From contig JALHMX010000004.1 of NCBI GenBank assembly GCA_022843825.1, forward strand, positions 62,001 through 126,000: a DNA stretch of 64,000 nt, read 5' to 3'. The stretch is from Pseudobdellovibrionaceae bacterium (GTDB taxonomy: Bacteria; Bdellovibrionota; Bdellovibrionia; Bdellovibrionales; Bdellovibrionaceae). This document shows positions 1-64,000 of the stretch, in pieces (within the stretch, counting starts at the first letter, position 1; each line of letters begins with the position of its first letter). Position numbers and translations under genes: made by a program. The notes below the pieces were generated by a model. That model did no database searches. It worked only from the letters and a program-made list of their open reading frames with translations, and was not told the DNA's origin.

Positions 1-717
1 GATATTGCTTTGGATCCATTAGAAGGCACAACAATTTGTGCTAAGGGCGGGGTCGGCGCCATATCAGTGATCGCCGCAGCCGAACGAAATGGTTTTTTAC
101 ATGCGCCAGACACATACATGGATAAAATTGCTGTCGGACCAGCATGTAAGGGTTTAATCGACATTGATAAGTCTGCCACTGAAAATATTCATAGAGTATC
201 CGAAGCGCTTAAAAAGCAGGTCGGTGATATAACCGTAGTTATTTTAGATCGCCCACGTCATACGGATTTGATAGCCGAAGTCAGAAAAACCGGAGCACGC
301 ATTCATCTTATAGGTGATGGTGATGTATCAACAGCAGTAGCAACAGGCTGGCCTGATTCTGGAATTGATATTCTTATCGGTATAGGTGGAGCCCCCGAAG
401 GGGTTATCGCCGCCGCTGCTATGAAATGTTTAGGCGGAGATTTTCAAGGAAGACTTAAGTTTCGTAATGAAGGCGAAAAAGAGCGCGCGTTAAAGATGGG
501 AATAAAAGATTTAAATAAAAAGTTTACATTGGAAGATTTAGCTAAAGGTAATGTCATATTCTGCGCGACAGGTATTACAGACGGTCCTTTATTAGATGGA
601 GTTAAAGTTTTCCCAGGGGGACGCGCGAAAACTCAGTCTATCGTCATGAGATCTCAAACGGGAACGATTCGAACGATACATGCTCATCATAATTTTTCTA
701 TTAAAAATGTTATCTAA
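1..717 (+). CDS. glpX: Fructose-1,6-bisphosphatase class II (GlpX), 3' part
   Basis: The frame is open from the first base, so the true start lies before the window; 238 residues are visible of a family that is usually about 320-340. The product hydrolyses fructose-1,6-bisphosphate to fructose-6-phosphate in gluconeogenesis, in the cytoplasm and metal-dependent. The segment DPLEGTTICAKGG near the left edge is the class II metal/phosphate-binding signature, followed by the family's GIGGAPEGV motif and an ITDGPLLDGV segment near the end. The gene ends 11 bp before a small Cys-rich gene on the same strand, so the two are probably co-transcribed. The family assignment is firm; only the 5' part is missing. 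Confidence 0.93.
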   Translation, partial: DIALDPLEGTTICAKGGVGAISVIAAAERNGFLHAPDTYMDKIAVGPACKGLIDIDKSATENIHRVSEALKKQVGDITVVILDRPRHTDLIAEVRKTGARIHLIGDGDVSTAVATGWPDSGIDILIGIGGAPEGVIAAAAMKCLGGDFQGRLKFRNEGEKERALKMGIKDLNKKFTLEDLAKGNVIFCATGITDGPLLDGVKVFPGGRAKTQSIVMRSQTGTIRTIHAHHNFSIKNVI

Positions 718-728
718 AGGGTTCACAC

Positions 729-1025
729 ATGCAGGTTTTTTGTTTTCACTGTAAAAAAACGAATGAAGTGATCGCCAGTTCAGGTCAAATTGGTCGGCGT
801 GAAGAGTGTCAGTTCTGTAAATCGGACCTGCATGCTTGTAAGAATTGTGAGATGTATGAACCGAAAAGTTACAATGAGTGTAAAGAGCCTTCAGCTGAAG
901 TCGTAAAAGAAAAAGAGCGCGCAAACTTTTGTGATTACTTTAAAGCACGGGCTACGGGCGATAATGGAGATCAAAAAACAAAGCTATTGTCCGCAGCTGA
1001 GGCATTATTTAAGAAAAACAGTTAA
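729..1025 (+). CDS. Small protein with eight cysteines, probable double zinc site
   Basis: A 98-residue soluble protein without a signal peptide. Eight cysteines sit at 5, 8, 27, 30, 37, 40, 51 and 68. The first six form three CxxC pairs, a pattern expected for two four-Cys zinc sites. The C-terminal third is charged and likely helical. I do not recognise a named family; a zinc-ribbon or rubredoxin-like fold is inferred from the spacing only. It begins 11 bp after glpX and is followed 22 bp later by a START-like gene with a good AAGGAG site, so it looks like a member of a housekeeping operon. The function is unknown. Confidence 0.75.
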   Translation: MQVFCFHCKKTNEVIASSGQIGRREECQFCKSDLHACKNCEMYEPKSYNECKEPSAEVVKEKERANFCDYFKARATGDNGDQKTKLLSAAEALFKKNS

Positions 1026-1047
1026 ATTAATCATAAGGAGATGATCA

Positions 1048-1482
1048 ATGGCCAGCGTAGAAGTTACCGAAAAGTTCAATTGTACCGCTCAGGAGTTTTT
1101 TGATTTAGTGGCAGACTTTGAAAGCTACCCTGAGTTTTTGTCTGACGTGAAAGATGTCAAAGCCTTAAAAAAAGGAAAAAAAGAAAAAGAATTTGAATTT
1201 ACGGTATCAATCATTAAAACCATCAAATATAAAATTAAAAGCACGCAAAAAGCACCTTCAGAGGTTGATTTTGAATTTATAGGTGGCGATATATTTAAAT
1301 CTATGGCAGGAAGTTGGAGAATTGCAGATCTAGCCGGCGGAAAATGTAAAGTCACTTATCAGATCGAAGCTAGCTTTGGCCTGCTGGTACCAGGAGCAAT
1401 TGCCAAAACTCTTATTGGGGTAAATTTACCATCAATGATGGAAAGTTTTAAAAAACGCGTAAAAAAAGTGTATAAAAAATAA
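1048..1482 (+). CDS. SRPBCC/START-like protein, RatA/COQ10 type
   Basis: A 144-residue protein. The N-terminal pattern VTEKFNCTAQEFFDLVADFESYPEFL is typical of the COQ10/RatA polyketide-cyclase-like group, in which a helix-grip fold makes a hydrophobic cavity. The C-terminal long helix ends in a Lys-rich tail. Members bind quinone or other lipids, or in E. coli RatA have been linked to ribosome association; which applies here cannot be read from sequence. A strong AAGGAG ribosome-binding site sits upstream of the ATG. The next gene begins one base after the stop, so translational coupling is likely. Confidence 0.8.
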   Translation: MASVEVTEKFNCTAQEFFDLVADFESYPEFLSDVKDVKALKKGKKEKEFEFTVSIIKTIKYKIKSTQKAPSEVDFEFIGGDIFKSMAGSWRIADLAGGKCKVTYQIEASFGLLVPGAIAKTLIGVNLPSMMESFKKRVKKVYKK

Positions 1483-1483
1483 T

Positions 1484-1723
1484 ATGAAAAAAAACAAGAA
1501 AACGCCTCAGCGCTTATCAGATTTTCCAAAAGATTTACTAAGTATCGCTATAAACCAGGTGACCCGCACTAAAGATGATATTTCTAACCGAGTTACTCAA
1601 GAAATGATTGCTTTAATTCGTAAAATTGACTTTGTGAAAGAGATTTCTAAATTTGCTGAAGACCATAAGTTTAAGGTTTCTGCAGAAATCGAAATTATTA
1701 AGAAAGCGAAAGACAAGTCGTAG
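1484..1723 (+). CDS. Small charged helical protein of unknown function
   Basis: A 79-residue lysine-rich protein, without a signal peptide or membrane segment, predicted by eye to be mostly helical. It starts one base after the stop of the START-like gene and ends 5 bp before the aldehyde dehydrogenase. That tight spacing in a continuous operon is the main reason to accept it as a real gene. No motif is recognised. It may act with the START-like protein, but this is inference from position alone. Confidence 0.6.
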   Translation: MKKNKKTPQRLSDFPKDLLSIAINQVTRTKDDISNRVTQEMIALIRKIDFVKEISKFAEDHKFKVSAEIEIIKKAKDKS

Positions 1724-1728
1724 CTTTT

Positions 1729-3093
1729 ATGAATTCTTGGAGTATTTTTAATCCCAGAACAGGTCATAAAGTTAAAGATTGCAGTTACGCCAATCATTCG
1801 GAAGTATTTAAAACCTTAGAAAGCTTGTATTTGGGTTTTTTAAAGTGGAAAAAAATATCTTTCAAGGAACGTCAGCAGACATTGTCTAAAGTCGTTAAGG
1901 TCTTTGAAGAAAATCAGCAAGAATTGATTTTAGCTATCCATGAAGAGATGGGGAAATCCTTAGCTCAGACCCAAGCAGAAATTAAAAAATGTTTAGATTC
2001 TGCTAAGTATCTGTGTCAGGCAGAAGTTAAAGGATTAGATTCCTATGATGTGCCCAATCCAACGTATTCAAAAAGCCATATAACCCACGAACCCTTAGGC
2101 GTCGTTTTATCAATTTTACCGTGGAATTATCCGCTATGGCAGGGCTTTCGGGCTTTTTTCCCGAATCTGTTAGCAGGCAATACAATTTTACTTAAGCATT
2201 CCGAGGTCACGCCCACAACTGGTGATTTAATTGCAAAATATTTTAAGCATGCAGGATGTGAATATTTGTTACAGCATTGTTTGTTTTCTCATGAGATCAC
2301 AGAAAAAGTGGTGGCTGATGCGCGTACTGGTGGAGTAAGTATCACTGGGTCAGTTAAAGCGGGGAAAGCCATAGCAGAAGTTTGTGCGAAGTACTTTAAA
2401 AAAAGCGTGTTGGAGCTGGGAGGAAGTGATCCCGCTATAATCTTACCTGATGCGGATTTTGAGTTTAGCTGTAAGTCGGTGGCTTTGTCGCGCTTACAAA
2501 ATGCCGGACAGGTTTGCATTTCTGCGAAGCGACTGATTATTCCGCGCTCTGCACAAGAAAAAATTATTAATCAGTTAAAAGTAAGCTTCGATGAAATTTT
2601 AATTCAAAAAGAAGACCTCGTAGGTCCGTTAGCACAGGCTAAATTTAAAAAAGAATATGATCAGGCTGTCCAAGAAATAAAATCTTATTCAGAACTTATT
2701 TATGAAAAAGATCTGAGTTCTAAAAATACAAATGAGCATACCGCATTCGTAAATCCCTGTATTTTGTTTTTCAAAGAGAATCACGCTCAGCTTAAAGACT
2801 TGGAAATATTTGGTCCCTGTCTTGTCGTCATTCCCTATGAAACGGAAGCGCAGGCTGTTGAAATAGCTAATTCAACAATTTTTGCTTTAGGAGCTTCAGT
2901 TTATGGCAAGAGTGCTTCGCGCTGTCGTCAGGTGGCTGAACAATTGAAGGCCGGACAAGTCGCGATCAATGATCTAGTTCGATCGGATGTTCGGTTACCT
3001 TTTGGGGGAAGCAAAATGTCAGGCTACGGGCGAGAGCTTGGCGTTGAGGGTTTTTTTGAGTTTACACAAGTTAAAGTTATTTCAGAAAAATAG
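1729..3093 (+). CDS. NAD(P)-dependent aldehyde dehydrogenase, succinate-semialdehyde dehydrogenase-like
   Basis: A 454-residue member of the aldehyde dehydrogenase superfamily, which oxidises an aldehyde to its acid with NAD(P)+. The catalytic cysteine is Cys263 in NAGQVCISAKR and the general base is Glu229 in the LELGGSDPA motif. The cofactor-binding segment ILPWNYPLWQ and the ITGSVKAGKA motif are both present. The C-terminal PFGGSKMSGYGRELG segment is characteristic of the succinate-semialdehyde (GabD/Sad) branch. It is slightly shorter than the usual ~480 residues. The substrate cannot be fixed from sequence. tilS follows after 3 bp. Confidence 0.88.
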   Translation: MNSWSIFNPRTGHKVKDCSYANHSEVFKTLESLYLGFLKWKKISFKERQQTLSKVVKVFEENQQELILAIHEEMGKSLAQTQAEIKKCLDSAKYLCQAEVKGLDSYDVPNPTYSKSHITHEPLGVVLSILPWNYPLWQGFRAFFPNLLAGNTILLKHSEVTPTTGDLIAKYFKHAGCEYLLQHCLFSHEITEKVVADARTGGVSITGSVKAGKAIAEVCAKYFKKSVLELGGSDPAIILPDADFEFSCKSVALSRLQNAGQVCISAKRLIIPRSAQEKIINQLKVSFDEILIQKEDLVGPLAQAKFKKEYDQAVQEIKSYSELIYEKDLSSKNTNEHTAFVNPCILFFKENHAQLKDLEIFGPCLVVIPYETEAQAVEIANSTIFALGASVYGKSASRCRQVAEQLKAGQVAINDLVRSDVRLPFGGSKMSGYGRELGVEGFFEFTQVKVISEK

Positions 3094-3096
3094 TGT

Positions 3097-4053
3097 ATGT
3101 GGAATAACTTAGAACATACTCTTTGGAATAAACTTAAACATCACGGACTTGATCAGCAGTCCGTCTATTTGTTGGCTGTCTCTGGCGGTTTAGACTCTAT
3201 GGCCTTAGCTGAAGTATTTAGAAAAACAAAACCTCAGGCAAAATTAGTTTTAATGCACTATCATCACGGTGATGGCGATAACAAATCATATAGAGACTTG
3301 TGTTTACACCACGTCGAAAAAAAAGCTGACCAAGGTTTTATTTTTGAAAGTGATAAATCTGTAAAAGAGCTGCGTTCTGAAAATGAATTTCGAGAGGCTC
3401 GACGAACATTTTTTGACAAAATCAAATTCAAATACCAGACGGATTTTTATGTTACGGCACATCATCTTGATGATGTGTTAGAGACGCGCTTGCTTAAGTT
3501 AATTCGAGGGACAGGGATCGAGGGTTTGAAAAGCTTTCAAGAGTGGAACGGAGTGATCTTTCGGCCGTTTTTTGAAACCGCTAAAAAGACGCTCTATCAA
3601 TATGCGGAGATGCATCGATTAACTTGGGTCGATGATCCAACGAATAAAGACAATCAGTATTTGCGCAATTGGCTTAGAAATGAGTGGTTGCCAAGTTTAG
3701 AAGATCGTTCAGTAGGTGCAGTCACTAATCTTGCGAATTCGTTGGAAAACATTCTTCAAGCCAGAAACGAAAATGACCGTTACCAGAGTGAATCGGCGCG
3801 TTATGTAGCCTATCAGGATGAACAAATGACTATCGATCGAACTTGGTTGGACAGCTTTAATACAAAAGACCAGCTCTCGGTCTTAATTAGAGCCTTAAAG
3901 TCAGGCTTTCAAGGTGATTTTACGACGAGTCAAGTTAAAGAAGTGCTTAGAAGACTCGACAAAAATCAAAAGGAACAAAAATTTGCAGTGGCAGGTATAA
4001 ATTGGGTTATAAATGCACGCAATATTGTGTTAAGTTATAGTACGAAGAAGTAG
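3097..4053 (+). CDS. tilS: tRNA(Ile)-lysidine synthase
   Basis: TilS joins lysine to C34 of the CAU-anticodon isoleucine tRNA, changing its decoding from AUG to AUA. The ATP-binding PP-loop SGGLDS is at residues 29-34, followed by the conserved HYHHGDGDN region and the EFREARR and TAHHLDD segments of the core. At 318 residues it is a short form with little C-terminal extension compared with the E. coli enzyme. It lies between the aldehyde dehydrogenase (3 bp) and ftsH (7 bp); a tilS-ftsH neighbourhood is common in bacteria and supports the call. Confidence 0.93.
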   Translation: MWNNLEHTLWNKLKHHGLDQQSVYLLAVSGGLDSMALAEVFRKTKPQAKLVLMHYHHGDGDNKSYRDLCLHHVEKKADQGFIFESDKSVKELRSENEFREARRTFFDKIKFKYQTDFYVTAHHLDDVLETRLLKLIRGTGIEGLKSFQEWNGVIFRPFFETAKKTLYQYAEMHRLTWVDDPTNKDNQYLRNWLRNEWLPSLEDRSVGAVTNLANSLENILQARNENDRYQSESARYVAYQDEQMTIDRTWLDSFNTKDQLSVLIRALKSGFQGDFTTSQVKEVLRRLDKNQKEQKFAVAGINWVINARNIVLSYSTKK

Positions 4054-4060
4054 GTGAAAC

Positions 4061-6013
4061 ATGAAGTTTAATCAAAAAACGTTATTAATGTGGTTTGCAG
4101 TTATTTTAGTCTCAATATTTTTTGTGCAAAGTTATAATGCTAAACAAACAAAATTGATTCCCAATTTTGATTACACTAAATTTATTACCGCTTTAGAAAA
4201 TAAAGAAATCGATGGAAGCACTATTCTCGTTAACAAAGGTCCAGCGACAACTCAAGTTACAGGAAAAGTTTTAACTAATTTTGAAACTAAATTTGGTGGA
4301 TCTGAATTTGCTGTTGAAGGGCCGAGTGTCGATAAAATTCAAGAGGACGTTCAAAAGTATGGATATAAAAGTGCGAATTTCCAGAGCGCTGAATCAGGTG
4401 GTTTATTTTCATCTTTCTTAATTAATTGGCTACCGCTTTTACTTTTAGTGGGAGCTTTCTTTTTTATCATGCGCCAATTGCAAGCCGGTGGAAGCAAAGC
4501 GATGTCCTTTGGTAAGTCGCGCGCGCGTTTAGTTGAAAACAAGCAACGAGTTACTTTTAAAGACGTTGCGGGTATCGATGAAGCTAAGGATGACCTGCAA
4601 GAGATTGTGCATTTTCTTAAGGATCCTAAAAAATTCACACGTCTTGGTGGTCGTATTCCCAAAGGCGTTCTTTTAGTCGGCCCTCCAGGAACAGGTAAAA
4701 CTTTATTAGCACGTGCTGTAGCTGGTGAAGCGGGAGTTCCTTTTTTTACAATCTCTGGATCTGATTTCGTTGAAATGTTTGTTGGGGTTGGAGCCAGTCG
4801 GGTACGTGATCTTTTCGAGCAAGGTAAAAAAAGTGCTCCATGTTTAATTTTTATTGATGAGATTGACGCCGTAGGACGCCATCGTGGTGCCGGAATGGGT
4901 GGCGGTCATGATGAGCGCGAACAAACGTTGAATCAACTTCTGGTTGAGATGGATGGTTTTGAATCCAACGAAGGCGTTATTTTAATAGCTGCGACGAATA
5001 GACCCGATGTTTTAGATCCAGCATTGTTGCGACCGGGACGTTTTGATCGAAGAGTCATTGTCGGAAAGCCAGATCTTTTAGGTCGAGAGCAAATTTTAGC
5101 GGTTCATATTAAAAAAACACCAATAGGGCCCGATGTTGATGTGCATAAAATCGCACGTGGCACGCCCGGCTTTTCTGGGGCTGATTTAGAAAATTTAGTG
5201 AATGAGGCTTCTTTAGTCGCCGCTCGTGCAGATAAAAAATATTTAGAGATGGAAGATTTTGAAAAAGCTAAAGATAAAGTCATTATGGGTAGTGAACGTA
5301 AATCTATGGTGATCAGTGATGAAGATAAGAAGAACACGGCTTATCATGAAGCAGGACATACTCTTGTCGGAAAAATTTTGCCAGGATTAGATCCAATTCA
5401 CAAAGTCACTATCATTCCTCGAGGAATGGCTTTAGGGCTTACGCAGACTTTACCTGAAAAAGACTCTTTAAGTTTTTCCAAGCATCAAGCTGAGAATTGG
5501 ATAGCATTTGCTTTCGGGGGCCGAGCCGCCGAGGAACTTATTTTTAAAGACTATACCACAGGAGCTGCCAATGATATCGAGCGCGCAACAGCAATGGCGC
5601 GTAAAATGGTCTGCGAATGGGGAATGAGTCCACTGGGCCCATTAGCTTACGAGAAAAACGATGGCCCTGTATTTATGGGAATGCAGAACGGACCGCGCAC
5701 GAAAGATTATTCTGAATCAAAAGCACAAGAAATCGATGCGGAAATTTCAAGTATAATCAATACTGGTTACAAGCGCGCTATGGATGTTTTGGTTCAACAT
5801 AAGGATGCTTTGGAACGTTTGACTCAAGCTTTACTTGAATTTGAAACAATTGATGCCATAGAAGTGGATATGTTGGTTAAAGGTGCTGCGGTATCAGAAA
5901 TAAACAAACTGCGTTCAAATAAAAAAGAAGGAACCGGAGCTCCACCCACAAGCGGCACAGCGGTAGAGATTGATGATAAGCCCACAGCCATTAGAAAACC
6001 TGTACCCACATAG
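4061..6013 (+). CDS. ftsH: ATP-dependent membrane zinc metalloprotease FtsH
   Basis: A 650-residue inner-membrane AAA+ protease that degrades misfolded membrane proteins and regulators such as LpxC. Membrane segments lie near residues 8-22 and 118-137, with a small periplasmic domain between. Walker A GPPGTGKT is at 207-214, Walker B reads LIFIDEID, and the second region of homology contains [21 protein letters not shown]. The zinc motif HEAGH begins at residue 429. The start has a good AGGTGA site. The C-terminal tail is Pro/Thr-rich, as is usual. It sits between tilS and the c-di-AMP cassette. Confidence 0.97.
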
Positions 6014-6031
6014 CTAAAGTAAAGCCGCTGA

Positions 6032-6862
6032 ATGAATTTATTTATAAACTTTTGGGAAAATCTATTGTTTATCCTGTCTCATTTAAGATGGCAGGATTGC
6101 TTTGATATTTTTCTTGTTTGGATTATCATTTATCGTATTCTTATCTTAATACGTCGCACGGGAACCGTGCAGATGCTTTCGGGACTGGGTATTATAGCTA
6201 TTACATATATTCTAAGTATATGGTTTGAGCTTTATACTTTGAATTGGCTTTTAGAGAAATTTTTCTCAAATTTATTTGTTATTGTAGTGGTTTTGTTTCA
6301 AGGCGAAATTCGTCGAGCATTGGCTCATATAGGAAGTCATCCGTTTTTTTCAGATGTGTCTGAAACGATGGAAACTCACATGGTTGAAAATATTATTAAA
6401 GGACTTATTACGATTAGCGAAAAGGGCTATGGAGGCCTTATCGTTATCGAAAAAGAAATTTTGGTGGACTACTACATCGAGACGGGAACTGAGATTAATT
6501 CACAAATCTCTGCCGAAGTTATTCAGTCTATATTTCATCCGCAGGCGCCTATGCATGATGGGGCCATGCTGATTCGAAACGGCAAGATATTTTCAGCAGG
6601 AAGTTTTTTACCTTTAAGTAAAAACCCCGCGCTGGATAAAAATTTGGGGACTCGACATCGTGCCGCCATTGGTCTGACTGAGGAAACCGATGCGCTAGTT
6701 ATCGTTATTTCAGAAGAAACTAAGGCGATCAGTTTAGTTTCTACCGGTCATTTACGACCCAATGTTGAGATCAATGATGTACGTATAGCGTTATATGATG
6801 CTTTTGATTTAAAATACAAAGGTCGTACGATATCTTCGGAACAAGAAGGAGTGATTAAGTGA
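6032..6862 (+). CDS. cdaA: Diadenylate cyclase CdaA (DacA)
   Basis: This enzyme condenses two ATP into cyclic di-AMP at the inner membrane. Three hydrophobic helices fill the first ~95 residues, then the DAC catalytic domain follows, with DGA at residues 176-178 and RHR at 208-210, the two catalytic signatures. Length (276 aa) and architecture match CdaA rather than the DNA-scanning DisA. It overlaps the following YbbR gene by 4 bp (GTGA) and glmM follows. That cdaA-cdaR-glmM order is conserved in Firmicutes and found in several other phyla. Confidence 0.95.
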   Translation: MNLFINFWENLLFILSHLRWQDCFDIFLVWIIIYRILILIRRTGTVQMLSGLGIIAITYILSIWFELYTLNWLLEKFFSNLFVIVVVLFQGEIRRALAHIGSHPFFSDVSETMETHMVENIIKGLITISEKGYGGLIVIEKEILVDYYIETGTEINSQISAEVIQSIFHPQAPMHDGAMLIRNGKIFSAGSFLPLSKNPALDKNLGTRHRAAIGLTEETDALVIVISEETKAISLVSTGHLRPNVEINDVRIALYDAFDLKYKGRTISSEQEGVIK

Positions 6863-7266
6863 CTCCTGAACAAATAAAAAAATTAAAATCAAAAAAATCA
6901 AATTTTAATATTTTCGGGAATATGTCTTATAAATTAGTTTCATTATTTATAGCCTTTGTACTATGGCTATCTATTTTAGGGCGACGAGACTTTGTTTCCA
7001 CTGAAGATGTAGAGATAAATTTAATTCCGGCTCAGGGGTATTCAGTATTAGTACAAAATGAACGAGTAAAAGTTAAAATTTCAGGCCCACAGACTTTAAT
7101 GAAAAGATATAAAGATAAAATTCAAGTCATGAACGTAGATGTTTCAGATAAGTCTGAGGGGTTTTATAATATAGACATCATGGCCAGTCGATTTGATTTA
7201 CCCCAGGGCATTAAAATTATCAATATACGCCCTCAGTCAGTTAAGTATGAAATTATTAAAAAGTAA
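6859..7266 (+). CDS. YbbR-domain protein, CdaR-like
   Basis: A 135-residue protein with a GTG start overlapping the cdaA stop (GTGA). An N-terminal basic stretch is followed by one membrane helix near residues 28-43 (LVSLFIAFVLWLSILG) and a single extracytoplasmic YbbR-like beta domain of about 85 residues. In Firmicutes CdaR carries three to four YbbR repeats and modulates CdaA; this version has one. Its place between cdaA and glmM and its 4-bp overlap make a regulatory partner role likely, by analogy. Confidence 0.85.
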   Translation: MTPEQIKKLKSKKSNFNIFGNMSYKLVSLFIAFVLWLSILGRRDFVSTEDVEINLIPAQGYSVLVQNERVKVKISGPQTLMKRYKDKIQVMNVDVSDKSEGFYNIDIMASRFDLPQGIKIINIRPQSVKYEIIKK

Positions 7267-7278
7267 AAAAGGATCTTC

Positions 7279-8664
7279 ATGGCTAAGTTAGAAAAAAAAA
7301 TAACTAAATTGTTTGGAACTGATGGGATAAGAGGAACTTCGAATCAGTTTCCTATGGTTCCCGATGTAGTTGTTAAGATCGGTCAGGCTATTGGATATTT
7401 GATACGAACAAAAAAAATAAGTTCTCCTTCGTTAGCGAATAAAGTGGTTATAGGAAAAGATACTCGTTTATCGGGATATATGATTGAGCAAGCTTTAGCT
7501 AGCGGATTAAATTCTATGGGGATATATGTACAGTTGGTTGGGCCTCTTCCTACACCGGGCATTGGTTATTTAACCCGAACCATGAGAGCGGCTGCAGGAA
7601 TAGTTATTTCAGCGTCTCATAATGCATTTCAAGATAATGGGATTAAAATATTTGGACCTGATGGGTTTAAGTTGGGGGACTCCTTAGAAAAGGAAATTGA
7701 AGCCTTAGTAGATAATGATGATCTTTTAAAACTGTTACCCAATTCAAAAGACGTCGGTCGAACTAAACGTATTGAAGATGCTCAAGGGCGATATATAGTA
7801 CATGTTAAGTCGACATTTCCATTAGAGTATACTTTAGATGGCATGCGAATAGTTTTAGATACTGCCCACGGAGCGGCCTATAAGGTGGCTCCTGCAATTT
7901 TTGAAGAGCTTGGTGCTGAAGTGATTCAGCTTGGACATCAGCCGAATGGAACGAATATTAATGACAAAACGGGTGCCCTTCATCCATCGCAGTTGGCGGA
8001 GGCCGTGGTTCAGTACCGGGCCGATGTAGGTATTGGACTAGATGGCGACGCAGATCGCGTTATTATGATTGATGAAAACGGAAAAATACTTAACGGTGAT
8101 CATATATTAGCGTTAACGGCTTTGCATTTTAAACAAAAGGGATTGTTAAAAAATAATACACTGGTCGTGACTCAAATGAGTAACTTTGGTCTTGAAAAAA
8201 AGATGAAGGAATCCGGTATTAACGTAATAAAAACTAATGTTGGCGACAAGCATGTCGTAGAAGAAATGCGTAAAAATAATTATAATCTTGGTGGAGAACA
8301 GTCGGGACATATTATTTTCTTGGATCATTCAACAACAGGAGATGGTGTTGTTGCCGCTTTAAATGTTTTATCTGTTATTAGAGAGACAGGTAAAAAAATG
8401 AGCGAGTTAGCAAGCGTTTTAGTGGAGGTCCCTCAGGTTTTAATTAATTGCCATGTGCAGAAAAGAAAGAAACTAGAGGATATTTCGGGATATTCAAGCT
8501 TATTAAAATCAAAAGAAAAACAACTTAATGGCCAGGGGCGAATATTCATTCGGTTTTCGGGAACGGAGCCTTTAATAAGAATTCTAGTTGAGGGAAATGA
8601 TAAGACTCAAATTTCTCAAATTGCCGAAGAAATGGCGATTTTTTTAGAAAAAGAACTTAAGTAG
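7279..8664 (+). CDS. glmM: Phosphoglucosamine mutase
   Basis: GlmM converts glucosamine-6-phosphate to glucosamine-1-phosphate on the way to UDP-GlcNAc for murein and LPS. The N-terminal LFGTDGIRG motif, the phosphoserine loop ISASHN (catalytic Ser113), the metal-binding loop GLDGDADRV and the sugar-binding GGEQSGH are all present, and the C-terminal phosphate-binding segment reads RFSGTEPLIRI. The residue after ASHN is Ala rather than the common Pro. Length 461 aa is normal. The ATG has a clear AAGGAT site. Its link to cdaA fits published GlmM-CdaA interaction in Firmicutes. Confidence 0.96.
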   Translation: MAKLEKKITKLFGTDGIRGTSNQFPMVPDVVVKIGQAIGYLIRTKKISSPSLANKVVIGKDTRLSGYMIEQALASGLNSMGIYVQLVGPLPTPGIGYLTRTMRAAAGIVISASHNAFQDNGIKIFGPDGFKLGDSLEKEIEALVDNDDLLKLLPNSKDVGRTKRIEDAQGRYIVHVKSTFPLEYTLDGMRIVLDTAHGAAYKVAPAIFEELGAEVIQLGHQPNGTNINDKTGALHPSQLAEAVVQYRADVGIGLDGDADRVIMIDENGKILNGDHILALTALHFKQKGLLKNNTLVVTQMSNFGLEKKMKESGINVIKTNVGDKHVVEEMRKNNYNLGGEQSGHIIFLDHSTTGDGVVAALNVLSVIRETGKKMSELASVLVEVPQVLINCHVQKRKKLEDISGYSSLLKSKEKQLNGQGRIFIRFSGTEPLIRILVEGNDKTQISQIAEEMAIFLEKELK

Positions 8665-9101
8665 TGAAACTTATTTTATCACAGGATATTTTTGACGAAG
8701 TATCAGTAAAAAAGTTTGCTGTAAAAGTTAAACCTTATTTAAAGTTAAAAAATATGCTTTTATTAGAAGGGGATCTGGGAGCAGGTAAAACAACCTTTAT
8801 TAATCTCTTATTAGAGTCTTTTGGCTATACAGGGGTTAGCTCCCCAACCTACGCTTTTCGTCACACCTATCTGACTGACCAGCTTAAAATCGAACATGTT
8901 GATCTTTATCGTCTTGAAGGTGATGAGGATATTGAGTCGATAGGATTGTGGGATTTATTTCATAATTCAGAAAGCCTCATCATTATAGAATGGGCAAGCC
9001 GAGTGCCTTTGTCTGATTGGCCTATGGATTGGAAGAGATATCAATTGGAGATTACTGTTGAAGGAAATCGTAGAAAATACAATTTCTATGAAGCCTCTTG
9101 A
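8664..9101 (+). CDS. tsaE: tRNA threonylcarbamoyladenosine biosynthesis ATPase TsaE
   Basis: TsaE is the ATPase that cycles the TsaB-TsaD complex during t6A37 synthesis on ANN-decoding tRNAs. The P-loop GDLGAGKTT lies near residues 36-45 (Lys42), followed by SPTYAF and the HVDLYRL motif, then a Walker-B-like IIIEWASR, all diagnostic of the family. Length 145 aa is typical. The GTG start overlaps the last base of the glmM stop. The 3' end overlaps the convergent minus-strand gene by 16 bp, so no terminator fits between them. Confidence 0.94.
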   Translation: MKLILSQDIFDEVSVKKFAVKVKPYLKLKNMLLLEGDLGAGKTTFINLLLESFGYTGVSSPTYAFRHTYLTDQLKIEHVDLYRLEGDEDIESIGLWDLFHNSESLIIIEWASRVPLSDWPMDWKRYQLEITVEGNRRKYNFYEAS

Positions 9102-9940
9102 GATATTTTTTCTAGAACTGACTTGTCATCGTCATTAACTGCAGATGTTTTTAAACCCAAAAGAAATCCCAGAACTGTTTTTCCTTTAGTCAGAGGAGTA
9201 ACCACTGCTGTGGCATAATCTAAAATAGTTAAATTTATGGAACTGAGCTCAAAGGTCTGAGACTCCTTAGTGATTAAGGCTTGGGAAAATGGATTAGACT
9301 CAGTTAAAGAAAAGTTGAAAATTTTAGGATCTATTTTTTCTTTTGACAGGTCTTCATCCATTTTAAACAACTCTACATTTTTGTTTTTAATTTTTAAAGT
9401 CACAAAGCCGTCAAAATATTTCCGCGCTTGCAAACTGTAGTCAAGGTGCTGTGATTCTGTTTTGACCCAGTGATTATCAATCGCACTGGCGGAAGTGTTG
9501 ATATCTGTAATTTGACTTAAAATATGAGCTGGGCACAGAATGAAAATTGAATTTGGAATTTTTTTAAGATTTTCATTGTAGTTCAGACCCAGAAAGAGGG
9601 TATGACCTTCCCATTCTTGAAGTGCTATGAGATCTTGATTTAGAAATGAGTAGTCCGAATAAAACTTTTTGTTTTTCTGATATGTTTCACTAAGATTTAG
9701 GATGTCATTGAGTCCTAAGTGATCTTCTATGGCTGCACAGCCATACTGTTCTTGAAACCACGTTTTATAATCAAACCAACTTAATATTCGCTGCTCAAAG
9801 GCAATGCGCAGTCGCGACTTTTCATAATCAGCCTCGGTGGAAAGATACTCTTCCACCTTTAGGGCTTCTTCATTAAAGTGATATTCCCAAGAATGCTCTT
9901 GTATTTGATGGGTTATATAGTTGCTCACAGGATCTCTCAT
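9086..9940 (-). CDS. Unknown protein, possible C-terminal GAF-like segment
   Basis: A 284-residue soluble protein with no signal peptide. I do not recognise the full length. The last ~45 residues (TAVVTPLTKGKTVLGFLLGL, then an acidic turn and a helix VLEKISQEA) resemble the final strands and helix of a GAF domain, which suggests a sensor- or regulator-like fold; this is weak. The N-terminal half is aromatic-rich and acidic. It is transcribed divergently from the cysteine desulfurase operon across a 170-bp gap with an inverted repeat, and its 3' end overlaps tsaE. Confidence 0.65.
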   Translation of the reverse strand: MRDPVSNYITHQIQEHSWEYHFNEEALKVEEYLSTEADYEKSRLRIAFEQRILSWFDYKTWFQEQYGCAAIEDHLGLNDILNLSETYQKNKKFYSDYSFLNQDLIALQEWEGHTLFLGLNYNENLKKIPNSIFILCPAHILSQITDINTSASAIDNHWVKTESQHLDYSLQARKYFDGFVTLKIKNKNVELFKMDEDLSKEKIDPKIFNFSLTESNPFSQALITKESQTFELSSINLTILDYATAVVTPLTKGKTVLGFLLGLKTSAVNDDDKSVLEKISQEAS

Positions 9941-9982
9941 CGGTCAAAGAGGGGCTAAAAATGAGGTCAAGATAGTGAAAAT

Positions 9983-10059
9983 ACCTCTAAAATATTGAAA
10001 AAATTGCACAACAGATAAATTTCGGGATTTTAAAGGCCATTAAAGCGCTGTTTAGAGGT
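9983..10059. promoter_or_regulatory. Long-range inverted repeat in a divergent intergenic region
   Basis: A perfect 9-bp inverted repeat, ACCTCTAAA at 9983-9991 and TTTAGAGGT at 10051-10059, separated by 59 bp. It lies within the 170-bp gap between the minus-strand unknown gene and the cysteine desulfurase gene. No U-tract follows, so it does not read as a terminator. It may mark two operator half-sites for a shared regulator, or may be chance in AT-rich DNA. Nothing else stands out in this gap. Confidence 0.3.
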
Positions 10060-10110
10060 CTAACATATTAGAACTTTTCAATTTTTTCAAAATCAGGTAC
10101 AACAACACCC

Positions 10111-11295
10111 ATGTTACGTCCAGGTTTTGTCTATTTAGATCATAACGCGACAACTCGTCCGCAGGCTAGCCTTTTGACTGAGCTTTCGTCCGTGCTTGTG
10201 CGTGATCAGTGGCCTTGGGGTAATCCTTCATCTGTTCATTGGGCATCGCGTGAGCCAAAAAATATTTTGCGCGAAAGTAGAAAACTATTTTCAGAAAAAT
10301 TTAATTGTCATCCCACAGAGGTCATTTTCAATTCAGGAGCTAGTGAAGGGAACAATACAGTTTTAAAGTCTGTGTGGTCAATTTTAGGAGAAACTAAAAA
10401 TGAATTTTTAGTTTCTCATGTTGAACATCCAAGTGTAATCAAAACTATGCACTACTTAGAAAGTTTAGGTGCAATTGTAAAATGGATACCTGTCAACCGA
10501 GAGGGACAGATTGATTTAGATTTTATTCACAAAAATATTTCTGATAGAACAGCTCTTGTTAGTGTAATGTTCGCAAATAATGAAACCGGTACTTTGTTTC
10601 CTGTATTAGAGATTTCAAAGATAGCTAAGAAATATAATACTTTAATGCATGTTGATTGTGTTCAAGCCTTAGGAAAAGAAAAGATTGATCTCAAATCTTT
10701 AGGTATAGATTATGCTACATTTTCTGCACATAAATTTTATGGACTAAAAGGTTGTGGAGTTTTGTTTGTTCGAAAAAGTGCACCGTATATTAATTTAATT
10801 CACGGCGGCGGCCAAGAGCGAGGACGTCGTGGTGGCACTGAAAATATTTTATCATTATGGTCTTTGCAGAAGATGCTGCCTGAGTTGGACAATATTGAAA
10901 AAAATAATGAAACTGTAAAAAATCTTAGGGATTATTTTGAGGAGCAAATTCAAACAAGGGTTCATGGTGTGAGCATCACGGCACAAAAATCAAAACGTTT
11001 GGTGAACACGTCAAGCCTAGTTATATCAGGTGTTGATGGAGAGACGCTACTTATGAGTTTAGATCTTAAAGGTTACGCGGTGAGTACGGGAGCGGCTTGC
11101 AGCAGCGGAAGCCCAGAGCCTAGTCCGGTCTTATTAGCCATGGGTTTGACTCGCGAGGAAGCGCAGTCCTCGCTGAGAGTTTCTCTGGGGTGGGGAAATA
11201 CTCAAGTAGAGATAAATAATTTTTTGGATGTTTTAGTTGAAGTGATTGAACGTATTCGTTCGATCAGTGAAAGTGATAAAGTTGCACATGTCTAG
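10111..11295 (+). CDS. Cysteine desulfurase (NifS/IscS family)
   Basis: A PLP enzyme that takes sulfur from cysteine as a protein persulfide. The N-terminal LDHNATTRP, the HVEHPSV histidine, the PLP lysine Lys208 in SAHKFYG and the catalytic Cys330 in [14 protein letters not shown] are all visible. Length 394 aa matches the IscS/NifS group. The extended loop before the GSPEP motif is the class I type. It is not beside iscU or suf genes; instead it overlaps mnmA by 8 bp. The natural inference is that it feeds sulfur to tRNA thiolation, as does B. subtilis YrvO beside MnmA. Confidence 0.93.
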
Positions 11296-12385
11296 TCAAA
11301 TTTCTAAGGGTAAAGTTTTAGTCGCTATGTCCGGCGGAGTTGATAGCTCAGTTGCGGCTAGTCTATTGGTCGATCAAGGTTATGAGGTTATAGGCGCAAC
11401 CATGCAGGTTTGGGACTATTCTTCGTGTGATATTACTGAAGGCAGCGGAACATGTTGTTCAAGTATTGATGTGGATGATGCTCGAAGTGTTGCAGATCGT
11501 ATAGGTATTCCATTTTATGTATTAAACTGTGAATCTAAATTTAAGGCTGCAGTTATAGATCCTTTTATTAATGACTATCTTAACGGAAGAACACCTCTTC
11601 CTTGTGTTAACTGTAATACCTTTTTAAAGTTTGATCATTTAATTCAAAAAATGAAAGAACTTGGTTGTGACTACTTGGCGACAGGGCATTATGCTCAGGT
11701 CATGAAGAATGATAGAGGTACTTCTGAAATAGTCACTTCAACGGATGATTGGAAAGATCAAACCTATTTTTTGTTTACAATTGATCCTAACATTATACCT
11801 CATCTTCTTTTTCCTATAGGTCACTTAACAAAACCTGAAGTGCGAAAAATAGCAGAAGCTAAGGGTTTAACAGTAGCTAAGAAAAAAGATTCAGTAGGAA
11901 TTTGTTTTGTTGGAGATAAAGGTTACGATCAGTTTATTAAAGAAAACGTATCAAAAGATATTTTAAAAACTAAAAAAGGTTCTTTTAAACGTTTTCCTGA
12001 AGGGCAAGACCTCGGAAATCATGATGGAATTCATTTGTATACTGTTGGCCAAAGTAAAGGTCTTGGTTTAACTTATCATGAAAAACTATTTGTGATTAAA
12101 ATTAATCCACAGGATAATACTGTTTGGCTCGGTGAAGAGAAACACTTATTTCACCATGAAGTGCAGGTCATAGAGCCTCATTTGCTGAACGACATTATTG
12201 ATGGTGAAGAGTTACATGTTAAAATTCGTTATCAACATAAAGCCTCTAAAGCGAAAATATTTAAAAATGAAAATGGATTTGTATTAAACTTTGAAGAGCC
12301 ACAGCGAGCGATAACGCCTGGACAGGCCGCCGTTTTTTATCGCCAGAAAAACAGATTGTTGGGGGGCGGATGGATCAAAATTTAG
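11288..12385 (+). CDS. mnmA: tRNA-specific 2-thiouridylase MnmA
   Basis: MnmA thiolates U34 of tRNA-Lys, -Glu and -Gln to s2U, using ATP and sulfur from the desulfurase. The PP-loop SGGVDS is at residues 15-20. The catalytic cysteine pair is Cys109 (in [10 protein letters not shown]) and Cys206 (in VGICFVGD), 97 residues apart, as in E. coli (102/199). I chose the ATG at 11288, overlapping the desulfurase stop by 8 bp; a TTG further upstream at 11246 would add 14 unconserved residues. The 3' end overlaps mtaB by 16 bp. Confidence 0.94.
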
Positions 12386-13695
12386 ATTTTGTTGTCCACA
12401 CTTTCGGCTGTAAGGTGAATACCTATGATACGGGGTTGATTCAAAAAAATATGAGTCAAGGTGGTTTTAATTTGTTAGATCGCGTGCAGCGTAATAAAGC
12501 ACAAATACATATTTTAAATACTTGCGCCGTTACGGCAGAAGCCACTCAAGAAGCTGTTAAAACAATTCGGCGTATTAAATCCAAGCAGCCGTTTTGTACA
12601 GTGATCGTAACGGGCTGTGCCGCACAGGTCGATACCGGAGCTTTTGAAAAAGTTGCTGGTGCAGATCTTATTATTGCAAATTCCCATAAAGGATTAATTC
12701 CGGAGCTGGTGAGAAAGTATTATAAACGTGAGTTATCAGAAAGAGTTTTTAAATCTAATATTTTCAAAAAAGAAGATCTTGAAGCCGGCGGTGGACAAGA
12801 GCAGTGTCACACACGCAGTTTTTTGAAAATTCAGGACGGATGTAACAGCTTCTGCACTTTTTGCATAATTCCCTACGCTCGTGGTAAAAGTCGATCAATT
12901 TCTATTGTGGATTTAGTCAGTAGAATTAAAGAGCTAGAGTATCAAGGCAAGAAAGAGGTTGTACTTACTGGTGTTCACATAGGTGACTATGAAGATGAAC
13001 AAAGAGGAGACAAAAAGACTTTAGAAGATCTGATCGAGGCTATTTTGAAAAATACGAAGATAAGTCGTATTCGATTGTCTTCGCTTGAGCCTATTGAACT
13101 TACAGATCGCTTATTAAATTTATACAGTGATGATCGCTTGTGCCCTCATTTTCATATGAGCATGCAAAGCGCTAATACGGAAGTACTTCAACAAATGAAA
13201 CGCAAATATTCTCAATCAGAAGTCGAGAGTGCGTTACATAAAATTTACAGCAAACTTAAAAATCCTTTTGTAGGCATGGATATCATTGCGGGCTTTCCGA
13301 CCGAGTCACAAGAGCAGTTTGAAGATACATATAAGGCTTTGAGTCTACTGCCTTGGACTAAGCTGCATGTATTTCCTTACAGCGAACGTGCTGGGACAAA
13401 GGCTGCAACTCTGGATCAGATTCCCTTTCATGTACGTAAAGAGCGTGCTTCTCAGTTAAGAGCACTAAGTCTTCATCGCTATCAGACTGAAATGCTCAAG
13501 CAGCCATCACAACTTGATAAAGCCTTAGTCTTAAATGATGAAACTGTTATTGAAGGGCTACCTTATCGTGAAGCCTTAACCAAAAGTTATTGGCCGGTGC
13601 TAATACCAAGATCGGATTTGCTAAAAACTGGCGATGAGGTCTCAATTAAAATATTAAATCCTCAACAAGACCGATTGATTGGAGCCTTAATATGA
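12370..13695 (+). CDS. mtaB: tRNA t6A37 methylthiotransferase MtaB
   Basis: A radical-SAM methylthiotransferase that turns t6A37 into ms2t6A37. N-terminal UPF0004 cysteines include Cys14 in HTFGCKVN and Cys52 in NTCAVT. The radical-SAM cluster motif CNSFCTFC gives Cys158, Cys162 and Cys165. A C-terminal TRAM-like segment ends the 441-residue protein. [12 protein letters not shown] and the [11 protein letters not shown] context fit MtaB better than MiaB or RimO. The ATG follows a run of G (GGGGGGCGG) that can serve as ribosome-binding site. It overlaps both mnmA (16 bp) and rnc (4 bp). Its substrate t6A requires TsaE, which is also in this window. Confidence 0.93.
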
Positions 13696-14417
13696 AAATC
13701 AATCAAACCTTAGTTGGTTATGTAGAAAGAGAAATTGGTTACAAGTTTAAACAGCAATCTTATTTGGTCGAGGCATTGACTCATAAAAGCTTTTGTATTT
13801 TGGACAATAAAAGTATTCCTCATAATGAGCGCCTTGAATTCCTAGGAGATGCTATTTTAGGCTTAGTTATGGCTGAGCAACTTATGGCCTACTACCCCTA
13901 TGATAATGAGGGTCTATTATCTAAAAAAAGGGCTAGCCTTATTAATCAAGAAACATTGGCTGAAAAAGCTTTAAAATTAAAGCTAAGTGATTTTTTAATT
14001 CTAGGGCCTGGAGAGAAAACCCAAGGTTCGCACTTAAAACCTCGCATTTTAGCATCTGCCTTTGAGGCCATCATCGGAGCAATATATCAGGACGCGGGAT
14101 TTGATCAGGTGCGAGATTGGATAAATACCGAATTCAAACCAAACATAGAGATCATCAAACCTGATCTTGAATATGAAAGAGATTATAAAACACGACTGCA
14201 AGAACTGGCCTTTAAACTTAAGATGGCTCTGCCGGAGTACGAGTTAATATCTACCCAGGGCCCATCGCATGACCCTGAGTTTTTAGTCGCTTTGAAAATA
14301 AGTGCTCAGGAAAAAACACGTGCCTTAGGTAAAAGTAAAAAAATCGCTGAGCAGAAAGCTGCGCAACTTTATATTGATGAATTAATGAAAAAAAATGAAA
14401 GAGAAAAAAATAAATGA
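13692..14417 (+). CDS. rnc: Ribonuclease III
   Basis: A double-strand-specific endonuclease that processes rRNA precursors and structured mRNAs. The signature ERLEFLGDAIL starts at Glu46, with metal-binding Glu49 and Asp53, and a second acidic site lies in ASAFEAIIGAIYQDAGF. A double-stranded-RNA-binding domain fills the C-terminal ~75 residues. Length 241 aa is standard. ATGA overlaps join it to mtaB upstream and to era downstream; the rnc-era order is a classic bacterial arrangement. Confidence 0.96.
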   Translation: MKINQTLVGYVEREIGYKFKQQSYLVEALTHKSFCILDNKSIPHNERLEFLGDAILGLVMAEQLMAYYPYDNEGLLSKKRASLINQETLAEKALKLKLSDFLILGPGEKTQGSHLKPRILASAFEAIIGAIYQDAGFDQVRDWINTEFKPNIEIIKPDLEYERDYKTRLQELAFKLKMALPEYELISTQGPSHDPEFLVALKISAQEKTRALGKSKKIAEQKAAQLYIDELMKKNEREKNK

Positions 14418-15337
14418 ATAAAGTCAAAAATGAAAATTACAGAGCTGGTTTTTTAGGAATTATCGGCCAGCCGAATGCGGGCAAAAGTTCGCTTATGAAT
14501 TACTTAATTAAAGAAAAAGTATCTATTGTAACAAGTAAACCTCAAACAACGCGGAGACGCATACTAGGCTTGCACTCTGAAGATAGCGGTCAAGTTGTCT
14601 TTATAGACGCTCCTGGTGTGGTTAAATCAACCTCGGGCTTAAATATGTTTTTGCAACAAGAGGCAGAGGACGTTATTAAGGCATCGGATAGCTTATTAGC
14701 GGTTTTAAGTATTAATGAAGATTCCATTGAGAGAAATGAAGAGATTTTAGAGATGGTCGCTAAATCTAAAAAACCTTGGATGGCCATCATAACTAAGACA
14801 GACTTAACAGAAAAGATTCATCGTATTTCTATGCTGAAAGATTTAGTTAAAAGCAAAGGTGGTGAGTCTTTAGCTGTTTCAATAAAAAATGATACCATAG
14901 AAGATCGTCAGATGATTTTAGAGAAGTGTATTAGCTTAATGCCTCAGGCCGCGGCCCCCCTTTATGATGAAGAATTATTTACTACTGAAAATGTAAAGTC
15001 TATTTTAGAAGAAATAATTCGTGAGAAGTGTTTTGAGATACTCGAGTATGAAGTTCCATATCAATTGGCGGTACAAACACGAAAGTTTGATGAAGAAGCT
15101 AAGCCATGTCCAAAAATTTACGTCGATATTATTATTGGCAAAGATACCCATAAGCCCATAGTTATAGGTAAGGGCGGAGCTAATATTAAACGTATTGGTG
15201 AACAGGCCCGTGAAGAAATACAGAAGATTATGGATATTAGTAAAGTCTATTTAGAACTTAATGTCGTGGTTAAGGACAATTGGTTTGAAAATAAAACCAC
15301 TATGAAAGAGCTGAAGTATGTCATCGAAAAACAGTGA
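14414..15337 (+). CDS. era: GTPase Era
   Basis: Era binds the 3' end of 16S rRNA and acts in 30S assembly. G1 is GQPNAGKS at residues 18-25, G3 is DAPG, and G4 is TKTD. A C-terminal type II KH domain carries IVIGKGGANIKRIG. Length 307 aa is normal. It overlaps rnc by 4 bp and der by 20 bp, so three ribosome-related genes are translationally coupled. Confidence 0.96.
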   Translation: MNKVKNENYRAGFLGIIGQPNAGKSSLMNYLIKEKVSIVTSKPQTTRRRILGLHSEDSGQVVFIDAPGVVKSTSGLNMFLQQEAEDVIKASDSLLAVLSINEDSIERNEEILEMVAKSKKPWMAIITKTDLTEKIHRISMLKDLVKSKGGESLAVSIKNDTIEDRQMILEKCISLMPQAAAPLYDEELFTTENVKSILEEIIREKCFEILEYEVPYQLAVQTRKFDEEAKPCPKIYVDIIIGKDTHKPIVIGKGGANIKRIGEQAREEIQKIMDISKVYLELNVVVKDNWFENKTTMKELKYVIEKQ

Positions 15338-16718
15338 ATACCTACCCAACGATGATATGACCGCGATTGAAGGTGGTTATATAGATTTAGCCAAGGTGGC
15401 TATAATTGGTCGTCCTAATGTCGGTAAATCCACATTATTTAATATTATTACTGAGACCCGAAAAGCCGTCGTTAAAAATCAACCGGGAGTCACTCGTGAT
15501 ATAATGATTCATCCTGTCAGCATATGGGGTAAACAGTTTGATTTAATTGATACTGGAGGCGTAACAGAAGCTGATGATCTTTTTTCTAAACTGATTAAAG
15601 AACAAGTGACTGATTTTTTGTTTTCAGTGGATTTTATAATCATTGTGATGGATGGTCGATCAGGTTTAGTTCCCGAAGATCGAGATATCATTAAACTTGC
15701 AAAGCAAACGGGGCGACCTATTTTGCTAGTTATAAACAAAGTGGACAGCCCGCATGAAGAGGATATCGCTAAAGCCGATTTCTACGAATTCGGAATTGAT
15801 ATCGTCGCAGCATCCTTCGAGCAACGTCGAGGCGTTGGAGACATTTTAGAGTGGATCGTCAAAATGGTTCCAGAAACACCAACTGTTACTGCGGAATCAG
15901 CTATGAAAATTGCTATGGTGGGTAAACCTAATGTTGGAAAAAGTTCACTTTGTAACGAACTTTTAGGGACTCATCGAATGATGGTCTCTGAGGTGGCAGG
16001 TACGACCATAGATTCGGTAGATAGTCCTTTGGAGTACAATGGTCAACATTATGTCCTTGTCGACACGGCAGGGTTACGTCGTCAATCACGAAGAGAAGAT
16101 GACGTTGAAATTATCTCAGCTTTTAAGTCGAAGGAATCTATCCGACGAGCACAGCTCGTCCTATTAGTTGTCGATGGTTTAGAAGGACCTACCGAACAAG
16201 ATGCAAAGATTATGCAGGCTATTTTGCAAGATCATAAAGGCGTTATTGTCGTGGCCAATAAATCCGACCTAGGACAAGCTCAAGTGGAAAATTATAAGGA
16301 AACTTTTCGAGCTCAAGTAGCGCGTGTATTTCATTTCTATGTTGATGTTCCAATTGTTTTTACGAGCGCATTAAAAGGTTACGGGACTAAAGAGCTTTTT
16401 AATGAAATCGAAGATATAAATCGCAAAATTAATTATCGAGTCTCAACAGGCGATCTTAATGACTTCTTTTTTGAAACGATTCGTAAAGCACCAGCGCCAG
16501 TTTATGGAACAACTAATGTTAAGTTTTATTATTTAACTCAAACGTACCAAAAACCTCCAGCGTTCATTGCTTTTGCTAATCACCCGGATGGAGTTACTAA
16601 TTCCTATCGTCGGTTTTTAATTAAGAATATGAAAGAAAGATTTGGTTTATATGGTATTCCAATTCGTATATTTTGTATGAAATCTCGTCGACGTGGCGAA
16701 AACCATAAGTTTAATTAA
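15318..16718 (+). CDS. der: Double-domain GTPase Der (EngA)
   Basis: Der is needed for 50S subunit assembly. Two tandem G domains are visible: GRPNVGKST with DTGG and NKVD in the N-terminal half, and GKPNVGKSS with DTAG and NKSD in the second half. A C-terminal KH-like domain follows, with the family-typical FANHPDGVTNSYRRFL and a basic tail. The start inside the era coding end is supported by the length (466 aa); the first ~20 residues are not conserved, so a later start is possible. Confidence 0.95.
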   Translation: MSSKNSEYLPNDDMTAIEGGYIDLAKVAIIGRPNVGKSTLFNIITETRKAVVKNQPGVTRDIMIHPVSIWGKQFDLIDTGGVTEADDLFSKLIKEQVTDFLFSVDFIIIVMDGRSGLVPEDRDIIKLAKQTGRPILLVINKVDSPHEEDIAKADFYEFGIDIVAASFEQRRGVGDILEWIVKMVPETPTVTAESAMKIAMVGKPNVGKSSLCNELLGTHRMMVSEVAGTTIDSVDSPLEYNGQHYVLVDTAGLRRQSRREDDVEIISAFKSKESIRRAQLVLLVVDGLEGPTEQDAKIMQAILQDHKGVIVVANKSDLGQAQVENYKETFRAQVARVFHFYVDVPIVFTSALKGYGTKELFNEIEDINRKINYRVSTGDLNDFFFETIRKAPAPVYGTTNVKFYYLTQTYQKPPAFIAFANHPDGVTNSYRRFLIKNMKERFGLYGIPIRIFCMKSRRRGENHKFN

Positions 16719-16727
16719 GAGGTTTAA

Positions 16728-18092
16728 GTGAGGAGAGGATCCTGGGCCAGTCGATTTTCATTTTATTTACTTGCAGTAGGTAGCGCCTGCGGCCTAGGAA
16801 ATATATGGCGTTTTCCTCATGTAGTGGGAGAAAATGGCGGAGGCGCTTTTCTTTTGCTGTATATATTTTTGGCTTTTACGGTGGGTCTTTCAATTCTTGT
16901 CGCAGAGTTAATTATGGGCCGATCCGGTGAGCACGGTATTTTAAAAATTTCTCGTCTTGTTTCGGTTCAACAGAAAAAACCTTTTTATTGGTTTGGTCGG
17001 CTGTCGTTACTAATAAGTGTAGTTATACTTGCATATTATTCTGTTATTAGTGGTTGGGTTTTGCATTATCTGACACAGTTTTTAGTTGGGTTATTTAATG
17101 AAGATCGTTTGACTTATATTAGTTCAATCGACATGACAGCATTAAAAAATAGTGGATCTTTGCAGTTTGCTTTAGCCAGTGTACATTTATTATTATGTGG
17201 ACTGGTCGTTGCTCGGGGCGTAGTTGAGCGTTTCGAAAAAATATTCACCCGCATGTTACCGATTTTAGTTATACTGTTTATAATACTTGTTATGCGTTCA
17301 TTTTCACTGGACACAACGAGTGATGTCCTTAGATTTTTATTCTATCCAGATTTTTCTAAACTTAATTTATCTTCACTAGGTAGAGCTATTGGTCATGTTT
17401 TTTTTACGTTATCTTTGGGAATGGGAATTATGGTTACATACGGTTCCTATTTTAAAGATAACGAACATCTGCCTTCGGTAGGTTTTCGAGTAACAGTAAT
17501 AGATACAATCGTATCAATTATGGCGTTGCTGTTAATTTTCCCTATAGCATTTTTAAGTGAAAGTAATCATTACTTTACTGATCCTGCTCTTTTATTTGGG
17601 TCTTTGCCTAGGCTATTTGTTAAAATTCCATATGGTGAATTTTTTGGACTACTTTTCTTTTTGTGTCTTTGGTTGGCCGCCGTAAATGCCAGTATAGGTC
17701 TTATGGAGGCGCTAGTTGCGAATTTAAAAGATAAGTACAGTAAAGTCAGTCGTAACCAAGCAACTCTATTAGCTACCATAGGTGTTTTGTTTATTACTAT
17801 AATTCCAGCTTATTCAGGCACGTTGTTTTCTAAGCTAAAAGTATTTAATCAAAGCGTAATCGAAAACCTCGATTCAGTATTAATTAATTACTTACTGCCC
17901 ATAGCAGGACTAGGACTTATAATCATTTTTTTCAAGTCATTAAACGACACGGATAGGCGTGGAAAATTTATTGATGCAAAAGGAAAAAATAGTCAGGCCA
18001 TGTATCACCACTGGGTATGGGTGCTGAAATGGTTTTCTCCCGCTCTCATTATTTTAGCCATTGCATTGCAGTTGATAAACTTAATCAAGTAA
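16728..18092 (+). CDS. Sodium-dependent transporter, NSS/SNF family
   Basis: An inner-membrane Na+-coupled symporter of the neurotransmitter:sodium symporter family, whose bacterial members carry amino acids. The N-terminal signature GSACGLGNIWRFPHVVGENG lies on helix 1, including the unwound substrate/sodium site. About 11-12 membrane helices can be traced through 454 residues. The GTG start follows an AGAGG site 9 bp after der. The substrate cannot be predicted. This appears to end the long plus-strand operon, because a 200-bp gap follows. Confidence 0.9.
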   Translation: MRRGSWASRFSFYLLAVGSACGLGNIWRFPHVVGENGGGAFLLLYIFLAFTVGLSILVAELIMGRSGEHGILKISRLVSVQQKKPFYWFGRLSLLISVVILAYYSVISGWVLHYLTQFLVGLFNEDRLTYISSIDMTALKNSGSLQFALASVHLLLCGLVVARGVVERFEKIFTRMLPILVILFIILVMRSFSLDTTSDVLRFLFYPDFSKLNLSSLGRAIGHVFFTLSLGMGIMVTYGSYFKDNEHLPSVGFRVTVIDTIVSIMALLLIFPIAFLSESNHYFTDPALLFGSLPRLFVKIPYGEFFGLLFFLCLWLAAVNASIGLMEALVANLKDKYSKVSRNQATLLATIGVLFITIIPAYSGTLFSKLKVFNQSVIENLDSVLINYLLPIAGLGLIIIFFKSLNDTDRRGKFIDAKGKNSQAMYHHWVWVLKWFSPALIILAIALQLINLIK

Positions 18093-18251
18093 TGTTTAGT
18101 TAAAAAAGATGCGACCACCATACGGATGCGATTGTGCCGGCATTGTCATTTAGCCTTAAGTCTCGTCTAAACCAAAAGAGAGTGAGTGGAGTTTTATGAG
18201 CCTTCATAGCGTATCATATTGAGACGTCAGTCTAATTTTTATGAATAATAT

Positions 18252-18278
18252 TAAGAAAATAATATATTAAGCCGACCT
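18252..18278 (+). promoter_or_regulatory. Sigma28 (FliA)-like promoter candidate
   Basis: TAAG at 18252-18255, a 15-nt AT-rich spacer, then GCCGACCT at 18271-18278. This compares with the sigma28 consensus TAAA-N15-GCCGATAA (first five bases of the -10 exact). The predicted transcript start would be near 18285, which leaves the AGAGG ribosome-binding site almost at the 5' end. The rest of the 18093-18295 gap shows a GATGCG direct repeat (18109 and 18125 region) and no clear terminator. Confidence 0.4.
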
Positions 18279-18295
18279 GCATATAGAGGTGCACT

Positions 18296-18949
18296 TTGTC
18301 GATGAAAAATCCGTGGGGAAACATTCCAGCTTGGGCCTATGAATCGGTTCAATCGCTTCTATCAGCTTTAAAGGCAGTTGAGCCTTCGACTTATGAGCAT
18401 TGTCTGCGCGTAGGAGAGTATTCTCGTAAACTAGCACGAGATATAGGCCTTAATGAATACGAACAGAAAATTGCACAGTTTTCTGGATTGCTGCATGATA
18501 TCGGAAAAATAGGAATAGATAAGTCCATATTACTTAAACCTGGGCGACTGGAACCTATGGAACTAGATATTATGAAAAATCACTCGATCATGAGTGAAAA
18601 TATAGTTAAGCCCTTATCGACACACCCTTTTTTCAATCAGTTACTACCGCTCATTCGTGCCCACCATGAGCGTATGGACGGCGAGGGCTATCCGGATAAA
18701 AAAATCGGAGATGATATTCCTTTAATTTCTCGTGTTATACTAGCGGTAGACACCTATGATGCTATGGCAGAAAATCGAGCCTACAGAAGAGGATTACCTG
18801 ATGACGTCATATTCGCTGAGTTAAGACGATGCAGTGGGACTCAATTTGATCAACAGATTATAAAAGTATTTTTAGAGTGTCAGCCTCACTGGAGCAAAGA
18901 GGATGTTGAACAAGATGCTCATGAGCTTATCATTAAAAAAATCGCTTAA
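18296..18949 (+). CDS. HD-GYP domain protein (c-di-GMP phosphodiesterase-like)
   Basis: A 217-residue stand-alone HD-GYP protein. Members hydrolyse cyclic di-GMP to GMP or act as binding partners. Metal and catalytic residues appear intact: His35, HD at 67-68 followed by GK (70-71), His96, HHE at 123-125 and the loop DGEGYP at 128-133. There is no receiver, GAF or membrane domain, so its input must be at expression level or through a partner. The TTG at 18296 lies 6 nt after AGAGG; the ATG at 18302 is the alternative. A sigma28-like promoter precedes it, which hints at a flagellar link. Confidence 0.9.
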   Translation: MSMKNPWGNIPAWAYESVQSLLSALKAVEPSTYEHCLRVGEYSRKLARDIGLNEYEQKIAQFSGLLHDIGKIGIDKSILLKPGRLEPMELDIMKNHSIMSENIVKPLSTHPFFNQLLPLIRAHHERMDGEGYPDKKIGDDIPLISRVILAVDTYDAMAENRAYRRGLPDDVIFAELRRCSGTQFDQQIIKVFLECQPHWSKEDVEQDAHELIIKKIA

Positions 18950-18956
18950 ATCAAGA

Positions 18957-21218
18957 TTAGTACTCGGCTAAAGATTTAAAAACAGCTCCTAGCTCGTAGC
19001 GCGTACTTTCAATAGACCAGTTTCTTTCATTGGAAATAAACCATTTAAAATGTAATTTTTCAAATATCCCATCAGGTGCACGACCATATTTTAAAAAATA
19101 AATAAATACACCCGGAAGTTCTGATTCTTTCACGCTATCTTCGTCTATAGATGCCACCGCCTTTTTTATAAGCCCTTTAAATATCGGAAATGCCTTTAGA
19201 GCTTCATCCTTAATTATTATTCCATCTTGATTTAGGTCATATAAAGTAAATATCATTTCTATGTATTGGACGACGTGGGTAAAACGATCAGCATCCTCCA
19301 TAAGGACTTTCTTTTGATTATTTGTAACGTAACCACCACTAATGAGTAAGTTTTTAAAATATTCTTTAACTTGATCAGGAGGAGTTAATATTTTAAATAG
19401 GGAGTGCTGAGGTAAAAACTCAAAGCCTTCACTATGCTGGTAATAAGTATTAAGCAAACATTCTTCATCAACGACATCTGTTGATTTAACAGAAGTTTTC
19501 AATGAAGAAAGACAGTTGGCAACGATGAAAGGTCGAATTTTTTGTGCTCTGAGTGTTCCGGAAATAAGATGTAACGCTAAGTCGTGAGCTTCATGAAAAC
19601 TCATCCACTGATTTCCATCTGAACGCGCTATAAATAAATTAGCCTCTTCAAAGCGGCTACTCATAAAGGTCGAGGTGTTGGCAGTAAGCAAATCAAGCTC
19701 TACCAGAATATTTTTGAATTGATTAAAGGCCATTTCTAACTCTAACAATGAAAGTTGACTGGTGAGAGTTTCAGTATTTTCAACTGTTTTAAAAGTGTGA
19801 GCATAAGATTGAGTTACAATGCGGGCGGCATGTCGGGCTAAGTTAGACAGCTGTAGTGCATGATATGTGTATGCAGAAGAAGAGGAATTTAAAATTTTTA
19901 AAAAGTAGCTGTCAAATGTTAGCGGTGCAGGACTATTAATCATAGAAATGATATCGTAATAAGTCTTTTTTTGTTCAGGAACAGGTGTCAGTTCAGCTTG
20001 CCTTAGAAGTTCTTGGATAATCTCTTTTTGTTCGTAATATGATTGGGCCAGAAACAAGCGACTTGTTAAATGATCTGAAAGAAATAGTTCACTAATATAT
20101 TCATAAAGACGATCGATGGCTAACCGGTTGAGCCCAGGTAATACACTTTGCTGAAGTCGATTTTCAGGAGGATTTAGAACATTGCTCCACAAGATTTTAA
20201 GTAGTACCTCAATAGAATGCGAGCTTAATGGAGATTCTGTTTTTAATACATCAAAAACAGACATGTAGGCTTGAAGAATATGTTCGGAGCTGATGTAGCC
20301 TTTGGTGTTTAACAATAAAATTTCATGCAGCGTGTTTTTAGTATCAGGCAAAAACTTTAAGGCATTTAAGGCATACTGCGGATCCTCGTATTTTAAAGGT
20401 TCAAGAAAATTTTTATATTGTAAATAGTGAAAATAAATACGTGCAGTAAGTGGCATGAGTTGATGTAGATCATTTATACCTAGGCGGGGCGAGGAATTAG
20501 CAGTAAAAAGCTGTTTAAAACTTATTAAGGAATGAACATAGGAATTATAGTCTACCAAAGATATCCAGTTTGCATTTTTTAGCTCTGTTAACAGCGAAGT
20601 CAGATTATTGAGATCGTACTCACCTTTAAATAAGATTGAGGTCTCTTTAATTAGAGTAATAAATGCTTTATTACTGGCGCCAAATTCAGCTTCCTTAACT
20701 TTAGAACTCAAATCTTGATGATGCCACTTTTGGTTAATAATAGGCATATATCGGTTCAATTCAATTATTCCTGGAGTGAGCTGATGTATGACTTTCTGTA
20801 GATAAACGAGTTCAGTTTTGGTTAAAGCAGTGGGTGAACCGCCAAGAAGTGCCACTTTAAGTTTAAAAATTTCTTTGATAAAAGTGTTTGATAAAGCTGT
20901 TTTATTTTTTAATAAGTTTTGATTTATAAAATAAGTGACTTCTTCCGCTGTGAAAGAATCAGGTTGAGCACCATGGACGTGACGAGTAAAATCACGAATA
21001 AGCTGACTAATACAATTTAATGAATGAGAAATTTTTCTATCTTCATTTGATTGATAAACTTCTGACTTAAACATACGGGCAAGTGTTTCAAAAGACTCAT
21101 CCAGGCACGCAGAAGACGTATTTTCCACGACAAGTTCAGATTCAGATTTTTCTCCCACTTTCAAGCCGCAAGAAAGCAGACTTAAAAAAGTTATTAGATA
21201 AATTAGCTTAGAAAACAT
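18957..21218 (-). CDS. Large EF-hand lipoprotein, copy 1 of a paralogous barrel/lipoprotein pair
   Basis: A 753-residue predicted lipoprotein of no family known to me. The signal peptide ends in LLSC with the lipidated Cys17; Gly at +2 predicts outer-membrane sorting. A canonical EF-hand loop DLNQDGIIIKDE begins near residue 661, and a degenerate one (RSDGNQWMSFHE) lies in the middle. The remainder is helical and Leu-rich. The start at 21218 has a GGAGG site 9 nt upstream; a longer frame to 21278 lacks a signal peptide. The ATG lies inside the end of the barrel gene (11-bp overlap). It is clearly homologous to the lipoprotein at 29264-31534. Confidence 0.85.
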   Translation of the reverse strand: MFSKLIYLITFLSLLSCGLKVGEKSESELVVENTSSACLDESFETLARMFKSEVYQSNEDRKISHSLNCISQLIRDFTRHVHGAQPDSFTAEEVTYFINQNLLKNKTALSNTFIKEIFKLKVALLGGSPTALTKTELVYLQKVIHQLTPGIIELNRYMPIINQKWHHQDLSSKVKEAEFGASNKAFITLIKETSILFKGEYDLNNLTSLLTELKNANWISLVDYNSYVHSLISFKQLFTANSSPRLGINDLHQLMPLTARIYFHYLQYKNFLEPLKYEDPQYALNALKFLPDTKNTLHEILLLNTKGYISSEHILQAYMSVFDVLKTESPLSSHSIEVLLKILWSNVLNPPENRLQQSVLPGLNRLAIDRLYEYISELFLSDHLTSRLFLAQSYYEQKEIIQELLRQAELTPVPEQKKTYYDIISMINSPAPLTFDSYFLKILNSSSSAYTYHALQLSNLARHAARIVTQSYAHTFKTVENTETLTSQLSLLELEMAFNQFKNILVELDLLTANTSTFMSSRFEEANLFIARSDGNQWMSFHEAHDLALHLISGTLRAQKIRPFIVANCLSSLKTSVKSTDVVDEECLLNTYYQHSEGFEFLPQHSLFKILTPPDQVKEYFKNLLISGGYVTNNQKKVLMEDADRFTHVVQYIEMIFTLYDLNQDGIIIKDEALKAFPIFKGLIKKAVASIDEDSVKESELPGVFIYFLKYGRAPDGIFEKLHFKWFISNERNWSIESTRYELGAVFKSLAEY

Positions 21219-22545
21219 ATTGAAGTCCTCCAGTCCATCGATCATCAGATTGATGTTGCGCCAGAAAAGAGTTTTCATTTTTAGATGTTACTTCGTCTAC
21301 ACCTAATAGATCAAAACCAATAGTTATAAATAAAGATTTTATAATTTCGTGATGAGCCTTATAGGACAACAGGCTTCCAGATTGGGTTTGATCGTAGGTC
21401 CACTGAAATTCCATTGTAAATGGTTTTCTTTTAATAAGCATGATTTCTGTCTGAGCCCTTATTTTAAATGGCTCTTGAAAGAGCAGGCGCTGGCGGCCCA
21501 AAGTAAAGTCGTTTTCTTGACCATCACTATCAATGTCTATGATTTTACCACCAGTAAACCGAGCATATGAAACTTCTAACGAAGTATTATATAATTGAAC
21601 GCCGAAACCTACGCCGACACCTTCTATATTTGAAAGAAACTGAACCGTACGATTATTGGATTCAAGTTTATTTTGTGGGCGATCGAGCATATAGGAAACA
21701 AAGCCATGCATATTTTCGTGTTTGAAGACTATGTCGGAATTCACTTTTTCAGAATATCTAACAACAGGGTAAACATTGACTAAACTGTTCAAGTCTAAAT
21801 CAGCTTCGATATTTCGACTTAAGACTATCTCATTAATTGGAGAATAGGAATATGCCGTTTGAAATCTAACAGGAGAAGTCGTTGGCTCGGCTTTTAAATA
21901 AACTGTATAGCCTGACTTATTAACAACTTCACTGTAGTCATTATCTTCCAGGTTATAATGAATGTTTCGTCTTTCTCCATTACTTATAAAAGATTTAGGC
22001 GTTTGGACAATCCATGGGGTAGGTCCTACAATTTTTCCATTTTCTTCTTTTATCACAGCGCCTTGATTCGGTAAAAACAAGGGATAATAATTAAGACCAA
22101 GCTTTAACTTATCAGTGCTGGTTTCAGTGTGAAGTCCAAGTAATCCTTGAGGTGTATATTGCAAATAATCAGTGGTGAAATAAGGATTAAACAGCCCTAA
22201 ATTGAATGTACGATCAAGTTGATTCTCATAGGATATTTTTCGTCCAAAAGAAACCGAGCTATCTAAAACAGATATTTGTTTAAAGGCTTCAGGCACAGCT
22301 GCATAATTATAATCTGGATCTCCGTAGCTGCCTAAAATCAGATGCGCTTTTTGATCGTTGTCATCATAGAGATAGCGGGCCTCTATCTGATGAGAGTGAG
22401 AATTTGATAACATTTGAAACAAAATATGATAATCGGTAGCTTTAAAGTCAGGTAGATTCAAGTGAGATGTGTTTGCCCATGAAAAGTGAAAAAAGCCCAA
22501 GATTACACAAAAAACAGCATAAATGGACTGAAGTTGTTTACTCAC
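21208..22545 (-). CDS. Outer-membrane beta-barrel protein, copy 1 of the pair
   Basis: A 445-residue exported protein of no named family. The GTG-initiated N-terminus has a signal peptide ending in SWA. The body alternates hydrophobic and polar residues with many Tyr/Asn turns, and the chain ends in Gln-Tyr-Val-Phe, the aromatic C-terminus expected of a Bam-inserted barrel. The block LGLFNPYF, TPQGLLG, PLFLPNQG, GKI, PW, FI matches the barrel at 27925-29274 in the same order. It is divergent from the DUF1338 gene, with ~93 bp between them, and lies upstream of the EF-hand lipoprotein. No strong ribosome-binding site precedes the GTG. Confidence 0.8.
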   Translation of the reverse strand: MSKQLQSIYAVFCVILGFFHFSWANTSHLNLPDFKATDYHILFQMLSNSHSHQIEARYLYDDNDQKAHLILGSYGDPDYNYAAVPEAFKQISVLDSSVSFGRKISYENQLDRTFNLGLFNPYFTTDYLQYTPQGLLGLHTETSTDKLKLGLNYYPLFLPNQGAVIKEENGKIVGPTPWIVQTPKSFISNGERRNIHYNLEDNDYSEVVNKSGYTVYLKAEPTTSPVRFQTAYSYSPINEIVLSRNIEADLDLNSLVNVYPVVRYSEKVNSDIVFKHENMHGFVSYMLDRPQNKLESNNRTVQFLSNIEGVGVGFGVQLYNTSLEVSYARFTGGKIIDIDSDGQENDFTLGRQRLLFQEPFKIRAQTEIMLIKRKPFTMEFQWTYDQTQSGSLLSYKAHHEIIKSLFITIGFDLLGVDEVTSKNENSFLAQHQSDDRWTGGLQYVF

Positions 22546-22638
22546 AGCTTAAGCGTAAAAAAATCTATTCTCACGGTCAATTAAATGTTAGTTTATTATT
22601 CAATAAAAGGGTTAAATAAACTCAGAATAAGGATAAAC

Positions 22639-23448
22639 ATGGCAAACGAAACGGCACTCCTCTGTTACCTAGAGAAAATGTGGCAGGATTACTGTCTTTT
22701 GAACCCTCAAGCAAAATCCATTTTCGAGGCTTTCGCGCATAAGGGTGAAATGGTAAAAAATGATCATATCGCTTTAAGAACTTTTAACCACCCTCGTTTG
22801 GGCATAAACTCGTTAGCACAGCATTTTACGAAATATGGTTATATTGATTCCGGTGAATACTTTTTTAAAGAGAAAAAGCTTTATGCAAAACACTATGAGA
22901 ACATAAACAAGAATTTACCTAAAATTTTTATCTCTGAGCTCGAGCTTGAAAAAATGAGTCCCTTTGTGCAGCAAGTTTTAAATGAAGCCGCAGAACAGGT
23001 TTTAGAGTCTCAAGTTAACAATGAGAAGTTTGTTTACGGAGGTCGCCCATGGAAAGCCAGTCATAGTGTATATACTCAGCTTGCCAAAGAAAGCGAATAT
23101 GCCTCTTGGGTTTATGCCTTCGGATTTAGGCCCAATCATTTCACAGTCAGTATTAATGAACTTAAAAGTTTTTCCCAAGTGTCTGAGGTTAACCAGTTTA
23201 TTAAGTCGTTAGGCTACAATTTAAATGTTTCAGGAGGAGAGATTAAAGGCACACCTGCCGAACTCTTAGAACAAAGCTCGACTATGGCGAATATGATTAC
23301 TGTGGATTTTACCGATGGAAAGCATGCTATACCGGCGTGTTATTATGAATTCGCCAAAAGGTATCCCATGTCCAATGGGGAACTTTATCAGGGATTTATT
23401 GCCAAATCGGCAGATAAGATCTTTGAAAGTACCAACAAAACGACTTAA
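22639..23448 (+). CDS. DUF1338 protein, 2-oxoadipate dioxygenase/decarboxylase (HglS)-like
   Basis: DUF1338 enzymes such as HglS convert 2-oxoadipate to 2-hydroxyglutarate in D-lysine breakdown, using Fe(II) in a glyoxalase-like fold. Family blocks are clear: NDHIALRTF, LPKIFISELE, FGFRPNHFTVSIN, KGTPAELLEQSSTMA and the YYEFAKRYP end. The likely metal ligands are the His in NDHIA, the His in ANHF/PNHF and the Glu in YYEF. The ATG at 22639 follows AAGGA at 5 nt and gives 269 residues; the upstream open stretch is not conserved. No other lysine-catabolism gene is adjacent, so the substrate remains open. Confidence 0.87.
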   Translation: MANETALLCYLEKMWQDYCLLNPQAKSIFEAFAHKGEMVKNDHIALRTFNHPRLGINSLAQHFTKYGYIDSGEYFFKEKKLYAKHYENINKNLPKIFISELELEKMSPFVQQVLNEAAEQVLESQVNNEKFVYGGRPWKASHSVYTQLAKESEYASWVYAFGFRPNHFTVSINELKSFSQVSEVNQFIKSLGYNLNVSGGEIKGTPAELLEQSSTMANMITVDFTDGKHAIPACYYEFAKRYPMSNGELYQGFIAKSADKIFESTNKTT

Positions 23449-23486
23449 AATGGTGCCCATTTTTAGAGCATTTATTTCATAAACGA

Positions 23487-23516
23487 TTGACTCCTTAAGA
23501 AGATTCTACTTATATA
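23487..23516 (+). promoter_or_regulatory. Sigma70-type promoter candidate for rpmG-dcd
   Basis: TTGACT at 23487-23492, an 18-nt spacer, and TATATA at 23511-23516, i.e. five of six and four of six bases to the consensus. It sits 27 bp before the rpmG start codon, leaving a short leader that contains the AAGGAG site. Position and strength suit a ribosomal protein gene. Confidence 0.5.
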
Positions 23517-23542
23517 GACAGCTTGTTCCACAAGGAGTATTT

Positions 23543-23722
23543 ATGGCAAAAAAATCAGGTCGAATTATCATTACTTTAGAGTGCACTGAAGCAAAAGCTG
23601 CGGGCAAACCTGTGTCTCGTTATACAACGACAAAAAACAAAACTAAAACACCGGGTCGTTTGGAAAAAAAGAAGTACAATCCAAACATGCAAAAACACAC
23701 TGTTCACCGCGAAACTAAATAA
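23543..23722 (+). CDS. rpmG: 50S ribosomal protein bL33
   Basis: A 59-residue protein, too short for many gene callers. The sequence has the bL33 core: the LECTEA start, [21 protein letters not shown] and the [10 protein letters not shown] end. Only one cysteine is left (in LECTEA), so this is a zinc-free (C-minus) type with a trace of the ancestral CxxC. A short Gly/Ala/Lys insertion lies between ECTEA and RYTTT. AAGGAG precedes the ATG by 5 nt. It is followed 29 bp later by dcd and is not next to tRNA-Trp, secE or rpmB, its frequent neighbours. Confidence 0.95.
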
Positions 23723-23751
23723 GCTCACAATTTATTTTTTGAGTTTAATCT

Positions 23752-24288
23752 ATGATTCTAACGGATAAAGAAATACTAAATAATATGGAAAAAGGGCTCA
23801 TTAAAGTGGAGCCCTTTGATTTATCTAAGCTAGGTACGAATTCCTATGATGTGCACTTAGGGAAGACCTTGGCACTTTATGATTCTGAAATTTTAGATGC
23901 TAAATCACATAATAAAATTACGACTTTTGAGATACCACCGGAAGGTTACGTACTGACTCCATCTAAATTCTATTTGGGAGTCACTGCTGAATATACGGAG
24001 ACGCTGGCTCATGTTCCATTTCTTGAGGGAAAATCAAGTGTAGGGCGTTTAGGGATAGATATTCATGCCACAGCCGGAAAAGGTGATGTGGGGTTTTGCA
24101 ACTATTGGACGCTAGAAATTTCAGTAAAACAACCTGTTCGTGTGTATGCTGGCATGCCCATTGGTCAATTGATTTACTTCGATGTCAAAGGTGAGATTGA
24201 AAACTATTACAACAAAAAATCATCAGCTAAGTATAATGAAAAAAAATCGATTCCAGTGGAGTCGATGATGTTCAAAAACAAATTCTAA
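23752..24288 (+). CDS. dcd: dCTP deaminase
   Basis: Dcd deaminates dCTP to dUTP, supplying dUMP for thymidylate synthesis. The trimeric dUTPase-like fold is shown by LGTNSYDVHLG near the start, LEGKSSVGRLGIDIHATAG with the conserved Ser-Ser-x-Gly-Arg and catalytic-Glu region, and GMPIGQLIYF near the end. Length 178 aa is typical. I cannot tell from sequence whether it is the monofunctional or bifunctional (DCD/DUT) type. The 3' end overlaps the convergent minus-strand gene by 4 bp. Confidence 0.93.
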   Translation: MILTDKEILNNMEKGLIKVEPFDLSKLGTNSYDVHLGKTLALYDSEILDAKSHNKITTFEIPPEGYVLTPSKFYLGVTAEYTETLAHVPFLEGKSSVGRLGIDIHATAGKGDVGFCNYWTLEISVKQPVRVYAGMPIGQLIYFDVKGEIENYYNKKSSAKYNEKKSIPVESMMFKNKF

Positions 24289-25604
24289 TCTATACATTTT
24301 GCAACGATATCGTGACCGATCCAAGCGACTGGTCCTGCAGGTTTGAAGGCTTCATGAAGCATAATATAACCACAAGACTTAAAAATTACTTCGCTTAATT
24401 GTGGCGCCATTAAAAGTTTTGGATCTTTATGAAATGAAATAACCTGATCCGAAAGTTGCAATGTTTTTGCAAGTTGTTCTTGTTGGGAATGTTGTGGCCA
24501 GTTGATATATTTGCTGGTTCCCACTTTCTCAACGTAATCCATATACTCATCTATAAGTTTAAACATGGTTTCTAGATCGGCGGGATTATTTAAAACATGC
24601 TCGCATTCGCGACGTAGTTTTACTGTGATGGGGTGATTAGGGGCCTCTTTTTCTAAGGCGCGGATTAAGTTATATAACGGAATTTCAACGCCTTGAAAGA
24701 TGGAGCTGGAGTTCGTTAAGATCTCGGGGCAGTTGTAAACACAAGCCTGCACACCCTGACCAAACCAGGCTTTAGCATAATCCTCTAATTGAACTTTTGC
24801 CCATCCTTGAATATAGGGTGCATAAGATTGCCAGCGGTATTCGTTATGGATAACCACCTCTGTACCGTGGTATCCATAAGCCACGTAGCTGACACTGCCG
24901 TGGTGAGACTCGATTTTATTTCTTAAATCAGTTGTTTCGTTGATCAGAATATTAAAAGTCTCAGCTGTGACTTCTAAAAAATTTTGTCGCATGAATTCAC
25001 CAATTGAGCTTTGCATAAAAGTGATAGAATCTAAATAGCGATCTCCTACGCCTTTAAAAACGCGATTCATTAAAGGCATAACGATTTTAGTTCGTGGAAC
25101 TCCGCCCGCCATTAAGTGGGCAAAGTGAACATGACATCCATTTTTTATATTATCCTGTATAAGTTGATCAAGTTCATGGATAAAAGATTTCACATTGTTT
25201 GTGAAGCGCGTGCGAGCGGACTGTTTAGCTTGCAATAGGACGTGGCTTGGAACTTCGGCGGATTGCCACTCGCTGAGCTTGAATCCTTTAAGATAGTCAT
25301 TGGGCGTTTTATCATTGGCATCTTTTTCTAAATCAAAGCCGGCTTCTAGGGGGATATTAATAAAGGGCTTGGGGATATTTTCAGCCTCTTCAGCATTCAA
25401 AGGTCTTAAATTTTGATTTTCATCACGACGTCCTACGGTAGCGCGAACGATAGTAAGTCCATATTTTTCAGCCTCTTCCACTAACCCATTGGCGTAACCG
25501 CGATTAAAAAGCTCTCCAAATAAAACGAGCACATCTCCTTTTTTATAAGAGTGAGGTTGGGGTTTTTGGCGTAAGGGCTTAAAATCTGACATATTTTGTT
25601 TCAT
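24285..25604 (-). CDS. Conserved protein of uncertain function, SDR-like N-terminus
   Basis: A 439-residue soluble protein without a signal peptide. The N-terminal KGDVLVLFGELFNRGYANGL followed by a strand and TVGRRD looks like a Rossmann/SDR-type nucleotide-binding start. Later blocks HLMAGGVPRTKIVMPLMNR, YVAYGYHGTEV and YNCPEILTNSSSIF look highly conserved in character. From memory it may belong to what some databases call FabMG-type enoyl-ACP reductases; I hold that at low confidence. It starts with an ATGA overlap on the waaA stop, so it lies in the waaF-waaA operon, which makes a lipid or envelope role plausible. Confidence 0.7.
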   Translation of the reverse strand: MKQNMSDFKPLRQKPQPHSYKKGDVLVLFGELFNRGYANGLVEEAEKYGLTIVRATVGRRDENQNLRPLNAEEAENIPKPFINIPLEAGFDLEKDANDKTPNDYLKGFKLSEWQSAEVPSHVLLQAKQSARTRFTNNVKSFIHELDQLIQDNIKNGCHVHFAHLMAGGVPRTKIVMPLMNRVFKGVGDRYLDSITFMQSSIGEFMRQNFLEVTAETFNILINETTDLRNKIESHHGSVSYVAYGYHGTEVVIHNEYRWQSYAPYIQGWAKVQLEDYAKAWFGQGVQACVYNCPEILTNSSSIFQGVEIPLYNLIRALEKEAPNHPITVKLRRECEHVLNNPADLETMFKLIDEYMDYVEKVGTSKYINWPQHSQQEQLAKTLQLSDQVISFHKDPKLLMAPQLSEVIFKSCGYIMLHEAFKPAGPVAWIGHDIVAKCID

Positions 25605-26815
25605 ATTAAATTTTCTAGTATTTTTTCTGCGATAAGTCTAGAGGAGCCGCGCTGCTTTTCGGTGTATTCTTTAATGTGTTCAAGATCTATTGTGGCATTT
25701 ACTAGATTGGTGGGTTGCAAAAGTTTTAAAATATCGTCCGTTGACCTTACCAGGTGGGTAAGACCCTTTTGTTGGGTTTCTACCGCTTCAGGGTTATTAT
25801 TAAAAAAAGGTCCAAACAAGACGTGGTTTTGGGCGGCGAGGGGCTCCATAACAGAGTGAATTTTTCTTTTGAATGATCCTCCGACGAAGGTGCAAAAAGT
25901 ATATCTATAAATATCTGCTAAATATCCTACACGATCTACAATAAGCAAAGGTGTTTTCATATTAATGTCAGTTAAGCTCGGATATTCCGACAGTAAAGTA
26001 GGGCGGTGTGATTTCAATTTCAAAGCTAGATTTTGAGCACGATGTGTATCGTGCGGAGCTATTATAATTTTATACCCAGAAGAAATCAGTTTTTCTAGAG
26101 CAGGAAAAATAACTTTTTCGTCTTCGGGCCAAGTTGAAGCAAAAATAATGCGTTGATTTAGTGATGCGCCATCAGAAAAAATAATTTTCGATGGTTGCCC
26201 CAGTCGATTAAAAACTTGGTCAAAGCGCGTATCAGAAAATGTATAGACCTGTTGATGTAATAGTATAGACAGTTCCTCTGATGTTTTGGAATCTACAGTG
26301 GTTATTAAGGAAAAATTCTTAAGAAGCCATAGGTACATTTTTCGATGAACCAGATTTAGTTTTGGAAACATCGAGATAGCCATCAAAGGAATTTTTTGAA
26401 ACTGAGCTTGGTGGATAAGTTCTGGCCAAAAATCAGTTCGAGAAAAAATGATGACTCTAGGTTTAAAATGATTGAGAGTCTTTTGAATCGCCTGGCGGGT
26501 ATCCCAAGGCAAAGGGAAAACATAATCAACATCGTCTTTGATATTAAAAAGAAGTTTCTCTGCTGAAGGTGATGAATAAGATAATACAATTTTAAGGTTC
26601 GCATTTTGAGCTTTTAACTGTTTGATTACAGCCTTACAATATTCAATTTCCCCACTAGAGGCATGAAACCACAAAGGAGAAACAATTTTTTGATTTAAAT
26701 AGTTGGTATTTGATCGCAAGCGAATCCAATTTTTAGTTTTCACGGATAAAAAAGGACTTAGAATTTGCAATATAATCTTAAAGAATAAATAGGATAAACG
26801 ATAAATATAAATCAT
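25601..26815 (-). CDS. waaA: 3-deoxy-D-manno-octulosonic acid (Kdo) transferase
   Basis: WaaA (KdtA) adds Kdo to lipid IV-A at the cytoplasmic face of the inner membrane. An N-terminal hydrophobic segment anchors it. WFHASSGEIEYCKA carries the catalytic Glu, SRTDFWPELI matches the family's TELWPN-like block, and the C-terminal GT-B half has ASTWPEDE and GGSFKRKIHSVMEPLA for CMP-Kdo binding. Length 404 aa is close to normal. The ATG overlaps the waaF stop (ATGA). This shows that the organism makes Kdo-containing LPS. Confidence 0.92.
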   Translation of the reverse strand: MIYIYRLSYLFFKIILQILSPFLSVKTKNWIRLRSNTNYLNQKIVSPLWFHASSGEIEYCKAVIKQLKAQNANLKIVLSYSSPSAEKLLFNIKDDVDYVFPLPWDTRQAIQKTLNHFKPRVIIFSRTDFWPELIHQAQFQKIPLMAISMFPKLNLVHRKMYLWLLKNFSLITTVDSKTSEELSILLHQQVYTFSDTRFDQVFNRLGQPSKIIFSDGASLNQRIIFASTWPEDEKVIFPALEKLISSGYKIIIAPHDTHRAQNLALKLKSHRPTLLSEYPSLTDINMKTPLLIVDRVGYLADIYRYTFCTFVGGSFKRKIHSVMEPLAAQNHVLFGPFFNNNPEAVETQQKGLTHLVRSTDDILKLLQPTNLVNATIDLEHIKEYTEKQRGSSRLIAEKILENLI

Positions 26816-27795
26816 AAATTCTCGAGAAGTTGATTAACTTCCGTGGCTGAAATATCATTCATACACTTATGATATACCGGATTCACGCAAGGACCTTGGC
26901 CGTGCTTGCTGCAGGGCCAGCAAGGGACATCCTTTTTTATAATAACTGTTGAAGTTCGTGAAGGAAAGCCAAACGGCGCAGCTCCCATTAGCGCTATAGT
27001 TTTTTGTCCAAGTTGCTCAGAAAAATGTAATAAACCTGTATCATTTGAAATAACCTTATCAGCCAATTGAATAACGGCAGCAGACTCAATCAATGTCGTC
27101 ATTCCAGTAAGATTAATGACATTTTTAAAGCTATTGAATTCGTTTGTAAACGTGTCTTGTCCACCAGCTAAGACAACAAAGTTTGTGTCATGGGCAAGGG
27201 AGAAGAGCTCTTTCCATTTATCAATAGGCCATCGTTTAAAATAATGAGCTGCCGAAGGTGCTACCACCACGTAGGGAAAACGGACCTGTTTAGTAAAAAG
27301 TATTTTCTTTGCGTTATCTATAGTTTCAGCGCTGAGAAAGAGTTGAGGGGGGGGCGGAAGATGAAACTTTATTTGCCATTTTTCAAGAGGTTTGAGTAGA
27401 TCTCTTTGTCCAGAAAAAGGCTTTTCAAATTTGTTAATTTTAAATCGCAATAATAAAAAACGCTTAAAGCGTTCCATGGGTTTTTGAAGTTTTTGTTGCG
27501 CTGAAATCCAATAGTAAAAGAAATTCGATCGTAAGCTATTATGAGCATCATAAATAGCATCAAAATTTTCAGCATTAAGCTTTCGTGCGATTTTCAATAA
27601 ATCAAGAAGTGAACTTGATGAAGATATAGTCCAAGTACGTGCTACAGAAGGGTGATGGTTAAACAATTGTGAAAAAATATCCTTGGTTAAAAAATGAATT
27701 TGAGCCTCAGGATATCTACTGCGTAAATGGGCGGGTATACTAAGGGCTTGCGTGACATCGCCTATACTGGAAAAGCGAATAATGAGTATTTTCAT
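26812..27795 (-). CDS. ADP-heptose:LPS heptosyltransferase (GT9)
   Basis: A GT9 glycosyltransferase of the WaaC/WaaF/RfaF type that adds heptose to the LPS inner core. The N-terminal KILIIRFSSIGDVTQALSIP is the classic heptosyltransferase start, and ISNDTGLLHFSEQLGQKTIALMG is the donor-binding block with the conserved Asp-Thr-Gly. A C-terminal CWPCSKHGQGPCVN cluster is Cys-rich, as often seen in this family. Length 327 aa. Which heptose position it uses cannot be read. It is first in the waaF-waaA-unknown operon and divergent from barrel copy 2. Confidence 0.9.
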   Translation of the reverse strand: MKILIIRFSSIGDVTQALSIPAHLRSRYPEAQIHFLTKDIFSQLFNHHPSVARTWTISSSSSLLDLLKIARKLNAENFDAIYDAHNSLRSNFFYYWISAQQKLQKPMERFKRFLLLRFKINKFEKPFSGQRDLLKPLEKWQIKFHLPPPPQLFLSAETIDNAKKILFTKQVRFPYVVVAPSAAHYFKRWPIDKWKELFSLAHDTNFVVLAGGQDTFTNEFNSFKNVINLTGMTTLIESAAVIQLADKVISNDTGLLHFSEQLGQKTIALMGAAPFGFPSRTSTVIIKKDVPCWPCSKHGQGPCVNPVYHKCMNDISATEVNQLLENL

Positions 27796-27924
27796 ACCTT
27801 CATTTTTTTACAAAAACTGTCATATGTCCATAACTTAGAAGGTTTGCCCATATATTGGCTATCAGACGTATTATACCGCATTTGTAGGTTCTGTCTGGGT
27901 ATAGAGTTTGAAGTTATCCCTAAT

Positions 27925-29274
27925 ATGGCGTTTAACGTGCGTTTTATCTATAGGACTCTAATTATGACTTTACTGCTCTTTGGGCACTTGAAGGTCTATG
28001 GTGATGCTTCTTTGTTTTTAAGATTAGAGTCTCTCAGTTTCATTAGTCAGGATTATGAAAATGATCTTAAGCAAATCAGTTTTGTTGGTTTAGACATTAA
28101 AAACACGGCTCGTACTAAAAGAGCTTCAGTTTTTAACATTGATCTAGAGGCTCGATATGCAGTTGGCCAACCTGTTTTAAGCTACGTCAATGTCAGCGAA
28201 ATGTATCTGCTGCAAAAAAATGAGTATATTAATATACACTATGGCCGACAAAAATACCGCTGGTCAGCACTAGATGAGTTATGGAGCCTGGGTTTTTTTC
28301 AGCCTCAGTTTCGCTGGAACTCGTTAGAGTCAAGTCCTCAAGGAAACGTTGGATTTTTTTTCGAGAGTACTCGTAAGCTGCATGAAAAATTAAGTTGGAT
28401 GGTCTATGCATCTCCATTATTTTTGCCTGATCAAGGGCCTGGCTATGAAATGAGAGATGGAAAATTTCAAGACAGTAATCCTTGGTTTAATCCACCGGCT
28501 CGATTTATCGATTTTGGCGGACAAGTTTTGCCGATTGATTATAGTTTAACGACGCCGAAAAATGAAGAAGTTGTGTTAAGGGCAAACTTTGGTGCTCAGG
28601 TGGGCTATATTTTTGACGAAGGATATTATGTAAGAGCTTCGTACCTTTCTACGCCATCTCACCAAATAGCAATGACTTATAAAGCCGTTTTAGTCGCGGA
28701 TCGCGTGCAAGTCGAAGTCGCACCGCAGGTTTATCAAGAAGAGAATGTCGCTGTAGACTTTGGATACGATAGTGACAGCCAACGACTCGGATTATTTTTT
28801 CTATTTAATCATCCTCATGCTGTAAATGCGACTGCTGGATTTAATTATCCAGATATAAATTCGTCTTTGAGCTGGGGTCCGCATTTACAGACTCATATTG
28901 AAGGAAAATATGGAAGCCTAAAGTTGCATGCAAGTGGACTCTGGGTGAGTGATGGGCAAATTGACGAGCAAGGGCCTGACTCCGGCCAGATTACAACGTC
29001 CCTAACATCCAAGCACCTCTCCAAGACCGCCTATAAATTGGGGGCTCATTATAAGACTTTTTTAACGACCTCAGATGTTTATTCGTTAAAGTTGGAATGG
29101 GTTAATGGAGTTGATAGTACGATTCGATTGATCAAAATTAAAAATTTACTAGAAATCGGTCAATGGTGGAGTATTAATTTAGATATTCTTTTAGTAGATA
29201 CTTCGGATGAGGCTTCGGTAGGACACTTAAGAAACTTAGACCAATTGATTGCAGGAGTACGTTATGAATTCTAA
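27925..29274 (+). CDS. Outer-membrane beta-barrel protein, copy 2 of the pair
   Basis: A 449-residue exported protein of no named family. I start it at the ATG at 27925, which gives a signal peptide (basic start, hydrophobic LIMTLLLFGHL) and a length close to copy 1 (445); the ATG at 27964 has a better ribosome-binding site (AGGA at 8 nt) but a poorer signal peptide. The frame stays open back to 27727, inside the divergent heptosyltransferase gene, which is unlikely to be coding. The chain ends Arg-Tyr-Glu-Phe, a barrel C-terminus. LGFFQPQF, SPQGNVG, PLFLPDQG, GKF, PW, FI match copy 1. A TATTAT at 27869 could be a -10 element. Confidence 0.8.
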   Translation: MAFNVRFIYRTLIMTLLLFGHLKVYGDASLFLRLESLSFISQDYENDLKQISFVGLDIKNTARTKRASVFNIDLEARYAVGQPVLSYVNVSEMYLLQKNEYINIHYGRQKYRWSALDELWSLGFFQPQFRWNSLESSPQGNVGFFFESTRKLHEKLSWMVYASPLFLPDQGPGYEMRDGKFQDSNPWFNPPARFIDFGGQVLPIDYSLTTPKNEEVVLRANFGAQVGYIFDEGYYVRASYLSTPSHQIAMTYKAVLVADRVQVEVAPQVYQEENVAVDFGYDSDSQRLGLFFLFNHPHAVNATAGFNYPDINSSLSWGPHLQTHIEGKYGSLKLHASGLWVSDGQIDEQGPDSGQITTSLTSKHLSKTAYKLGAHYKTFLTTSDVYSLKLEWVNGVDSTIRLIKIKNLLEIGQWWSINLDILLVDTSDEASVGHLRNLDQLIAGVRYEF

Positions 29275-31534
29275 AAAAATTATTATTTGTGCCTTTATAG
29301 CATTAACAGGCTGTTCGGATTTTTTAAAAGGCAAAAATCAAAAAAACGACATTTTAAAGATTCAAATTGTTGATGACTCCTGCACCGTGGACTTTAAAGC
29401 ACACCTCAATAGCATGGTTCGGTCAGAAGCTAAAGACGAAGATATACATTTGGTTTTTAACTGTATCGATCAATATTTGGCTCAGTTTCAAAACAAAGTA
29501 AATGGTAAGATTTCTCCTGATCATTATGATGCTCAGGATTTATTTTATATTACCAACCGATTTTTTAAGGACTTGAATCTTTCTAAAGAGGCCCTCTCTC
29601 AAATTTTACTGCTTAAAAAAGCTATTGTGGGTGGAAAATCTGATCAAGTTTCTAAATTGGAATTGATTCAGTTAAGGGAGTTTTTAAAAAAAGCTAAAGC
29701 TGAAGTTTTGGATTTGCATCCCTATTTTAAACATCTAAGTTTTAAACAACCCGATGAGCACTTAAGGACTTCAGAGGAAGACATTCGAAAGTCTGTTCAA
29801 AAACTTAAAATGAGTCTTAGTAAAATGTTACACATTACGCAGTTAGCAAGCTCCGAGTACTCATATTTTGATTTTAAAAATTTATTATTGAGCTTACGAT
29901 TTTTGAACTCTGAGCAGACGGATATTCTTGGTGATTTAGACATCGTCAGGCAACTTATCATCGGGACAGAGGTTATCAATACCTCAGAAGACTACGCTAG
30001 TGTGCTGAATAGTCATCTGGATTTTTTTCAAATATTTATATTGGCCATTCATGGTCATATTGCTTTTGAGATGAAGACTATGGAGTCTACTGATAAGGCG
30101 ATCAGCTATGTTGATGAAATAGTAAGTGTGCTAAGAAACACTTGGCAATTTCAAAAAACAGGACAGATAGCTTTGACAGACTTGGATGCGCTGTTAGAAG
30201 TTGTTTTAAAGAAGAAAATTTTGCCTTTTAAAGTTAAGTTTGAAACATTTAGAGATTTTTACAAAGTCACTTTAAAGCGACTGTTTAAGCATCAGGCAAG
30301 TGGTTATATAGATATATCACAGTTTCAGGCTTACGAAAGAGAAGCTGAAATCTTTAAATTAAACATGAAGTTTTTGAAAAGCTTAGGAAATCAAGCGTTG
30401 GCACCGAGCGAAATCCCTAAGAAATTATCAAAATTTACTGCTGGCAAAAACTATTTAGTAACTGCTTTAGCTGATTTGTATAATGATTATTCTACTTTGT
30501 ATCCCATGGTGGTAAAAAACAGAAAACTGTTTGTTAGCACGGGGTCTGTTCAGGCTAAGGTTCTTCCTCTAGATCTTATGCACAGTTTTTATATCAGGAT
30601 GTTAGCACGGCAGTTGCTGATAGGATGGGGAAATGCACAGACATCTTCTCAATTATTAAAATCACAAATTAATAAGGACCAGTTGATACAGTTTATGCAG
30701 GATTTCAATCAATTCGGCATCGAGCTTAAACTTAACGATCCTCGGTCAAAAGGAAATGGCGCCAAAAACTTTTTAGAGGCTGATATTCTAGGTTTTCATT
30801 CGGACGGAGATGGAATGATGTCTATGCTTGAAACCATTGAATATTTGCATCACTTAGTGGCAGAGGGGTCTTGGGCTGTGAATGAAATACAAGCAGATCT
30901 GAAGGCGCAGCAATGTCATATCAATGAGTTGGATGTATTTGGAATTCCTTATAGCTCCGATCAGTGTTTCTACAACTTAGTGAAACATAATTATTCAAAG
31001 TACTTTGCTAATAAACCTGGATTAGTGAAATACTTGAGTCAGCTTTCGGCGATGGATTTTCAACAGTATTACTCTTTGCTGATCGATGTGGGGCGATTTG
31101 AAATATTAAACAAGGGCTTAAAAGTTGAAACCGTCGACTTACAAAGTTTTGTTGTCATTAGTACATACGTAGAGGGTTTACTCAGTAAGTATGATTCAGA
31201 TAAGAACGGTGCCCTTTCGGCAGCAGAGATTCGTAAGGGCTATTCTAAGTTCAAAACTTTTGCGACAGATTATAGCCTACAAAATGCCGCAGATGCCTTA
31301 GATAAGTGGGATTCCAAATTCAACTATTGCCGAATGTTTTATTCAAAAGAAGATCTGATACGAGAATCTTTTGTTTTTATGGTTTTAAATAACGGTATTA
31401 CTCCTATCATGAGTGATCTTAATTATGTCAGTTGTGGTGTTAATGGGTTGTTTACTTTTAAAAAAGAAGTTGATCGGAAAAGCATTATAAACACTTTCTT
31501 TGTACTAAAGACTGTATTAGCATCGAAGAAATGA
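29264..31534 (+). CDS. Large EF-hand lipoprotein, copy 2 of the pair
   Basis: A 756-residue predicted lipoprotein homologous to copy 1 (753 residues). The signal peptide ends in LTGC with Cys17, the same position as in copy 1, and Ser at +2 predicts the outer membrane. A canonical EF-hand loop DSDKNGALSAAE starts near residue 644 and a second loop HSDGDGMMSMLE is near-canonical except for His at position 1. Shared blocks with copy 1 include FNCI/LNCI, VxGxxxPD, LKxAxxGG and KxELxxL in the first 150 residues. The ATG lies inside the barrel gene's last Tyr codon (11-bp overlap). Its stop overlaps the MFS gene (ATGA). Confidence 0.85.
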   Translation: MNSKKIIICAFIALTGCSDFLKGKNQKNDILKIQIVDDSCTVDFKAHLNSMVRSEAKDEDIHLVFNCIDQYLAQFQNKVNGKISPDHYDAQDLFYITNRFFKDLNLSKEALSQILLLKKAIVGGKSDQVSKLELIQLREFLKKAKAEVLDLHPYFKHLSFKQPDEHLRTSEEDIRKSVQKLKMSLSKMLHITQLASSEYSYFDFKNLLLSLRFLNSEQTDILGDLDIVRQLIIGTEVINTSEDYASVLNSHLDFFQIFILAIHGHIAFEMKTMESTDKAISYVDEIVSVLRNTWQFQKTGQIALTDLDALLEVVLKKKILPFKVKFETFRDFYKVTLKRLFKHQASGYIDISQFQAYEREAEIFKLNMKFLKSLGNQALAPSEIPKKLSKFTAGKNYLVTALADLYNDYSTLYPMVVKNRKLFVSTGSVQAKVLPLDLMHSFYIRMLARQLLIGWGNAQTSSQLLKSQINKDQLIQFMQDFNQFGIELKLNDPRSKGNGAKNFLEADILGFHSDGDGMMSMLETIEYLHHLVAEGSWAVNEIQADLKAQQCHINELDVFGIPYSSDQCFYNLVKHNYSKYFANKPGLVKYLSQLSAMDFQQYYSLLIDVGRFEILNKGLKVETVDLQSFVVISTYVEGLLSKYDSDKNGALSAAEIRKGYSKFKTFATDYSLQNAADALDKWDSKFNYCRMFYSKEDLIRESFVFMVLNNGITPIMSDLNYVSCGVNGLFTFKKEVDRKSIINTFFVLKTVLASKK

Positions 31535-32715
31535 GTTCCACTTCTGAATCTAAGAGAAAATTTCCTTTTCCTATCCATCAATCAACCTGGGCAGTTCTTT
31601 TTGCATTTATAAGTATGTTTGTTTTGGGGTTAGCAGATAACATTCGTGGTCCCTTGTTTCCAGAAGTTCTAGAGTATTTTAATCTGACCAGCGCTAAAGG
31701 TTCCTGGAGCTTCGCGGCCACCTCAGCTGCAGCACTTTTAGGAAGTTGGTCAAGTTTATATTTTTTAAAGCGCTATACAATCTCTACCTTACTATTAATG
31801 GCCGTCGTTTCCATGGGTTTTGGCGTTTTTATTATGGGCTATGCTGCGCAGTTTTGGGTGTTTATAGTTGGAAGCTTCTTTTTAGGGGTCAGTATCGGCT
31901 GGATGAGCGTTTCGCAAAATTTATTGGTCTCGGAAAGTGTTACTGTGGAAAGAAAATCCCGTGCTCTTTCAGGGCTGCATTCAATTTATGGTTTAGCAAG
32001 TTTTGTGGCTCCAGTTCTGGCGGCTTTAATAACCAGCAGAACCGAAAGCTGGAGAAGTACTTTTATTCTTATATCTGCATTGTGTGTCGTTTATTTAATT
32101 GTGCACGGCTTTGTAAGGGCAGAACCTTCTTTTCCTATTGTTCAAAATATCGAAGAAGATAAAATTGATAAGACAAGAATATCATTGATATCTTTGTTTT
32201 CTATTGGTGGTTTGTTTGCCTTTTATGTTGTGGCAGAAATTTTAATTGGTACAAGACTGGCTCAGTATATGCGAAATTATTACTCAATGGACCTTCTTCG
32301 TTCTAGTGAGTATGTTACGTATTTCTTTTTATTTCTTCTTATAGGTCGTGTTATTTTTGCATTTAACAAGTTTCCCCTGTCGACGAAACTGCAGATGAAT
32401 ATCTCTTTAGCTATATCACTTATCTTGTTGATATTAGGACTGAATTCTCACCCAATCATTCTTACTCTCGTAGGTTTGTCTATGGCCCCATTTTACCCGT
32501 TGTGTGTGACGTACATAAGTGAAGTTACTGGCGTACATGCACGTAAATTTTTAACGTTTTCAATAACCTTTCAAAGTGCAGCCGTCGTATCTATGCATCT
32601 GGGGGTGGGCTATTTGACGGATACGTTGGGCCTACTTTATGCTTTTGGAGTTGGGATATTTGCGCTAATATTATCTTTAGTATGTTTAAACTTACATCCG
32701 CAAAAACTCTATTAA
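31531..32715 (+). CDS. Major facilitator superfamily transporter
   Basis: A 394-residue inner-membrane protein with about 12 hydrophobic helices in two halves. MFVLGLADNIRGPLFPEVLEYF on helix 1 and GVSIGWMSVSQNLLVSESV in the first half resemble sugar/FucP-like or YfkF-like MFS proteins. The substrate is unknown. It overlaps the EF-hand lipoprotein by 4 bp and the next barrel gene by 34 bp. The inner-membrane carrier is therefore translationally coupled to outer-membrane components, which suggests they serve one uptake or export path. Confidence 0.85.
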   Translation: MSSTSESKRKFPFPIHQSTWAVLFAFISMFVLGLADNIRGPLFPEVLEYFNLTSAKGSWSFAATSAAALLGSWSSLYFLKRYTISTLLLMAVVSMGFGVFIMGYAAQFWVFIVGSFFLGVSIGWMSVSQNLLVSESVTVERKSRALSGLHSIYGLASFVAPVLAALITSRTESWRSTFILISALCVVYLIVHGFVRAEPSFPIVQNIEEDKIDKTRISLISLFSIGGLFAFYVVAEILIGTRLAQYMRNYYSMDLLRSSEYVTYFFLFLLIGRVIFAFNKFPLSTKLQMNISLAISLILLILGLNSHPIILTLVGLSMAPFYPLCVTYISEVTGVHARKFLTFSITFQSAAVVSMHLGVGYLTDTLGLLYAFGVGIFALILSLVCLNLHPQKLY

Positions 32716-33728
32716 CAAGTCTGTTTACGGTCAGTATCATATTAACTTTTAATTGTGATTCAGTATGGGCCCAAAGAAATAGCAGAAATTATACCGGCAC
32801 CGCCATAGTTGAGTATATAATTGATGAACGAAATATCATGGCTATTTCTGACACCGGAGACTGGAATGTAGGAGAAATCCTTCCCATTATTTCACAGAAC
32901 TCTAAAATCGGGGTATTTGCTTACACTGAATTATCGTCAGTTAAATATATTCAGCCGCGGCGCTATGAACTGAGGCTTAAATTACTCCGTCAGTCGCGAA
33001 CTTACCTTATCCAGCAGGGTGATTATGTCAAACGATTGAATTTAGATGGGGCTAATGCAGATTATATCGGAACGACGGACTTGCTTGTCAAAAACCATGA
33101 AAGTACTGTATCGGCAAAATATAAACCTTTGGTGCATCAAGGTATCGTCATTGGAGAAACAGCTCAAACTTTATATAAAAACGAAATTCTGATTAATTTT
33201 TTGGGTAATGCTTATTACGGATTATTTGAAAATTTTATGATCGGATCTTATTTACCGCTGAATGTGCTTACGGGAGCCAACGGAAATATTAAATATAAAC
33301 TTTATGATTCTGAATCGACAACAATATCATCCGGACTTAGTTATGCTGATATTAAAGAAAAAGGTGAGCAGAGTTTAAACTTCAATTTTTATTGGGACTC
33401 AGTATCGACCGTATCTTTGATTTCACATATCTATGTGAGCTTGGGATTAATTCGTTGGGAAGACGCCGGTGATGCCACAGCCATTAAGGCTTTAGGCTCA
33501 AGTTCATTTCAAACAGGTTATGAGGTTATCTTATCTAATTGGGATCGTTTGCTTGTTGGTCCAAGTTACAATTTTGATAAGAAAGCATTAGGCGGATACT
33601 TAGCTTACGTTTGGATTTGGGATCAGTTTCATATGGAAATTTCTATAAATACGACAAATGTAACCTCATTAAAAATTAATCCAAGTGATGGTTATTACGG
33701 TTTTTTTGATCTGTACTGGAGATTTTAG
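32682..33728 (+). CDS. Exported protein with barrel-like C-terminus, unknown family
   Basis: A 348-residue protein with a signal peptide ending in VWA. Residues ~30-130 form a compact beta-rich region (EYIIDERNIMAISDTGDWNVGE), and the rest alternates like a beta-barrel and ends in Tyr-Trp-Arg-Phe, a typical Bam signal. It starts 34 bp inside the MFS gene and shares its last base with the start of the methyltransferase (TAGTG). It is not obviously homologous to the two paired barrels. The function is unknown; outer-membrane location is inferred. Confidence 0.75.
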   Translation: MFKLTSAKTLLTSLFTVSIILTFNCDSVWAQRNSRNYTGTAIVEYIIDERNIMAISDTGDWNVGEILPIISQNSKIGVFAYTELSSVKYIQPRRYELRLKLLRQSRTYLIQQGDYVKRLNLDGANADYIGTTDLLVKNHESTVSAKYKPLVHQGIVIGETAQTLYKNEILINFLGNAYYGLFENFMIGSYLPLNVLTGANGNIKYKLYDSESTTISSGLSYADIKEKGEQSLNFNFYWDSVSTVSLISHIYVSLGLIRWEDAGDATAIKALGSSSFQTGYEVILSNWDRLLVGPSYNFDKKALGGYLAYVWIWDQFHMEISINTTNVTSLKINPSDGYYGFFDLYWRF

Positions 33729-34894
33729 TGGAAACATTTTTCGTCAGTTGTCCGGTGCGTTTTGAACAAGAGTTGATGCGAGAACTAGAGTCTTTTTGGT
33801 TTCAACTGATGGATTTAGATGGCCTACCAACGCGTGCAGCTTTTCCAGAAGTAAACATTGAAACTGGTGGCATTGAGTTTCAGGCGCCGATGCATTTGGG
33901 ATTACAGGTCAATTTTTTTACGCGTATAGGATTGCGCGTTCTGTTGCGCGTAAATCGTTTTGAGGCTCGGTACTTTGATTTACTCGAAAAAGAATTGAAG
34001 AAAATGCAACTTTCAAGATATGTAAATCCTCAGCCGATGAATATTCTTATCGAATCTTCTCAATCTCGGTTGTTTCATGAAAAAAACTTACTTGAGTGTG
34101 TCAGTAAAGTTTTGTCTCAGCAAAAATACAGCTATGACAAAAACGCGGTTGTTAGTTTGTATATAAGAGTCTTTAAAGATAAAGTTACAGTCAGTCTTGA
34201 TACCAGTGGAGAGCACCTTCATTTTAGAGGGTATAGAAAACATCAAGGAGAGGCGCCGCTGCGGGAAAACCTAGCCAGCCTTGTTCTTGAGTTAGCTAAG
34301 ATTGATGTTTATCAAGAACAAATATTATTAGATCCTTATTGTGGTTCGGGAACATTTTTCTTTGAAGCCTGGCTTAAGGGTATGCCTAACTTTGCAAGAG
34401 AATATTCTTTTCTTACATTTAAAACTACTCCAGCTATTTTCAAATCAGAAACTTGGAAGAAAAACTATCGATGGGTTGATTATAATAAAAAAATCATATG
34501 CATAGGCTTTGATAAAAATGCTGAAACGCATAAGAAAGCCATTATGAATCAGCACTTTTTCAATGAAAATTATTTTCCTACAAATATTTCTTTTAAAAAG
34601 TTGGATAGTGAAGCATCAGATATTAATCAAGAGCTGTTAGATTCAAGTTTCCCCGTAACTATTATTACTAACCCGCCCTACGGAGAAAGATCTGCCGCCG
34701 GCGCTGTCGTATCCTTTATAGAGCGGTTAGAAGGTATTAAGAATCTAGAACAAATTGTTGTGATTCATCCTGAAAGCTGGAGATTTAAATTTAAAAAAAT
34801 GAGACAGGCGTCTATTTTTAGTTTGTCAAATCAAGGGATAAAAACAGTCGTCAGCGTTTTTAAAACCAGAGATAATCAAGAAAAGTCGGTTTAG
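33728..34894 (+). CDS. THUMP/RlmL-type RNA N2-guanosine methyltransferase-like protein
   Basis: A 388-residue SAM-dependent methyltransferase of the RlmL (YcbY N-half)/YpsC group, members of which modify 23S rRNA. An N-terminal ferredoxin-like/THUMP part (to ~160) precedes HFRGYRKHQGEAPLRENLA, the SAM motif LLDPYCGSGTFFFEA and the catalytic TNPPYGER. The GTG start overlaps the preceding stop by one base. The 3' end overlaps the convergent gene by 35 bp. The exact guanosine target is not readable. Confidence 0.85.
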   Translation: METFFVSCPVRFEQELMRELESFWFQLMDLDGLPTRAAFPEVNIETGGIEFQAPMHLGLQVNFFTRIGLRVLLRVNRFEARYFDLLEKELKKMQLSRYVNPQPMNILIESSQSRLFHEKNLLECVSKVLSQQKYSYDKNAVVSLYIRVFKDKVTVSLDTSGEHLHFRGYRKHQGEAPLRENLASLVLELAKIDVYQEQILLDPYCGSGTFFFEAWLKGMPNFAREYSFLTFKTTPAIFKSETWKKNYRWVDYNKKIICIGFDKNAETHKKAIMNQHFFNENYFPTNISFKKLDSEASDINQELLDSSFPVTIITNPPYGERSAAGAVVSFIERLEGIKNLEQIVVIHPESWRFKFKKMRQASIFSLSNQGIKTVVSVFKTRDNQEKSV

Positions 34895-36074
34895 TCATCT
34901 TCAGCCGAGTATGATATGCTGGCGAATCAGATTGTTTAATTTCAAATAAACCAAACGGAATCTGAGCGCGCAGAGTCCCTTTAGGAGGACGATAGCTGTA
35001 TTGATTTGTTTGGTAGGCATAAAGTATGAATTCATTATTTGAAGCACTATGGTAAGCAGAATAAATTAAACTTTTAAGTACTTCCGGATGGTCAAAAAAT
35101 AAAAAATGCAGCATTTTAAAATTTAAAGTTTGCTCTTTATTGGTGCTTGAAAATGGGCGAGTCAGTGTTCGTGCAAATCGAAGAAAAGATGCAAACTTTA
35201 AAAACTGACGAAAATTTGTAGCTTGAGAGTCGTAAGCCTGAGGAAAGTAATCTTGTAATAAGCTTGAATTTATAGGGTGTGTGCATCCAACAATTTTTCC
35301 ATCAGGATCTTTAGCTATTAAAAAACGAGAGAAGGAGTAAAGTATAGAGCTAGAAATATACTGAGAAAAATCATTTTTTAATTCTGTAGGAACTAAATCA
35401 TAGTTATCGAGCTTTGAAGTTATATATTGAATGAGGGCTTCCTTATCCGTTTCAGTAGAATACTTAACAGAAATGTTTTTTTGTCTGCGATAGCTTAACG
35501 GAAAAAAACCGTGGATCGAAACTAAATTAAAACGATTTATTAATTCATAGATAGGCAAATGACTATCCAACTGGCGCGGTCGCAAGAAAGCATTAATAAC
35601 TTTAGAATCAGTAAGATCAATAGCGGTAATAAAATGATCTATTTTTTCATCCTTTTTAAGTTGCGCAATTTTTGGAAGAAAAAAACGCGACCAATTTAAA
35701 ATAGCTTTTCGTTTATTCGAAATCCGCAAGTCACAGGCAAGGGCGATTTTTATATCTTTGTTATGAAGAGTTCTATTTTGCAATAAAAAGCTTGCTGTTC
35801 CTAAAATTTCGGAAGTGATCATTGGAGGGGAGGCCGGTAATGTAAAAACCTGTTTTAGATCTTGCTCGGTGCTTTCAAAAATATAGTTTTTAAATTTCAA
35901 ATTGAGTCTTTGGTAGAAGGAAAAAAAATCAATTTGACGTCGGACCTTTAAACTTATTTTCCCATCTGTGGCTATTGATGAAAAAAAGTTGTTCAAGGCA
36001 TTAGAGTCCAGTGGTGTTGATTCTCGAAGCTGAATCTCATCTGACATATCTGAGTGCGGAGAAGGGTGGCTCAT
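34860..36074 (-). CDS. Unknown protein, possibly double GNAT-like acyltransferase
   Basis: A 404-residue soluble protein with no recognised signature. LRISNKRKAILNWSRFFLPK and AKDPDGKIVGCTHPIN resemble fragments of GNAT folds, so a two-domain acyltransferase is possible, but this is weak. I start it at the ATG at 36074, giving an ATGA overlap with the cobalamin adenosyltransferase stop; five extra residues are possible. Its last 35 bp overlap the methyltransferase gene on the other strand. Confidence 0.65.
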   Translation of the reverse strand: MSHPSPHSDMSDEIQLRESTPLDSNALNNFFSSIATDGKISLKVRRQIDFFSFYQRLNLKFKNYIFESTEQDLKQVFTLPASPPMITSEILGTASFLLQNRTLHNKDIKIALACDLRISNKRKAILNWSRFFLPKIAQLKKDEKIDHFITAIDLTDSKVINAFLRPRQLDSHLPIYELINRFNLVSIHGFFPLSYRRQKNISVKYSTETDKEALIQYITSKLDNYDLVPTELKNDFSQYISSSILYSFSRFLIAKDPDGKIVGCTHPINSSLLQDYFPQAYDSQATNFRQFLKFASFLRFARTLTRPFSSTNKEQTLNFKMLHFLFFDHPEVLKSLIYSAYHSASNNEFILYAYQTNQYSYRPPKGTLRAQIPFGLFEIKQSDSPAYHTRLKMTKPTFLDYLWF

Positions 36075-36634
36075 TGCGATTTGTCCCACTTAACTTCCAT
36101 ACTGTTGGTTTTTACGGCTGCGTATCTAGCTAAGGTAAAAAAGTAGTCACTTAAGCGGTTGAGGTAAATAAGTACACGACTTAGTAATCCAGGTTGATTA
36201 ACGTAAACTTCGGAAACTCGACGTTCTGCGCGCCGGCTTAAAGTGCGCGCGACATGGCTGTGTGCAACAGCAGGATGTCCAGAAGGTAGTATAAAACTAT
36301 TTAATGGTTCTAGGTGTTCCGTCATTTGATCAATAGCTTGCTCTAAAAAGCTAATATGTACATCCTCAATCTGAGGTAATGAATTAAAAAGTGTAAGCCC
36401 ATTTGAAGTATTGGTCGCCACTAAACTGCCGATGCGAAACAAATGATGCTGAATTTTTTGAAGTTGAGATAGTTGAGGGTTCAAAGTCGTAAATTCAATC
36501 ATCAGTACACCTAAGTATGAATTAAGCTCATCGACTGTGCCATAGGCCTCAACACGAGGATTGTGTTTTTCGACACAAGACCCATCAACAAGTCGTGTCG
36601 TTCCCTTATCTCCAGTTTTGGTGTATATTTTCAT
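36071..36634 (-). CDS. Cob(I)alamin adenosyltransferase, PduO type
   Basis: This enzyme makes adenosylcobalamin from cob(I)alamin and ATP. The N-terminal KIYTKTGDKGTTRL is the PduO/MMAB ATP-binding motif, YGTVDELNSYLG follows, and LPSGHPAVAHSHVARTLSRRAER is the second conserved block. With the start at 36634 the length is 187 aa, which is normal; the upstream extension is not conserved. It suggests an adenosylcobalamin-dependent enzyme elsewhere in the genome. Only 27 bp separate its start from the divergent amidohydrolase gene. Confidence 0.92.
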   Translation of the reverse strand: MKIYTKTGDKGTTRLVDGSCVEKHNPRVEAYGTVDELNSYLGVLMIEFTTLNPQLSQLQKIQHHLFRIGSLVATNTSNGLTLFNSLPQIEDVHISFLEQAIDQMTEHLEPLNSFILPSGHPAVAHSHVARTLSRRAERRVSEVYVNQPGLLSRVLIYLNRLSDYFFTLARYAAVKTNSMEVKWDKSQ

Positions 36635-36661
36635 AAGACTATTAAACAAAGCGAGCGATAC

Positions 36662-37468
36662 ATGAGTCAAATTCCTTTTTTTATAACAATGCCGCACTCA
36701 GGAGAAAAAGTTCCTGAGGTCTGTGTATGGCTTAAGTCATTGCCAGAAACTGTATTGATGTGTGATGTCGATCGATTTATTGATGTTTTGTATTTGCCAG
36801 CATTAGAACAACTTAAGATAAAAAATCATAAAACAGAGTGGCACCGTTATGCTGTCGATTTAAATCGAATTCCTGAAGATATTGATGAAACATCAGTTAT
36901 AAACTCAAAAAACCCTCAAGGATCATTTAATAGAGGCTTTCACTGGGTTGTTACAACTCAAAATGATCAATTAATGCCCAAACCAATCTCAGTCGAGTTA
37001 CATGACGAGTTAAAAAACTTGATCTATGAGCCTTTTCATCAAAGTGTTCGAGAAATTTATGCCAATTTTAAGTCGAATGGGTTTAAACACGTGTACCATT
37101 TGGACGCTCACTCAATGCCATCAGTGGGAACATCTATGCATAAAGATCCGGGAGAAAAAAGAGCGGAAATTGTAATCAGTGACTCACTAGGAAAAAGTTG
37201 CGATAAGAAATATCGCGACTTAGTCATTGCTGCTTATGTTACAGCTGGCTTTAAAGTAGGCTACAATTGGCCCTATGTGGGTGGAAGGCTGACTGAGCAG
37301 TACGGAAAACCTGCAGCAGGGCAACATACCATTCAAGTTGAGCTTAATCGCGCTTTATATATGGATGAAAAATCTAAACAACTCAACGACGGCTATAAAG
37401 ATGTTCAAAATAAAATTGCAAAGGCATTAGGCTACATTCAGTCTGAGATACCGAATTTAAAAGTTTAA
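36662..37468 (+). CDS. N-formylglutamate amidohydrolase-family protein
   Basis: A 268-residue protein of the FGase family (HutG-like zinc amidohydrolases). PFFITMPHSGEKVPE at the start, the CDVDRFID block, VDLNRIP and the metal region YHLDAHSMPSVG are present, with VELNRALYMDE near the end. N-formylglutamate is the known substrate for some members; without hut genes nearby it may act on another N-acyl amino acid. The ATG at 36662 was chosen because conservation starts there; the longer frame runs into the divergent gene. Confidence 0.85.
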   Translation: MSQIPFFITMPHSGEKVPEVCVWLKSLPETVLMCDVDRFIDVLYLPALEQLKIKNHKTEWHRYAVDLNRIPEDIDETSVINSKNPQGSFNRGFHWVVTTQNDQLMPKPISVELHDELKNLIYEPFHQSVREIYANFKSNGFKHVYHLDAHSMPSVGTSMHKDPGEKRAEIVISDSLGKSCDKKYRDLVIAAYVTAGFKVGYNWPYVGGRLTEQYGKPAAGQHTIQVELNRALYMDEKSKQLNDGYKDVQNKIAKALGYIQSEIPNLKV

Positions 37469-37520
37469 GGCTTCACAACTGAAGTATATAGGTCTATAAA
37501 CTTCTTGGTAATAATTTAAA

Positions 37521-38945
37521 ATGCAATTCAAAAATAAGACATTTCAAAAACTTTGGCGATTCGCGACTTCATTTCAACTGGGAATTCCTGTTATTGCATC
37601 AATTATGATTTTGTCAATTTGGGGGACGATTGTAGAATCTCGTTATGATGCGTGGACTGCGCAAAAGGTCGTTTACCAAAGTTGGTGGATGTATATTTCA
37701 ATGACACTTTTAGTTTTTAATTTGACCATTGTCATGATTGATCGATTACCTTGGAAAAAAAATCACTACCCCTTTATTTTGGTTCACATAGGAATTATTA
37801 CCATTGTTTTGGGTGGGTGGATCACGCAAAAATTTGGCATTGATGGCAGTATGCGGGTGCCCATCGGCAAATCCCATAACATGGTGACAGTTCCTCCAAC
37901 TGATTTTTCTGTTTATGCGACATTTGATGGCGAAAGATATACAAAAATTTACGATCGAGAGGTCGATTTTTTTAATTCTAATATCAGCGAATCCAGGCCC
38001 GTGGTTTTTGATCTTAATTACGGAACTTCACCAGACAGCAATCAGTTGAAAGTGCTTAAATACTACCCTTATGCGCGTGCGTCCCAAAAAGTAATACCCA
38101 CAGATGAGATCGCAGCAGGAAGCTCTATACGTTTTCAGCTTATGAATGCGCAAGTAAAGCAGATTGAAAGTTTAACACAGCAAAATAAAAACAAAGTTGC
38201 TGAGACCACGCTAGGATTACTGAATCTATACTTGGGCTACAATGTTGATGTATTAGGAAGGAAAAATCCGCAGTCGAATGAGGCCTATTTTAATTCAATC
38301 GATAAGCAGTACTTGTCCTTTTCATTTTATAATAAAGATAATCCAAAGCCGTATCAAACAGGTAAGATAAAAATCGGTGATGTGATTCAAACTCAGTGGA
38401 TGGGCTTAGAAGTTCGACTGTTGGACTATAACGAAAAGGCAAAATCCTTGTGGGAAGTGATACCGACGGACTACCCAACGGCATTGACCACCAGTGCGAT
38501 TCAAATCAGTATGGGAAAAAATACGGAATGGATTCTGTTAAATGATACAGTTAAAATTTTCACTGACAACGTAGCCTATATAGTGGCTTATCATAATCGG
38601 CAGTTACCCTTAGACTTTAAAATTCATGTGAATAAGTTTGAAATAGAAAAGTATCAGGGCACTGAAAGGGCTAAAGAGTATTCTAGTCTGGTGACCGTGG
38701 ATGATCCACTGTACAGCTCAGCGGAACCTATTTTAATTTCAATGAATGAGCCACTGAAGTATCGAGGTTATACTTTTTATCAAGCCAGCTTTGACTTGGA
38801 CGAAAACACCGGACAGCCGGTGGCATCGATTTTTTCGGTAAACCGAGATCCAGGAAGAACGACTAAGTATTTAGGTTCAATTATTTTTTCATTAGGTATA
38901 GTGTGGCTTTTTTATCAGCGACGTAAAAGGAGAACAGCAATATGA
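37521..38945 (+). CDS. resB: Cytochrome c biogenesis protein ResB (Ccs1)
   Basis: ResB with CcsA forms system II, which exports haem and attaches it to apocytochromes on the periplasmic side. Three membrane helices lie in the first ~115 residues (one around LGIPVIASIMILSIWG, two around TLLVFNLTIVMI and ILVHIGIITIVLGG), then a large periplasmic part, and a final helix near residue 450 before a basic tail. The length of 474 aa is compatible with the family. The C-terminal LKYRGYTFYQASFD is a family hallmark. It overlaps ccsA by 4 bp. Confidence 0.92.
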   Translation: MQFKNKTFQKLWRFATSFQLGIPVIASIMILSIWGTIVESRYDAWTAQKVVYQSWWMYISMTLLVFNLTIVMIDRLPWKKNHYPFILVHIGIITIVLGGWITQKFGIDGSMRVPIGKSHNMVTVPPTDFSVYATFDGERYTKIYDREVDFFNSNISESRPVVFDLNYGTSPDSNQLKVLKYYPYARASQKVIPTDEIAAGSSIRFQLMNAQVKQIESLTQQNKNKVAETTLGLLNLYLGYNVDVLGRKNPQSNEAYFNSIDKQYLSFSFYNKDNPKPYQTGKIKIGDVIQTQWMGLEVRLLDYNEKAKSLWEVIPTDYPTALTTSAIQISMGKNTEWILLNDTVKIFTDNVAYIVAYHNRQLPLDFKIHVNKFEIEKYQGTERAKEYSSLVTVDDPLYSSAEPILISMNEPLKYRGYTFYQASFDLDENTGQPVASIFSVNRDPGRTTKYLGSIIFSLGIVWLFYQRRKRRTAI

Positions 38946-40669
38946 AGTTTTTAATCAGCTCGGTTTTACTGGTCTTGTGTCTTCTGTTTTCTGGATTTAC
39001 TTTGCAGGCCGCTCCGGGAGAACGAATAAAATATATACCCGTTCAAGATGGTGGCCGGATTAAGCCTTTTGATTCTTTTGCGCGAGAGACTTTAGAGCTT
39101 ATTTACGGCAGATCATCATTTAAACGTACAGTTTCAGGCCAAAGCAGCTCTAGGGAGCCTGCCTATATTATTGTAATGTCTTTTTTATTGTCACCTGAAA
39201 GTTGGGTAGATGTTCCTGTTTTTGAAGTAAAGAACTTTGAAGTTAAAAAGTATCTCAACTTACCTCAAGATCAAAAATACTATACAGGAAATGAGTTATT
39301 CAAAGGGGAATTGTTTGCAAACTTAATGCAGCAATTAGCAGATAAACGGGAAACAAAAGAGAAGCTGACGCCGTATTATCAAGCGATACAAAGGCTGGAA
39401 AATCAGTTTTTTACATTTCGAGAAATTACAGCGGGGCGGTATATAAAAATTATTCCTCCAGAACTTTCAGATGAACCCCGAGCCGAAGGAGATAATAGTT
39501 GGGTTTCCGTTGCCGACTTACCTGAAAAGTATCAAGGCTTGTTTATCAACTTAAGTCAAAATTTAGCCAAGTACTTGGGAGAAGTTGTTAAAAGTGGAGA
39601 GAGATCAGAATCCGTTCTGGAAAGTGCAAAAAAATTAGATGAGTCCGTGGATCAGTTTATAAATACTGTTAAAACAGATGCTCAGGCGAAGAGTGCGGTT
39701 TCCTACAATCAAGCAAAAAAAGTAAGCGCTGAGATTTTCTACAACGAGGCTCACATTTTTAGATGGTCGTACATTTTTTATTTATTAGGAGCGCTTACAA
39801 TTCTTGTCGTTTGGATTAGAGACCTCAGTCGCGGTATGAAACTGGCCTGGATTTTAACTTTGATCGGTTTTACGTTACAGACGATCGGTTTTTTGTTTCG
39901 CGTTTACTTGGCGGAAAGACCTCCGGTAACGAATATGTATGAGACCGTAGTATGGGTTTCATGGGGTGCTGTTCTGTTTGCAATGATTTTGGAAAAAATT
40001 TACCGGTATAAATCTATTTTATTGTCAGGTTTATTAGTCGGTGTTTTTTCTATGGTCGTGGCGGATATGGCGCCGGCAATTTTAGATCCCAGCATACAGC
40101 CTTTAGAGGCTGTCTTAAGAAGTAATTATTGGCTTATTATCCATGTTATGACGATCACAATTTCCTACGCCGCTTTTTTTCTGGCACTTGCGCTGGGGGA
40201 CCTGGGGCTTATTTATTATGTTATTAATCCTAAAAAATATCAGGAGCAGATACGAAATATTTCGACTGCAATTTATCGAGCTATGCAAATTGGAGTAGCA
40301 TTTCTAGCACCGGGAATAATATTGGGTGGAGTTTGGGCAGATTACTCGTGGGGTCGTTTTTGGGGTTGGGATCCTAAAGAAACTTGGGCATTAATTGTCC
40401 TTTTGGGTTACATAATAGTGCTGCACGCGCGATTAGTAAATTGGATTCAGAATTTTGGGATGCTGGTTTCTGGAATTCTTACATTTAATCTGGTTATCAT
40501 GGCTTGGTACGGAGTTAACTACGTTCTTGGCGCAGGGCTTCATTCCTATGGATTCGGCGCGGGTGGGATCGAGTATGTTTCAGTTTTTACTCTCGCACAT
40601 GTTCTTTTCGTCATCTACGCGGCCGTAATCAAAAAAACTTATGTGTCTGCAAGTAAAGATGTGAAGTGA
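38942..40669 (+). CDS. ccsA: Cytochrome c biogenesis protein CcsA, with long N-terminal region
   Basis: CcsA carries the haem-handling WWD domain of system II. GRFWGWDPKETWALIVLLGY is the tryptophan-rich signature, with flanking membrane helices and conserved histidines (IIHVMTITISYAAF, LHARLVNW, LHSYGFG). The N-terminal ~270 residues add a signal-like segment and a periplasmic domain, making it 575 residues, well above the usual ~300-400; this fused extension recalls the CcsBA-type arrangement of some Proteobacteria and Bacteroidetes. An AAGGAGA site precedes the ATG. actA follows after a 121-bp gap with a promoter candidate. Confidence 0.92.
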   Translation: MKFLISSVLLVLCLLFSGFTLQAAPGERIKYIPVQDGGRIKPFDSFARETLELIYGRSSFKRTVSGQSSSREPAYIIVMSFLLSPESWVDVPVFEVKNFEVKKYLNLPQDQKYYTGNELFKGELFANLMQQLADKRETKEKLTPYYQAIQRLENQFFTFREITAGRYIKIIPPELSDEPRAEGDNSWVSVADLPEKYQGLFINLSQNLAKYLGEVVKSGERSESVLESAKKLDESVDQFINTVKTDAQAKSAVSYNQAKKVSAEIFYNEAHIFRWSYIFYLLGALTILVVWIRDLSRGMKLAWILTLIGFTLQTIGFLFRVYLAERPPVTNMYETVVWVSWGAVLFAMILEKIYRYKSILLSGLLVGVFSMVVADMAPAILDPSIQPLEAVLRSNYWLIIHVMTITISYAAFFLALALGDLGLIYYVINPKKYQEQIRNISTAIYRAMQIGVAFLAPGIILGGVWADYSWGRFWGWDPKETWALIVLLGYIIVLHARLVNWIQNFGMLVSGILTFNLVIMAWYGVNYVLGAGLHSYGFGAGGIEYVSVFTLAHVLFVIYAAVIKKTYVSASKDVK

Positions 40670-40718
40670 TGATTTTTTAAGAAAGCTTATTGTTGTCATT
40701 AAGTTTTCAAAATCCACC

Positions 40719-40747
40719 GTGACATTTTAAAGCAACTGTTTTTAAAT
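40719..40747 (+). promoter_or_regulatory. Sigma70-type promoter candidate for the act operon
   Basis: GTGACA at 40719-40724, a 17-nt spacer and TTAAAT at 40742-40747, in the 121-bp gap between ccsA and actA. Five of six and four of six bases match the consensus. The leader to actA would be about 37 nt. Confidence 0.4.
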
Positions 40748-40790
40748 TAGAGTCGATTATTTTATTTCAAGATAAGAAAGGCAAAAAAAT

Positions 40791-41366
40791 ATGTCTATGC
40801 GGAGCTTTTTGCGTTCAACGATTAAAGTTGATGTACTAAAAACTTTAGTCTTAATTTTTGCGTCGATAATTTTTACGGGGTGCTTATTTACCAATCCAGA
40901 CGGTGGAGAGCGAATTGGGATCGGATACAACAAAGGGTATTCACCAGAACAACCTTTACCATTTAGTCATGAACAGCATGTCGGACTTCATAAAATTCAA
41001 TGTCAGTATTGTCATAACCAAGTCGAAAGATCCAAACACGCAAATATTCCATCTTTAGCGACGTGTATGAATTGCCATCAACAAGTTAGTGGTACAGAAA
41101 ATACTGAAAGTATTAAAAAGTTGCGGGAAGCTTATGCAGACAATAAGCCTATTGAATGGGTTAGGGTTCACATGCTTCCTGATCATGTTCAATTTGACCA
41201 TCAGGCCCACGTGACAAAAGGAGTAAGTTGCCAAACTTGTCACGGTGAAATTGAAAAAATGGCTAAAGTTTATCAGTATTCTGATTTGTCGATGGGATGG
41301 TGTGTGAGTTGTCATCGCCAACCAGAAAATAAAGCGCCTTTGAATTGCACCACTTGCCATCAATAA
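40791..41366 (+). CDS. actA: Alternative complex III pentahaem cytochrome ActA
   Basis: ActA is the multihaem subunit of the quinol:electron-acceptor oxidoreductase ACIII. Five CxxCH motifs are visible (CQYCH, CMNCH, CQTCH, CVSCH, CTTCH). The N-terminus has a membrane helix ending in FTGC (Cys31), so it may be lipidated or anchored. Length 191 aa. The haems need system II, which is encoded just upstream. It begins the actABCDEF run. Confidence 0.93.
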   Translation: MSMRSFLRSTIKVDVLKTLVLIFASIIFTGCLFTNPDGGERIGIGYNKGYSPEQPLPFSHEQHVGLHKIQCQYCHNQVERSKHANIPSLATCMNCHQQVSGTENTESIKKLREAYADNKPIEWVRVHMLPDHVQFDHQAHVTKGVSCQTCHGEIEKMAKVYQYSDLSMGWCVSCHRQPENKAPLNCTTCHQ

Positions 41367-41381
41367 AAGTAGGAAATAAAT

Positions 41382-44300
41382 ATGTCTATTAATAACGATG
41401 CTAACGAACAAAGACCTAAAAGTACTGAAGTTAAAATAGAGCGCGATCGCAATTTTTGGAAATCGTTCGATGAACTTTATGATACGCCTGAATATAAAAA
41501 AGCTGTGGAAACAGAGTTTATGAGTTCTCCGTTGAGGGATGAGTTTAAAGACGAGGGCACAAGCGGTTTTGCCAGACGAGAATTTTTAAAACTGATGGGT
41601 GCTTCTGTGGCTTTAACTACAGCGGCAGGTTGCATTCGACGTCCAGTGCAGAAAATTGTTCCTTATGTGAAGCAGCCCGAAGAGGTTACTGTCGGGGTAG
41701 CCAATTATTACACGTCTTCCTATTTTGATGGACAAGAGGGTTTTGGACTATTGGTCAAATCTCGAGAAGGTCGTCCAATACACATTGAAGGTAATCCATC
41801 ATATCCTTTGAACGGATCCGCAGTGTCGGTTCGTGCTCAGGCTTCTTTATTAAGTTTATATGATCCGGCTCGTCTTCAAAAACCGTTTCGTAATTTATTT
41901 AACGAAAAACGTACGAACAAAGAAACCGTTGGCGTAACTTGGGAGGATTTAGACACTAAAGTTGTCGCTCAACTGCAAAAAGGTTCAGTGGCTGTCTTAA
42001 CAGGAAATATTGTCTCACCGGCAACCAATGCCGTTATTGGCGATTTTTGTTCGGGTTTCAAAGCAGAACAATATTCATGGGAACCTTTAGCTTACGGAGA
42101 TACAGTAGAGGCTCGCTATGATAAAGCTAAAGTGATAGTTTCCATTGACGCGGACTTTTTAGGTTCATGGGGATCAGCAATAACTTCCAACCGGCAGTTT
42201 GCAAATGGACGTAGAGATCCGAGTCAGATGTCCAGATTAATTTCGTTTGAATCGACTTATTCATTAACGGGTGCAAATGCAGATATTCGTCATCGAATTA
42301 AGCCATCTCAACAATTAGATGTGGTTCTGGGTTTAATATCATTAGTGTCAGGTGGTTCTACGCAAGTGCATGAGACCTTAGGAATAAGTGCTGAGGCCTT
42401 TCAAAAAGTTGCAGAAGATCTGAAAAACAATAGAAGTAAAAGTATTGTTGTCGCCGGTGGTGTACAAACGCAGACCGTGGATGCTGAAAATCTACAGATT
42501 GCAGTAGATCATCTTAATTCAATTTTAGGAAATCATGGCAACACGATTGGCGCCCGTTCAAATATGAAGGCTTCATATCAATCCTTAAACAGTTTGATCA
42601 AGGCCATGAATCAGGGATCTGTTAAAACTTTGATTATTTACCGTCAGAACCCACTTTACACTTTGTCTAAAAGTTTTGGATTTCATGAGGCCTTAAATAA
42701 AGTTGAAATGGTCGTATATGTTGGCGATGTGATGGACGAAACAGCTAGTTTTTCTCATTATGTAGCTACTGATAATCACTCTTTAGAAACCTGGAGTGAT
42801 AGCGAATTTTCTCGCGGACTTTATGGTATTCATCAGCCTTTGATTCGAACAATGTATGATACACGGTCTTTCCAGCTGTCGTTAATGACCTGGGCGTACA
42901 TGGCAAAAGTGGGTCCAGCACGGATTCAAAATTACGAGACTTTTTATGATTATTTAAGAGCTTTTATTAAATCCGACATTGCACCTAAATACGCTAAAGG
43001 TCAGGACTTTGAAACTTTTTGGAATCAACTTTTGCAGCAAGGTTTCGTGGGCCAAGTAGGATCTTTGGTTTCTAAGGCAACTTCAGGTTCAATTTCCAAT
43101 ATTAAGAAATCTTCCAAATCTGCCAACATGGAATTAGTTATGTATGCGAAGTCACATATTGGTGACGGAACATTAGCTAATATTGGTTGGCTACAGGAGT
43201 TACCAGATCCAGTCTCGAAGATAGTATGGGATAACTACGCGAGTATTTCGTTGAAGGCGGCGGAGAAACTAAAACTCAAACAAAATGACGTAGTTGAGCT
43301 AACAGTTGGTGATGTAACTTTAAAACTACCTATTCACATTCAACCAGGTTTGCATGACGAAGTAGTGGCGGTGGCCGTAGGTTATGGTCGTACTAAGGCC
43401 GGTGAAGTTGGCAATGGAATCGGTGTAAATGCTTATCCATTGGCTCAAGTCGGTCAAAACGGACAACCTATTTTGGCGGGTCAAAACGTTGAAATCAAAA
43501 AGACAGGTAAAAAATATGAACTTGTAACCACTCAAGGTCATGATTCAATGGAAGGTCGCCAAATCGTTGTTCAAGCTACGAATAAAGACTTTCAAAAATC
43601 TAAAGAGGCAAATATACATCGGCATCACGTTTGGTCTATTTGGTCTGGTCATCAATACAATGGACACAAGTGGGGAATGTCGATTGATTTAAATACTTGT
43701 ACGGGTTGTTCGGCTTGTATGACCGCCTGCCAATCTGAAAATAATATTCATGTGGTTGGCAAGAAATACGTTATGCAAGGTCGAGAAATGCACTGGATAC
43801 GTATTGATCGTTACTACGTAGGTTCTCCTGAAACAGCGCAAGCCGTGTTTCAGCCTATCACCTGTCAACATTGCGATAACGCTCCTTGTGAAGTTGTATG
43901 CCCAGTGGCTGCCACTGTACATAGTAACGAGGGACTTAATGAAATGATTTACAATCGTTGCGTAGGAACTCGATATTGCTCTAATAACTGTCCTTATAAG
44001 GTGCGACGGTTTAATTGGTTCAATTATGCTAAATTGATCCAGTCGCCGACGCATATGTCGCTAAATCCAGAAGTCACTGTCCGCACTCGTGGAGTTATGG
44101 AAAAGTGCAGTTTTTGTGTTCAAAGAATTAAAGTCGCGAAACAAAAGGCCACTCAAGAAAATCGATTACTTAAAGATGGAGATGTAAAGACCGCTTGTGA
44201 AGTGGCTTGTCCCACTCAAGCGATCGTTTTCGGTGATCTGAACGATGAAAAATCTCGGGTAGCTCAAATTTTTACCAATGAAAAACGTGCTTATACATTA

Positions 44301-44396
44301 CTTGAAGAGTGGTATGCAAAACCAGCGGTTAGATATTTATCTAAAATTAGAAACAACGATGAAGTAACTGCCCCGAAAGGAGCTGGCCATGCTTAA
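41382..44396 (+). CDS. actB: Alternative complex III iron-sulfur/molybdopterin-like subunit ActB
   Basis: A 1004-residue periplasmic subunit. A Tat signal RREFLKLMG (Arg65-Arg66) is followed by TAAGC with Cys84 as a possible lipobox. The first ~700 residues form the molybdopterin-oxidoreductase-like domain, which in ACIII lacks the metal cofactor. From Cys773 onward a ferredoxin-like domain has four Cys clusters ([39 protein letters not shown] with CEVAC). An AGGA-containing site lies upstream of the ATG. The 3' end overlaps actC by 8 bp. Confidence 0.95.
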
Positions 44397-45759
44397 GCGT
44401 AATCAACTCGTTTTGGGTAATAAAACTTTAAGAGATGTGACGAATGATATATGTGAGCCCATAGAAAGAATTCCATCTAAGGGATGGATGGGATTGTTCC
44501 TAGCTGCTAAAGGCTTGTTTATATTTTACATACTAACGATAGCTGTAGTTATTTCTACAGGCATGGGATTGCTCGGTGTAAATCATCCGGTGGCTTGGGG
44601 AACCATGATTATCACTTTCGTATTTTGGGTGGGTATCGGTCACGCGGGAACGCTGATTTCTGCAATTCTATTTTTATTTCGTCAGAAGTGGAGAACCTCT
44701 GTCGCGCGCACCGCGGAGGCTATGACCGTATTTGCCGTAATGACTGCGGGTATTTTTCCATTGATACATACCGGTCGTCCATGGTTTGATTTTTGGTTAT
44801 TTCCTTATCCAAATCAAAGGGGACCTTTATGGGTCAACTTTAGATCTCCGTTATTGTGGGACGTATTTGCGATTTCTACTTATGCAACAGTGTCTACTGT
44901 TTTTTGGTTTGTCGGCATGATTCCAGATTTAGCGACGGTCCGTGATCGTGCAAAAAATTTCTGGAGACAGAGAATATACGGAGTACTTTCTTTAGGGTGG
45001 AAGGGGACTGCAAAAAATTGGTCCCATTTTGAAATGATCTATTTGATTTTAGCAGGCCTTTCAACGCCCCTAGTATTATCCGTTCATACCATAGTCTCTT
45101 TTGACTTCGCCGTTTCAGGTTTACCAGGGTGGCATACTACAATTTTTCCACCGTATTTCGTTGCTGGTGCGATATTTTCTGGTTTTGCCATGGTCATTAC
45201 GCTGATGACTTTAGTACGAATTGGTTTTCCAAAGTTTAAAGACTATATCACGATCGATCACATGGAAGTCATGAATAAGATTATTATGATGACAGGCCTG
45301 ATGGTTGGTTACGCCTACGGTGCAGAGTTCTTGATTGCTTGGTACTCGGGAAATATTTATGAGCAGTATGTTTTCTTCGTCAGCCGCGCCTTTGGTCCCT
45401 ATGCGTGGTCATACTGGATTATGATTTGTTGTAACGTTGTCATTCCACAAATCTTCTGGTTTAAAAAGTTCCGCAGATCTATTCCGGTTATGTTTGTAGT
45501 ATCCATTTTCGTTAACATTGGTATGTGGTTTGAGCGTTTCGTTATTACGGTAACTTCCTTGCACCGGGATTTCCTTCCGTCGAATTGGGGACAGTATGCA
45601 TGGTCCATGTATGATACGGCTATCCTGATAGGATCATTTGGTATGTTCTTTACTATATTTCTTTTATACCTACGGGTGTTTCCAGCGATATCAATTGCTG
45701 AAATCAAACCCGTCTTAGGGGTTGGACGCGATGACCATGAACATGGTGGAGGACACTAA
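44389..45759 (+). CDS. actC: Alternative complex III quinol-binding membrane subunit ActC
   Basis: A 456-residue NrfD/PsrC-like integral membrane protein with about ten helices that holds the quinol site of [30 protein letters not shown] and [22 protein letters not shown] are typical of ActC. The C-terminus ends in a His-rich tail. It starts 8 bp inside actB, with AAAGGAG upstream. Confidence 0.94.
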
Positions 45760-45760
45760 A

Positions 45761-46288
45761 ATGGCAAAAAAATCTATTAGCGGTGTTGCCGGAATATTTT
45801 TAACTGAAGGTAAAGTGGTGAATGCCGCTCGCAAAGTGCGTGAGGCCGGCTACAGCAAATTAGAAGCAATATCTCCTTATCCTATTCATGCCATGGAAGA
45901 GGCTTGTGCCATTAAGCGATCACCAATTCCGTATATGACTTTTTTGGCAGGCATCGTCGGAATGCTCGTCGCACTGGCTTTAACTTATTATACGTCAGTG
46001 ATTGATTGGCCGATAAATATTGGTGGTAAACCGCTTTTTTCATTGCCTGCATTTATTCCCATTATTTTTGAGTTAACTATATTATTTGCAGCATTAAGCT
46101 CAGTGGGATTATTTCTTTATTTGTGCGGGATGCCTGCGATCGGTGTGCCTCCCATAGATAAGGATTTAACATGTAATAAGTTTGCTATTTTTGTGCCTGA
46201 TACTGACAAAAATTATAACTTTGAAACCTTAGATCGTATGTTCAAAGACCTTGGTGCGGTTGAAGTGAAGAAAGTGACGGAGTTTTAA
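45761..46288 (+). CDS. actD: Alternative complex III subunit ActD (DUF3341)
   Basis: A 175-residue membrane subunit of the DUF3341 family. ISGVAGIFLTEGKVVNAARKVREAGY is the N-terminal cytoplasmic part, and SPYPIHAMEEA precedes two membrane helices. I start it at the ATG at 45761, one base after the actC stop, because GGAGGA lies 7 nt upstream; the longer frame would add residues from the actC end. Its role in ACIII is structural, connecting ActC and ActF. Confidence 0.92.
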   Translation: MAKKSISGVAGIFLTEGKVVNAARKVREAGYSKLEAISPYPIHAMEEACAIKRSPIPYMTFLAGIVGMLVALALTYYTSVIDWPINIGGKPLFSLPAFIPIIFELTILFAALSSVGLFLYLCGMPAIGVPPIDKDLTCNKFAIFVPDTDKNYNFETLDRMFKDLGAVEVKKVTEF

Positions 46289-46289
46289 T

Positions 46290-46856
46290 ATGAAGAAAAC
46301 TGCAGTCAAAACTTTAACATTCTTAAGTCTTTTTATCTTAATATTTTCAGGGTGTAACATAGATAAGTCTCAGCCGAACATAGAGCCTATTCAAGATATG
46401 TTAGACTCGCCAGCTGTTGATGCCCAAGAGTATGATGCGTCTTCGCCTAATAAATCAGGAATGCGAGTTCCGCCTGAGGGCACTCAGCCTAAGGGATTTG
46501 TCCCTTATCGCTACGCTGCTGATCTAGAGCGGGCGCAAAAAAACGCAAATCCATTAGCCTCTAAAATGGATGATGAAATTCTGGGTGTGGGTTTAAAGTA
46601 CTACACTATTCACTGTGCTATTTGTCATGGTGATCAAGGTGAGGGTGCGGATAAAAGCTCGATCGCAGAGAAGATGGCCTTGAAGCCACCGACTTTATTG
46701 AGCGATAAAGTCAAAGCGTGGACCGATGGTCATATTTATCACGTCATTACAGTCGGGCAAGGGGTAATGGGGCCTTATGCTTCACACATTCCAGAACAAT
46801 ATCGTTGGCAGGTCGTGAACTATATTAGATATCTGCAAAATACAGATAAAAAATAG
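46290..46856 (+). CDS. actE: Alternative complex III monohaem cytochrome c subunit ActE
   Basis: A 188-residue cytochrome c. The N-terminus is a lipoprotein signal ending in FSGC (Cys22). One CAICH haem site, a downstream GVMGPYA Met ligand candidate and a class I fold are visible. It probably relays electrons from ActA to the terminal oxidase. It starts one base after actD, with GGAG upstream, and actF follows after 21 bp with AAAGGA. Confidence 0.92.
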   Translation: MKKTAVKTLTFLSLFILIFSGCNIDKSQPNIEPIQDMLDSPAVDAQEYDASSPNKSGMRVPPEGTQPKGFVPYRYAADLERAQKNANPLASKMDDEILGVGLKYYTIHCAICHGDQGEGADKSSIAEKMALKPPTLLSDKVKAWTDGHIYHVITVGQGVMGPYASHIPEQYRWQVVNYIRYLQNTDKK

Positions 46857-46877
46857 CACACAATTAAAGGAATAAAA

Positions 46878-48074
46878 ATGGGATCATCACACCATAATAT
46901 AGAACTTAAGATATCAAAGTTTCAACCGGCTCTAGCTTTTAAATACTCAGCCTATGCGGGAATTTTGATTGGTATTATCGCGGCCGTCTTTGGATTATTT
47001 AATAATCCTGAAAGAATGTGGACTGCTTATCTTGTGGCATTTTTCTATTTCGCCTCAATGGGGTTAGGTGGATTGTTTTTCTTATCATTTAGCAATGCTT
47101 CTAAAGCAGGATGGCATTCCTCCATTAAGCGATTGGCAGAAAGTTTTACTCAATTTTTGCCTTATATGGTTGTAACCAGTATTGTTATGATCTTGGGATA
47201 CAAGTATTTGTACTCATGGGCAGACCCCACACAAATTCACCGCATGACCGGTGGTAAAGAAATTTATCTTAATTTTTGGTTTGTTGTAGCTCGAGTGATT
47301 ATATTTGGTTTAGGGTGTCTAGCCTTTAAACATATGATTGTAGGGAACTCGATTAAACAAGATCAAAATGGCGACGTGAAATACACAGAGAAAAACGTTG
47401 GAAACTCTATTGGTTTCATTGCTTTTTTCGCACTATTTTTTACTATGTTCTCAATTGATTTACTTATGTCATTATTACCAAGTTGGTATTCAACTATTTA
47501 CGGCATTTATATGTTCGCAGGTATGTTGCAATCCACTTTTGCCATGTTAGCCCTAGTGGTCATCTTCTTTAAAAATTCTAAGTTCGTCAGCGGATATATC
47601 ACCGTAGAGCATCAACATGATGTTGCAAAGTTTTTAAAGGGTTTCACTGTGTTTTGGGCCTATATTGCCTTTTCGCAGTTTATGCTTATATGGTATGCAA
47701 ATATTCCTGAAGAGACAGAATTTTATTTAATGAGATCACACAGTGGTTGGATCGTGGTTTCTATAGGTCTACTTATTTTTAGATTTATTGTTCCATTCCT
47801 AGCGTTATTGCCTCGCGAAGCTAAACGAAATGACATGAATCTAGCGGCGGTGGCTATATTAGTCTTAGTCATGCAGTACATCGACATTTACTGGCAGGTC
47901 TATCCTAACTTTAATGATGGGGTTCCGGTTTTTGGTTTCTATGAGATTGCATTGTTCCTCGGTTTTTTTGGTTTATTTGCGGTGGCGGCGACTCAGTTTT
48001 TATCTAAAAACAATATAGTGGCTATTAAAGATCCAAGACTTCATGAGGCTATTAAGCATCACGTAACATACTAG
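46878..48074 (+). CDS. actF: Alternative complex III membrane subunit ActF
   Basis: A 398-residue NrfD-like membrane protein with about ten helices, the second large membrane subunit of ACIII. Features include YLVAFFYFASMGLGGLFFLSF, ending the first helical pair, and DVAKFLKGFTVFWAYIAFSQFMLIWYANIPEET, a typical ActF block. It closes the actABCDEF run. No oxidase gene (coxB/coxA) follows, although in many genomes cytochrome oxidase genes come next. The 66-bp gap after it holds a hairpin that covers the next gene's ribosome-binding site. Confidence 0.93.
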   Translation: MGSSHHNIELKISKFQPALAFKYSAYAGILIGIIAAVFGLFNNPERMWTAYLVAFFYFASMGLGGLFFLSFSNASKAGWHSSIKRLAESFTQFLPYMVVTSIVMILGYKYLYSWADPTQIHRMTGGKEIYLNFWFVVARVIIFGLGCLAFKHMIVGNSIKQDQNGDVKYTEKNVGNSIGFIAFFALFFTMFSIDLLMSLLPSWYSTIYGIYMFAGMLQSTFAMLALVVIFFKNSKFVSGYITVEHQHDVAKFLKGFTVFWAYIAFSQFMLIWYANIPEETEFYLMRSHSGWIVVSIGLLIFRFIVPFLALLPREAKRNDMNLAAVAILVLVMQYIDIYWQVYPNFNDGVPVFGFYEIALFLGFFGLFAVAATQFLSKNNIVAIKDPRLHEAIKHHVTY

Positions 48075-48114
48075 TTAATTAGCTATTGCTCGTTATATTA
48101 ATCAGTGATATCAG

Positions 48115-48137
48115 TCCCCCTTGTTTCGTGAGGGGGA
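48115..48137 (+). promoter_or_regulatory. Hairpin enclosing the ribosome-binding site of the glutaminase-like gene
   Basis: TCCCCCT at 48115-48121 pairs perfectly with AGGGGGA at 48131-48137 around a 9-nt loop. The right arm is the purine-rich ribosome-binding site 3 nt before the ATG at 48141. No U-tract follows, so it is not an ordinary terminator. Folded, it would hide the ribosome-binding site. Confidence 0.55.
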
Positions 48138-48140
48138 TAG

Positions 48141-48932
48141 ATGTTTAAGAAGATTATATTATTAATTATACTTCCGCTTGTATTCGCTGTGAATGCACTA
48201 GCTCAAGAAGTTGTTTCCGCAGTACGGCCAATTCGTGAAAGCTGGAAAGTAACGGCAGCCCGTTATGAGTTTAATCGTAAATTTAATTTTAAGATTTTCT
48301 CTGTAGGACAAACAACAGCCTATGACTCGCGAACGGACAAAATTAATCTTAAAAAGCTTCCTGAATTTGGTAAAAATGATGCTGAATATTTTCAGATGTT
48401 TAATGATATTCGCGATAGACGGTTTTTAAAAGATCCCGACGTTGAAAATTTTCACCGCCGTATTTCCTGGTTATATCCCTACGATGGATGTTTTGCACGT
48501 GCAGAACATGTGGCTCATCTCATTAACAAAATAGACCCTAAGGCTCAGTTTGGCCGAGTTTTTATTTTTGGTGACCTAGAGGTTCAGACGCCCAACAGTA
48601 CAACGGGTTCTGTTGGTTGGTGGTACCATGTGGCCGTTATATTTAAAAGCCAAGGTAAAGCTTTCGTGATTGACCCGAGCCTTAACTATTATAAACCTCT
48701 TGAGTTGTCAGTATGGGTTAAAATGATGGTGCCAGAGGAAACTGATGCTGAGTTAGCTTTATGTTCGGCTTGGACGTATACTCCGAGCTCTGATTGTATG
48801 GAAAAAGAACCGATGTCTGAAGGCTCTGCGGCCAGTGGTATTTCTCGATACTTGAGTGCCGAGCGCGATAATCTTATTGAATTAGGACGCAACCCTGAGG
48901 CGGAATTGGGACATAGTCCTCCTTGGCTATAA
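48141..48932 (+). CDS. Secreted protein-glutamine glutaminase (deamidase)-like protein
   Basis: A 263-residue protein with a clear signal peptide (cleavage after ALA near residue 22). The sequence follows the Chryseobacterium protein-glutaminase core: YPYDGCFARA with Cys117, a VFIFGDL strand, WWYHVAVIF with His163, and VIDPSL with Asp178, the expected Cys-His-Asp triad. Such enzymes convert protein-bound glutamine to glutamate. It seems to be followed by a Ser/Glu-rich tail and has no obvious inhibitory pro-region. It lies alone between actF and thrS. A role in attacking prey or extracellular protein is inference. Confidence 0.85.
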   Translation: MFKKIILLIILPLVFAVNALAQEVVSAVRPIRESWKVTAARYEFNRKFNFKIFSVGQTTAYDSRTDKINLKKLPEFGKNDAEYFQMFNDIRDRRFLKDPDVENFHRRISWLYPYDGCFARAEHVAHLINKIDPKAQFGRVFIFGDLEVQTPNSTTGSVGWWYHVAVIFKSQGKAFVIDPSLNYYKPLELSVWVKMMVPEETDAELALCSAWTYTPSSDCMEKEPMSEGSAASGISRYLSAERDNLIELGRNPEAELGHSPPWL

Positions 48933-49044
48933 TTATTATTAAAAGTGTTGAAAAAAGCCCTTTTTTTTGTCATTCTGACTTCATGATGACTGACGTCGTG
49001 AAAATAAATTCAAATTCTATCGTTACCGTTTTGACCTCATTTTA

Positions 49045-51021
49045 ATGTCAAATATGTCAGTTCAAATAATTCTTCCTGATAACTCTATTCGCACCTTTGA
49101 GCACGAGCCAACAACCTTGGAAGTGGCGCAAAGTATTGGGTCCAGGCTAGCTAAAGATACCTTAGGAGCTAAGATTAATAGTTTGCCGGAAGTTATTGAT
49201 TTGCGCACTCCATTAAAAAATGGAACAAAACTTGAAATCGTTACTACAAAATCAAAAGAGGCCTTAGAGGTCGTACGACATTCAGCAGCCCACTTAATGG
49301 CTCAGGCCGTTCAAGAAATTTGGCCTGAAGTTAAAGTCACTATAGGTCCAGTGATCGACAGTGGTTTTTATTATGATTTTGATTCACCATTTACTTTTAC
49401 GGAAGAGCATTTTGCGCAAATCGAAAAAAAGATGGAAGAGTTGCAAAAAAAAGATTTAGTAATCACACGTGAAAATTGGCCGATACAGAAAGCCATCGAT
49501 ACTTTTGTCAAAATGAATGAACGATTTAAAGTTGAGTTGATTCAAGATCTTGCCGCAAAAGGTGAAACTGAAGTCGGAATCTATCACCAAGGAAGCTGGT
49601 TTGACCTTTGTCGCGGACCCCACGTTCAATCGACTGGGCAAATCAAGTCATTTAAGTTGATGAGTGTGGCAGGAGCTTACTGGAGAGGTGATCAAGCCAA
49701 TCCAATGCTTCAAAGAATTTATGCGACAGCTTTTCAAGATAAAAAAGAGTTAGAAGAGTATCTTAAGAATTTAGAAGAAGCTAAAAAGCGCGATCATCGT
49801 AAACTTGGTAAAGAGTTAGGGATGTTTACTTTTCATCCCTGGGCGCCAGGGTCTCCATTTTTTACCGGACGAGGCGCCTTAGTTTATAATGAGTTACTGG
49901 CTTATCTTCGAGAGCTTTATTTTAAATACGGCTATAATGAAGTGATCACTCCTCAAATTTTTGATGTGGAACTATTTAAAACTTCAGGACATTTGGCTAA
50001 TTACAAAGACAATATGTTTTTTACCAAAATAGATGAGCGTGATTTCGCCACTAAGCCTATGAATTGTCCCAGTCATTGTTTATTGTTTGCTTCAGAGAAA
50101 TACTCTTATCGTGATCTTCCTTACCGTATGGCGGACTTTGGTCGACTTCATCGTAATGAAGTTTCGGGTGCTTTATCCGGTCTGACGCGTGTTCGAACTT
50201 TTTGTCAGGATGATGGACATATTTTTTGCACCAAAGAACAATTACAAAGTGAAATCAAAAACTTCGTGCAAATGTTGAATGAAGTTTATCAAAAACTGGG
50301 TATGAGTGATTACAAAGTCTATCTTTCAACTCGACCTGAAAAGCGTATTGGAACAGATGAAGATTGGGATAAGGCAGAAGGCGCTTTAGCCAATGCACTC
50401 GAGTCGCTAAAAATTCCTTATGAAATAAACCCAGGCGATGGGGCTTTTTACGGTCCAAAGTTGGATATTATGTTTGTTGATGCCTTAAAAAGGTCTTGGC
50501 AGTTAGGAACTGTCCAGTGTGACCCTAATCTCCCACAAAATTTTGGACTTAAATATACCGGTGAAGACAACGCTGAACATACACCGTTAATTCTTCATCG
50601 CGCGGTCTTAGGATCATTAGAGCGGTTCATTGGAGTTTACTTAGAACACACCGCGGGTCATTTACCAAGCTGGTTGTCGCCGACGCAAGCTGTGATTCTT
50701 AATGTAACCGATCGGGTAAATGATTTTTGCGAAAAAGTTGAAAATTACTTAAAGCACGAAATGATTCGAGTAGAATTTGATCGGCGTAATGAAAAATTAA
50801 ATTTCAAAATACGGGAAGCTCAACTCAAAAAAGTACCTTATATGTTAATTGTCGGGGATAAAGAAGCGGAGGCGGGTACTGTGTCGATCCGTTTACGTGA
50901 CGGAAGTCTTCATAATAATATTAAGTGGCAAGCCGCTTGTGATATGATTATTAAAAATTCTCGCGATCGAGAATTACAAACGTTAGTTACAACAAATTCC
51001 GCAAACAGCGGAGCTACCTAG
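49045..51021 (+). CDS. thrS: Threonyl-tRNA synthetase
   Basis: A class II synthetase of 658 residues. The N-terminal TGS domain, the editing domain with HSAAHLMAQAV, the catalytic core with motif 2 (FGRLHRNEVSGALSGLTRVR), the zinc Cys in MNCPSHCLL, motif 3 (LHRAVLGSLERFIG) and the anticodon domain at the end are all visible. No ribosome-binding site is apparent in the ~20 nt before the ATG, so a short or leaderless message or a start at the next Met (49054) is possible. Its stop forms part of the infC ribosome-binding site (TAGGAGG). The 112-bp gap upstream holds only weak AT-rich pairing. Confidence 0.96.
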   Translation: MSNMSVQIILPDNSIRTFEHEPTTLEVAQSIGSRLAKDTLGAKINSLPEVIDLRTPLKNGTKLEIVTTKSKEALEVVRHSAAHLMAQAVQEIWPEVKVTIGPVIDSGFYYDFDSPFTFTEEHFAQIEKKMEELQKKDLVITRENWPIQKAIDTFVKMNERFKVELIQDLAAKGETEVGIYHQGSWFDLCRGPHVQSTGQIKSFKLMSVAGAYWRGDQANPMLQRIYATAFQDKKELEEYLKNLEEAKKRDHRKLGKELGMFTFHPWAPGSPFFTGRGALVYNELLAYLRELYFKYGYNEVITPQIFDVELFKTSGHLANYKDNMFFTKIDERDFATKPMNCPSHCLLFASEKYSYRDLPYRMADFGRLHRNEVSGALSGLTRVRTFCQDDGHIFCTKEQLQSEIKNFVQMLNEVYQKLGMSDYKVYLSTRPEKRIGTDEDWDKAEGALANALESLKIPYEINPGDGAFYGPKLDIMFVDALKRSWQLGTVQCDPNLPQNFGLKYTGEDNAEHTPLILHRAVLGSLERFIGVYLEHTAGHLPSWLSPTQAVILNVTDRVNDFCEKVENYLKHEMIRVEFDRRNEKLNFKIREAQLKKVPYMLIVGDKEAEAGTVSIRLRDGSLHNNIKWQAACDMIIKNSRDRELQTLVTTNSANSGAT

Positions 51022-51030
51022 GAGGCAGCT

Positions 51031-51717
51031 ATTAATCAAGTAGGTCGAGAACCAAGAAGTCCCAATAAGTTTGATCGTGATAGAAAACGTGGTGATAAAG
51101 ATGGATTACGAGTTAATCGCGACATTCGTGCGCCACAAATTCGGGTGATTGGTGATACCGGGGAAATGTTGGGGGTAATGACTGTTCCAGAAGGCCTTCG
51201 AATAGCTGAGGATCTGGGATTAGATCTTATTGAAATTGCTCCCACGGCAAGTCCTCCAACATGTAAAATCATGGACTATGGTAAGTATAAATATGAAAAC
51301 AAAAAGAAGGCAGCGGCCTCCCGTAAAAATCAGGTGATTGTGGTTATTAAAGAAATCCAAATGCGACCGCGCACAGATCAGCATGATTTTGAAACGAAGA
51401 TGAAGCATGCTCGTCGATTTTTATTAGACGGAGATAAAGTAAAAATCAATTTGCGCTTTATGGGCCGAGAAATGTCCCATCAAGAAATGGGTTTGGAAGT
51501 AATAAAGAAAGCTATTGATTACGTTAAAGATCTTTGCCTGGTGGAATCACAACCTAAAACCGAAGGTAAGAACATGTTTACCATGTTGGCTCCGGACCCA
51601 GCAAAAATTAAAGAGTATTTAAAAGCACATCCGGCGAAAAATACTAAAGAGGTATTACCGGAACTGTCGAAGGACGATTTGTCTTCCAGTAGTCACTCTG
51701 AGGATCAAGACGAGTAA
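51031..51717 (+). CDS. infC: Translation initiation factor IF-3 with AUU start
   Basis: IF-3 keeps ribosomal subunits apart and checks start-codon choice. The start is an ATT at 51031, 5 nt after GGAGG at 51021-51025; the frame runs through NRDIRAPQIRVIGDTGEMLG, the true IF-3 N-terminus, before any ATG or GTG. AUU is the well-known autoregulatory start of infC. The 228-residue product has PPTCKIMDYGKYKYE and RFMGREMSHQEMGL, plus an acidic, Ser-rich tail ending in SEDQDE. A terminator follows directly; rpmI and rplT, the usual next genes, are absent here. Confidence 0.95.
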   Translation: MNQVGREPRSPNKFDRDRKRGDKDGLRVNRDIRAPQIRVIGDTGEMLGVMTVPEGLRIAEDLGLDLIEIAPTASPPTCKIMDYGKYKYENKKKAAASRKNQVIVVIKEIQMRPRTDQHDFETKMKHARRFLLDGDKVKINLRFMGREMSHQEMGLEVIKKAIDYVKDLCLVESQPKTEGKNMFTMLAPDPAKIKEYLKAHPAKNTKEVLPELSKDDLSSSSHSEDQDE

Positions 51718-51748
51718 CAATAAATTGTCTCAATATGTATAAAATTAA

Positions 51749-51790
51749 CCGCTAATCTCTTGAAATTAACCAAGATTAGCGGCTTTTTTA
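51749..51790 (+). terminator. Rho-independent terminator after infC
   Basis: CCGCTAATCT at 51749-51758 pairs perfectly over 10 bp with AGATTAGCGG at 51773-51782, around a 14-nt loop, followed by CTTTTTTA and a second T-run. It is the clearest terminator in the window and ends the thrS-infC unit. Confidence 0.85.
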
Positions 51791-51869
51791 TGATTTTTTT
51801 CTAAAAAAACTAGATCGGGCTAAAGTCGAGCAACAAGGTTCCCGATGTCATGTTATCCAAAGGGAGAGT

Positions 51870-51884
51870 CGTGTCGAAGACACG
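51870..51884 (+). promoter_or_regulatory. 5' leader hairpin before the small Cys-rich gene
   Basis: CGTGTC at 51870-51875 and GACACG at 51879-51884 form a perfect 6-bp stem with a GAA loop, ending 3 nt before the AAGGG ribosome-binding site. It may stabilise the message or adjust translation. A TAAA at 51821 with CCCGAT at 51841 resembles sigma28 but has a 16-nt spacer, so I do not call it. Confidence 0.4.
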
Positions 51885-51896
51885 CGAAAGGGTAAT

Positions 51897-52124
51897 ATGA
51901 AATATAAAACATTAGTTATAATAGCCGGTTTTCTTGCAATGACAGTTTCTTTCTCAGCTCAAGCTAAACGTAAAGTTTTATGCGAGAAAAAAAGAGATCA
52001 TGTTATCAAATCTGTTTGTGGAAAATCATCATCTGAAGACAAGCGTAAAGAATGCGTGAGTTTTTATAAAAGTGCTTCATGCGGAACTGTCGCATTGCAC
52101 GAACAAGCGGACTCTGAGTTATAG
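51897..52124 (+). CDS. Small exported cysteine-rich protein
   Basis: A 75-residue precursor with a signal peptide ending in AQA (near residue 23), leaving a ~52-residue basic, Cys-rich mature protein with four or five cysteines (CEKKRD, VCGKSS, ECVSFY, SCGTVA). Disulfide-bonded folding in the periplasm or outside is likely. No family is recognised. It has its own leader hairpin and follows a strong terminator, so it is probably a separate transcript. The next gene is convergent, 45 bp on. Confidence 0.7.
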   Translation: MKYKTLVIIAGFLAMTVSFSAQAKRKVLCEKKRDHVIKSVCGKSSSEDKRKECVSFYKSASCGTVALHEQADSEL

Positions 52125-52169
52125 TCTTTGAGAGGGTTTTCTATCCAGGACGTTGTTTCAAGAAAATCC

Positions 52170-53225
52170 CTAAGATATTAATTCTTTGAGAGCCCAATCG
52201 GCCAGTTCTTCCAATTTCGGGTCCTTAAGTAATACGCTGACCTCAGGTATAAGGTCAGTTATCTTTCGATTAGCGATCACGACTAAAGCATTGCGCTTTA
52301 ATCCAAATCCATGGGCTCGGTCTAAAGCCGTGCCTTGAAAGAGTTTTTGTAATTGTTTGTTCGAGCTTGTCAGAATCATTCGGTAAAATTCAATCAAATC
52401 TTGTTTTTCACTTTCACTTAAATCTAAAAAATCACTGGTTGAGGTAAGATGAGTGGTGGGTATTTTTTCTGTGCGAAAAACTTTTTCATTCCAAGGGCAG
52501 ATAGTTTGACAAAGATCGCACCCAAAAAACCAATCGTTGATTTTGGAACGTAATTCAAGTGGTGGAACAGTTTTAGACTCGATAGTCAGATAAGATATAC
52601 ATTGATCAGCTTTGATGACTTTGGGCTTAACGATCGCTTGTGTCGGGCATATATCCATACAACGAGTACAGGTGCCGCACATATCAGGAAGTAGAGTTAA
52701 AGCGGGAGTGTTTGCGTCAAGTGAGGATAAAATTTCTGCGACAAAAAAAAGACTGCCTTTTTTGGGGTGAATCAGACATGAGTTTTTTCCGAACCATCCA
52801 TGTCCGGCTTGGTAGGCATAATCTTTCTCTAAAATAGGTCCTGAATCAACATAGGGTACAAAAATATCACCTGGATATTGGTTTTGAAGTGCAGAGATAC
52901 CTTTAATAAGCTTATCCTTCAACCAAAAATGATAATCCTTATTTTGTGCGTACATCGCCACGCGAGCGGGTAACGCGACATCAGTTTTTTCAATGGTGGG
53001 AAAATAGCTTTGAGTCACAGTGATGACGCTTCTAAATTGTGAATTGATGTTTTGTGGGGACCTTTTAAGCTCCAGATGATCAAGTAGGTACTTCATGGTG
53101 CCGTGATAGTCGTTGGCCAACCATTTTTGATAAAACTCTATCGTCATTGGTTGCTTTAGGGGGATATGACTGACTTGATCAAGTTTTAAATTCTGTTGAA
53201 ACAAACTTTGTATTTCAGAAAACAT
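52170..53225 (-). CDS. queG: Epoxyqueuosine reductase QueG
   Basis: QueG reduces epoxyqueuosine to queuosine in the anticodon of GUN tRNAs, using cobalamin and two 4Fe-4S clusters. The cluster motifs are CGTCTRCMDICP and CDLCQTICPWN, and the N-terminal domain carries the family's WFGKNSCLIHPKKGS block. Length 351 aa is normal. It is divergent from the CCA-enzyme gene with only 18 bp between start codons. Its need for cobalamin fits the adenosyltransferase in this window only loosely, since QueG does not require the adenosyl form in particular. Confidence 0.94.
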   Translation of the reverse strand: MFSEIQSLFQQNLKLDQVSHIPLKQPMTIEFYQKWLANDYHGTMKYLLDHLELKRSPQNINSQFRSVITVTQSYFPTIEKTDVALPARVAMYAQNKDYHFWLKDKLIKGISALQNQYPGDIFVPYVDSGPILEKDYAYQAGHGWFGKNSCLIHPKKGSLFFVAEILSSLDANTPALTLLPDMCGTCTRCMDICPTQAIVKPKVIKADQCISYLTIESKTVPPLELRSKINDWFFGCDLCQTICPWNEKVFRTEKIPTTHLTSTSDFLDLSESEKQDLIEFYRMILTSSNKQLQKLFQGTALDRAHGFGLKRNALVVIANRKITDLIPEVSVLLKDPKLEELADWALKELIS

Positions 53226-53243
53226 AAGCTAAAATATATCCTA

Positions 53244-54497
53244 ATGACGTCAATGAAGTTACAAAAATATTCTGATAAAATTAAAAATGATCTAAAAGCA
53301 TTAAATCATTGGCCCGCTATTTTGTTTATATTCGATAAAATTGAGTCTAAAGGTCGGCTTTGCTGGCTTTCAGGCGGTGCAGTTAGGGATCTTATTTTGG
53401 GTCTTACGCCGCTAGACATAGACTTTGCAACCGATGCCTTAGAGGCGGAAATTCTTGAGTTGTTTCCCGAAGCTGTATTGGTCGGAAAAGAGTTCGGAGT
53501 TTATAAGATTCCGTATAGTGCGTCGGGAGTTCAAAGCATATATGATCTTACGGTATTTAGAGAAGAAGATAAGTATGAGGATGGACGACGTCCCACTGTG
53601 GTGACTCGCTCTACGCCAGATAAGGATGCTCAAAGGCGCGATTTTACTATTAATGCACTTTATTGGGATCTTAAAAAAGAATCTCTTATCGATTACGTAG
53701 GTGGAGTTGAGGATCTGGATAAAAAGATTATTCGGTGTGTAGGTCCGGCGGCGAAAAGGTTTCAAGAGGATTACCTAAGAGTTCTTAGGATGCTGCGGTT
53801 TAGTTATCAATTAGGTTTTGAAATTGAAGCAGAGACGTATCACCAAGGGGAAGTGAACGCGAAAGGTCTCTTAAAAATTAGTGGTGAAAGAATAATATCA
53901 GAAATCAGTAAGCTTAAAAGCCACAATTCGCGTCTTAATTTTTTTAAGGATGAGTTGACGGTCAAGATTTTTGAAATCAACGGATTCACTTTTTCTGAGA
54001 TTGGTGAAAAAATAGAAAAAGTTCGACGACTACCGGAGACTCAAACAGAGCAACAGGCACTAACGGAAATTTTATTTTTTATAGGATTCCATGACGAAGC
54101 GGTAGAAGCTTTGCAGAAAAGATTCAAATTTTCTAGCGTATTAAAGAGTTGGTTGCTTAAGCTTAGCCATATTCAAAGGTTTATTGATCAATCTGCAGAG
54201 TACTTTCAGTATTGTTTATTAATCGATAAATCAGAAGACTATGCACGAGCTATAAATTGCTTTGCTGAGTTGGGCCTTCTCGACGATGTGCTGGCGCGAC
54301 ATATTATAGATACATTTAACCAACATAAAATTCCACTGCTTGAAGCTAAAGATATTATTTCATTAGTGCCTAAAAATATAATTTCCAGGACGTTAAGCAC
54401 GGTGCGTATAATGCAATTTCAAGAGAAGTTAAGTGATTTTAAATCAGCTCTAAACTACGTGAAAAATCTAGACGTAAGAAGAGAAGAAAACGGTTAA
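53244..54497 (+). CDS. tRNA nucleotidyltransferase / poly(A) polymerase-family protein (CCA-adding-like)
   Basis: A 417-residue class II nucleotidyltransferase. LSGGAVRDLILGLTPLDIDFATDA holds the GG and the catalytic DxD, TVFREEDKYEDGRRP and RRDFTINALYWD follow, and RFQEDYLRVLRMLRF is the head-neck signature. The most likely job is CCA addition or repair at tRNA 3' ends; an RNA poly(A) polymerase (PcnB) is the alternative. I start it at the ATG at 53244, because the longer TTG frame runs into queG. No strong ribosome-binding site is visible. Confidence 0.9.
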   Translation: MTSMKLQKYSDKIKNDLKALNHWPAILFIFDKIESKGRLCWLSGGAVRDLILGLTPLDIDFATDALEAEILELFPEAVLVGKEFGVYKIPYSASGVQSIYDLTVFREEDKYEDGRRPTVVTRSTPDKDAQRRDFTINALYWDLKKESLIDYVGGVEDLDKKIIRCVGPAAKRFQEDYLRVLRMLRFSYQLGFEIEAETYHQGEVNAKGLLKISGERIISEISKLKSHNSRLNFFKDELTVKIFEINGFTFSEIGEKIEKVRRLPETQTEQQALTEILFFIGFHDEAVEALQKRFKFSSVLKSWLLKLSHIQRFIDQSAEYFQYCLLIDKSEDYARAINCFAELGLLDDVLARHIIDTFNQHKIPLLEAKDIISLVPKNIISRTLSTVRIMQFQEKLSDFKSALNYVKNLDVRREENG

Positions 54498-54589
54498 TGA
54501 CTTCTATAAATGATTTGAGATTTTTAAGAAACATAATAAAAAGTCTAGTTTTTTTAAAAAAATAAATTAAAAGTATTGCGTTCTTATTA

Positions 54590-54604
54590 AAGTCTGTCAG
54601 ACTT
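54590..54604. promoter_or_regulatory. 15-bp perfect palindrome upstream of the LuxR-type gene
   Basis: AAGTCTG-T-CAGACTT at 54590-54604 is a perfect 7+1+7 palindrome in the 244-bp gap before the LuxR-type gene. A half-site AAAGTCT also occurs at 54540-54546. It overlaps a likely promoter region (TTGCGT at 54576, TATAGT at 54604). An operator, possibly autoregulatory, is inferred. The rest of the gap is an AT-rich ~130-nt leader with no gene. Confidence 0.4.
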
Positions 54605-54741
54605 ATAGTCAGGTAGCGTTGTAAAAAAAGTAGCTTGATAAGGAAATTAAGAAACTTTGAAAAAATGACGAAACTGAGCAGCATAAGGTTGTGTTGTTAG
54701 TAGAATTAAAGAACAAAAACAATTAATCAGGAGAAGCAAGG

Positions 54742-55113
54742 ATGCTTAGAGATGTATTAATGCAAAAGGGTCTTTCAAATCGTGAGTCCGAAGTAGCGGA
54801 GCTAGTTTCAAAAGGACTTTCAAACAAAGAAGTTGCAAATCAATTATTTGTAACTGAAAAAACTGTTAAGTTTCACTTAACGAACATTTATAAAAAAATG
54901 AATGTTAAATCGAGAGCTCAGCTTATTGTATGGTGCCTACCTCATCTTGGTTTTGTTGAAAATGAAGCGCGTGTTGAAGCAGCTCAGCCTGCTGGAGCAT
55001 CAATTTATAATAATCAACCGAATCAACCAGCGACGACGGGTACAGCAACAATTACATTGCCAGGTGGCGGTGGAATTGGTCGCAACAATGGTAACTCTGA
55101 CATTGGCGCGTAG
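54742..55113 (+). CDS. Orphan LuxR-type helix-turn-helix protein
   Basis: A 123-residue protein. Residues ~10-65 are a LuxR/GerE helix-turn-helix (LSNRESEVAELVSKGLSNKEVANQLFVTEKTVKFHLTNIYKKM). There is no receiver or ligand domain. The tail from ~residue 75 is low complexity, Asn/Pro/Gly/Thr-rich, ending in a Gly run and NSDIGA. It likely binds DNA as a transcription regulator; what controls it is unknown. AGGAG precedes the ATG by 8 nt. It has a long, AT-rich leader with a palindrome. Confidence 0.88.
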   Translation: MLRDVLMQKGLSNRESEVAELVSKGLSNKEVANQLFVTEKTVKFHLTNIYKKMNVKSRAQLIVWCLPHLGFVENEARVEAAQPAGASIYNNQPNQPATTGTATITLPGGGGIGRNNGNSDIGA

Positions 55114-55163
55114 TCATTCGCTTAGTGGTTCAGTTTTAATTTAGTTTTAGGTTGGGTCAAACT

Positions 55164-55634
55164 ATGCAAGAGAAAAAAGCGGTTAGCTCCTCTCAAGTAG
55201 TTATGACCCAGCTTGTTTTACCGTCACACATTAACGCTATGGATACTATATTCGGCGGTGTGATCATGTCATGGATCGATATCACTGCAGCCATTGCTGC
55301 TCAAAGACATTCAAATAAAGATGTAGTTACTGCCAGTATTGATAAGCTTGATTTTATTGCGCCAGTTCGTAAAGGTTGGGTCGTCAATCTTAAGGCTTCA
55401 GTCAATTTTACTTCTCGCACGTCCATGGAAGTTGGAGTTCGTGTGGATGCAGAAAATCCTCGGACCTCAGAAGTCTTTCATACCGCATCGGCCTATCTTA
55501 CCTTTGTAGCTATCGGATCAACCGGTAAGCCTATTGAGGTTTGTGGAATTCAGCCAGAGACCGATACTGAAATTCGACGTTATAAAGCCGCAGAAAAACG
55601 ACGGCAACAGCGGTTAGCTAATTTAAAAGTTTAG
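55164..55634 (+). CDS. Acyl-CoA thioesterase, YciA-like hotdog fold
   Basis: A 156-residue hotdog-fold protein. TQLVLPSHINAMDTIFGGVIMSWIDITAAIAAQRHS has the HxNxxxxxFGG active-site motif of the YciA/BACH acyl-CoA thioesterases, and DKLDFIAPVRKGWVV follows. It hydrolyses acyl-CoA to free acid. The ATG at 55164 follows GGTTGGG and matches the family start; a TTG at 55152 is less likely. The 3' end overlaps the convergent outer-membrane protein gene by 12 bp. Confidence 0.92.
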   Translation: MQEKKAVSSSQVVMTQLVLPSHINAMDTIFGGVIMSWIDITAAIAAQRHSNKDVVTASIDKLDFIAPVRKGWVVNLKASVNFTSRTSMEVGVRVDAENPRTSEVFHTASAYLTFVAIGSTGKPIEVCGIQPETDTEIRRYKAAEKRRQQRLANLKV

Positions 55635-56408
55635 TCCTAAGATAACAGAAATATCGAAGAAATCACCGTCTAGACGGGGATAAATAGGAAAAGGCTGTGC
55701 ACCGCCTTGATCAATTCCACGCTTATTTTCATCAGGAAACTGAACATAACGATAAACGCCTTGAAAGCCCACATAGGATCTATTTCTGAGGATCGGAATT
55801 TCTATTCCTCCACCAAATTTAAAACCCCACACCTCATCGGCCGAGTCCGTTAATACATTATCAAGGCTGTAGCTCCGAATATTAAAAGATGTTCCTAGGA
55901 CGCCGTAAGGATTAAGATCTGCTAATCCTTTAGTGACATTGTCTGTATTAAAATAGTATTTAACGTGCAGATCTATAGCATGAATACTTACAGTTCCGTT
56001 ATAACTTCTAGAGACAGTTGTAAGGGCTTCATTGGTATAACTATTAAAGCCCACATTATGATCACCCATTGTGTAGGACAGGCCCGCCGCGAGCTGAAGA
56101 TTAAAGAAGTAGTTGAATTCTGCGCCGTAAGAAAGATTTCCTCTATAAGCCTGAGCCAATCCTCCCCCGATAAATCCCCGGTAGCCTGCGATAAAAGCTA
56201 AGGTGAGGTAGCGTCCATTACGTAAGAAATTGATATCTTCTTCTTCTTCGGTTTGTTGCTCGTATTCATTGTAATCAGCAAAAGGATCAAAGGACTCGTC
56301 AATTTCAATTTCAGTTGAATCTTGAGCGTATGTTTTAGGAATTGGCATTATAAAAGTAATGACAAAAAGCATTGTGCATATTTTCGTAATCAGTCTGTTG
56401 ATACGCAT
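55623..56408 (-). CDS. Outer-membrane beta-barrel protein with acidic N-terminal linker
   Basis: A 261-residue exported protein. The signal peptide ends in TYA-Q. A very acidic linker (residues ~30-60, including EQQTEEEED) precedes a ~200-residue domain of Gly/aromatic-rich strands ending in LGLNF. It resembles small OmpA/OmpW-like barrels; no specific family is recognised. It is transcribed alone, divergent from purB with 57 bp between them. Confidence 0.8.
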   Translation of the reverse strand: MRINRLITKICTMLFVITFIMPIPKTYAQDSTEIEIDESFDPFADYNEYEQQTEEEEDINFLRNGRYLTLAFIAGYRGFIGGGLAQAYRGNLSYGAEFNYFFNLQLAAGLSYTMGDHNVGFNSYTNEALTTVSRSYNGTVSIHAIDLHVKYYFNTDNVTKGLADLNPYGVLGTSFNIRSYSLDNVLTDSADEVWGFKFGGGIEIPILRNRSYVGFQGVYRYVQFPDENKRGIDQGGAQPFPIYPRLDGDFFDISVILGLNF

Positions 56409-56465
56409 AATTTATTGAAGCATACTATTAAGGGAGTGCCAATAATAAAAAAGCTGAGGAATTAA

Positions 56466-57767
56466 ATGATTGAACGTTACCAAACCCCTGAAATGAAAAC
56501 TTTATTTCAAGAGAAATCACGATTTGAGTACATGCTTATCGTCGAAAAAACAGTGGCAGAGATTCAGGCGAAGAAGGGTCTAATTCCTCAAGCAGCGGCC
56601 GCCAGCATCGCTAAGAAAAGCAAGATCAATCTGGCCCGCATTTATGAAATTGAAAATCAAACTAAACATGACGTTATCGCCTTTGTTTCTCAGATTGCAG
56701 AGTCGGTCGGTGAACACGGTAAGTACGTACATTTTGGGCTGACAAGCTCCGATGTTTTAGATACAGCCATGAGCCTGCAAATTCGCGAAGCCTTTAAACT
56801 TATTTTAAATGAAGTAAAAGAACTTAAAGGTATAATTAAGGGTCTAGCGCAAAAACATCAAAAGTCAGTATGTGCGGGGAGAACCCATGGCATTTACGCT
56901 GAAATAACCACGTTTGGTTTTAAGCTTATGGGTTTTTTATCTGAACTTTCTCGAAGTGAAGAAAGGCTGATTCGAGCTCAACAGCAGTTTGAGATTTGCA
57001 AACTGAGTGGCGCGGTGGGGACCTCATCTGCTTTGGGATTGGATGTTGAGGCTGAAGTCGCTGCAAAATTAAAATTAAAACCTGAATATTTTGCTACTCA
57101 GGTTGTTCCGCGCGATCGCCACGCGGAAGTTTTTATGTCTTTAGCTTTTACCGCCTCTTTTTTAGAACGATTAGCGATAGAGTTACGTCATTTGCAGCGC
57201 ACTGAGGTTAATGAAGTGGTTGAAGGTTTTGATCCGAAGCAAAAAGGCTCTTCAGCGATGCCTCACAAAAAGAATCCGATCAGTGGTGAAAATATTACGG
57301 GACTAAGTCGGCTTATTAAAGGCTATGCCTGGACAGCTATGGAAAATATTCCGCTTTGGCATGAACGAGACATCAGTCATTCTTCCAATGAGCGAATTAT
57401 TTTTGGCGACGCCTTCACCGCAACTCATTACAGCTTACGTCGCATGAAAACGCTTTTAGAAAAACTTTTTGTCAATAAAGGCATGATGAAAGAAAATACC
57501 TATAAAATGGGCGGAGTGCTTTACAGTTCTCATCTGCTCAATCATTTAGTAGCGAAGCATGGGCTGTCCAGAGAAGAGGCCTACCGCCTTATTCAAAAAG
57601 CGGCTTTCGATTTAGGCGTCAATGAATCATTAGGAGATAAAATTCTAAGATCGAAAGACTTTAAAAAGTATTTTACCACAGCAGAAATAAAAAGCATTTT
57701 TTCAGGGGAAAGACACCTTAACTCTATTCAACAGCGTATAAAAAAATATGAAAAAAACATCTCTTAA
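56466..57767 (+). CDS. purB: Adenylosuccinate lyase
   Basis: PurB cleaves adenylosuccinate and SAICAR in purine synthesis. The fumarase/aspartase-family signature GSSAMPHKKNPISGEN is present, with FGLTSSDVLDTA and GRTHGIYAE earlier. Length 433 aa is normal for the compact form. The start has GAGGA at 6 nt. It overlaps the LD-carboxypeptidase by 20 bp at its 3' end. Confidence 0.95.
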   Translation: MIERYQTPEMKTLFQEKSRFEYMLIVEKTVAEIQAKKGLIPQAAAASIAKKSKINLARIYEIENQTKHDVIAFVSQIAESVGEHGKYVHFGLTSSDVLDTAMSLQIREAFKLILNEVKELKGIIKGLAQKHQKSVCAGRTHGIYAEITTFGFKLMGFLSELSRSEERLIRAQQQFEICKLSGAVGTSSALGLDVEAEVAAKLKLKPEYFATQVVPRDRHAEVFMSLAFTASFLERLAIELRHLQRTEVNEVVEGFDPKQKGSSAMPHKKNPISGENITGLSRLIKGYAWTAMENIPLWHERDISHSSNERIIFGDAFTATHYSLRRMKTLLEKLFVNKGMMKENTYKMGGVLYSSHLLNHLVAKHGLSREEAYRLIQKAAFDLGVNESLGDKILRSKDFKKYFTTAEIKSIFSGERHLNSIQQRIKKYEKNIS

Positions 57768-58695
57768 AGAAACAATCTATCTTAAAAAAGGTGATATTAT
57801 TGATATTGTGGCGCCGGCCAGCGCTCCATCAGTTGATGAGTTGGAGTATGCTATCGCCTGGCTAAGGCAGCAAGGGTACGAGCCTCGTCTGCCTGAAGAC
57901 TTGCTTAATCCACAGTTTTATTTGGCGAATACTGATCAAAAAAGATTTGAACATCTTAAAAAAGCATTAACGAATAATACTTCTAAAGTAGTGTGGTGTT
58001 TGCGCGGAGGTTATGGATCGATCAGATTAGTGCCGGAGCTATTAAAACTTAAAAAGCCACCAGAGAAGTTTTTCATAGGACTTAGTGACATTACAATCAT
58101 ACATCATTTTTTGAATCAAAAATGGAACTGGAAAACTATACATGGACCTATTTTTGCGCGAGCCCTTCAAGCGCAACGTCGCCCCGAAGACTATGATGAT
58201 TTATTTGGACTGTTGACGGGCACAAAAGAGGTTATTGAATTCAAGAACTTAATTCCATTGAATCCAGTGGCCTATCAGTTTCAACAGCAAAAACGAAAAA
58301 AAATAATCATAGGAAAAGTTAAGGGGGGTAATTTATGCACCTACTGTTCACTATTGGGAACTAAGCTACATCCTAAGAGCAAAAATCACTTTCTATTTTT
58401 TGAAGATATATCGGAACGCGGTTATAAAGTTGACCGCATGTTAAACCAGTTGGCCTTAAGTGGTGTATTTAATCACTGTCGAGGAGTATTTTTTGGGGAT
58501 ATTATTAAGGCCGAAGAAGTCGATGGGACTAATTTAGTTTGGCCGGTGATAGAAAGTTTTTTTAAAAAATATAAGTTTCCTGTTTTTCGTGGAGTTGACT
58601 CTGATCATTCGGGACATCAGCGTCCATTGTATTTAAACACAAAGGCTGAACTGGTTTTAAATGAGACGGTCACTTTAAGAGTTAATAGTAAATAA
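57748..58695 (+). CDS. ldcA: LD-carboxypeptidase (muropeptide recycling, S66 family)
   Basis: LdcA removes the terminal D-Ala from murein tetrapeptides in the cytoplasm. The family blocks DIVAPASAP, LRGGYGSIRLVPEL and FIGLSDITIIHHF (nucleophile candidate Ser113) are clear; the acid Glu is in FFEDISERGYKVDRML and the His in DSDHSGHQRPL. Length 315 aa with no signal peptide fits a recycling enzyme. It starts inside purB and is followed 25 bp later by the serine hydrolase. Confidence 0.92.
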   Translation: MKKTSLKETIYLKKGDIIDIVAPASAPSVDELEYAIAWLRQQGYEPRLPEDLLNPQFYLANTDQKRFEHLKKALTNNTSKVVWCLRGGYGSIRLVPELLKLKKPPEKFFIGLSDITIIHHFLNQKWNWKTIHGPIFARALQAQRRPEDYDDLFGLLTGTKEVIEFKNLIPLNPVAYQFQQQKRKKIIIGKVKGGNLCTYCSLLGTKLHPKSKNHFLFFEDISERGYKVDRMLNQLALSGVFNHCRGVFFGDIIKAEEVDGTNLVWPVIESFFKKYKFPVFRGVDSDHSGHQRPLYLNTKAELVLNETVTLRVNSK

Positions 58696-58720
58696 TAAGT
58701 TAGTTAAAGGAACAATAAGA

Positions 58721-59797
58721 ATGTATATGAAACACACAAGTTTTGAATTGTCTCTTGTAGATAAAGTGACTAATGCGATACCGGACGTAACTCCAGGCGT
58801 GGTGGTAAGATCTTATCACAGCGGGCGTTTGATTTGCGATGTGGCAGTAGGAAATACCTATCCCCATTATGATATGGCTTCTTTAACAAAAATTATATTT
58901 ACTCAGCAAGCGATGATGGAAGCTTTTGATAAAGGTCATTGGAATTTTGAAAGCAAGGTCGTCGACTTTATTCCGTCCTTTTTTGATGCCCAAATGACAG
59001 TTAAGTCTTTATTAACTCATACTTCGCAATTAGACTGGTGGAAGCCTTTTTTTCGTAGCTTGGTCGTTCAGGGGCAAGAGCCTTCAGATTGGCAGCAACA
59101 GCGATCAAAAATATTCGAGCTTTTAAATCAATCCTCTAACATTAAAAAAAGTGAAAAGGCGTTATATTCGGATTTGGGATTTTTAGTTTTAGGTTTTATA
59201 TTAGAAAAAATTCATCAAAAAAGTCTTTTAGATGTTTGGTATAGTATTAAGGAAAAGCATTATTCGCATTCCACTATGGATTTTCACGTCAATAACAAGC
59301 CTATTTATGCTCAAGATCTTTATGCGCCGACTGAGTTTTGTCAGTACAGACAACGCTCCTTAAGGGGTGAAGTTCATGATGAGAACACCTGGGCTTTAGG
59401 TGGAGTTTCTACCCACGCAGGATTGTTTGGCAGTATAGATGATCTTGCTAGCTATGGAATGACGATGCGCTCACAGCTTCAAGGAATAGCAACTTATAGT
59501 GTTCGTCAAAAAACGGCGCAACTTTTTTCTAAGCGAGCCATTTCTGAAGACGTGGGTGATTGGGCCGTTGGGTATATGATGCCAACTGAGGGAGTAGCCA
59601 GTTGTGGTCATATGTTCTCTCCCAACTCAGTGGGACACACGGGTTTTACAGGAACTTCTTGTTGGTATGATCCCAAGATAGATTTATTAGTCGTTATTTT
59701 AAGTAATCGAGTGCATTATGGCCGAGAAAATAAAAGCTTCGCGAATTTGCGGCCACAAATCCACAATTGGATTGCAGAGGGAATTCCGAAAAGATAA
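58721..59797 (+). CDS. Serine hydrolase, class C beta-lactamase/penicillin-binding-protein-like
   Basis: A 358-residue protein of the beta-lactamase superfamily. SxxK is Ser54-Leu-Thr-Lys57 in DMASLTKI, the YxN position reads Tyr149-Ser-Asp, and the third motif is HTG in VGHTGFTG. No signal peptide is visible, unlike typical periplasmic members, so it may act in the cytoplasm with its neighbours LdcA and Mpl, for example as a muropeptide-trimming esterase or peptidase. The start is at 58721 or 58727; AAAGGA is upstream. Substrate unknown. Confidence 0.88.
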   Translation: MYMKHTSFELSLVDKVTNAIPDVTPGVVVRSYHSGRLICDVAVGNTYPHYDMASLTKIIFTQQAMMEAFDKGHWNFESKVVDFIPSFFDAQMTVKSLLTHTSQLDWWKPFFRSLVVQGQEPSDWQQQRSKIFELLNQSSNIKKSEKALYSDLGFLVLGFILEKIHQKSLLDVWYSIKEKHYSHSTMDFHVNNKPIYAQDLYAPTEFCQYRQRSLRGEVHDENTWALGGVSTHAGLFGSIDDLASYGMTMRSQLQGIATYSVRQKTAQLFSKRAISEDVGDWAVGYMMPTEGVASCGHMFSPNSVGHTGFTGTSCWYDPKIDLLVVILSNRVHYGRENKSFANLRPQIHNWIAEGIPKR

Positions 59798-59815
59798 TAG
59801 ATAAAGGAACACTCA

Positions 59816-61258
59816 ATGGAAGTAAACAAACACTCGTTAAATCAACTTAAAAAAGGTGCGCACATTCATCTGATGGGCATTTGCGGAACGGCCATGGCGT
59901 CCTTGGCCGGACTATTAAAAGATCAGGATTTTAAAATCACAGGAAGTGATTCTCACCCGTACCCACCTATGTCCACACAGATTGAAAGTCTTGGAATTAA
60001 AATTCAAAAGCCCTATGCAGCAGAAAATTTAAACCCTAGGCCTGATTTTGTAATTGTAGGGAATGTGATATCAGCGAATAACCTTGAAGCTGTTGAGATG
60101 AATAGGCTGCAAATTCCGCATGGTTCATTGCCGCAAGCCATGGGTGAATTCATCATTGCGCAGAGGAACTCATATGTCATCTCAGGTACGCACGGGAAAA
60201 CAACCACCACGTCTATGGTTGCTTGGATTCTGGATCAGGCGGGATATCACCCAGGTTTTTTGATTGGAGGAATTCCTAAAAATTTTGAGCGTAGTTTTAG
60301 GAATCCAATAAAACCAGAAAGCCCTTTTGTGATCGAGGGCGACGAATACGATACCGCGTATTTTGATAAAGTGCCCAAGTTTGTGCATTACCGGCCTCAG
60401 CAAGTGATTTTAACTTCTGTAGAGTTTGATCATGCCGATATTTACAAAGATTTTGATCACGTTAAATCCGCTTTCATACAACTTATGAATTTAATTTCTG
60501 CAAATGGAAATTTTATATATTGGGGGGATGACCCTCATGTTTCAGAAGTGGCTGCTCACTGCAAAATTAAAAATAAATTTTCCTTTGGTTTTGACCCAAA
60601 CAATCATTTTGTTATAAATATTTTAAAACAAGATGAGAAGTCTTCGCTGTTTAATATTATTCAAAATCAAAAAGAATTACTGCAAATCGAAATTTTCTCG
60701 ATTGGTAAATACAATATATTAAATGCGGCATCGGCAGCTTTGATTACTTATCTTAACGGAGTTAAAACTTCTGATATCATTGAATCACTAAAAAAATTCC
60801 AGGGAGTTAAACGTCGGCAAGAAGTGCTGGGTGAATTTAAAGGTATTACTTTAATTGAAGATTTTGCTCACCATCCTACAGCAGTTAAGCAAACCATAGA
60901 AGCCGTTCAAAAAAAATATCCTCATAGAAAAGTTTTCTCTGTTTTTGAACCCCGGTCAGCCACATCACGCCGAAAAGTTTTTCAGCAAGATTATTTAAAT
61001 GCCTTTAAGCAAGCGCAGGAGTCCATTATTGCTGAAGCCTTTGATCAAACGAAGTTAAATGAGGGTGATAGGTTCTCTTCGCAAGAACTTGTTGATGAGC
61101 TTAAACAAAGTGGGCACTCCTCTCAGTGTATGAAGTCAGCAGATGAAATTGTTAAGTATCTGGCTCAAAAAGCTCAGTCTTCAGACATTATTCTAATTAT
61201 GAGTAACGGTGGCTTCGACGGCATCTACCAAAAGTTAATTTCCCGCCTTAAAAATTAG
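59816..61258 (+). CDS. mpl: UDP-N-acetylmuramate:L-Ala-gamma-D-Glu-meso-Dap ligase Mpl
   Basis: Mpl rejoins recycled murein tripeptide to UDP-MurNAc. The N-terminal IHLMGICGTAMASLAGLLKD and the ATP loop GTHGKTTTTSMVAW place it in the Mur ligase family, and the ENFxx-less, GDEYDTAYFDKVPKF block is typical of Mpl rather than MurC. Length 480 aa. AAAGGA lies 7 nt before the ATG. With ldcA just upstream it gives a complete tripeptide-reuse step. A REP-like palindrome follows the stop. Confidence 0.92.
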   Translation: MEVNKHSLNQLKKGAHIHLMGICGTAMASLAGLLKDQDFKITGSDSHPYPPMSTQIESLGIKIQKPYAAENLNPRPDFVIVGNVISANNLEAVEMNRLQIPHGSLPQAMGEFIIAQRNSYVISGTHGKTTTTSMVAWILDQAGYHPGFLIGGIPKNFERSFRNPIKPESPFVIEGDEYDTAYFDKVPKFVHYRPQQVILTSVEFDHADIYKDFDHVKSAFIQLMNLISANGNFIYWGDDPHVSEVAAHCKIKNKFSFGFDPNNHFVINILKQDEKSSLFNIIQNQKELLQIEIFSIGKYNILNAASAALITYLNGVKTSDIIESLKKFQGVKRRQEVLGEFKGITLIEDFAHHPTAVKQTIEAVQKKYPHRKVFSVFEPRSATSRRKVFQQDYLNAFKQAQESIIAEAFDQTKLNEGDRFSSQELVDELKQSGHSSQCMKSADEIVKYLAQKAQSSDIILIMSNGGFDGIYQKLISRLKN

Positions 61259-61261
61259 CTA

Positions 61262-61322
61262 AAAAGGGGTCAGGCCCCCTTTCGTGTCGCACTGCTTACA
61301 GGAATGTAGCCTGACCCCTTTT
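61262..61322. repeat. REP-like palindromic element, possibly also terminator
   Basis: AAAAGGGGTCAGGC at 61262-61275 pairs perfectly over 14 bp with GCCTGACCCCTTTT at 61309-61322, with a 33-nt loop. The left side can instead form its own hairpin, AAAGGGG (61263-61269) with CCCCTTT (61276-61282) around TCAGGC. The GGGGTCAGG core resembles palindromes often linked to REP-associated transposases in other bacteria. The T-run at the end could also stop mpl transcription. It occurs once in this window. Confidence 0.65.
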
Positions 61323-61338
61323 ATACTACAACAGTTCT

Positions 61339-63744
61339 ATGGCTAAAGAACTCACCCCGTTAATGAAGCAATACTGGGAAATTAAATCACTTCACAAAGA
61401 TAAAATTCTTTTATTTCGTATGGGTGATTTTTTTGAAATGTTTTATGATGATGCCACAACCGCAGCGCCTATTTTAGGGATTACGCTAACGCAAAGGAAT
61501 AAAAAATCTGAAGACTCAACTCCTATGTGTGGAATGCCCCATCATTCAGTGGCTGGACCCATTAATAAATTATTGAGTGCGGGTTATAAGGTCGCCTTAT
61601 GTGATCAAATCGAAGATCCTAAATTAGCCAAAGGGATTGTTAAACGGGCCGTGACGCGTATTTTAACTCCCGGTATGGTTTATGATTCTGATAATCTTAA
61701 ATCTACCGAATCCCACTACATTTGCTCTTATGATAATAAGTCCATCAGCTTAGTCGATACGACCACGGGCGAAAGTTTCTATTTCTCAAACCTAACTGAA
61801 CAGCAACGAGAACAGGTGTTCTCTATTTTGCCTATCGCCGAGTTAGTTCTTCCTTCAGATATTCAACCGGAACAGAAAATGCTTCAAACCACGGTGCATA
61901 CCGTATTTGATATTATAGATAAAGAAGGCGATCATGCTCTGCCAGAGTCGGCCTTAAGATTATTGGCCTATGTTAAAAGTTTATCTCAAGCTAATATTAA
62001 TAAAGTTTTACAGCCCTTTGAAGAGCGCAGTTTGCAGGGGCGCTTAAATTTAAATTTTAATACCATTAAGCATTTAGAAATTTTCACCAATTACAAGGGT
62101 GAGGAAAAAGGAAGTTTATATTCAGCGGTGAATAAAACTTTAACTTCAGCCGGAGCCCGCCTCCTTCGTCAGTGGTTGCGCTTTCCATTGCTAGACGCTG
62201 AGGTGATTTTAAAACGGCAATATTATATAACTTATTTTCGGGATAACTTATTTGAACTAAAAAAAACTCGCGAAATTTTTCCTAAAATGGGAGATATCGA
62301 AAGGCGACTGGCTAAAATTGCGCTTCCTCAGCGACACGGCCGCGATTTAACATCATTAGCCGAATCGGTGCTGGCGGGTCTTGGTGTATTGGAGATATCA
62401 CAAGCTCACTTGCAGGTCGCACAAAACTTAAATACTTCCGGCTTATCAGCATTAGCTCAAACCATTTTGAATACCATTGTTGAAGATGCTCCCTTGGCGA
62501 CGAAGCAAGGAAACATTATTAAAACTGGCGTAAGCCAAGAGCTGGATGAAATCATAGCGCTGGCCACCAATGCCCAGGGGCTGGTGACAGGACTTGAAAC
62601 TAAAGAGCGCGAACTGACCGGAATATCTTCACTTAAAATAAGATATAACAACGTTTTTGGTTTTTATATTGAAGTGACCAATGCTCATAAAGATAAAGTT
62701 CCGTCACGCTATCAACGAAAACAAACATTAACCAATGCTGAAAGATACTGCACTGATGAGTTGATTGAGTTAGAGAGAAAAGTGCTTTCGGCCCAGACTC
62801 GTCGAAATGAAATTGAGTTTGCAATTTTTGAAGATCTTTGTGAGCAAATATTAAATCAGGCGACGGATTTAATTAAGTTAGCAAAAATATGTAGCGAACT
62901 TGATGTTTACAGTAGTCTTGCTTGGTTGAGCTTAGAGGAAAGTTATTGCAAACCAGTTCTATTAAAAAATGGGATTTTAAACTTAAAAGATTCTCGTCAT
63001 CCCGTGGTGGAACAGTTTCAGCGAAGTGAAAGTCAAATTTCTAGATTTATCGCAAATAATATCTCTTTAAGTCCGCAGGATTGTTATTTGATCACAGGTC
63101 CTAATATGGCCGGTAAATCCACTTTAATGCGTCAAGTGGCCTTAACGGCAATATTGGCGCAAATGGGATCATATGTTCCTGCCAGTGAAGCCCAAGTTCC
63201 CATTTATGATGCGATCTTTACGCGAATCGGAGCCAGTGATCAGCTGACGGAAGGGCTTTCGACTTTTATGGTAGAAATGACTGAGACCGCAGAAATGTTG
63301 CACAAGGCTGGTCCGAATTCATTACTTATTTTAGATGAAGTGGGGCGCGGCACTTCGACTTTTGACGGTTTATGTTTGGCCCAATCCATTTTAGAGTATA
63401 TTCTTAAAAATATAAAATCGCATGTGATGTTTGCAACTCATTATCACGAGTTAGTAGCGATAGATCAAAAATTCTCTCAAGTTAAAAATGTTCATATGCA
63501 AATTCATGAGAATAAAGGTCAAATTCAATTCTTATATTTATTACGACCTGGCCCTGCGCAAAAAAGCTATGGTATTCAGGTGGCAGAATTAGCCGGTATA
63601 CCCTCTGAGATTATTCAAAAAGCCACTCAGCTGTTAAAAACTTACGAAAATGAAAATACGGCAGACCGTCCACGATCCTCAATGATCACAGGTCCTAAAG
63701 TTAAAGAAAACACTATAGATCAAATGAGTCTTTTCCGTTCTTAA
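61339..63744 (+). CDS. mutS: DNA mismatch repair protein MutS
   Basis: MutS recognises mismatches and small loops. Domain I has the mismatch-contacting motif GDFFEMFYDDA, the Walker A loop is GPNMAGKST, and Walker B and the HATHYHEL-like FATHYHELVAID follow; the C-terminal helix-turn-helix ends in a short DQMSLF tail. Length 801 aa is slightly short of the usual ~850. It begins 16 nt after the REP-like palindrome with no strong ribosome-binding site visible, and its stop lies one base from the convergent ABC-F gene. Confidence 0.96.
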   Translation: MAKELTPLMKQYWEIKSLHKDKILLFRMGDFFEMFYDDATTAAPILGITLTQRNKKSEDSTPMCGMPHHSVAGPINKLLSAGYKVALCDQIEDPKLAKGIVKRAVTRILTPGMVYDSDNLKSTESHYICSYDNKSISLVDTTTGESFYFSNLTEQQREQVFSILPIAELVLPSDIQPEQKMLQTTVHTVFDIIDKEGDHALPESALRLLAYVKSLSQANINKVLQPFEERSLQGRLNLNFNTIKHLEIFTNYKGEEKGSLYSAVNKTLTSAGARLLRQWLRFPLLDAEVILKRQYYITYFRDNLFELKKTREIFPKMGDIERRLAKIALPQRHGRDLTSLAESVLAGLGVLEISQAHLQVAQNLNTSGLSALAQTILNTIVEDAPLATKQGNIIKTGVSQELDEIIALATNAQGLVTGLETKERELTGISSLKIRYNNVFGFYIEVTNAHKDKVPSRYQRKQTLTNAERYCTDELIELERKVLSAQTRRNEIEFAIFEDLCEQILNQATDLIKLAKICSELDVYSSLAWLSLEESYCKPVLLKNGILNLKDSRHPVVEQFQRSESQISRFIANNISLSPQDCYLITGPNMAGKSTLMRQVALTAILAQMGSYVPASEAQVPIYDAIFTRIGASDQLTEGLSTFMVEMTETAEMLHKAGPNSLLILDEVGRGTSTFDGLCLAQSILEYILKNIKSHVMFATHYHELVAIDQKFSQVKNVHMQIHENKGQIQFLYLLRPGPAQKSYGIQVAELAGIPSEIIQKATQLLKTYENENTADRPRSSMITGPKVKENTIDQMSLFRS

Positions 63745-63745
63745 T

Positions 63746-64000
63746 CTAATGAGGTCCGACAGATGATTTCTTCTCAAGCTCTTCCCACCGGGTATAGAGC
63801 TGGAGAATTTGATTTTCGAGATCAGAAATAAAAGTCGTCATTTCATTTAATTTCTTAAAATCTTTAGAGACCTCAGGGTGGAGCAATTCATCCTGTTTGG
63901 TTTTTAAGATCGCTTCTTTTTCTCGGATCGTGCTTTCCATGGTTTTAAACTCATTTAATTCTTTTGCAGATAGTTTATTTTGAGTTTTAGCTATTGCCGA
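63746..64000 (-). CDS. ABC-F family ATPase (Uup/YheS-like), C-terminal part
   Basis: The frame is open to the window edge, so only ~84 C-terminal residues are visible. KLSAKELNEFKTMESTIREKEAIL followed by a coiled-coil (DLENQILQLYTRWEELE) is the typical end of ABC-F proteins such as Uup, which act on ribosomes or in antibiotic protection. The ATPase domains lie beyond the window. The stop is one base from that of mutS, so the two transcripts converge with no terminator between. Confidence 0.82.
   Translation of the reverse strand, partial: SAIAKTQNKLSAKELNEFKTMESTIREKEAILKTKQDELLHPEVSKDFKKLNEMTTFISDLENQILQLYTRWEELEKKSSVGPH

Follow-up and report, generated by a model that had tools for sequence, protein, structure and literature searches.

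The window, a 64,000-nucleotide stretch of a Pseudobdellovibrionaceae genome, contains five genes in close succession on its forward strand (27925–34894), whose successive overlaps measure 11, 4, 34 and 1 bp (Table 1). They encode a porin-like barrel (BARREL2), a lipoprotein (LIPO2), an MFS carrier, an exported-looking protein (OMP4) and a methyltransferase-like protein. The original prediction had described the first four of these genes, and the overlaps it gave for them proved exact (11 bp at 29264–29274, 4 bp at 31531–31534 and 34 bp at 32682–32715); the fifth gene, missing from that account, begins with a GTG at 33728 and shares 1 bp with the fourth. Divergently upstream of the operon lie two genes that we presume to be waaF and waaA. 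The gene order is not due to chance, because the same order recurs in related genomes: a comparison of neighborhoods found conserved synteny, with barrel, lipoprotein and MFS genes together at 23 of the 30 waaF loci compared within the family.

A second barrel and lipoprotein (BARREL1 and LIPO1, hereafter copy 1) lie on the reverse strand. As had been claimed, copy 1 is a two-gene unit in the window, and its genes also overlap by 11 bp (21208–21218). A profile search of the source genome (E up to 1) recovered two barrels and two lipoproteins. Promoter-like matches were no more frequent than chance predicts (28 against 27.5 expected), and promoter and terminator counts equaled those of shuffled sequence, a level that speaks neither for nor against separate promoters.

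Table 1. Features of the two barrel–lipoprotein copies and their surroundings, in window positions.
Feature	Position	Strand	Details
LIPO1, copy 1 lipoprotein	18957–21218	-	11-bp overlap with BARREL1
BARREL1, copy 1 barrel	21208–22545	-	profile match
FabMG enoyl-ACP reductase	24285–25604	-	PF22046, E 7.1e-168; between the two copies
waaA-like gene	25601–26815	-	adjoins waaF; presumed label
waaF-like gene	26812–27795	-	divergent neighbor of the operon; presumed label
BARREL2	27925–29274	+	449-aa porin-like barrel; assumed start ATG at 27925, open frame reaching back to 27727
Shine–Dalgarno-like GGAG	29254–29257	+	beta-signal Gly codon plus next base; 6 nt before lipoprotein ATG
11-bp overlap, ATGAATTCTAA	29264–29274	+	barrel beta-signal end and lipoprotein start
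LIPO2	29264–31534	+	756-aa lipoprotein of EF-hand-like architecture; lipobox LTGC, invariant Cys17
MFS carrier	31531–32715	+	394 aa; 4-bp overlap with LIPO2; PF07690
OMP4 (fourth gene)	32682–33728	+	348 aa; by eye, an apparent signal peptide; C-terminus aromatic (WRF)
Fifth gene, RlmL/UPF0020-like methyltransferase	33728–34894	+	PF01170, 66.5 bits

Sequence comparison points to the barrel–lipoprotein pair as the constrained part of the operon. The exact 11-bp overlap with an ATG start is found in 76 of 83 same-strand barrel-to-lipoprotein neighbors with distinct barrel ends. A first set of 40 such pairs, which takes in the two pairs of the window, has the ATG 11 bp before the barrel end in 38 cases and a TTG in one more. 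A second set, drawn from loci of genus g6 (12), other families of the order (8) and other families of the phylum (20), has the 11-bp overlap in 38 of 43 pairs, and there the lipoprotein is the next gene after every one of the 43 barrels that have a same-strand downstream neighbor. Other adjacent same-strand gene pairs at the loci of the first set overlap by 11 bp in 3 of 326 cases.

The barrels end in G-x-x-Y-x-F-stop, which we take to be the BAM beta-signal. The lipoprotein ATG is formed by the barrel's Tyr codon, TAT in 74 of 76 cases, together with the next G, and the Gly codon of the beta-signal plus the next G forms a Shine–Dalgarno-like GGAG or GGGG. This Gly codon is GGA or GGG in 59 of 67 cases; at all other positions of these genes, 1136 of 2558 Gly codons are (Fisher p 2.4e-13, a value that ignores shared ancestry). 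Three other genes with an ending of the G-x-x-Y-x-F-stop type do not have the 11-bp overlap. The start codon and Shine–Dalgarno sequence of the lipoprotein gene lie inside the C-terminal beta-signal of the barrel, and translation of the two genes would probably be coupled. With one beta-signal serving also as a ribosome-binding site and a start codon, the pair offers a clean and testable instance of overlapping codes that has a structural reason: G-x-x-Y-x-F-stop readily spells GGA G.. ... TAT G.. TTY TAA. In the available text of PMC10666635, the common gene overlaps are 4 and 1 nt, and pairs with very short overlaps, not ones of 11 bp, are enriched in subunits of heteromeric complexes. Similarly, simulations described in the accessible part of PMC3887535 favor 4 and then 1 nt, and the real distribution is called very similar.

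The pairing of barrel and lipoprotein is strong, not absolute. The 11-bp overlap is missing at L172, L173, L174 and twice at L201 (second set) and at L070 (first set), and the start at L050 is the TTG. Barrel and lipoprotein are neighbors on opposite strands in one distant genus (L176 and L177), and their order is reversed at L071, where the lipoprotein precedes the barrel. Lipoproteins without a recognized barrel alongside occur at six loci (L039, L048, L051, L056, L057 and L068), which does not bear out an obligate pairing. At L077, in a MAG (1736–4268), the lipoprotein gene is absent and it is the MFS start that now overlaps the barrel by 11 bp; a broken OMP4 lies close by, and an assembly fault is possible there. 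L056 and L057 share neighbors of like size, so that genus g1 may hold a third, barrel-less copy.

The 11-bp arrangement is widespread in the phylum, and in the family of the window the MFS carrier is often, not always, its neighbor. Of 290 genomes searched across the phylum, 230 contain the barrel, as do 183 of the 222 that are of good quality. A scan with two peptide patterns returned 30 loci, mostly from Bdellovibrio-type genomes with a few other MAGs, and leaves room for relatives elsewhere. In another family of the order, two tandem pairs stand beside FabMG (L096, L097 and L099; L202 and L203 are repeats of L096 and L097), and at L206 tandem pairs are followed by FabMG, waaA and waaF. The two copies of the window are separated by FabMG, waaA and waaF, together with genes of dcd- and HGLS-like type. 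Most simply, the copies would derive from an old tandem duplication whose members later became separated. Copy 1 also has recurrent neighbors: at four of the six copy 1 loci fetched (L132, L133, L134 and L137), the pair comes after same-strand genes for an M14 carboxypeptidase and for a hydrolase of the alpha/beta type (labels from Pfam on L132 and from clustering on the other three). At L038 (1459–2931), HD-GYP-like and HGLS-like neighbors of copy 1 are in pieces and copy 1 itself is absent; one barrel was found in that genome.

The original prediction had called the first gene an outer-membrane barrel from its sequence, and a structure model bears this out. The AF2 model of BARREL2 (pLDDT 89.4, pTM 0.84, 27-row alignment) matches OccK2 (Z 20.2, 301 residues, 4.0 Å), AlgE (Z 19.7, 325 residues, 4.8 Å) and Wzi (Z 18.2), which clearly places the predicted fold in the OprD/AlgE-like porin class. 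In the Foldseek ranking general porins lead, at TM-scores no better than about 0.4, and DSSP assigns the model more than 18 strand segments, some of them short (OprD has 18 strands). In the model, OprD/Occ, AlgE, Wzi and other porins all come close, and the matches do not single out a nearest function. Likeness to the substrate-specific OprD/Occ porins, and to AlgE and Wzi of the same fold class, extends over most of the barrel's length, but identity is about 6–12%. The window barrel matches no Pfam family, with one sub-threshold hit at E 0.79 in a search up to E 1; the OprD profile gave no match to it at E up to 1, and one of 33 family members matched that profile at E 0.0019. Likewise, no operon protein matched an AlgE- or Wzi-family Pfam profile at E up to 1, and a barrel profile found no PDB sequence at E up to 5. 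We know of no OprD/Occ porin that is coupled to an EF-hand lipoprotein.

The lipoprotein carries the lipobox LTGC, with Cys17 invariant in the alignment, after a signal peptide judged by eye. Cys40 and Cys67 are invariant as well, and Cys551 and Cys568 almost invariant, a pattern in keeping with export. Its AF2 model (pLDDT 85.8, pTM 0.80, 22 rows) is helical, with repeated units of short strand and helix, and most of the leading fold matches are EF-hand proteins. These matches are weak (Z at most 7.0; by the tool's guidance, a Z below 8, or below about 13 for helical folds, may reflect only a common arrangement), and Foldseek found none at E 0.001 or better. They fall on separate stretches of the protein, for instance 64–140, 228–359, 283–546, 443–664 and 538–756. 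Penta-EF-hand proteins (calpain domain VI, sorcin, ALG-2) are among the best, over residues of about 440–670, but they are short and eukaryotic and score a Z of at most 6.9.

The EF-hand motif that the original prediction assigned to the lipoprotein is present, as a Pfam EF-hand_6 match on residues 641–660 of LIPO2 (E 9.7e-5), but at 22.2 bits it falls under the curated cut-off of 25. Within it, residues 644–655 form a canonical 12-residue loop of the Ca2+ type, in which all 34 rows have Glu655 and at least 90% have Asp644; another loop, less canonical, closes with Glu523. The model is suggestive of a string of EF-hand-like pairs, which may bind Ca2+. Evidence for repeats comes from the model, from the separate ranges of the fold matches and from an internal duplication in the 1005-aa version of LIPO2 at L040 (8403–11420, reverse strand; 41% identity over 138 aa). 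Self-comparison of the lipoproteins of L033 and L034 revealed no internal duplication, unlike L040, and when the four segments proposed as EF-hands were compared by profile, no match was convincing (best P 0.015).

Barrels and large lipoproteins encoded side by side also form the SusC/SusD outer-membrane uptake pairs. The likeness is at most functional, since the pair described here joins a 449-aa barrel to a helical, EF-hand-like lipoprotein in a different phylum, and Pfam found no TonB receptor or plug, a SusC feature, in the operon proteins. EfhP and other bacterial EF-hand Ca2+ proteins have a canonical loop, according to the available text of PMC4053335, PMC11559002 and PMC9132961; compared with what is described there, the window protein differs in being a 756-aa lipoprotein with several EF-hand-like pairs and a gene that overlaps that of a porin. 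Narrow word searches of the open-licence literature found no publication on the barrel–lipoprotein pair, and the accessible portion of the PopA paper (PMC12228718) makes no mention of EF-hand, OprD or AlgE.

The third gene belongs to the MFS (PF07690, 76.2 bits against a cut-off of 33.4). By profile, its best solved relative is the fucose–proton symporter FucP (E 5.6e-9, positions 11–374), a distant likeness to the Fucose:H+ symporter family that does not imply a substrate. Muropeptide import of the AmpG type was considered for this carrier and dropped for want of NCBIfam support. No HlyD-type adaptor or TolC-type channel, as in tripartite MFS efflux pumps of the EmrAB–TolC type, was found by Pfam in the operon. 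OMP4 has no Pfam match, and a PDB search gave one chance match (E 2); a resemblance to FlgT, considered by eye, drew no supporting match. The fifth gene contains the UPF0020 domain (PF01170) and scores 110.7 bits with the NCBIfam RlmKL model, under its equivalog cut-off of 466.

Beyond the pair, the composition of the operon varies. At the 30 waaF loci, a count that omits family genomes with short contigs or with no such locus fetched, four have the pair without MFS (G018, G036, G029 and G030), and three have MFS and methyltransferase without the pair (G017, G022 and G035). A further 12 loci of genus g6 have no MFS at the operon, and 11 of them keep OMP4. The carrier itself was detected at E up to 1e-30 in 46 of the 59 genomes searched, among them 35 of the 37 that belong to the family; it lies away from the operon in the four genomes with the pair alone, and also in G023 and G028, in which only one barrel was found. 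In an MFS tree, the copies of G018/G036 and of G023/G028 nest among operon-linked ones, and although several supports are weak, this suggests that they were relocated. A midpoint-rooted tree of waaF and waaA has weak deep nodes (39–59) and so does not separate loss of the pair from its never having been present at the three loci without it. OMP4 is found at 12 of the 30 waaF loci (the contigs of G001 and G011 end before its position) and in 24 of 59 genomes.

Taking the first in-frame starts, lipoprotein and MFS genes overlap by as much as 17 bp (or 35 bp, should translation begin at an earlier TTG) and lie as far as about 46 bp apart; this junction is loose, and the barrel–lipoprotein junction is rigid. 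MFS and OMP4 overlap by 34 or 37 bp in nine of the ten junctions listed. Distance covariation in 19 genomes, for which no significance test was made, did not set the pair apart from its neighbors: partial r was 0.62 for barrel–lipoprotein, 0.63 for lipoprotein–MFS and 0.57 for barrel–MFS, and 0.26 for lipoprotein–methyltransferase. The pair is the steadier unit, with MFS and OMP4 as its partners in part of one family, and comparison of loci indicates that the MFS is an optional genomic neighbor, not an obligate subunit.

With the sum of this evidence, we consider it rather probable that the barrel and lipoprotein are coupled in translation and form a two-subunit outer-membrane channel, and that copy 2 of it resides in an operon with an optional carrier. 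The barrel would supply the pore, porin-like and with a fold of the OprD/AlgE class, and the lipoprotein, built of EF-hand-like pairs, would bind the substrate, or gate or stabilize the pore, probably in response to Ca2+. Copy 2 heads an operon that also holds the MFS carrier, an exported protein and a gene resembling rRNA methyltransferases. Whatever passes the pair may then be moved across the inner membrane by the carrier, and the direction could be inward, since among solved structures the carrier is nearest to an importer of sugar driven by protons.

A possible, though less probable, account is that the pair alone is the functional unit and that MFS, OMP4 and methyltransferase are neighbors packed together in a compact genome. 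Each of the three is found apart from the pair, and tandem pairs beside FabMG in another family lack the MFS (L096, L097, L099 and L206). Yet the order is conserved over one family, and the genes of genus g1 overlap and are not merely adjacent.

The original prediction had proposed that the four envelope proteins serve a trans-envelope uptake or export path. What stands of it is a conserved, overlapping run that includes an outer-membrane channel, a lipoprotein, an MFS carrier and an exported-looking protein; what lacks support is one obligatory machine, since relatives have the MFS and fourth genes without the pair, or unlinked from it, and six loci hold a lipoprotein with no recognized barrel. 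A single machine dedicated to this path is in our view unlikely. Every junction in the window overlaps, barrel, lipoprotein and MFS stay together at 23 of the 30 waaF loci, the MFS–OMP4 overlap is regular, and lipoprotein–MFS distances covary more than lipoprotein–methyltransferase ones (0.63 vs 0.26, without a significance test). These points are set against an MFS that is off the operon in genus g6 (G018, G036 and the 12 further loci), G029 and G030 and that lacks the pair at three waaF loci, an OMP4 present in 7 of the 40 genera sampled, the loose lipoprotein-to-MFS spacing, and a last gene, RNA methyltransferase-like, with no evident place in such a path.

Glycan or lipid export or surface display, that is, envelope assembly rather than nutrient uptake, seems improbable: the barrel scores for AlgE and Wzi are near those of OprD-type porins, the operon is flanked by the presumed waaF and waaA at those loci of the family that were studied, and in the window FabMG (PF22046) is near, but no alginate or capsule synthesis gene was recognized in the operon, Pfam profiles of the AlgE and Wzi families matched none of its proteins at E up to 1, and the MFS is nearest to a sugar–proton importer.

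Returning to the two-subunit channel, a bolder version, which we offer tentatively, is that it represents an undescribed class carried by bacteria of the Bdellovibrionota type. Its standing partner would be a calmodulin-like lipoprotein with multiple EF-hands, making it a Ca2+-sensing or Ca2+-gated porin; the barrel's beta-signal, by encoding the partner's ribosome-binding site and start codon, would set the balance of the subunits, and a copy in one family would have acquired a carrier for a full uptake path. Were this true, a phylum that includes bacterial predators would have, as a standard unit of its outer membrane, a porin joined to a lipoprotein with multiple EF-hands, and calcium could tune the permeability of that unit.

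Two further observations concern the surroundings. Seven OMP4 loci off the operon (L125–L131) adjoin a gene for a FliG_C-like coiled-coil protein (three of the seven cluster members were tested, and all three match FliG_C) and an unknown gene of ~400 aa. Additionally, the forward strand of the window carries at 37521–48074 a run of genes that we take, from their open reading frames, to be cytochrome-maturation-like and alternative-complex-III-like.

Follow-up and report, generated by a model that had tools for sequence, protein, structure and literature searches.

The closest described systems are the protein-glutaminases (PG) of Chryseobacterium proteolyticum and Flavobacterium (EC 3.5.1.44; 2zk9, 2ksv, 3a54, 3a56, 8z3i), which are made with a signal peptide, a propeptide of 108–118 residues and a mature enzyme of 185 residues (PMC9396377, PMC6132073). 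The published catalytic triad of the mature Chryseobacterium enzyme is Cys42, His83 and Asp103 (PMC3498931). Human NTAQ1 is likewise a glutamine deamidase with a Cys-His-Asp triad (PMC4214742) and acts on N-terminal Gln only. SseI and the C-terminal domain of the Pasteurella multocida toxin display a similar broad fold and the same type of triad, and work inside animal cells.

We uncovered a gene in the window (the whole stretch of 64,000 nucleotides analysed here) whose product is, like PG, predicted to be exported. It shares with PG the order of the Cys-His-Asp triad, the motifs DGC-x-x-RA, W-x-YHVA and DP, and the core fold, with about 20–24% identity in fold alignments. In our preferred reading, to which we would give a probability of about 0.68 on the strength of homology and a structural model, this protein is a Sec-exported protein glutamine deamidase with the PG fold, whose likeliest role would be in feeding by way of extracytoplasmic or prey proteins. 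The features on which the argument draws are the following:

48141–48932, + strand: gene for an exported protein-glutaminase-like protein of 263 aa (open frame; PF18626, E 4e-24)
48116–48136, + strand: perfect hairpin CCCCCTTGTTTCGTGAGGGGG, with a G-rich Shine-Dalgarno in its 3′ arm and extended pairing over the start codon (RNA fold)
48141–48203, + strand: signal peptide, residues 1–21, with KK, a hydrophobic core and A-L-A before the cut (by inspection; predicted cleavage site)
48204–48365, + strand: N-terminal segment, residues 22–75, at the position of the PG propeptide and half its length, with S-A-x-R at 26–29 (conservation, model)
48393–48728, + strand: catalytic core, residues 85–196, Gln_deamidase_2 (PF18626; Foldseek to PG structures)
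48489–48491, + strand: codon of the catalytic Cys117, aligned to PG Cys42 (45/45 relatives)
48627–48629, + strand: codon of the catalytic His163, aligned to PG His83 (45/45 relatives)
48672–48674, + strand: codon of the catalytic Asp178, aligned to PG Asp103 (45/45 relatives)
48729–48929, + strand: clade-specific C-terminal region, residues 197–263, with Cys208/Cys219 and a terminal G-x-x-P-P-W (conservation)

The ATG of this gene stands immediately 3′ of an in-frame TAG, and an earlier start is therefore impossible. The original prediction had read the frame as a secreted homologue of protein-glutaminase, with the catalytic residues Cys117, His163 and Asp178 in the motifs YPYDGCFARA, WWYHVA and VIDPSL. 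The frame is real, all three motifs are present and the numbering is right. Indeed, Pfam recovers PF18626 (Gln_deamidase_2) on residues 85–196 with 85 bits against a gathering cut-off of 25 (E 4.2e-24), and the match runs over positions 3–106 of the 106 in the profile, i.e., the full domain; the same profile is matched by 45/45 members of the clade to which the protein belongs. Among solved structures, the significant sequence matches are protein-glutaminases only (8z3i, 2zk9, 2ksv, 3a54 and 3a56): a single-sequence query of the PDB reaches 8z3i with E 2.8e-11 and 2zk9 with E 2e-6, and the profile of the relatives reaches them with E 6e-21 and 7e-16, respectively. The residues C117, H163 and D178 align to Cys42, His83 and Asp103 of mature PG and to C183, H227 and D242 of the 8z3i chain, and the triad is invariant in all 45 relatives. 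Homology to protein-glutaminase with an intact triad, as first proposed, thus stands on the Pfam match, the PDB matches and an exact alignment of the triad. The NCBIfam equivalog for the Chryseobacterium enzyme (NF040782, PG_glutam_Chrys) scores 53.9 bits, on residues 72–195 only, far below its cut-off of 250 bits. On these comparisons we classify the product as a PF18626 member and PG-like variant that falls outside the curated PG equivalog and lacks the classical propeptide.

A model of the mature protein (residues 22–263) made with AlphaFold from 45 sequences has a mean pLDDT of 93.9 and a pTM of 0.91. In a Foldseek comparison with the PDB, the first six matches are PG chains (E 6e-9 to 3e-6, probability 1.00), followed by structures of human NTAQ1 at E of about 1e-4; no neighbors besides these two appear at E<0.001, and an earlier full-length model has the same fold neighbors at that threshold. 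Hence, all confident fold neighbors are glutamine deamidases, and the comparison with PDB protein-glutaminases that had been suggested as a check comes out in favor of the homology, at the level of the predicted fold. NTAQ1 has no sequence match to the window protein and is 14–18% identical to it in fold alignments. SseI and the Pasteurella multocida toxin domain give weak fold matches (E >=0.006), likewise have no sequence match, and can be regarded as fold relatives only. The TM-scores against PG are 0.57–0.61 on the length of mature PG and <0.5 on that of the query, with an rmsd of 5–8 Å; in the model, the similarity to PG lies in the core. These modest TM-scores imply that the substrate pocket and the edges of the domain may differ from those of PG.

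The superfamily defined by the Cys-His-Asp triad also takes in transglutaminases, along with LapG and other proteases (PMC4214742, PMC3498931), and one could accordingly picture the triad of the window protein performing transglutaminase or cysteine-protease chemistry in place of deamidation. We consider this very improbable: the fold matches to transglutaminases and LapG come only at E >0.2, against 1e-4 to 1e-9 for PG and NTAQ1; neither a transglutaminase nor LapG was matched by sequence in Pfam or the PDB; and PG are the only solved proteins that the sequence does match. Glutamine-deamidase chemistry is likely, as judged from homology. In such a reaction, following removal of the signal peptide after Sec export, His163 and Asp178 would activate Cys117 for attack on the side-chain amide of a protein-bound glutamine, ammonia would be released, and water would complete the conversion of glutamine to glutamate, with the site of action outside the cytoplasm.

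The signal peptide can be read by eye from the sequence as MFKKIILLIILPLVFAVNALA^Q, with Ala-x-Ala preceding the cut. By inspection it is typical, as the original prediction had it, and a comparable N-terminus is seen in all full-length relatives. In mature PG the catalytic Cys is preceded by 41 residues; the same spacing before Cys117 sets the mature-like start near residue 76 and leaves a stretch of only about 54 residues downstream of the signal peptide, where known PGs have 108–118; the remark that no long pro-region precedes the core is thus borne out. Neither the NF040782 profile nor the family-profile search of the PDB detected a match between the PG pro-region and residues 22–75. Within this segment lies an S-A-x-R motif, with Arg29 in 44/44 relatives and Ser26 in 41/44, and the Arg is found 80–99 residues upstream of the catalytic Cys across the relatives. 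AlphaFold models residues 22–75 as ordered and mostly with high confidence (means of 84–96 over blocks of 10 residues). The segment may represent a propeptide of reduced length or, alternatively, a cap that is integral to the enzyme.

The first of these options amounts to a zymogen like that of Chryseobacterium, whose PG is produced as an inactive pro-protein (PMC13139226): residues 22–75 would be a shortened autoinhibitory propeptide that occupies the active-site cleft until a protease removes it. The position of the segment, its almost invariant S-A-x-R and its modelled order are all compatible with this. However, similarity to PG stops short of the propeptide, the segment is half as long, and the invariant Arg and confident packing suit an integral element equally well; moreover, an uncut pro-PG from Bacteroides is active (PMC13139226). 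We therefore regard cleavage-dependent activation as possible but somewhat doubtful. It concerns regulation rather than chemistry, and may well be compatible with the protein being a glutamine deamidase. If that deamidase were active without removal of a propeptide, it would be of interest to food-protein work, where such removal is a step in production.

The other end of the protein also sets it apart from PG. The PF18626 domain covers only residues 85–196, and the conserved N- and C-terminal elements of the window clade fall outside it. The C-terminal third cannot be aligned with PG by sequence, and a family-profile search of the PDB gave no PG match for the last ~65 residues. This region has its own pair of cysteines and a PPW end, which are strongly conserved among the relatives (C208 in 44/44, C219 in 45/45 and W262 in 43/43); the pair Cys208/Cys219 possibly forms a disulfide. 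As we picture the preferred deamidase, the short ordered N-terminal segment with its invariant Arg, together with this clade-specific C-terminus, would replace the long propeptide architecture.

The original prediction held that a deamidase of this kind would be new for such organisms, which is not the case. The full-length clade that includes the window protein separates cleanly by BLAST (>=117 bits against <=58.5 for other family members), and its members, mostly single-copy, are about 31–42% identical to the window copy. It occurs in 51 of the 141 genomes of the order (E<1e-40) and extends to other families in the phylum. In genus g6, 22 of 24 genomes carry the gene, including those of 3,782,950 and 3,988,594 bases, which we take to be B. 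bacteriovorus HD100 and Tiberius. Of the 13 relatives in the genus of the window genome, only G002 (2,657,893 bases), presumably B. exovorus JSS, carries it; several of the genomes of this genus without the gene carry more distant family members instead. The tree agrees broadly with taxonomy, its deep branches being weak, and thus fits an old gene that has often been lost. From these comparisons the clade appears to be old and mainly vertically inherited within Bdellovibrionota, and the gene would be a member of an old family spread across the relatives of Bdellovibrio rather than a curiosity of the window genome. The branch of the window copy is among the longest, and this copy is 36–37% identical to the orthologues assigned to HD100 and JSS, whereas the neighboring ThrS (49045–51021) is 73–75% identical to the same two genomes, a contrast suggesting that the exported protein has evolved fast.

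The gene lies between an upstream operon resembling alternative complex III and thrS downstream. The stretch directly upstream (37521–48074) appears to hold cytochrome-assembly-like genes followed by the alternative-complex-III-like operon. An operonic or functional link to either neighbor was rejected, since the neighbors differ from genus to genus; as they are unconserved on both sides, the gene probably works independently of them. The orthologue assigned to HD100 (G060:C1:3709596–3710354) adjoins comF-, rimO- and rlmH-like genes at 3.71 Mb, and this position led us to drop a link to the hit locus, which had been prompted by an orthologue near 106 kb in G062. An origin in defence or phage systems was likewise set aside (no PADLOC match and no significant PHROGs match).

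The original prediction had further pictured the deamidase as released on prey or host proteins. This gains no support from the genomes: no conserved linkage of the clade gene to predation genes was found across the genera compared, and no copy is present in 12 of the 13 relatives in the window's own genus (G001 and G003–G013). The predatory lifestyle of the source organism is itself suggested by analogy with its relatives. For the preferred deamidase, the likeliest role would be to modify or solubilize extracytoplasmic or prey proteins and thereby aid feeding.

It is also conceivable that the enzyme is a substrate-specific glutamine deamidase directed at one or a few envelope proteins, whether its own or those of the prey, rather than a broad feeding PG. 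Distinct conserved elements flank the core on both sides, among the fold neighbors are NTAQ1, which is specific for N-terminal Gln, and, as a weak match, SseI, and strict specificity is possible in related deamidases (PMC3498931). Nevertheless, the core is nearest to the broad-acting PGs by both sequence and fold, the window copy is fast-evolving, and no constant partner gene stands beside it; we therefore think such narrow specificity unlikely.

The literature search returned no paper linking Bdellovibrio to protein-glutaminase or protein deamidase, and the function thus appears unexplored there; more generally, extracytoplasmic protein deamidation in predatory bacteria appears unstudied. Given the conserved orthologue in the genome that is probably that of HD100, which is genetically manipulable, the question is directly testable. 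Nothing relevant to expression or knock-out of the HD100 orthologue was found in the main texts of PMC2797640 and PMC6561027, and the papers searched yielded neither activity nor expression results for the gene.

A further peculiarity of the window copy concerns its start codon. The hairpin at 48116–48136 has an RNA-fold z of -3.86, and its pattern has a single match in the whole 2.4 Mb genome. The fold of the start region is the most stable among 55 genes of the window (-20.3 kcal/mol against a median of -5.7), and some relatives have weaker folds at the corresponding position. No Rfam elements were found around the gene, and a scan found no intrinsic terminator. The hairpin could serve to reduce translation or, alternatively, to shield the upstream mRNA at its end. 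A composite account, in which a phylum-wide clade of deamidases with termini of its own would be active without a propeptide and deamidate prey proteins in feeding, with translation restrained by the hairpin in this species, strikes us as improbable as a whole.

Taken as a whole, the family is found in 39 of 60 genomes of relatives (E<0.001), and a single genome, G019, has as many as five members. The glutaminase superfamily is expanded in Bdellovibrionota (L056, L065, L072, L080, L087, L089 and other PF18626 loci). Among its members are secreted subgroups that carry a G-F-C-F-G-R-A … H-V-A-T motif and are extended at length on the N-terminal side, with one protein reaching ~660 aa.
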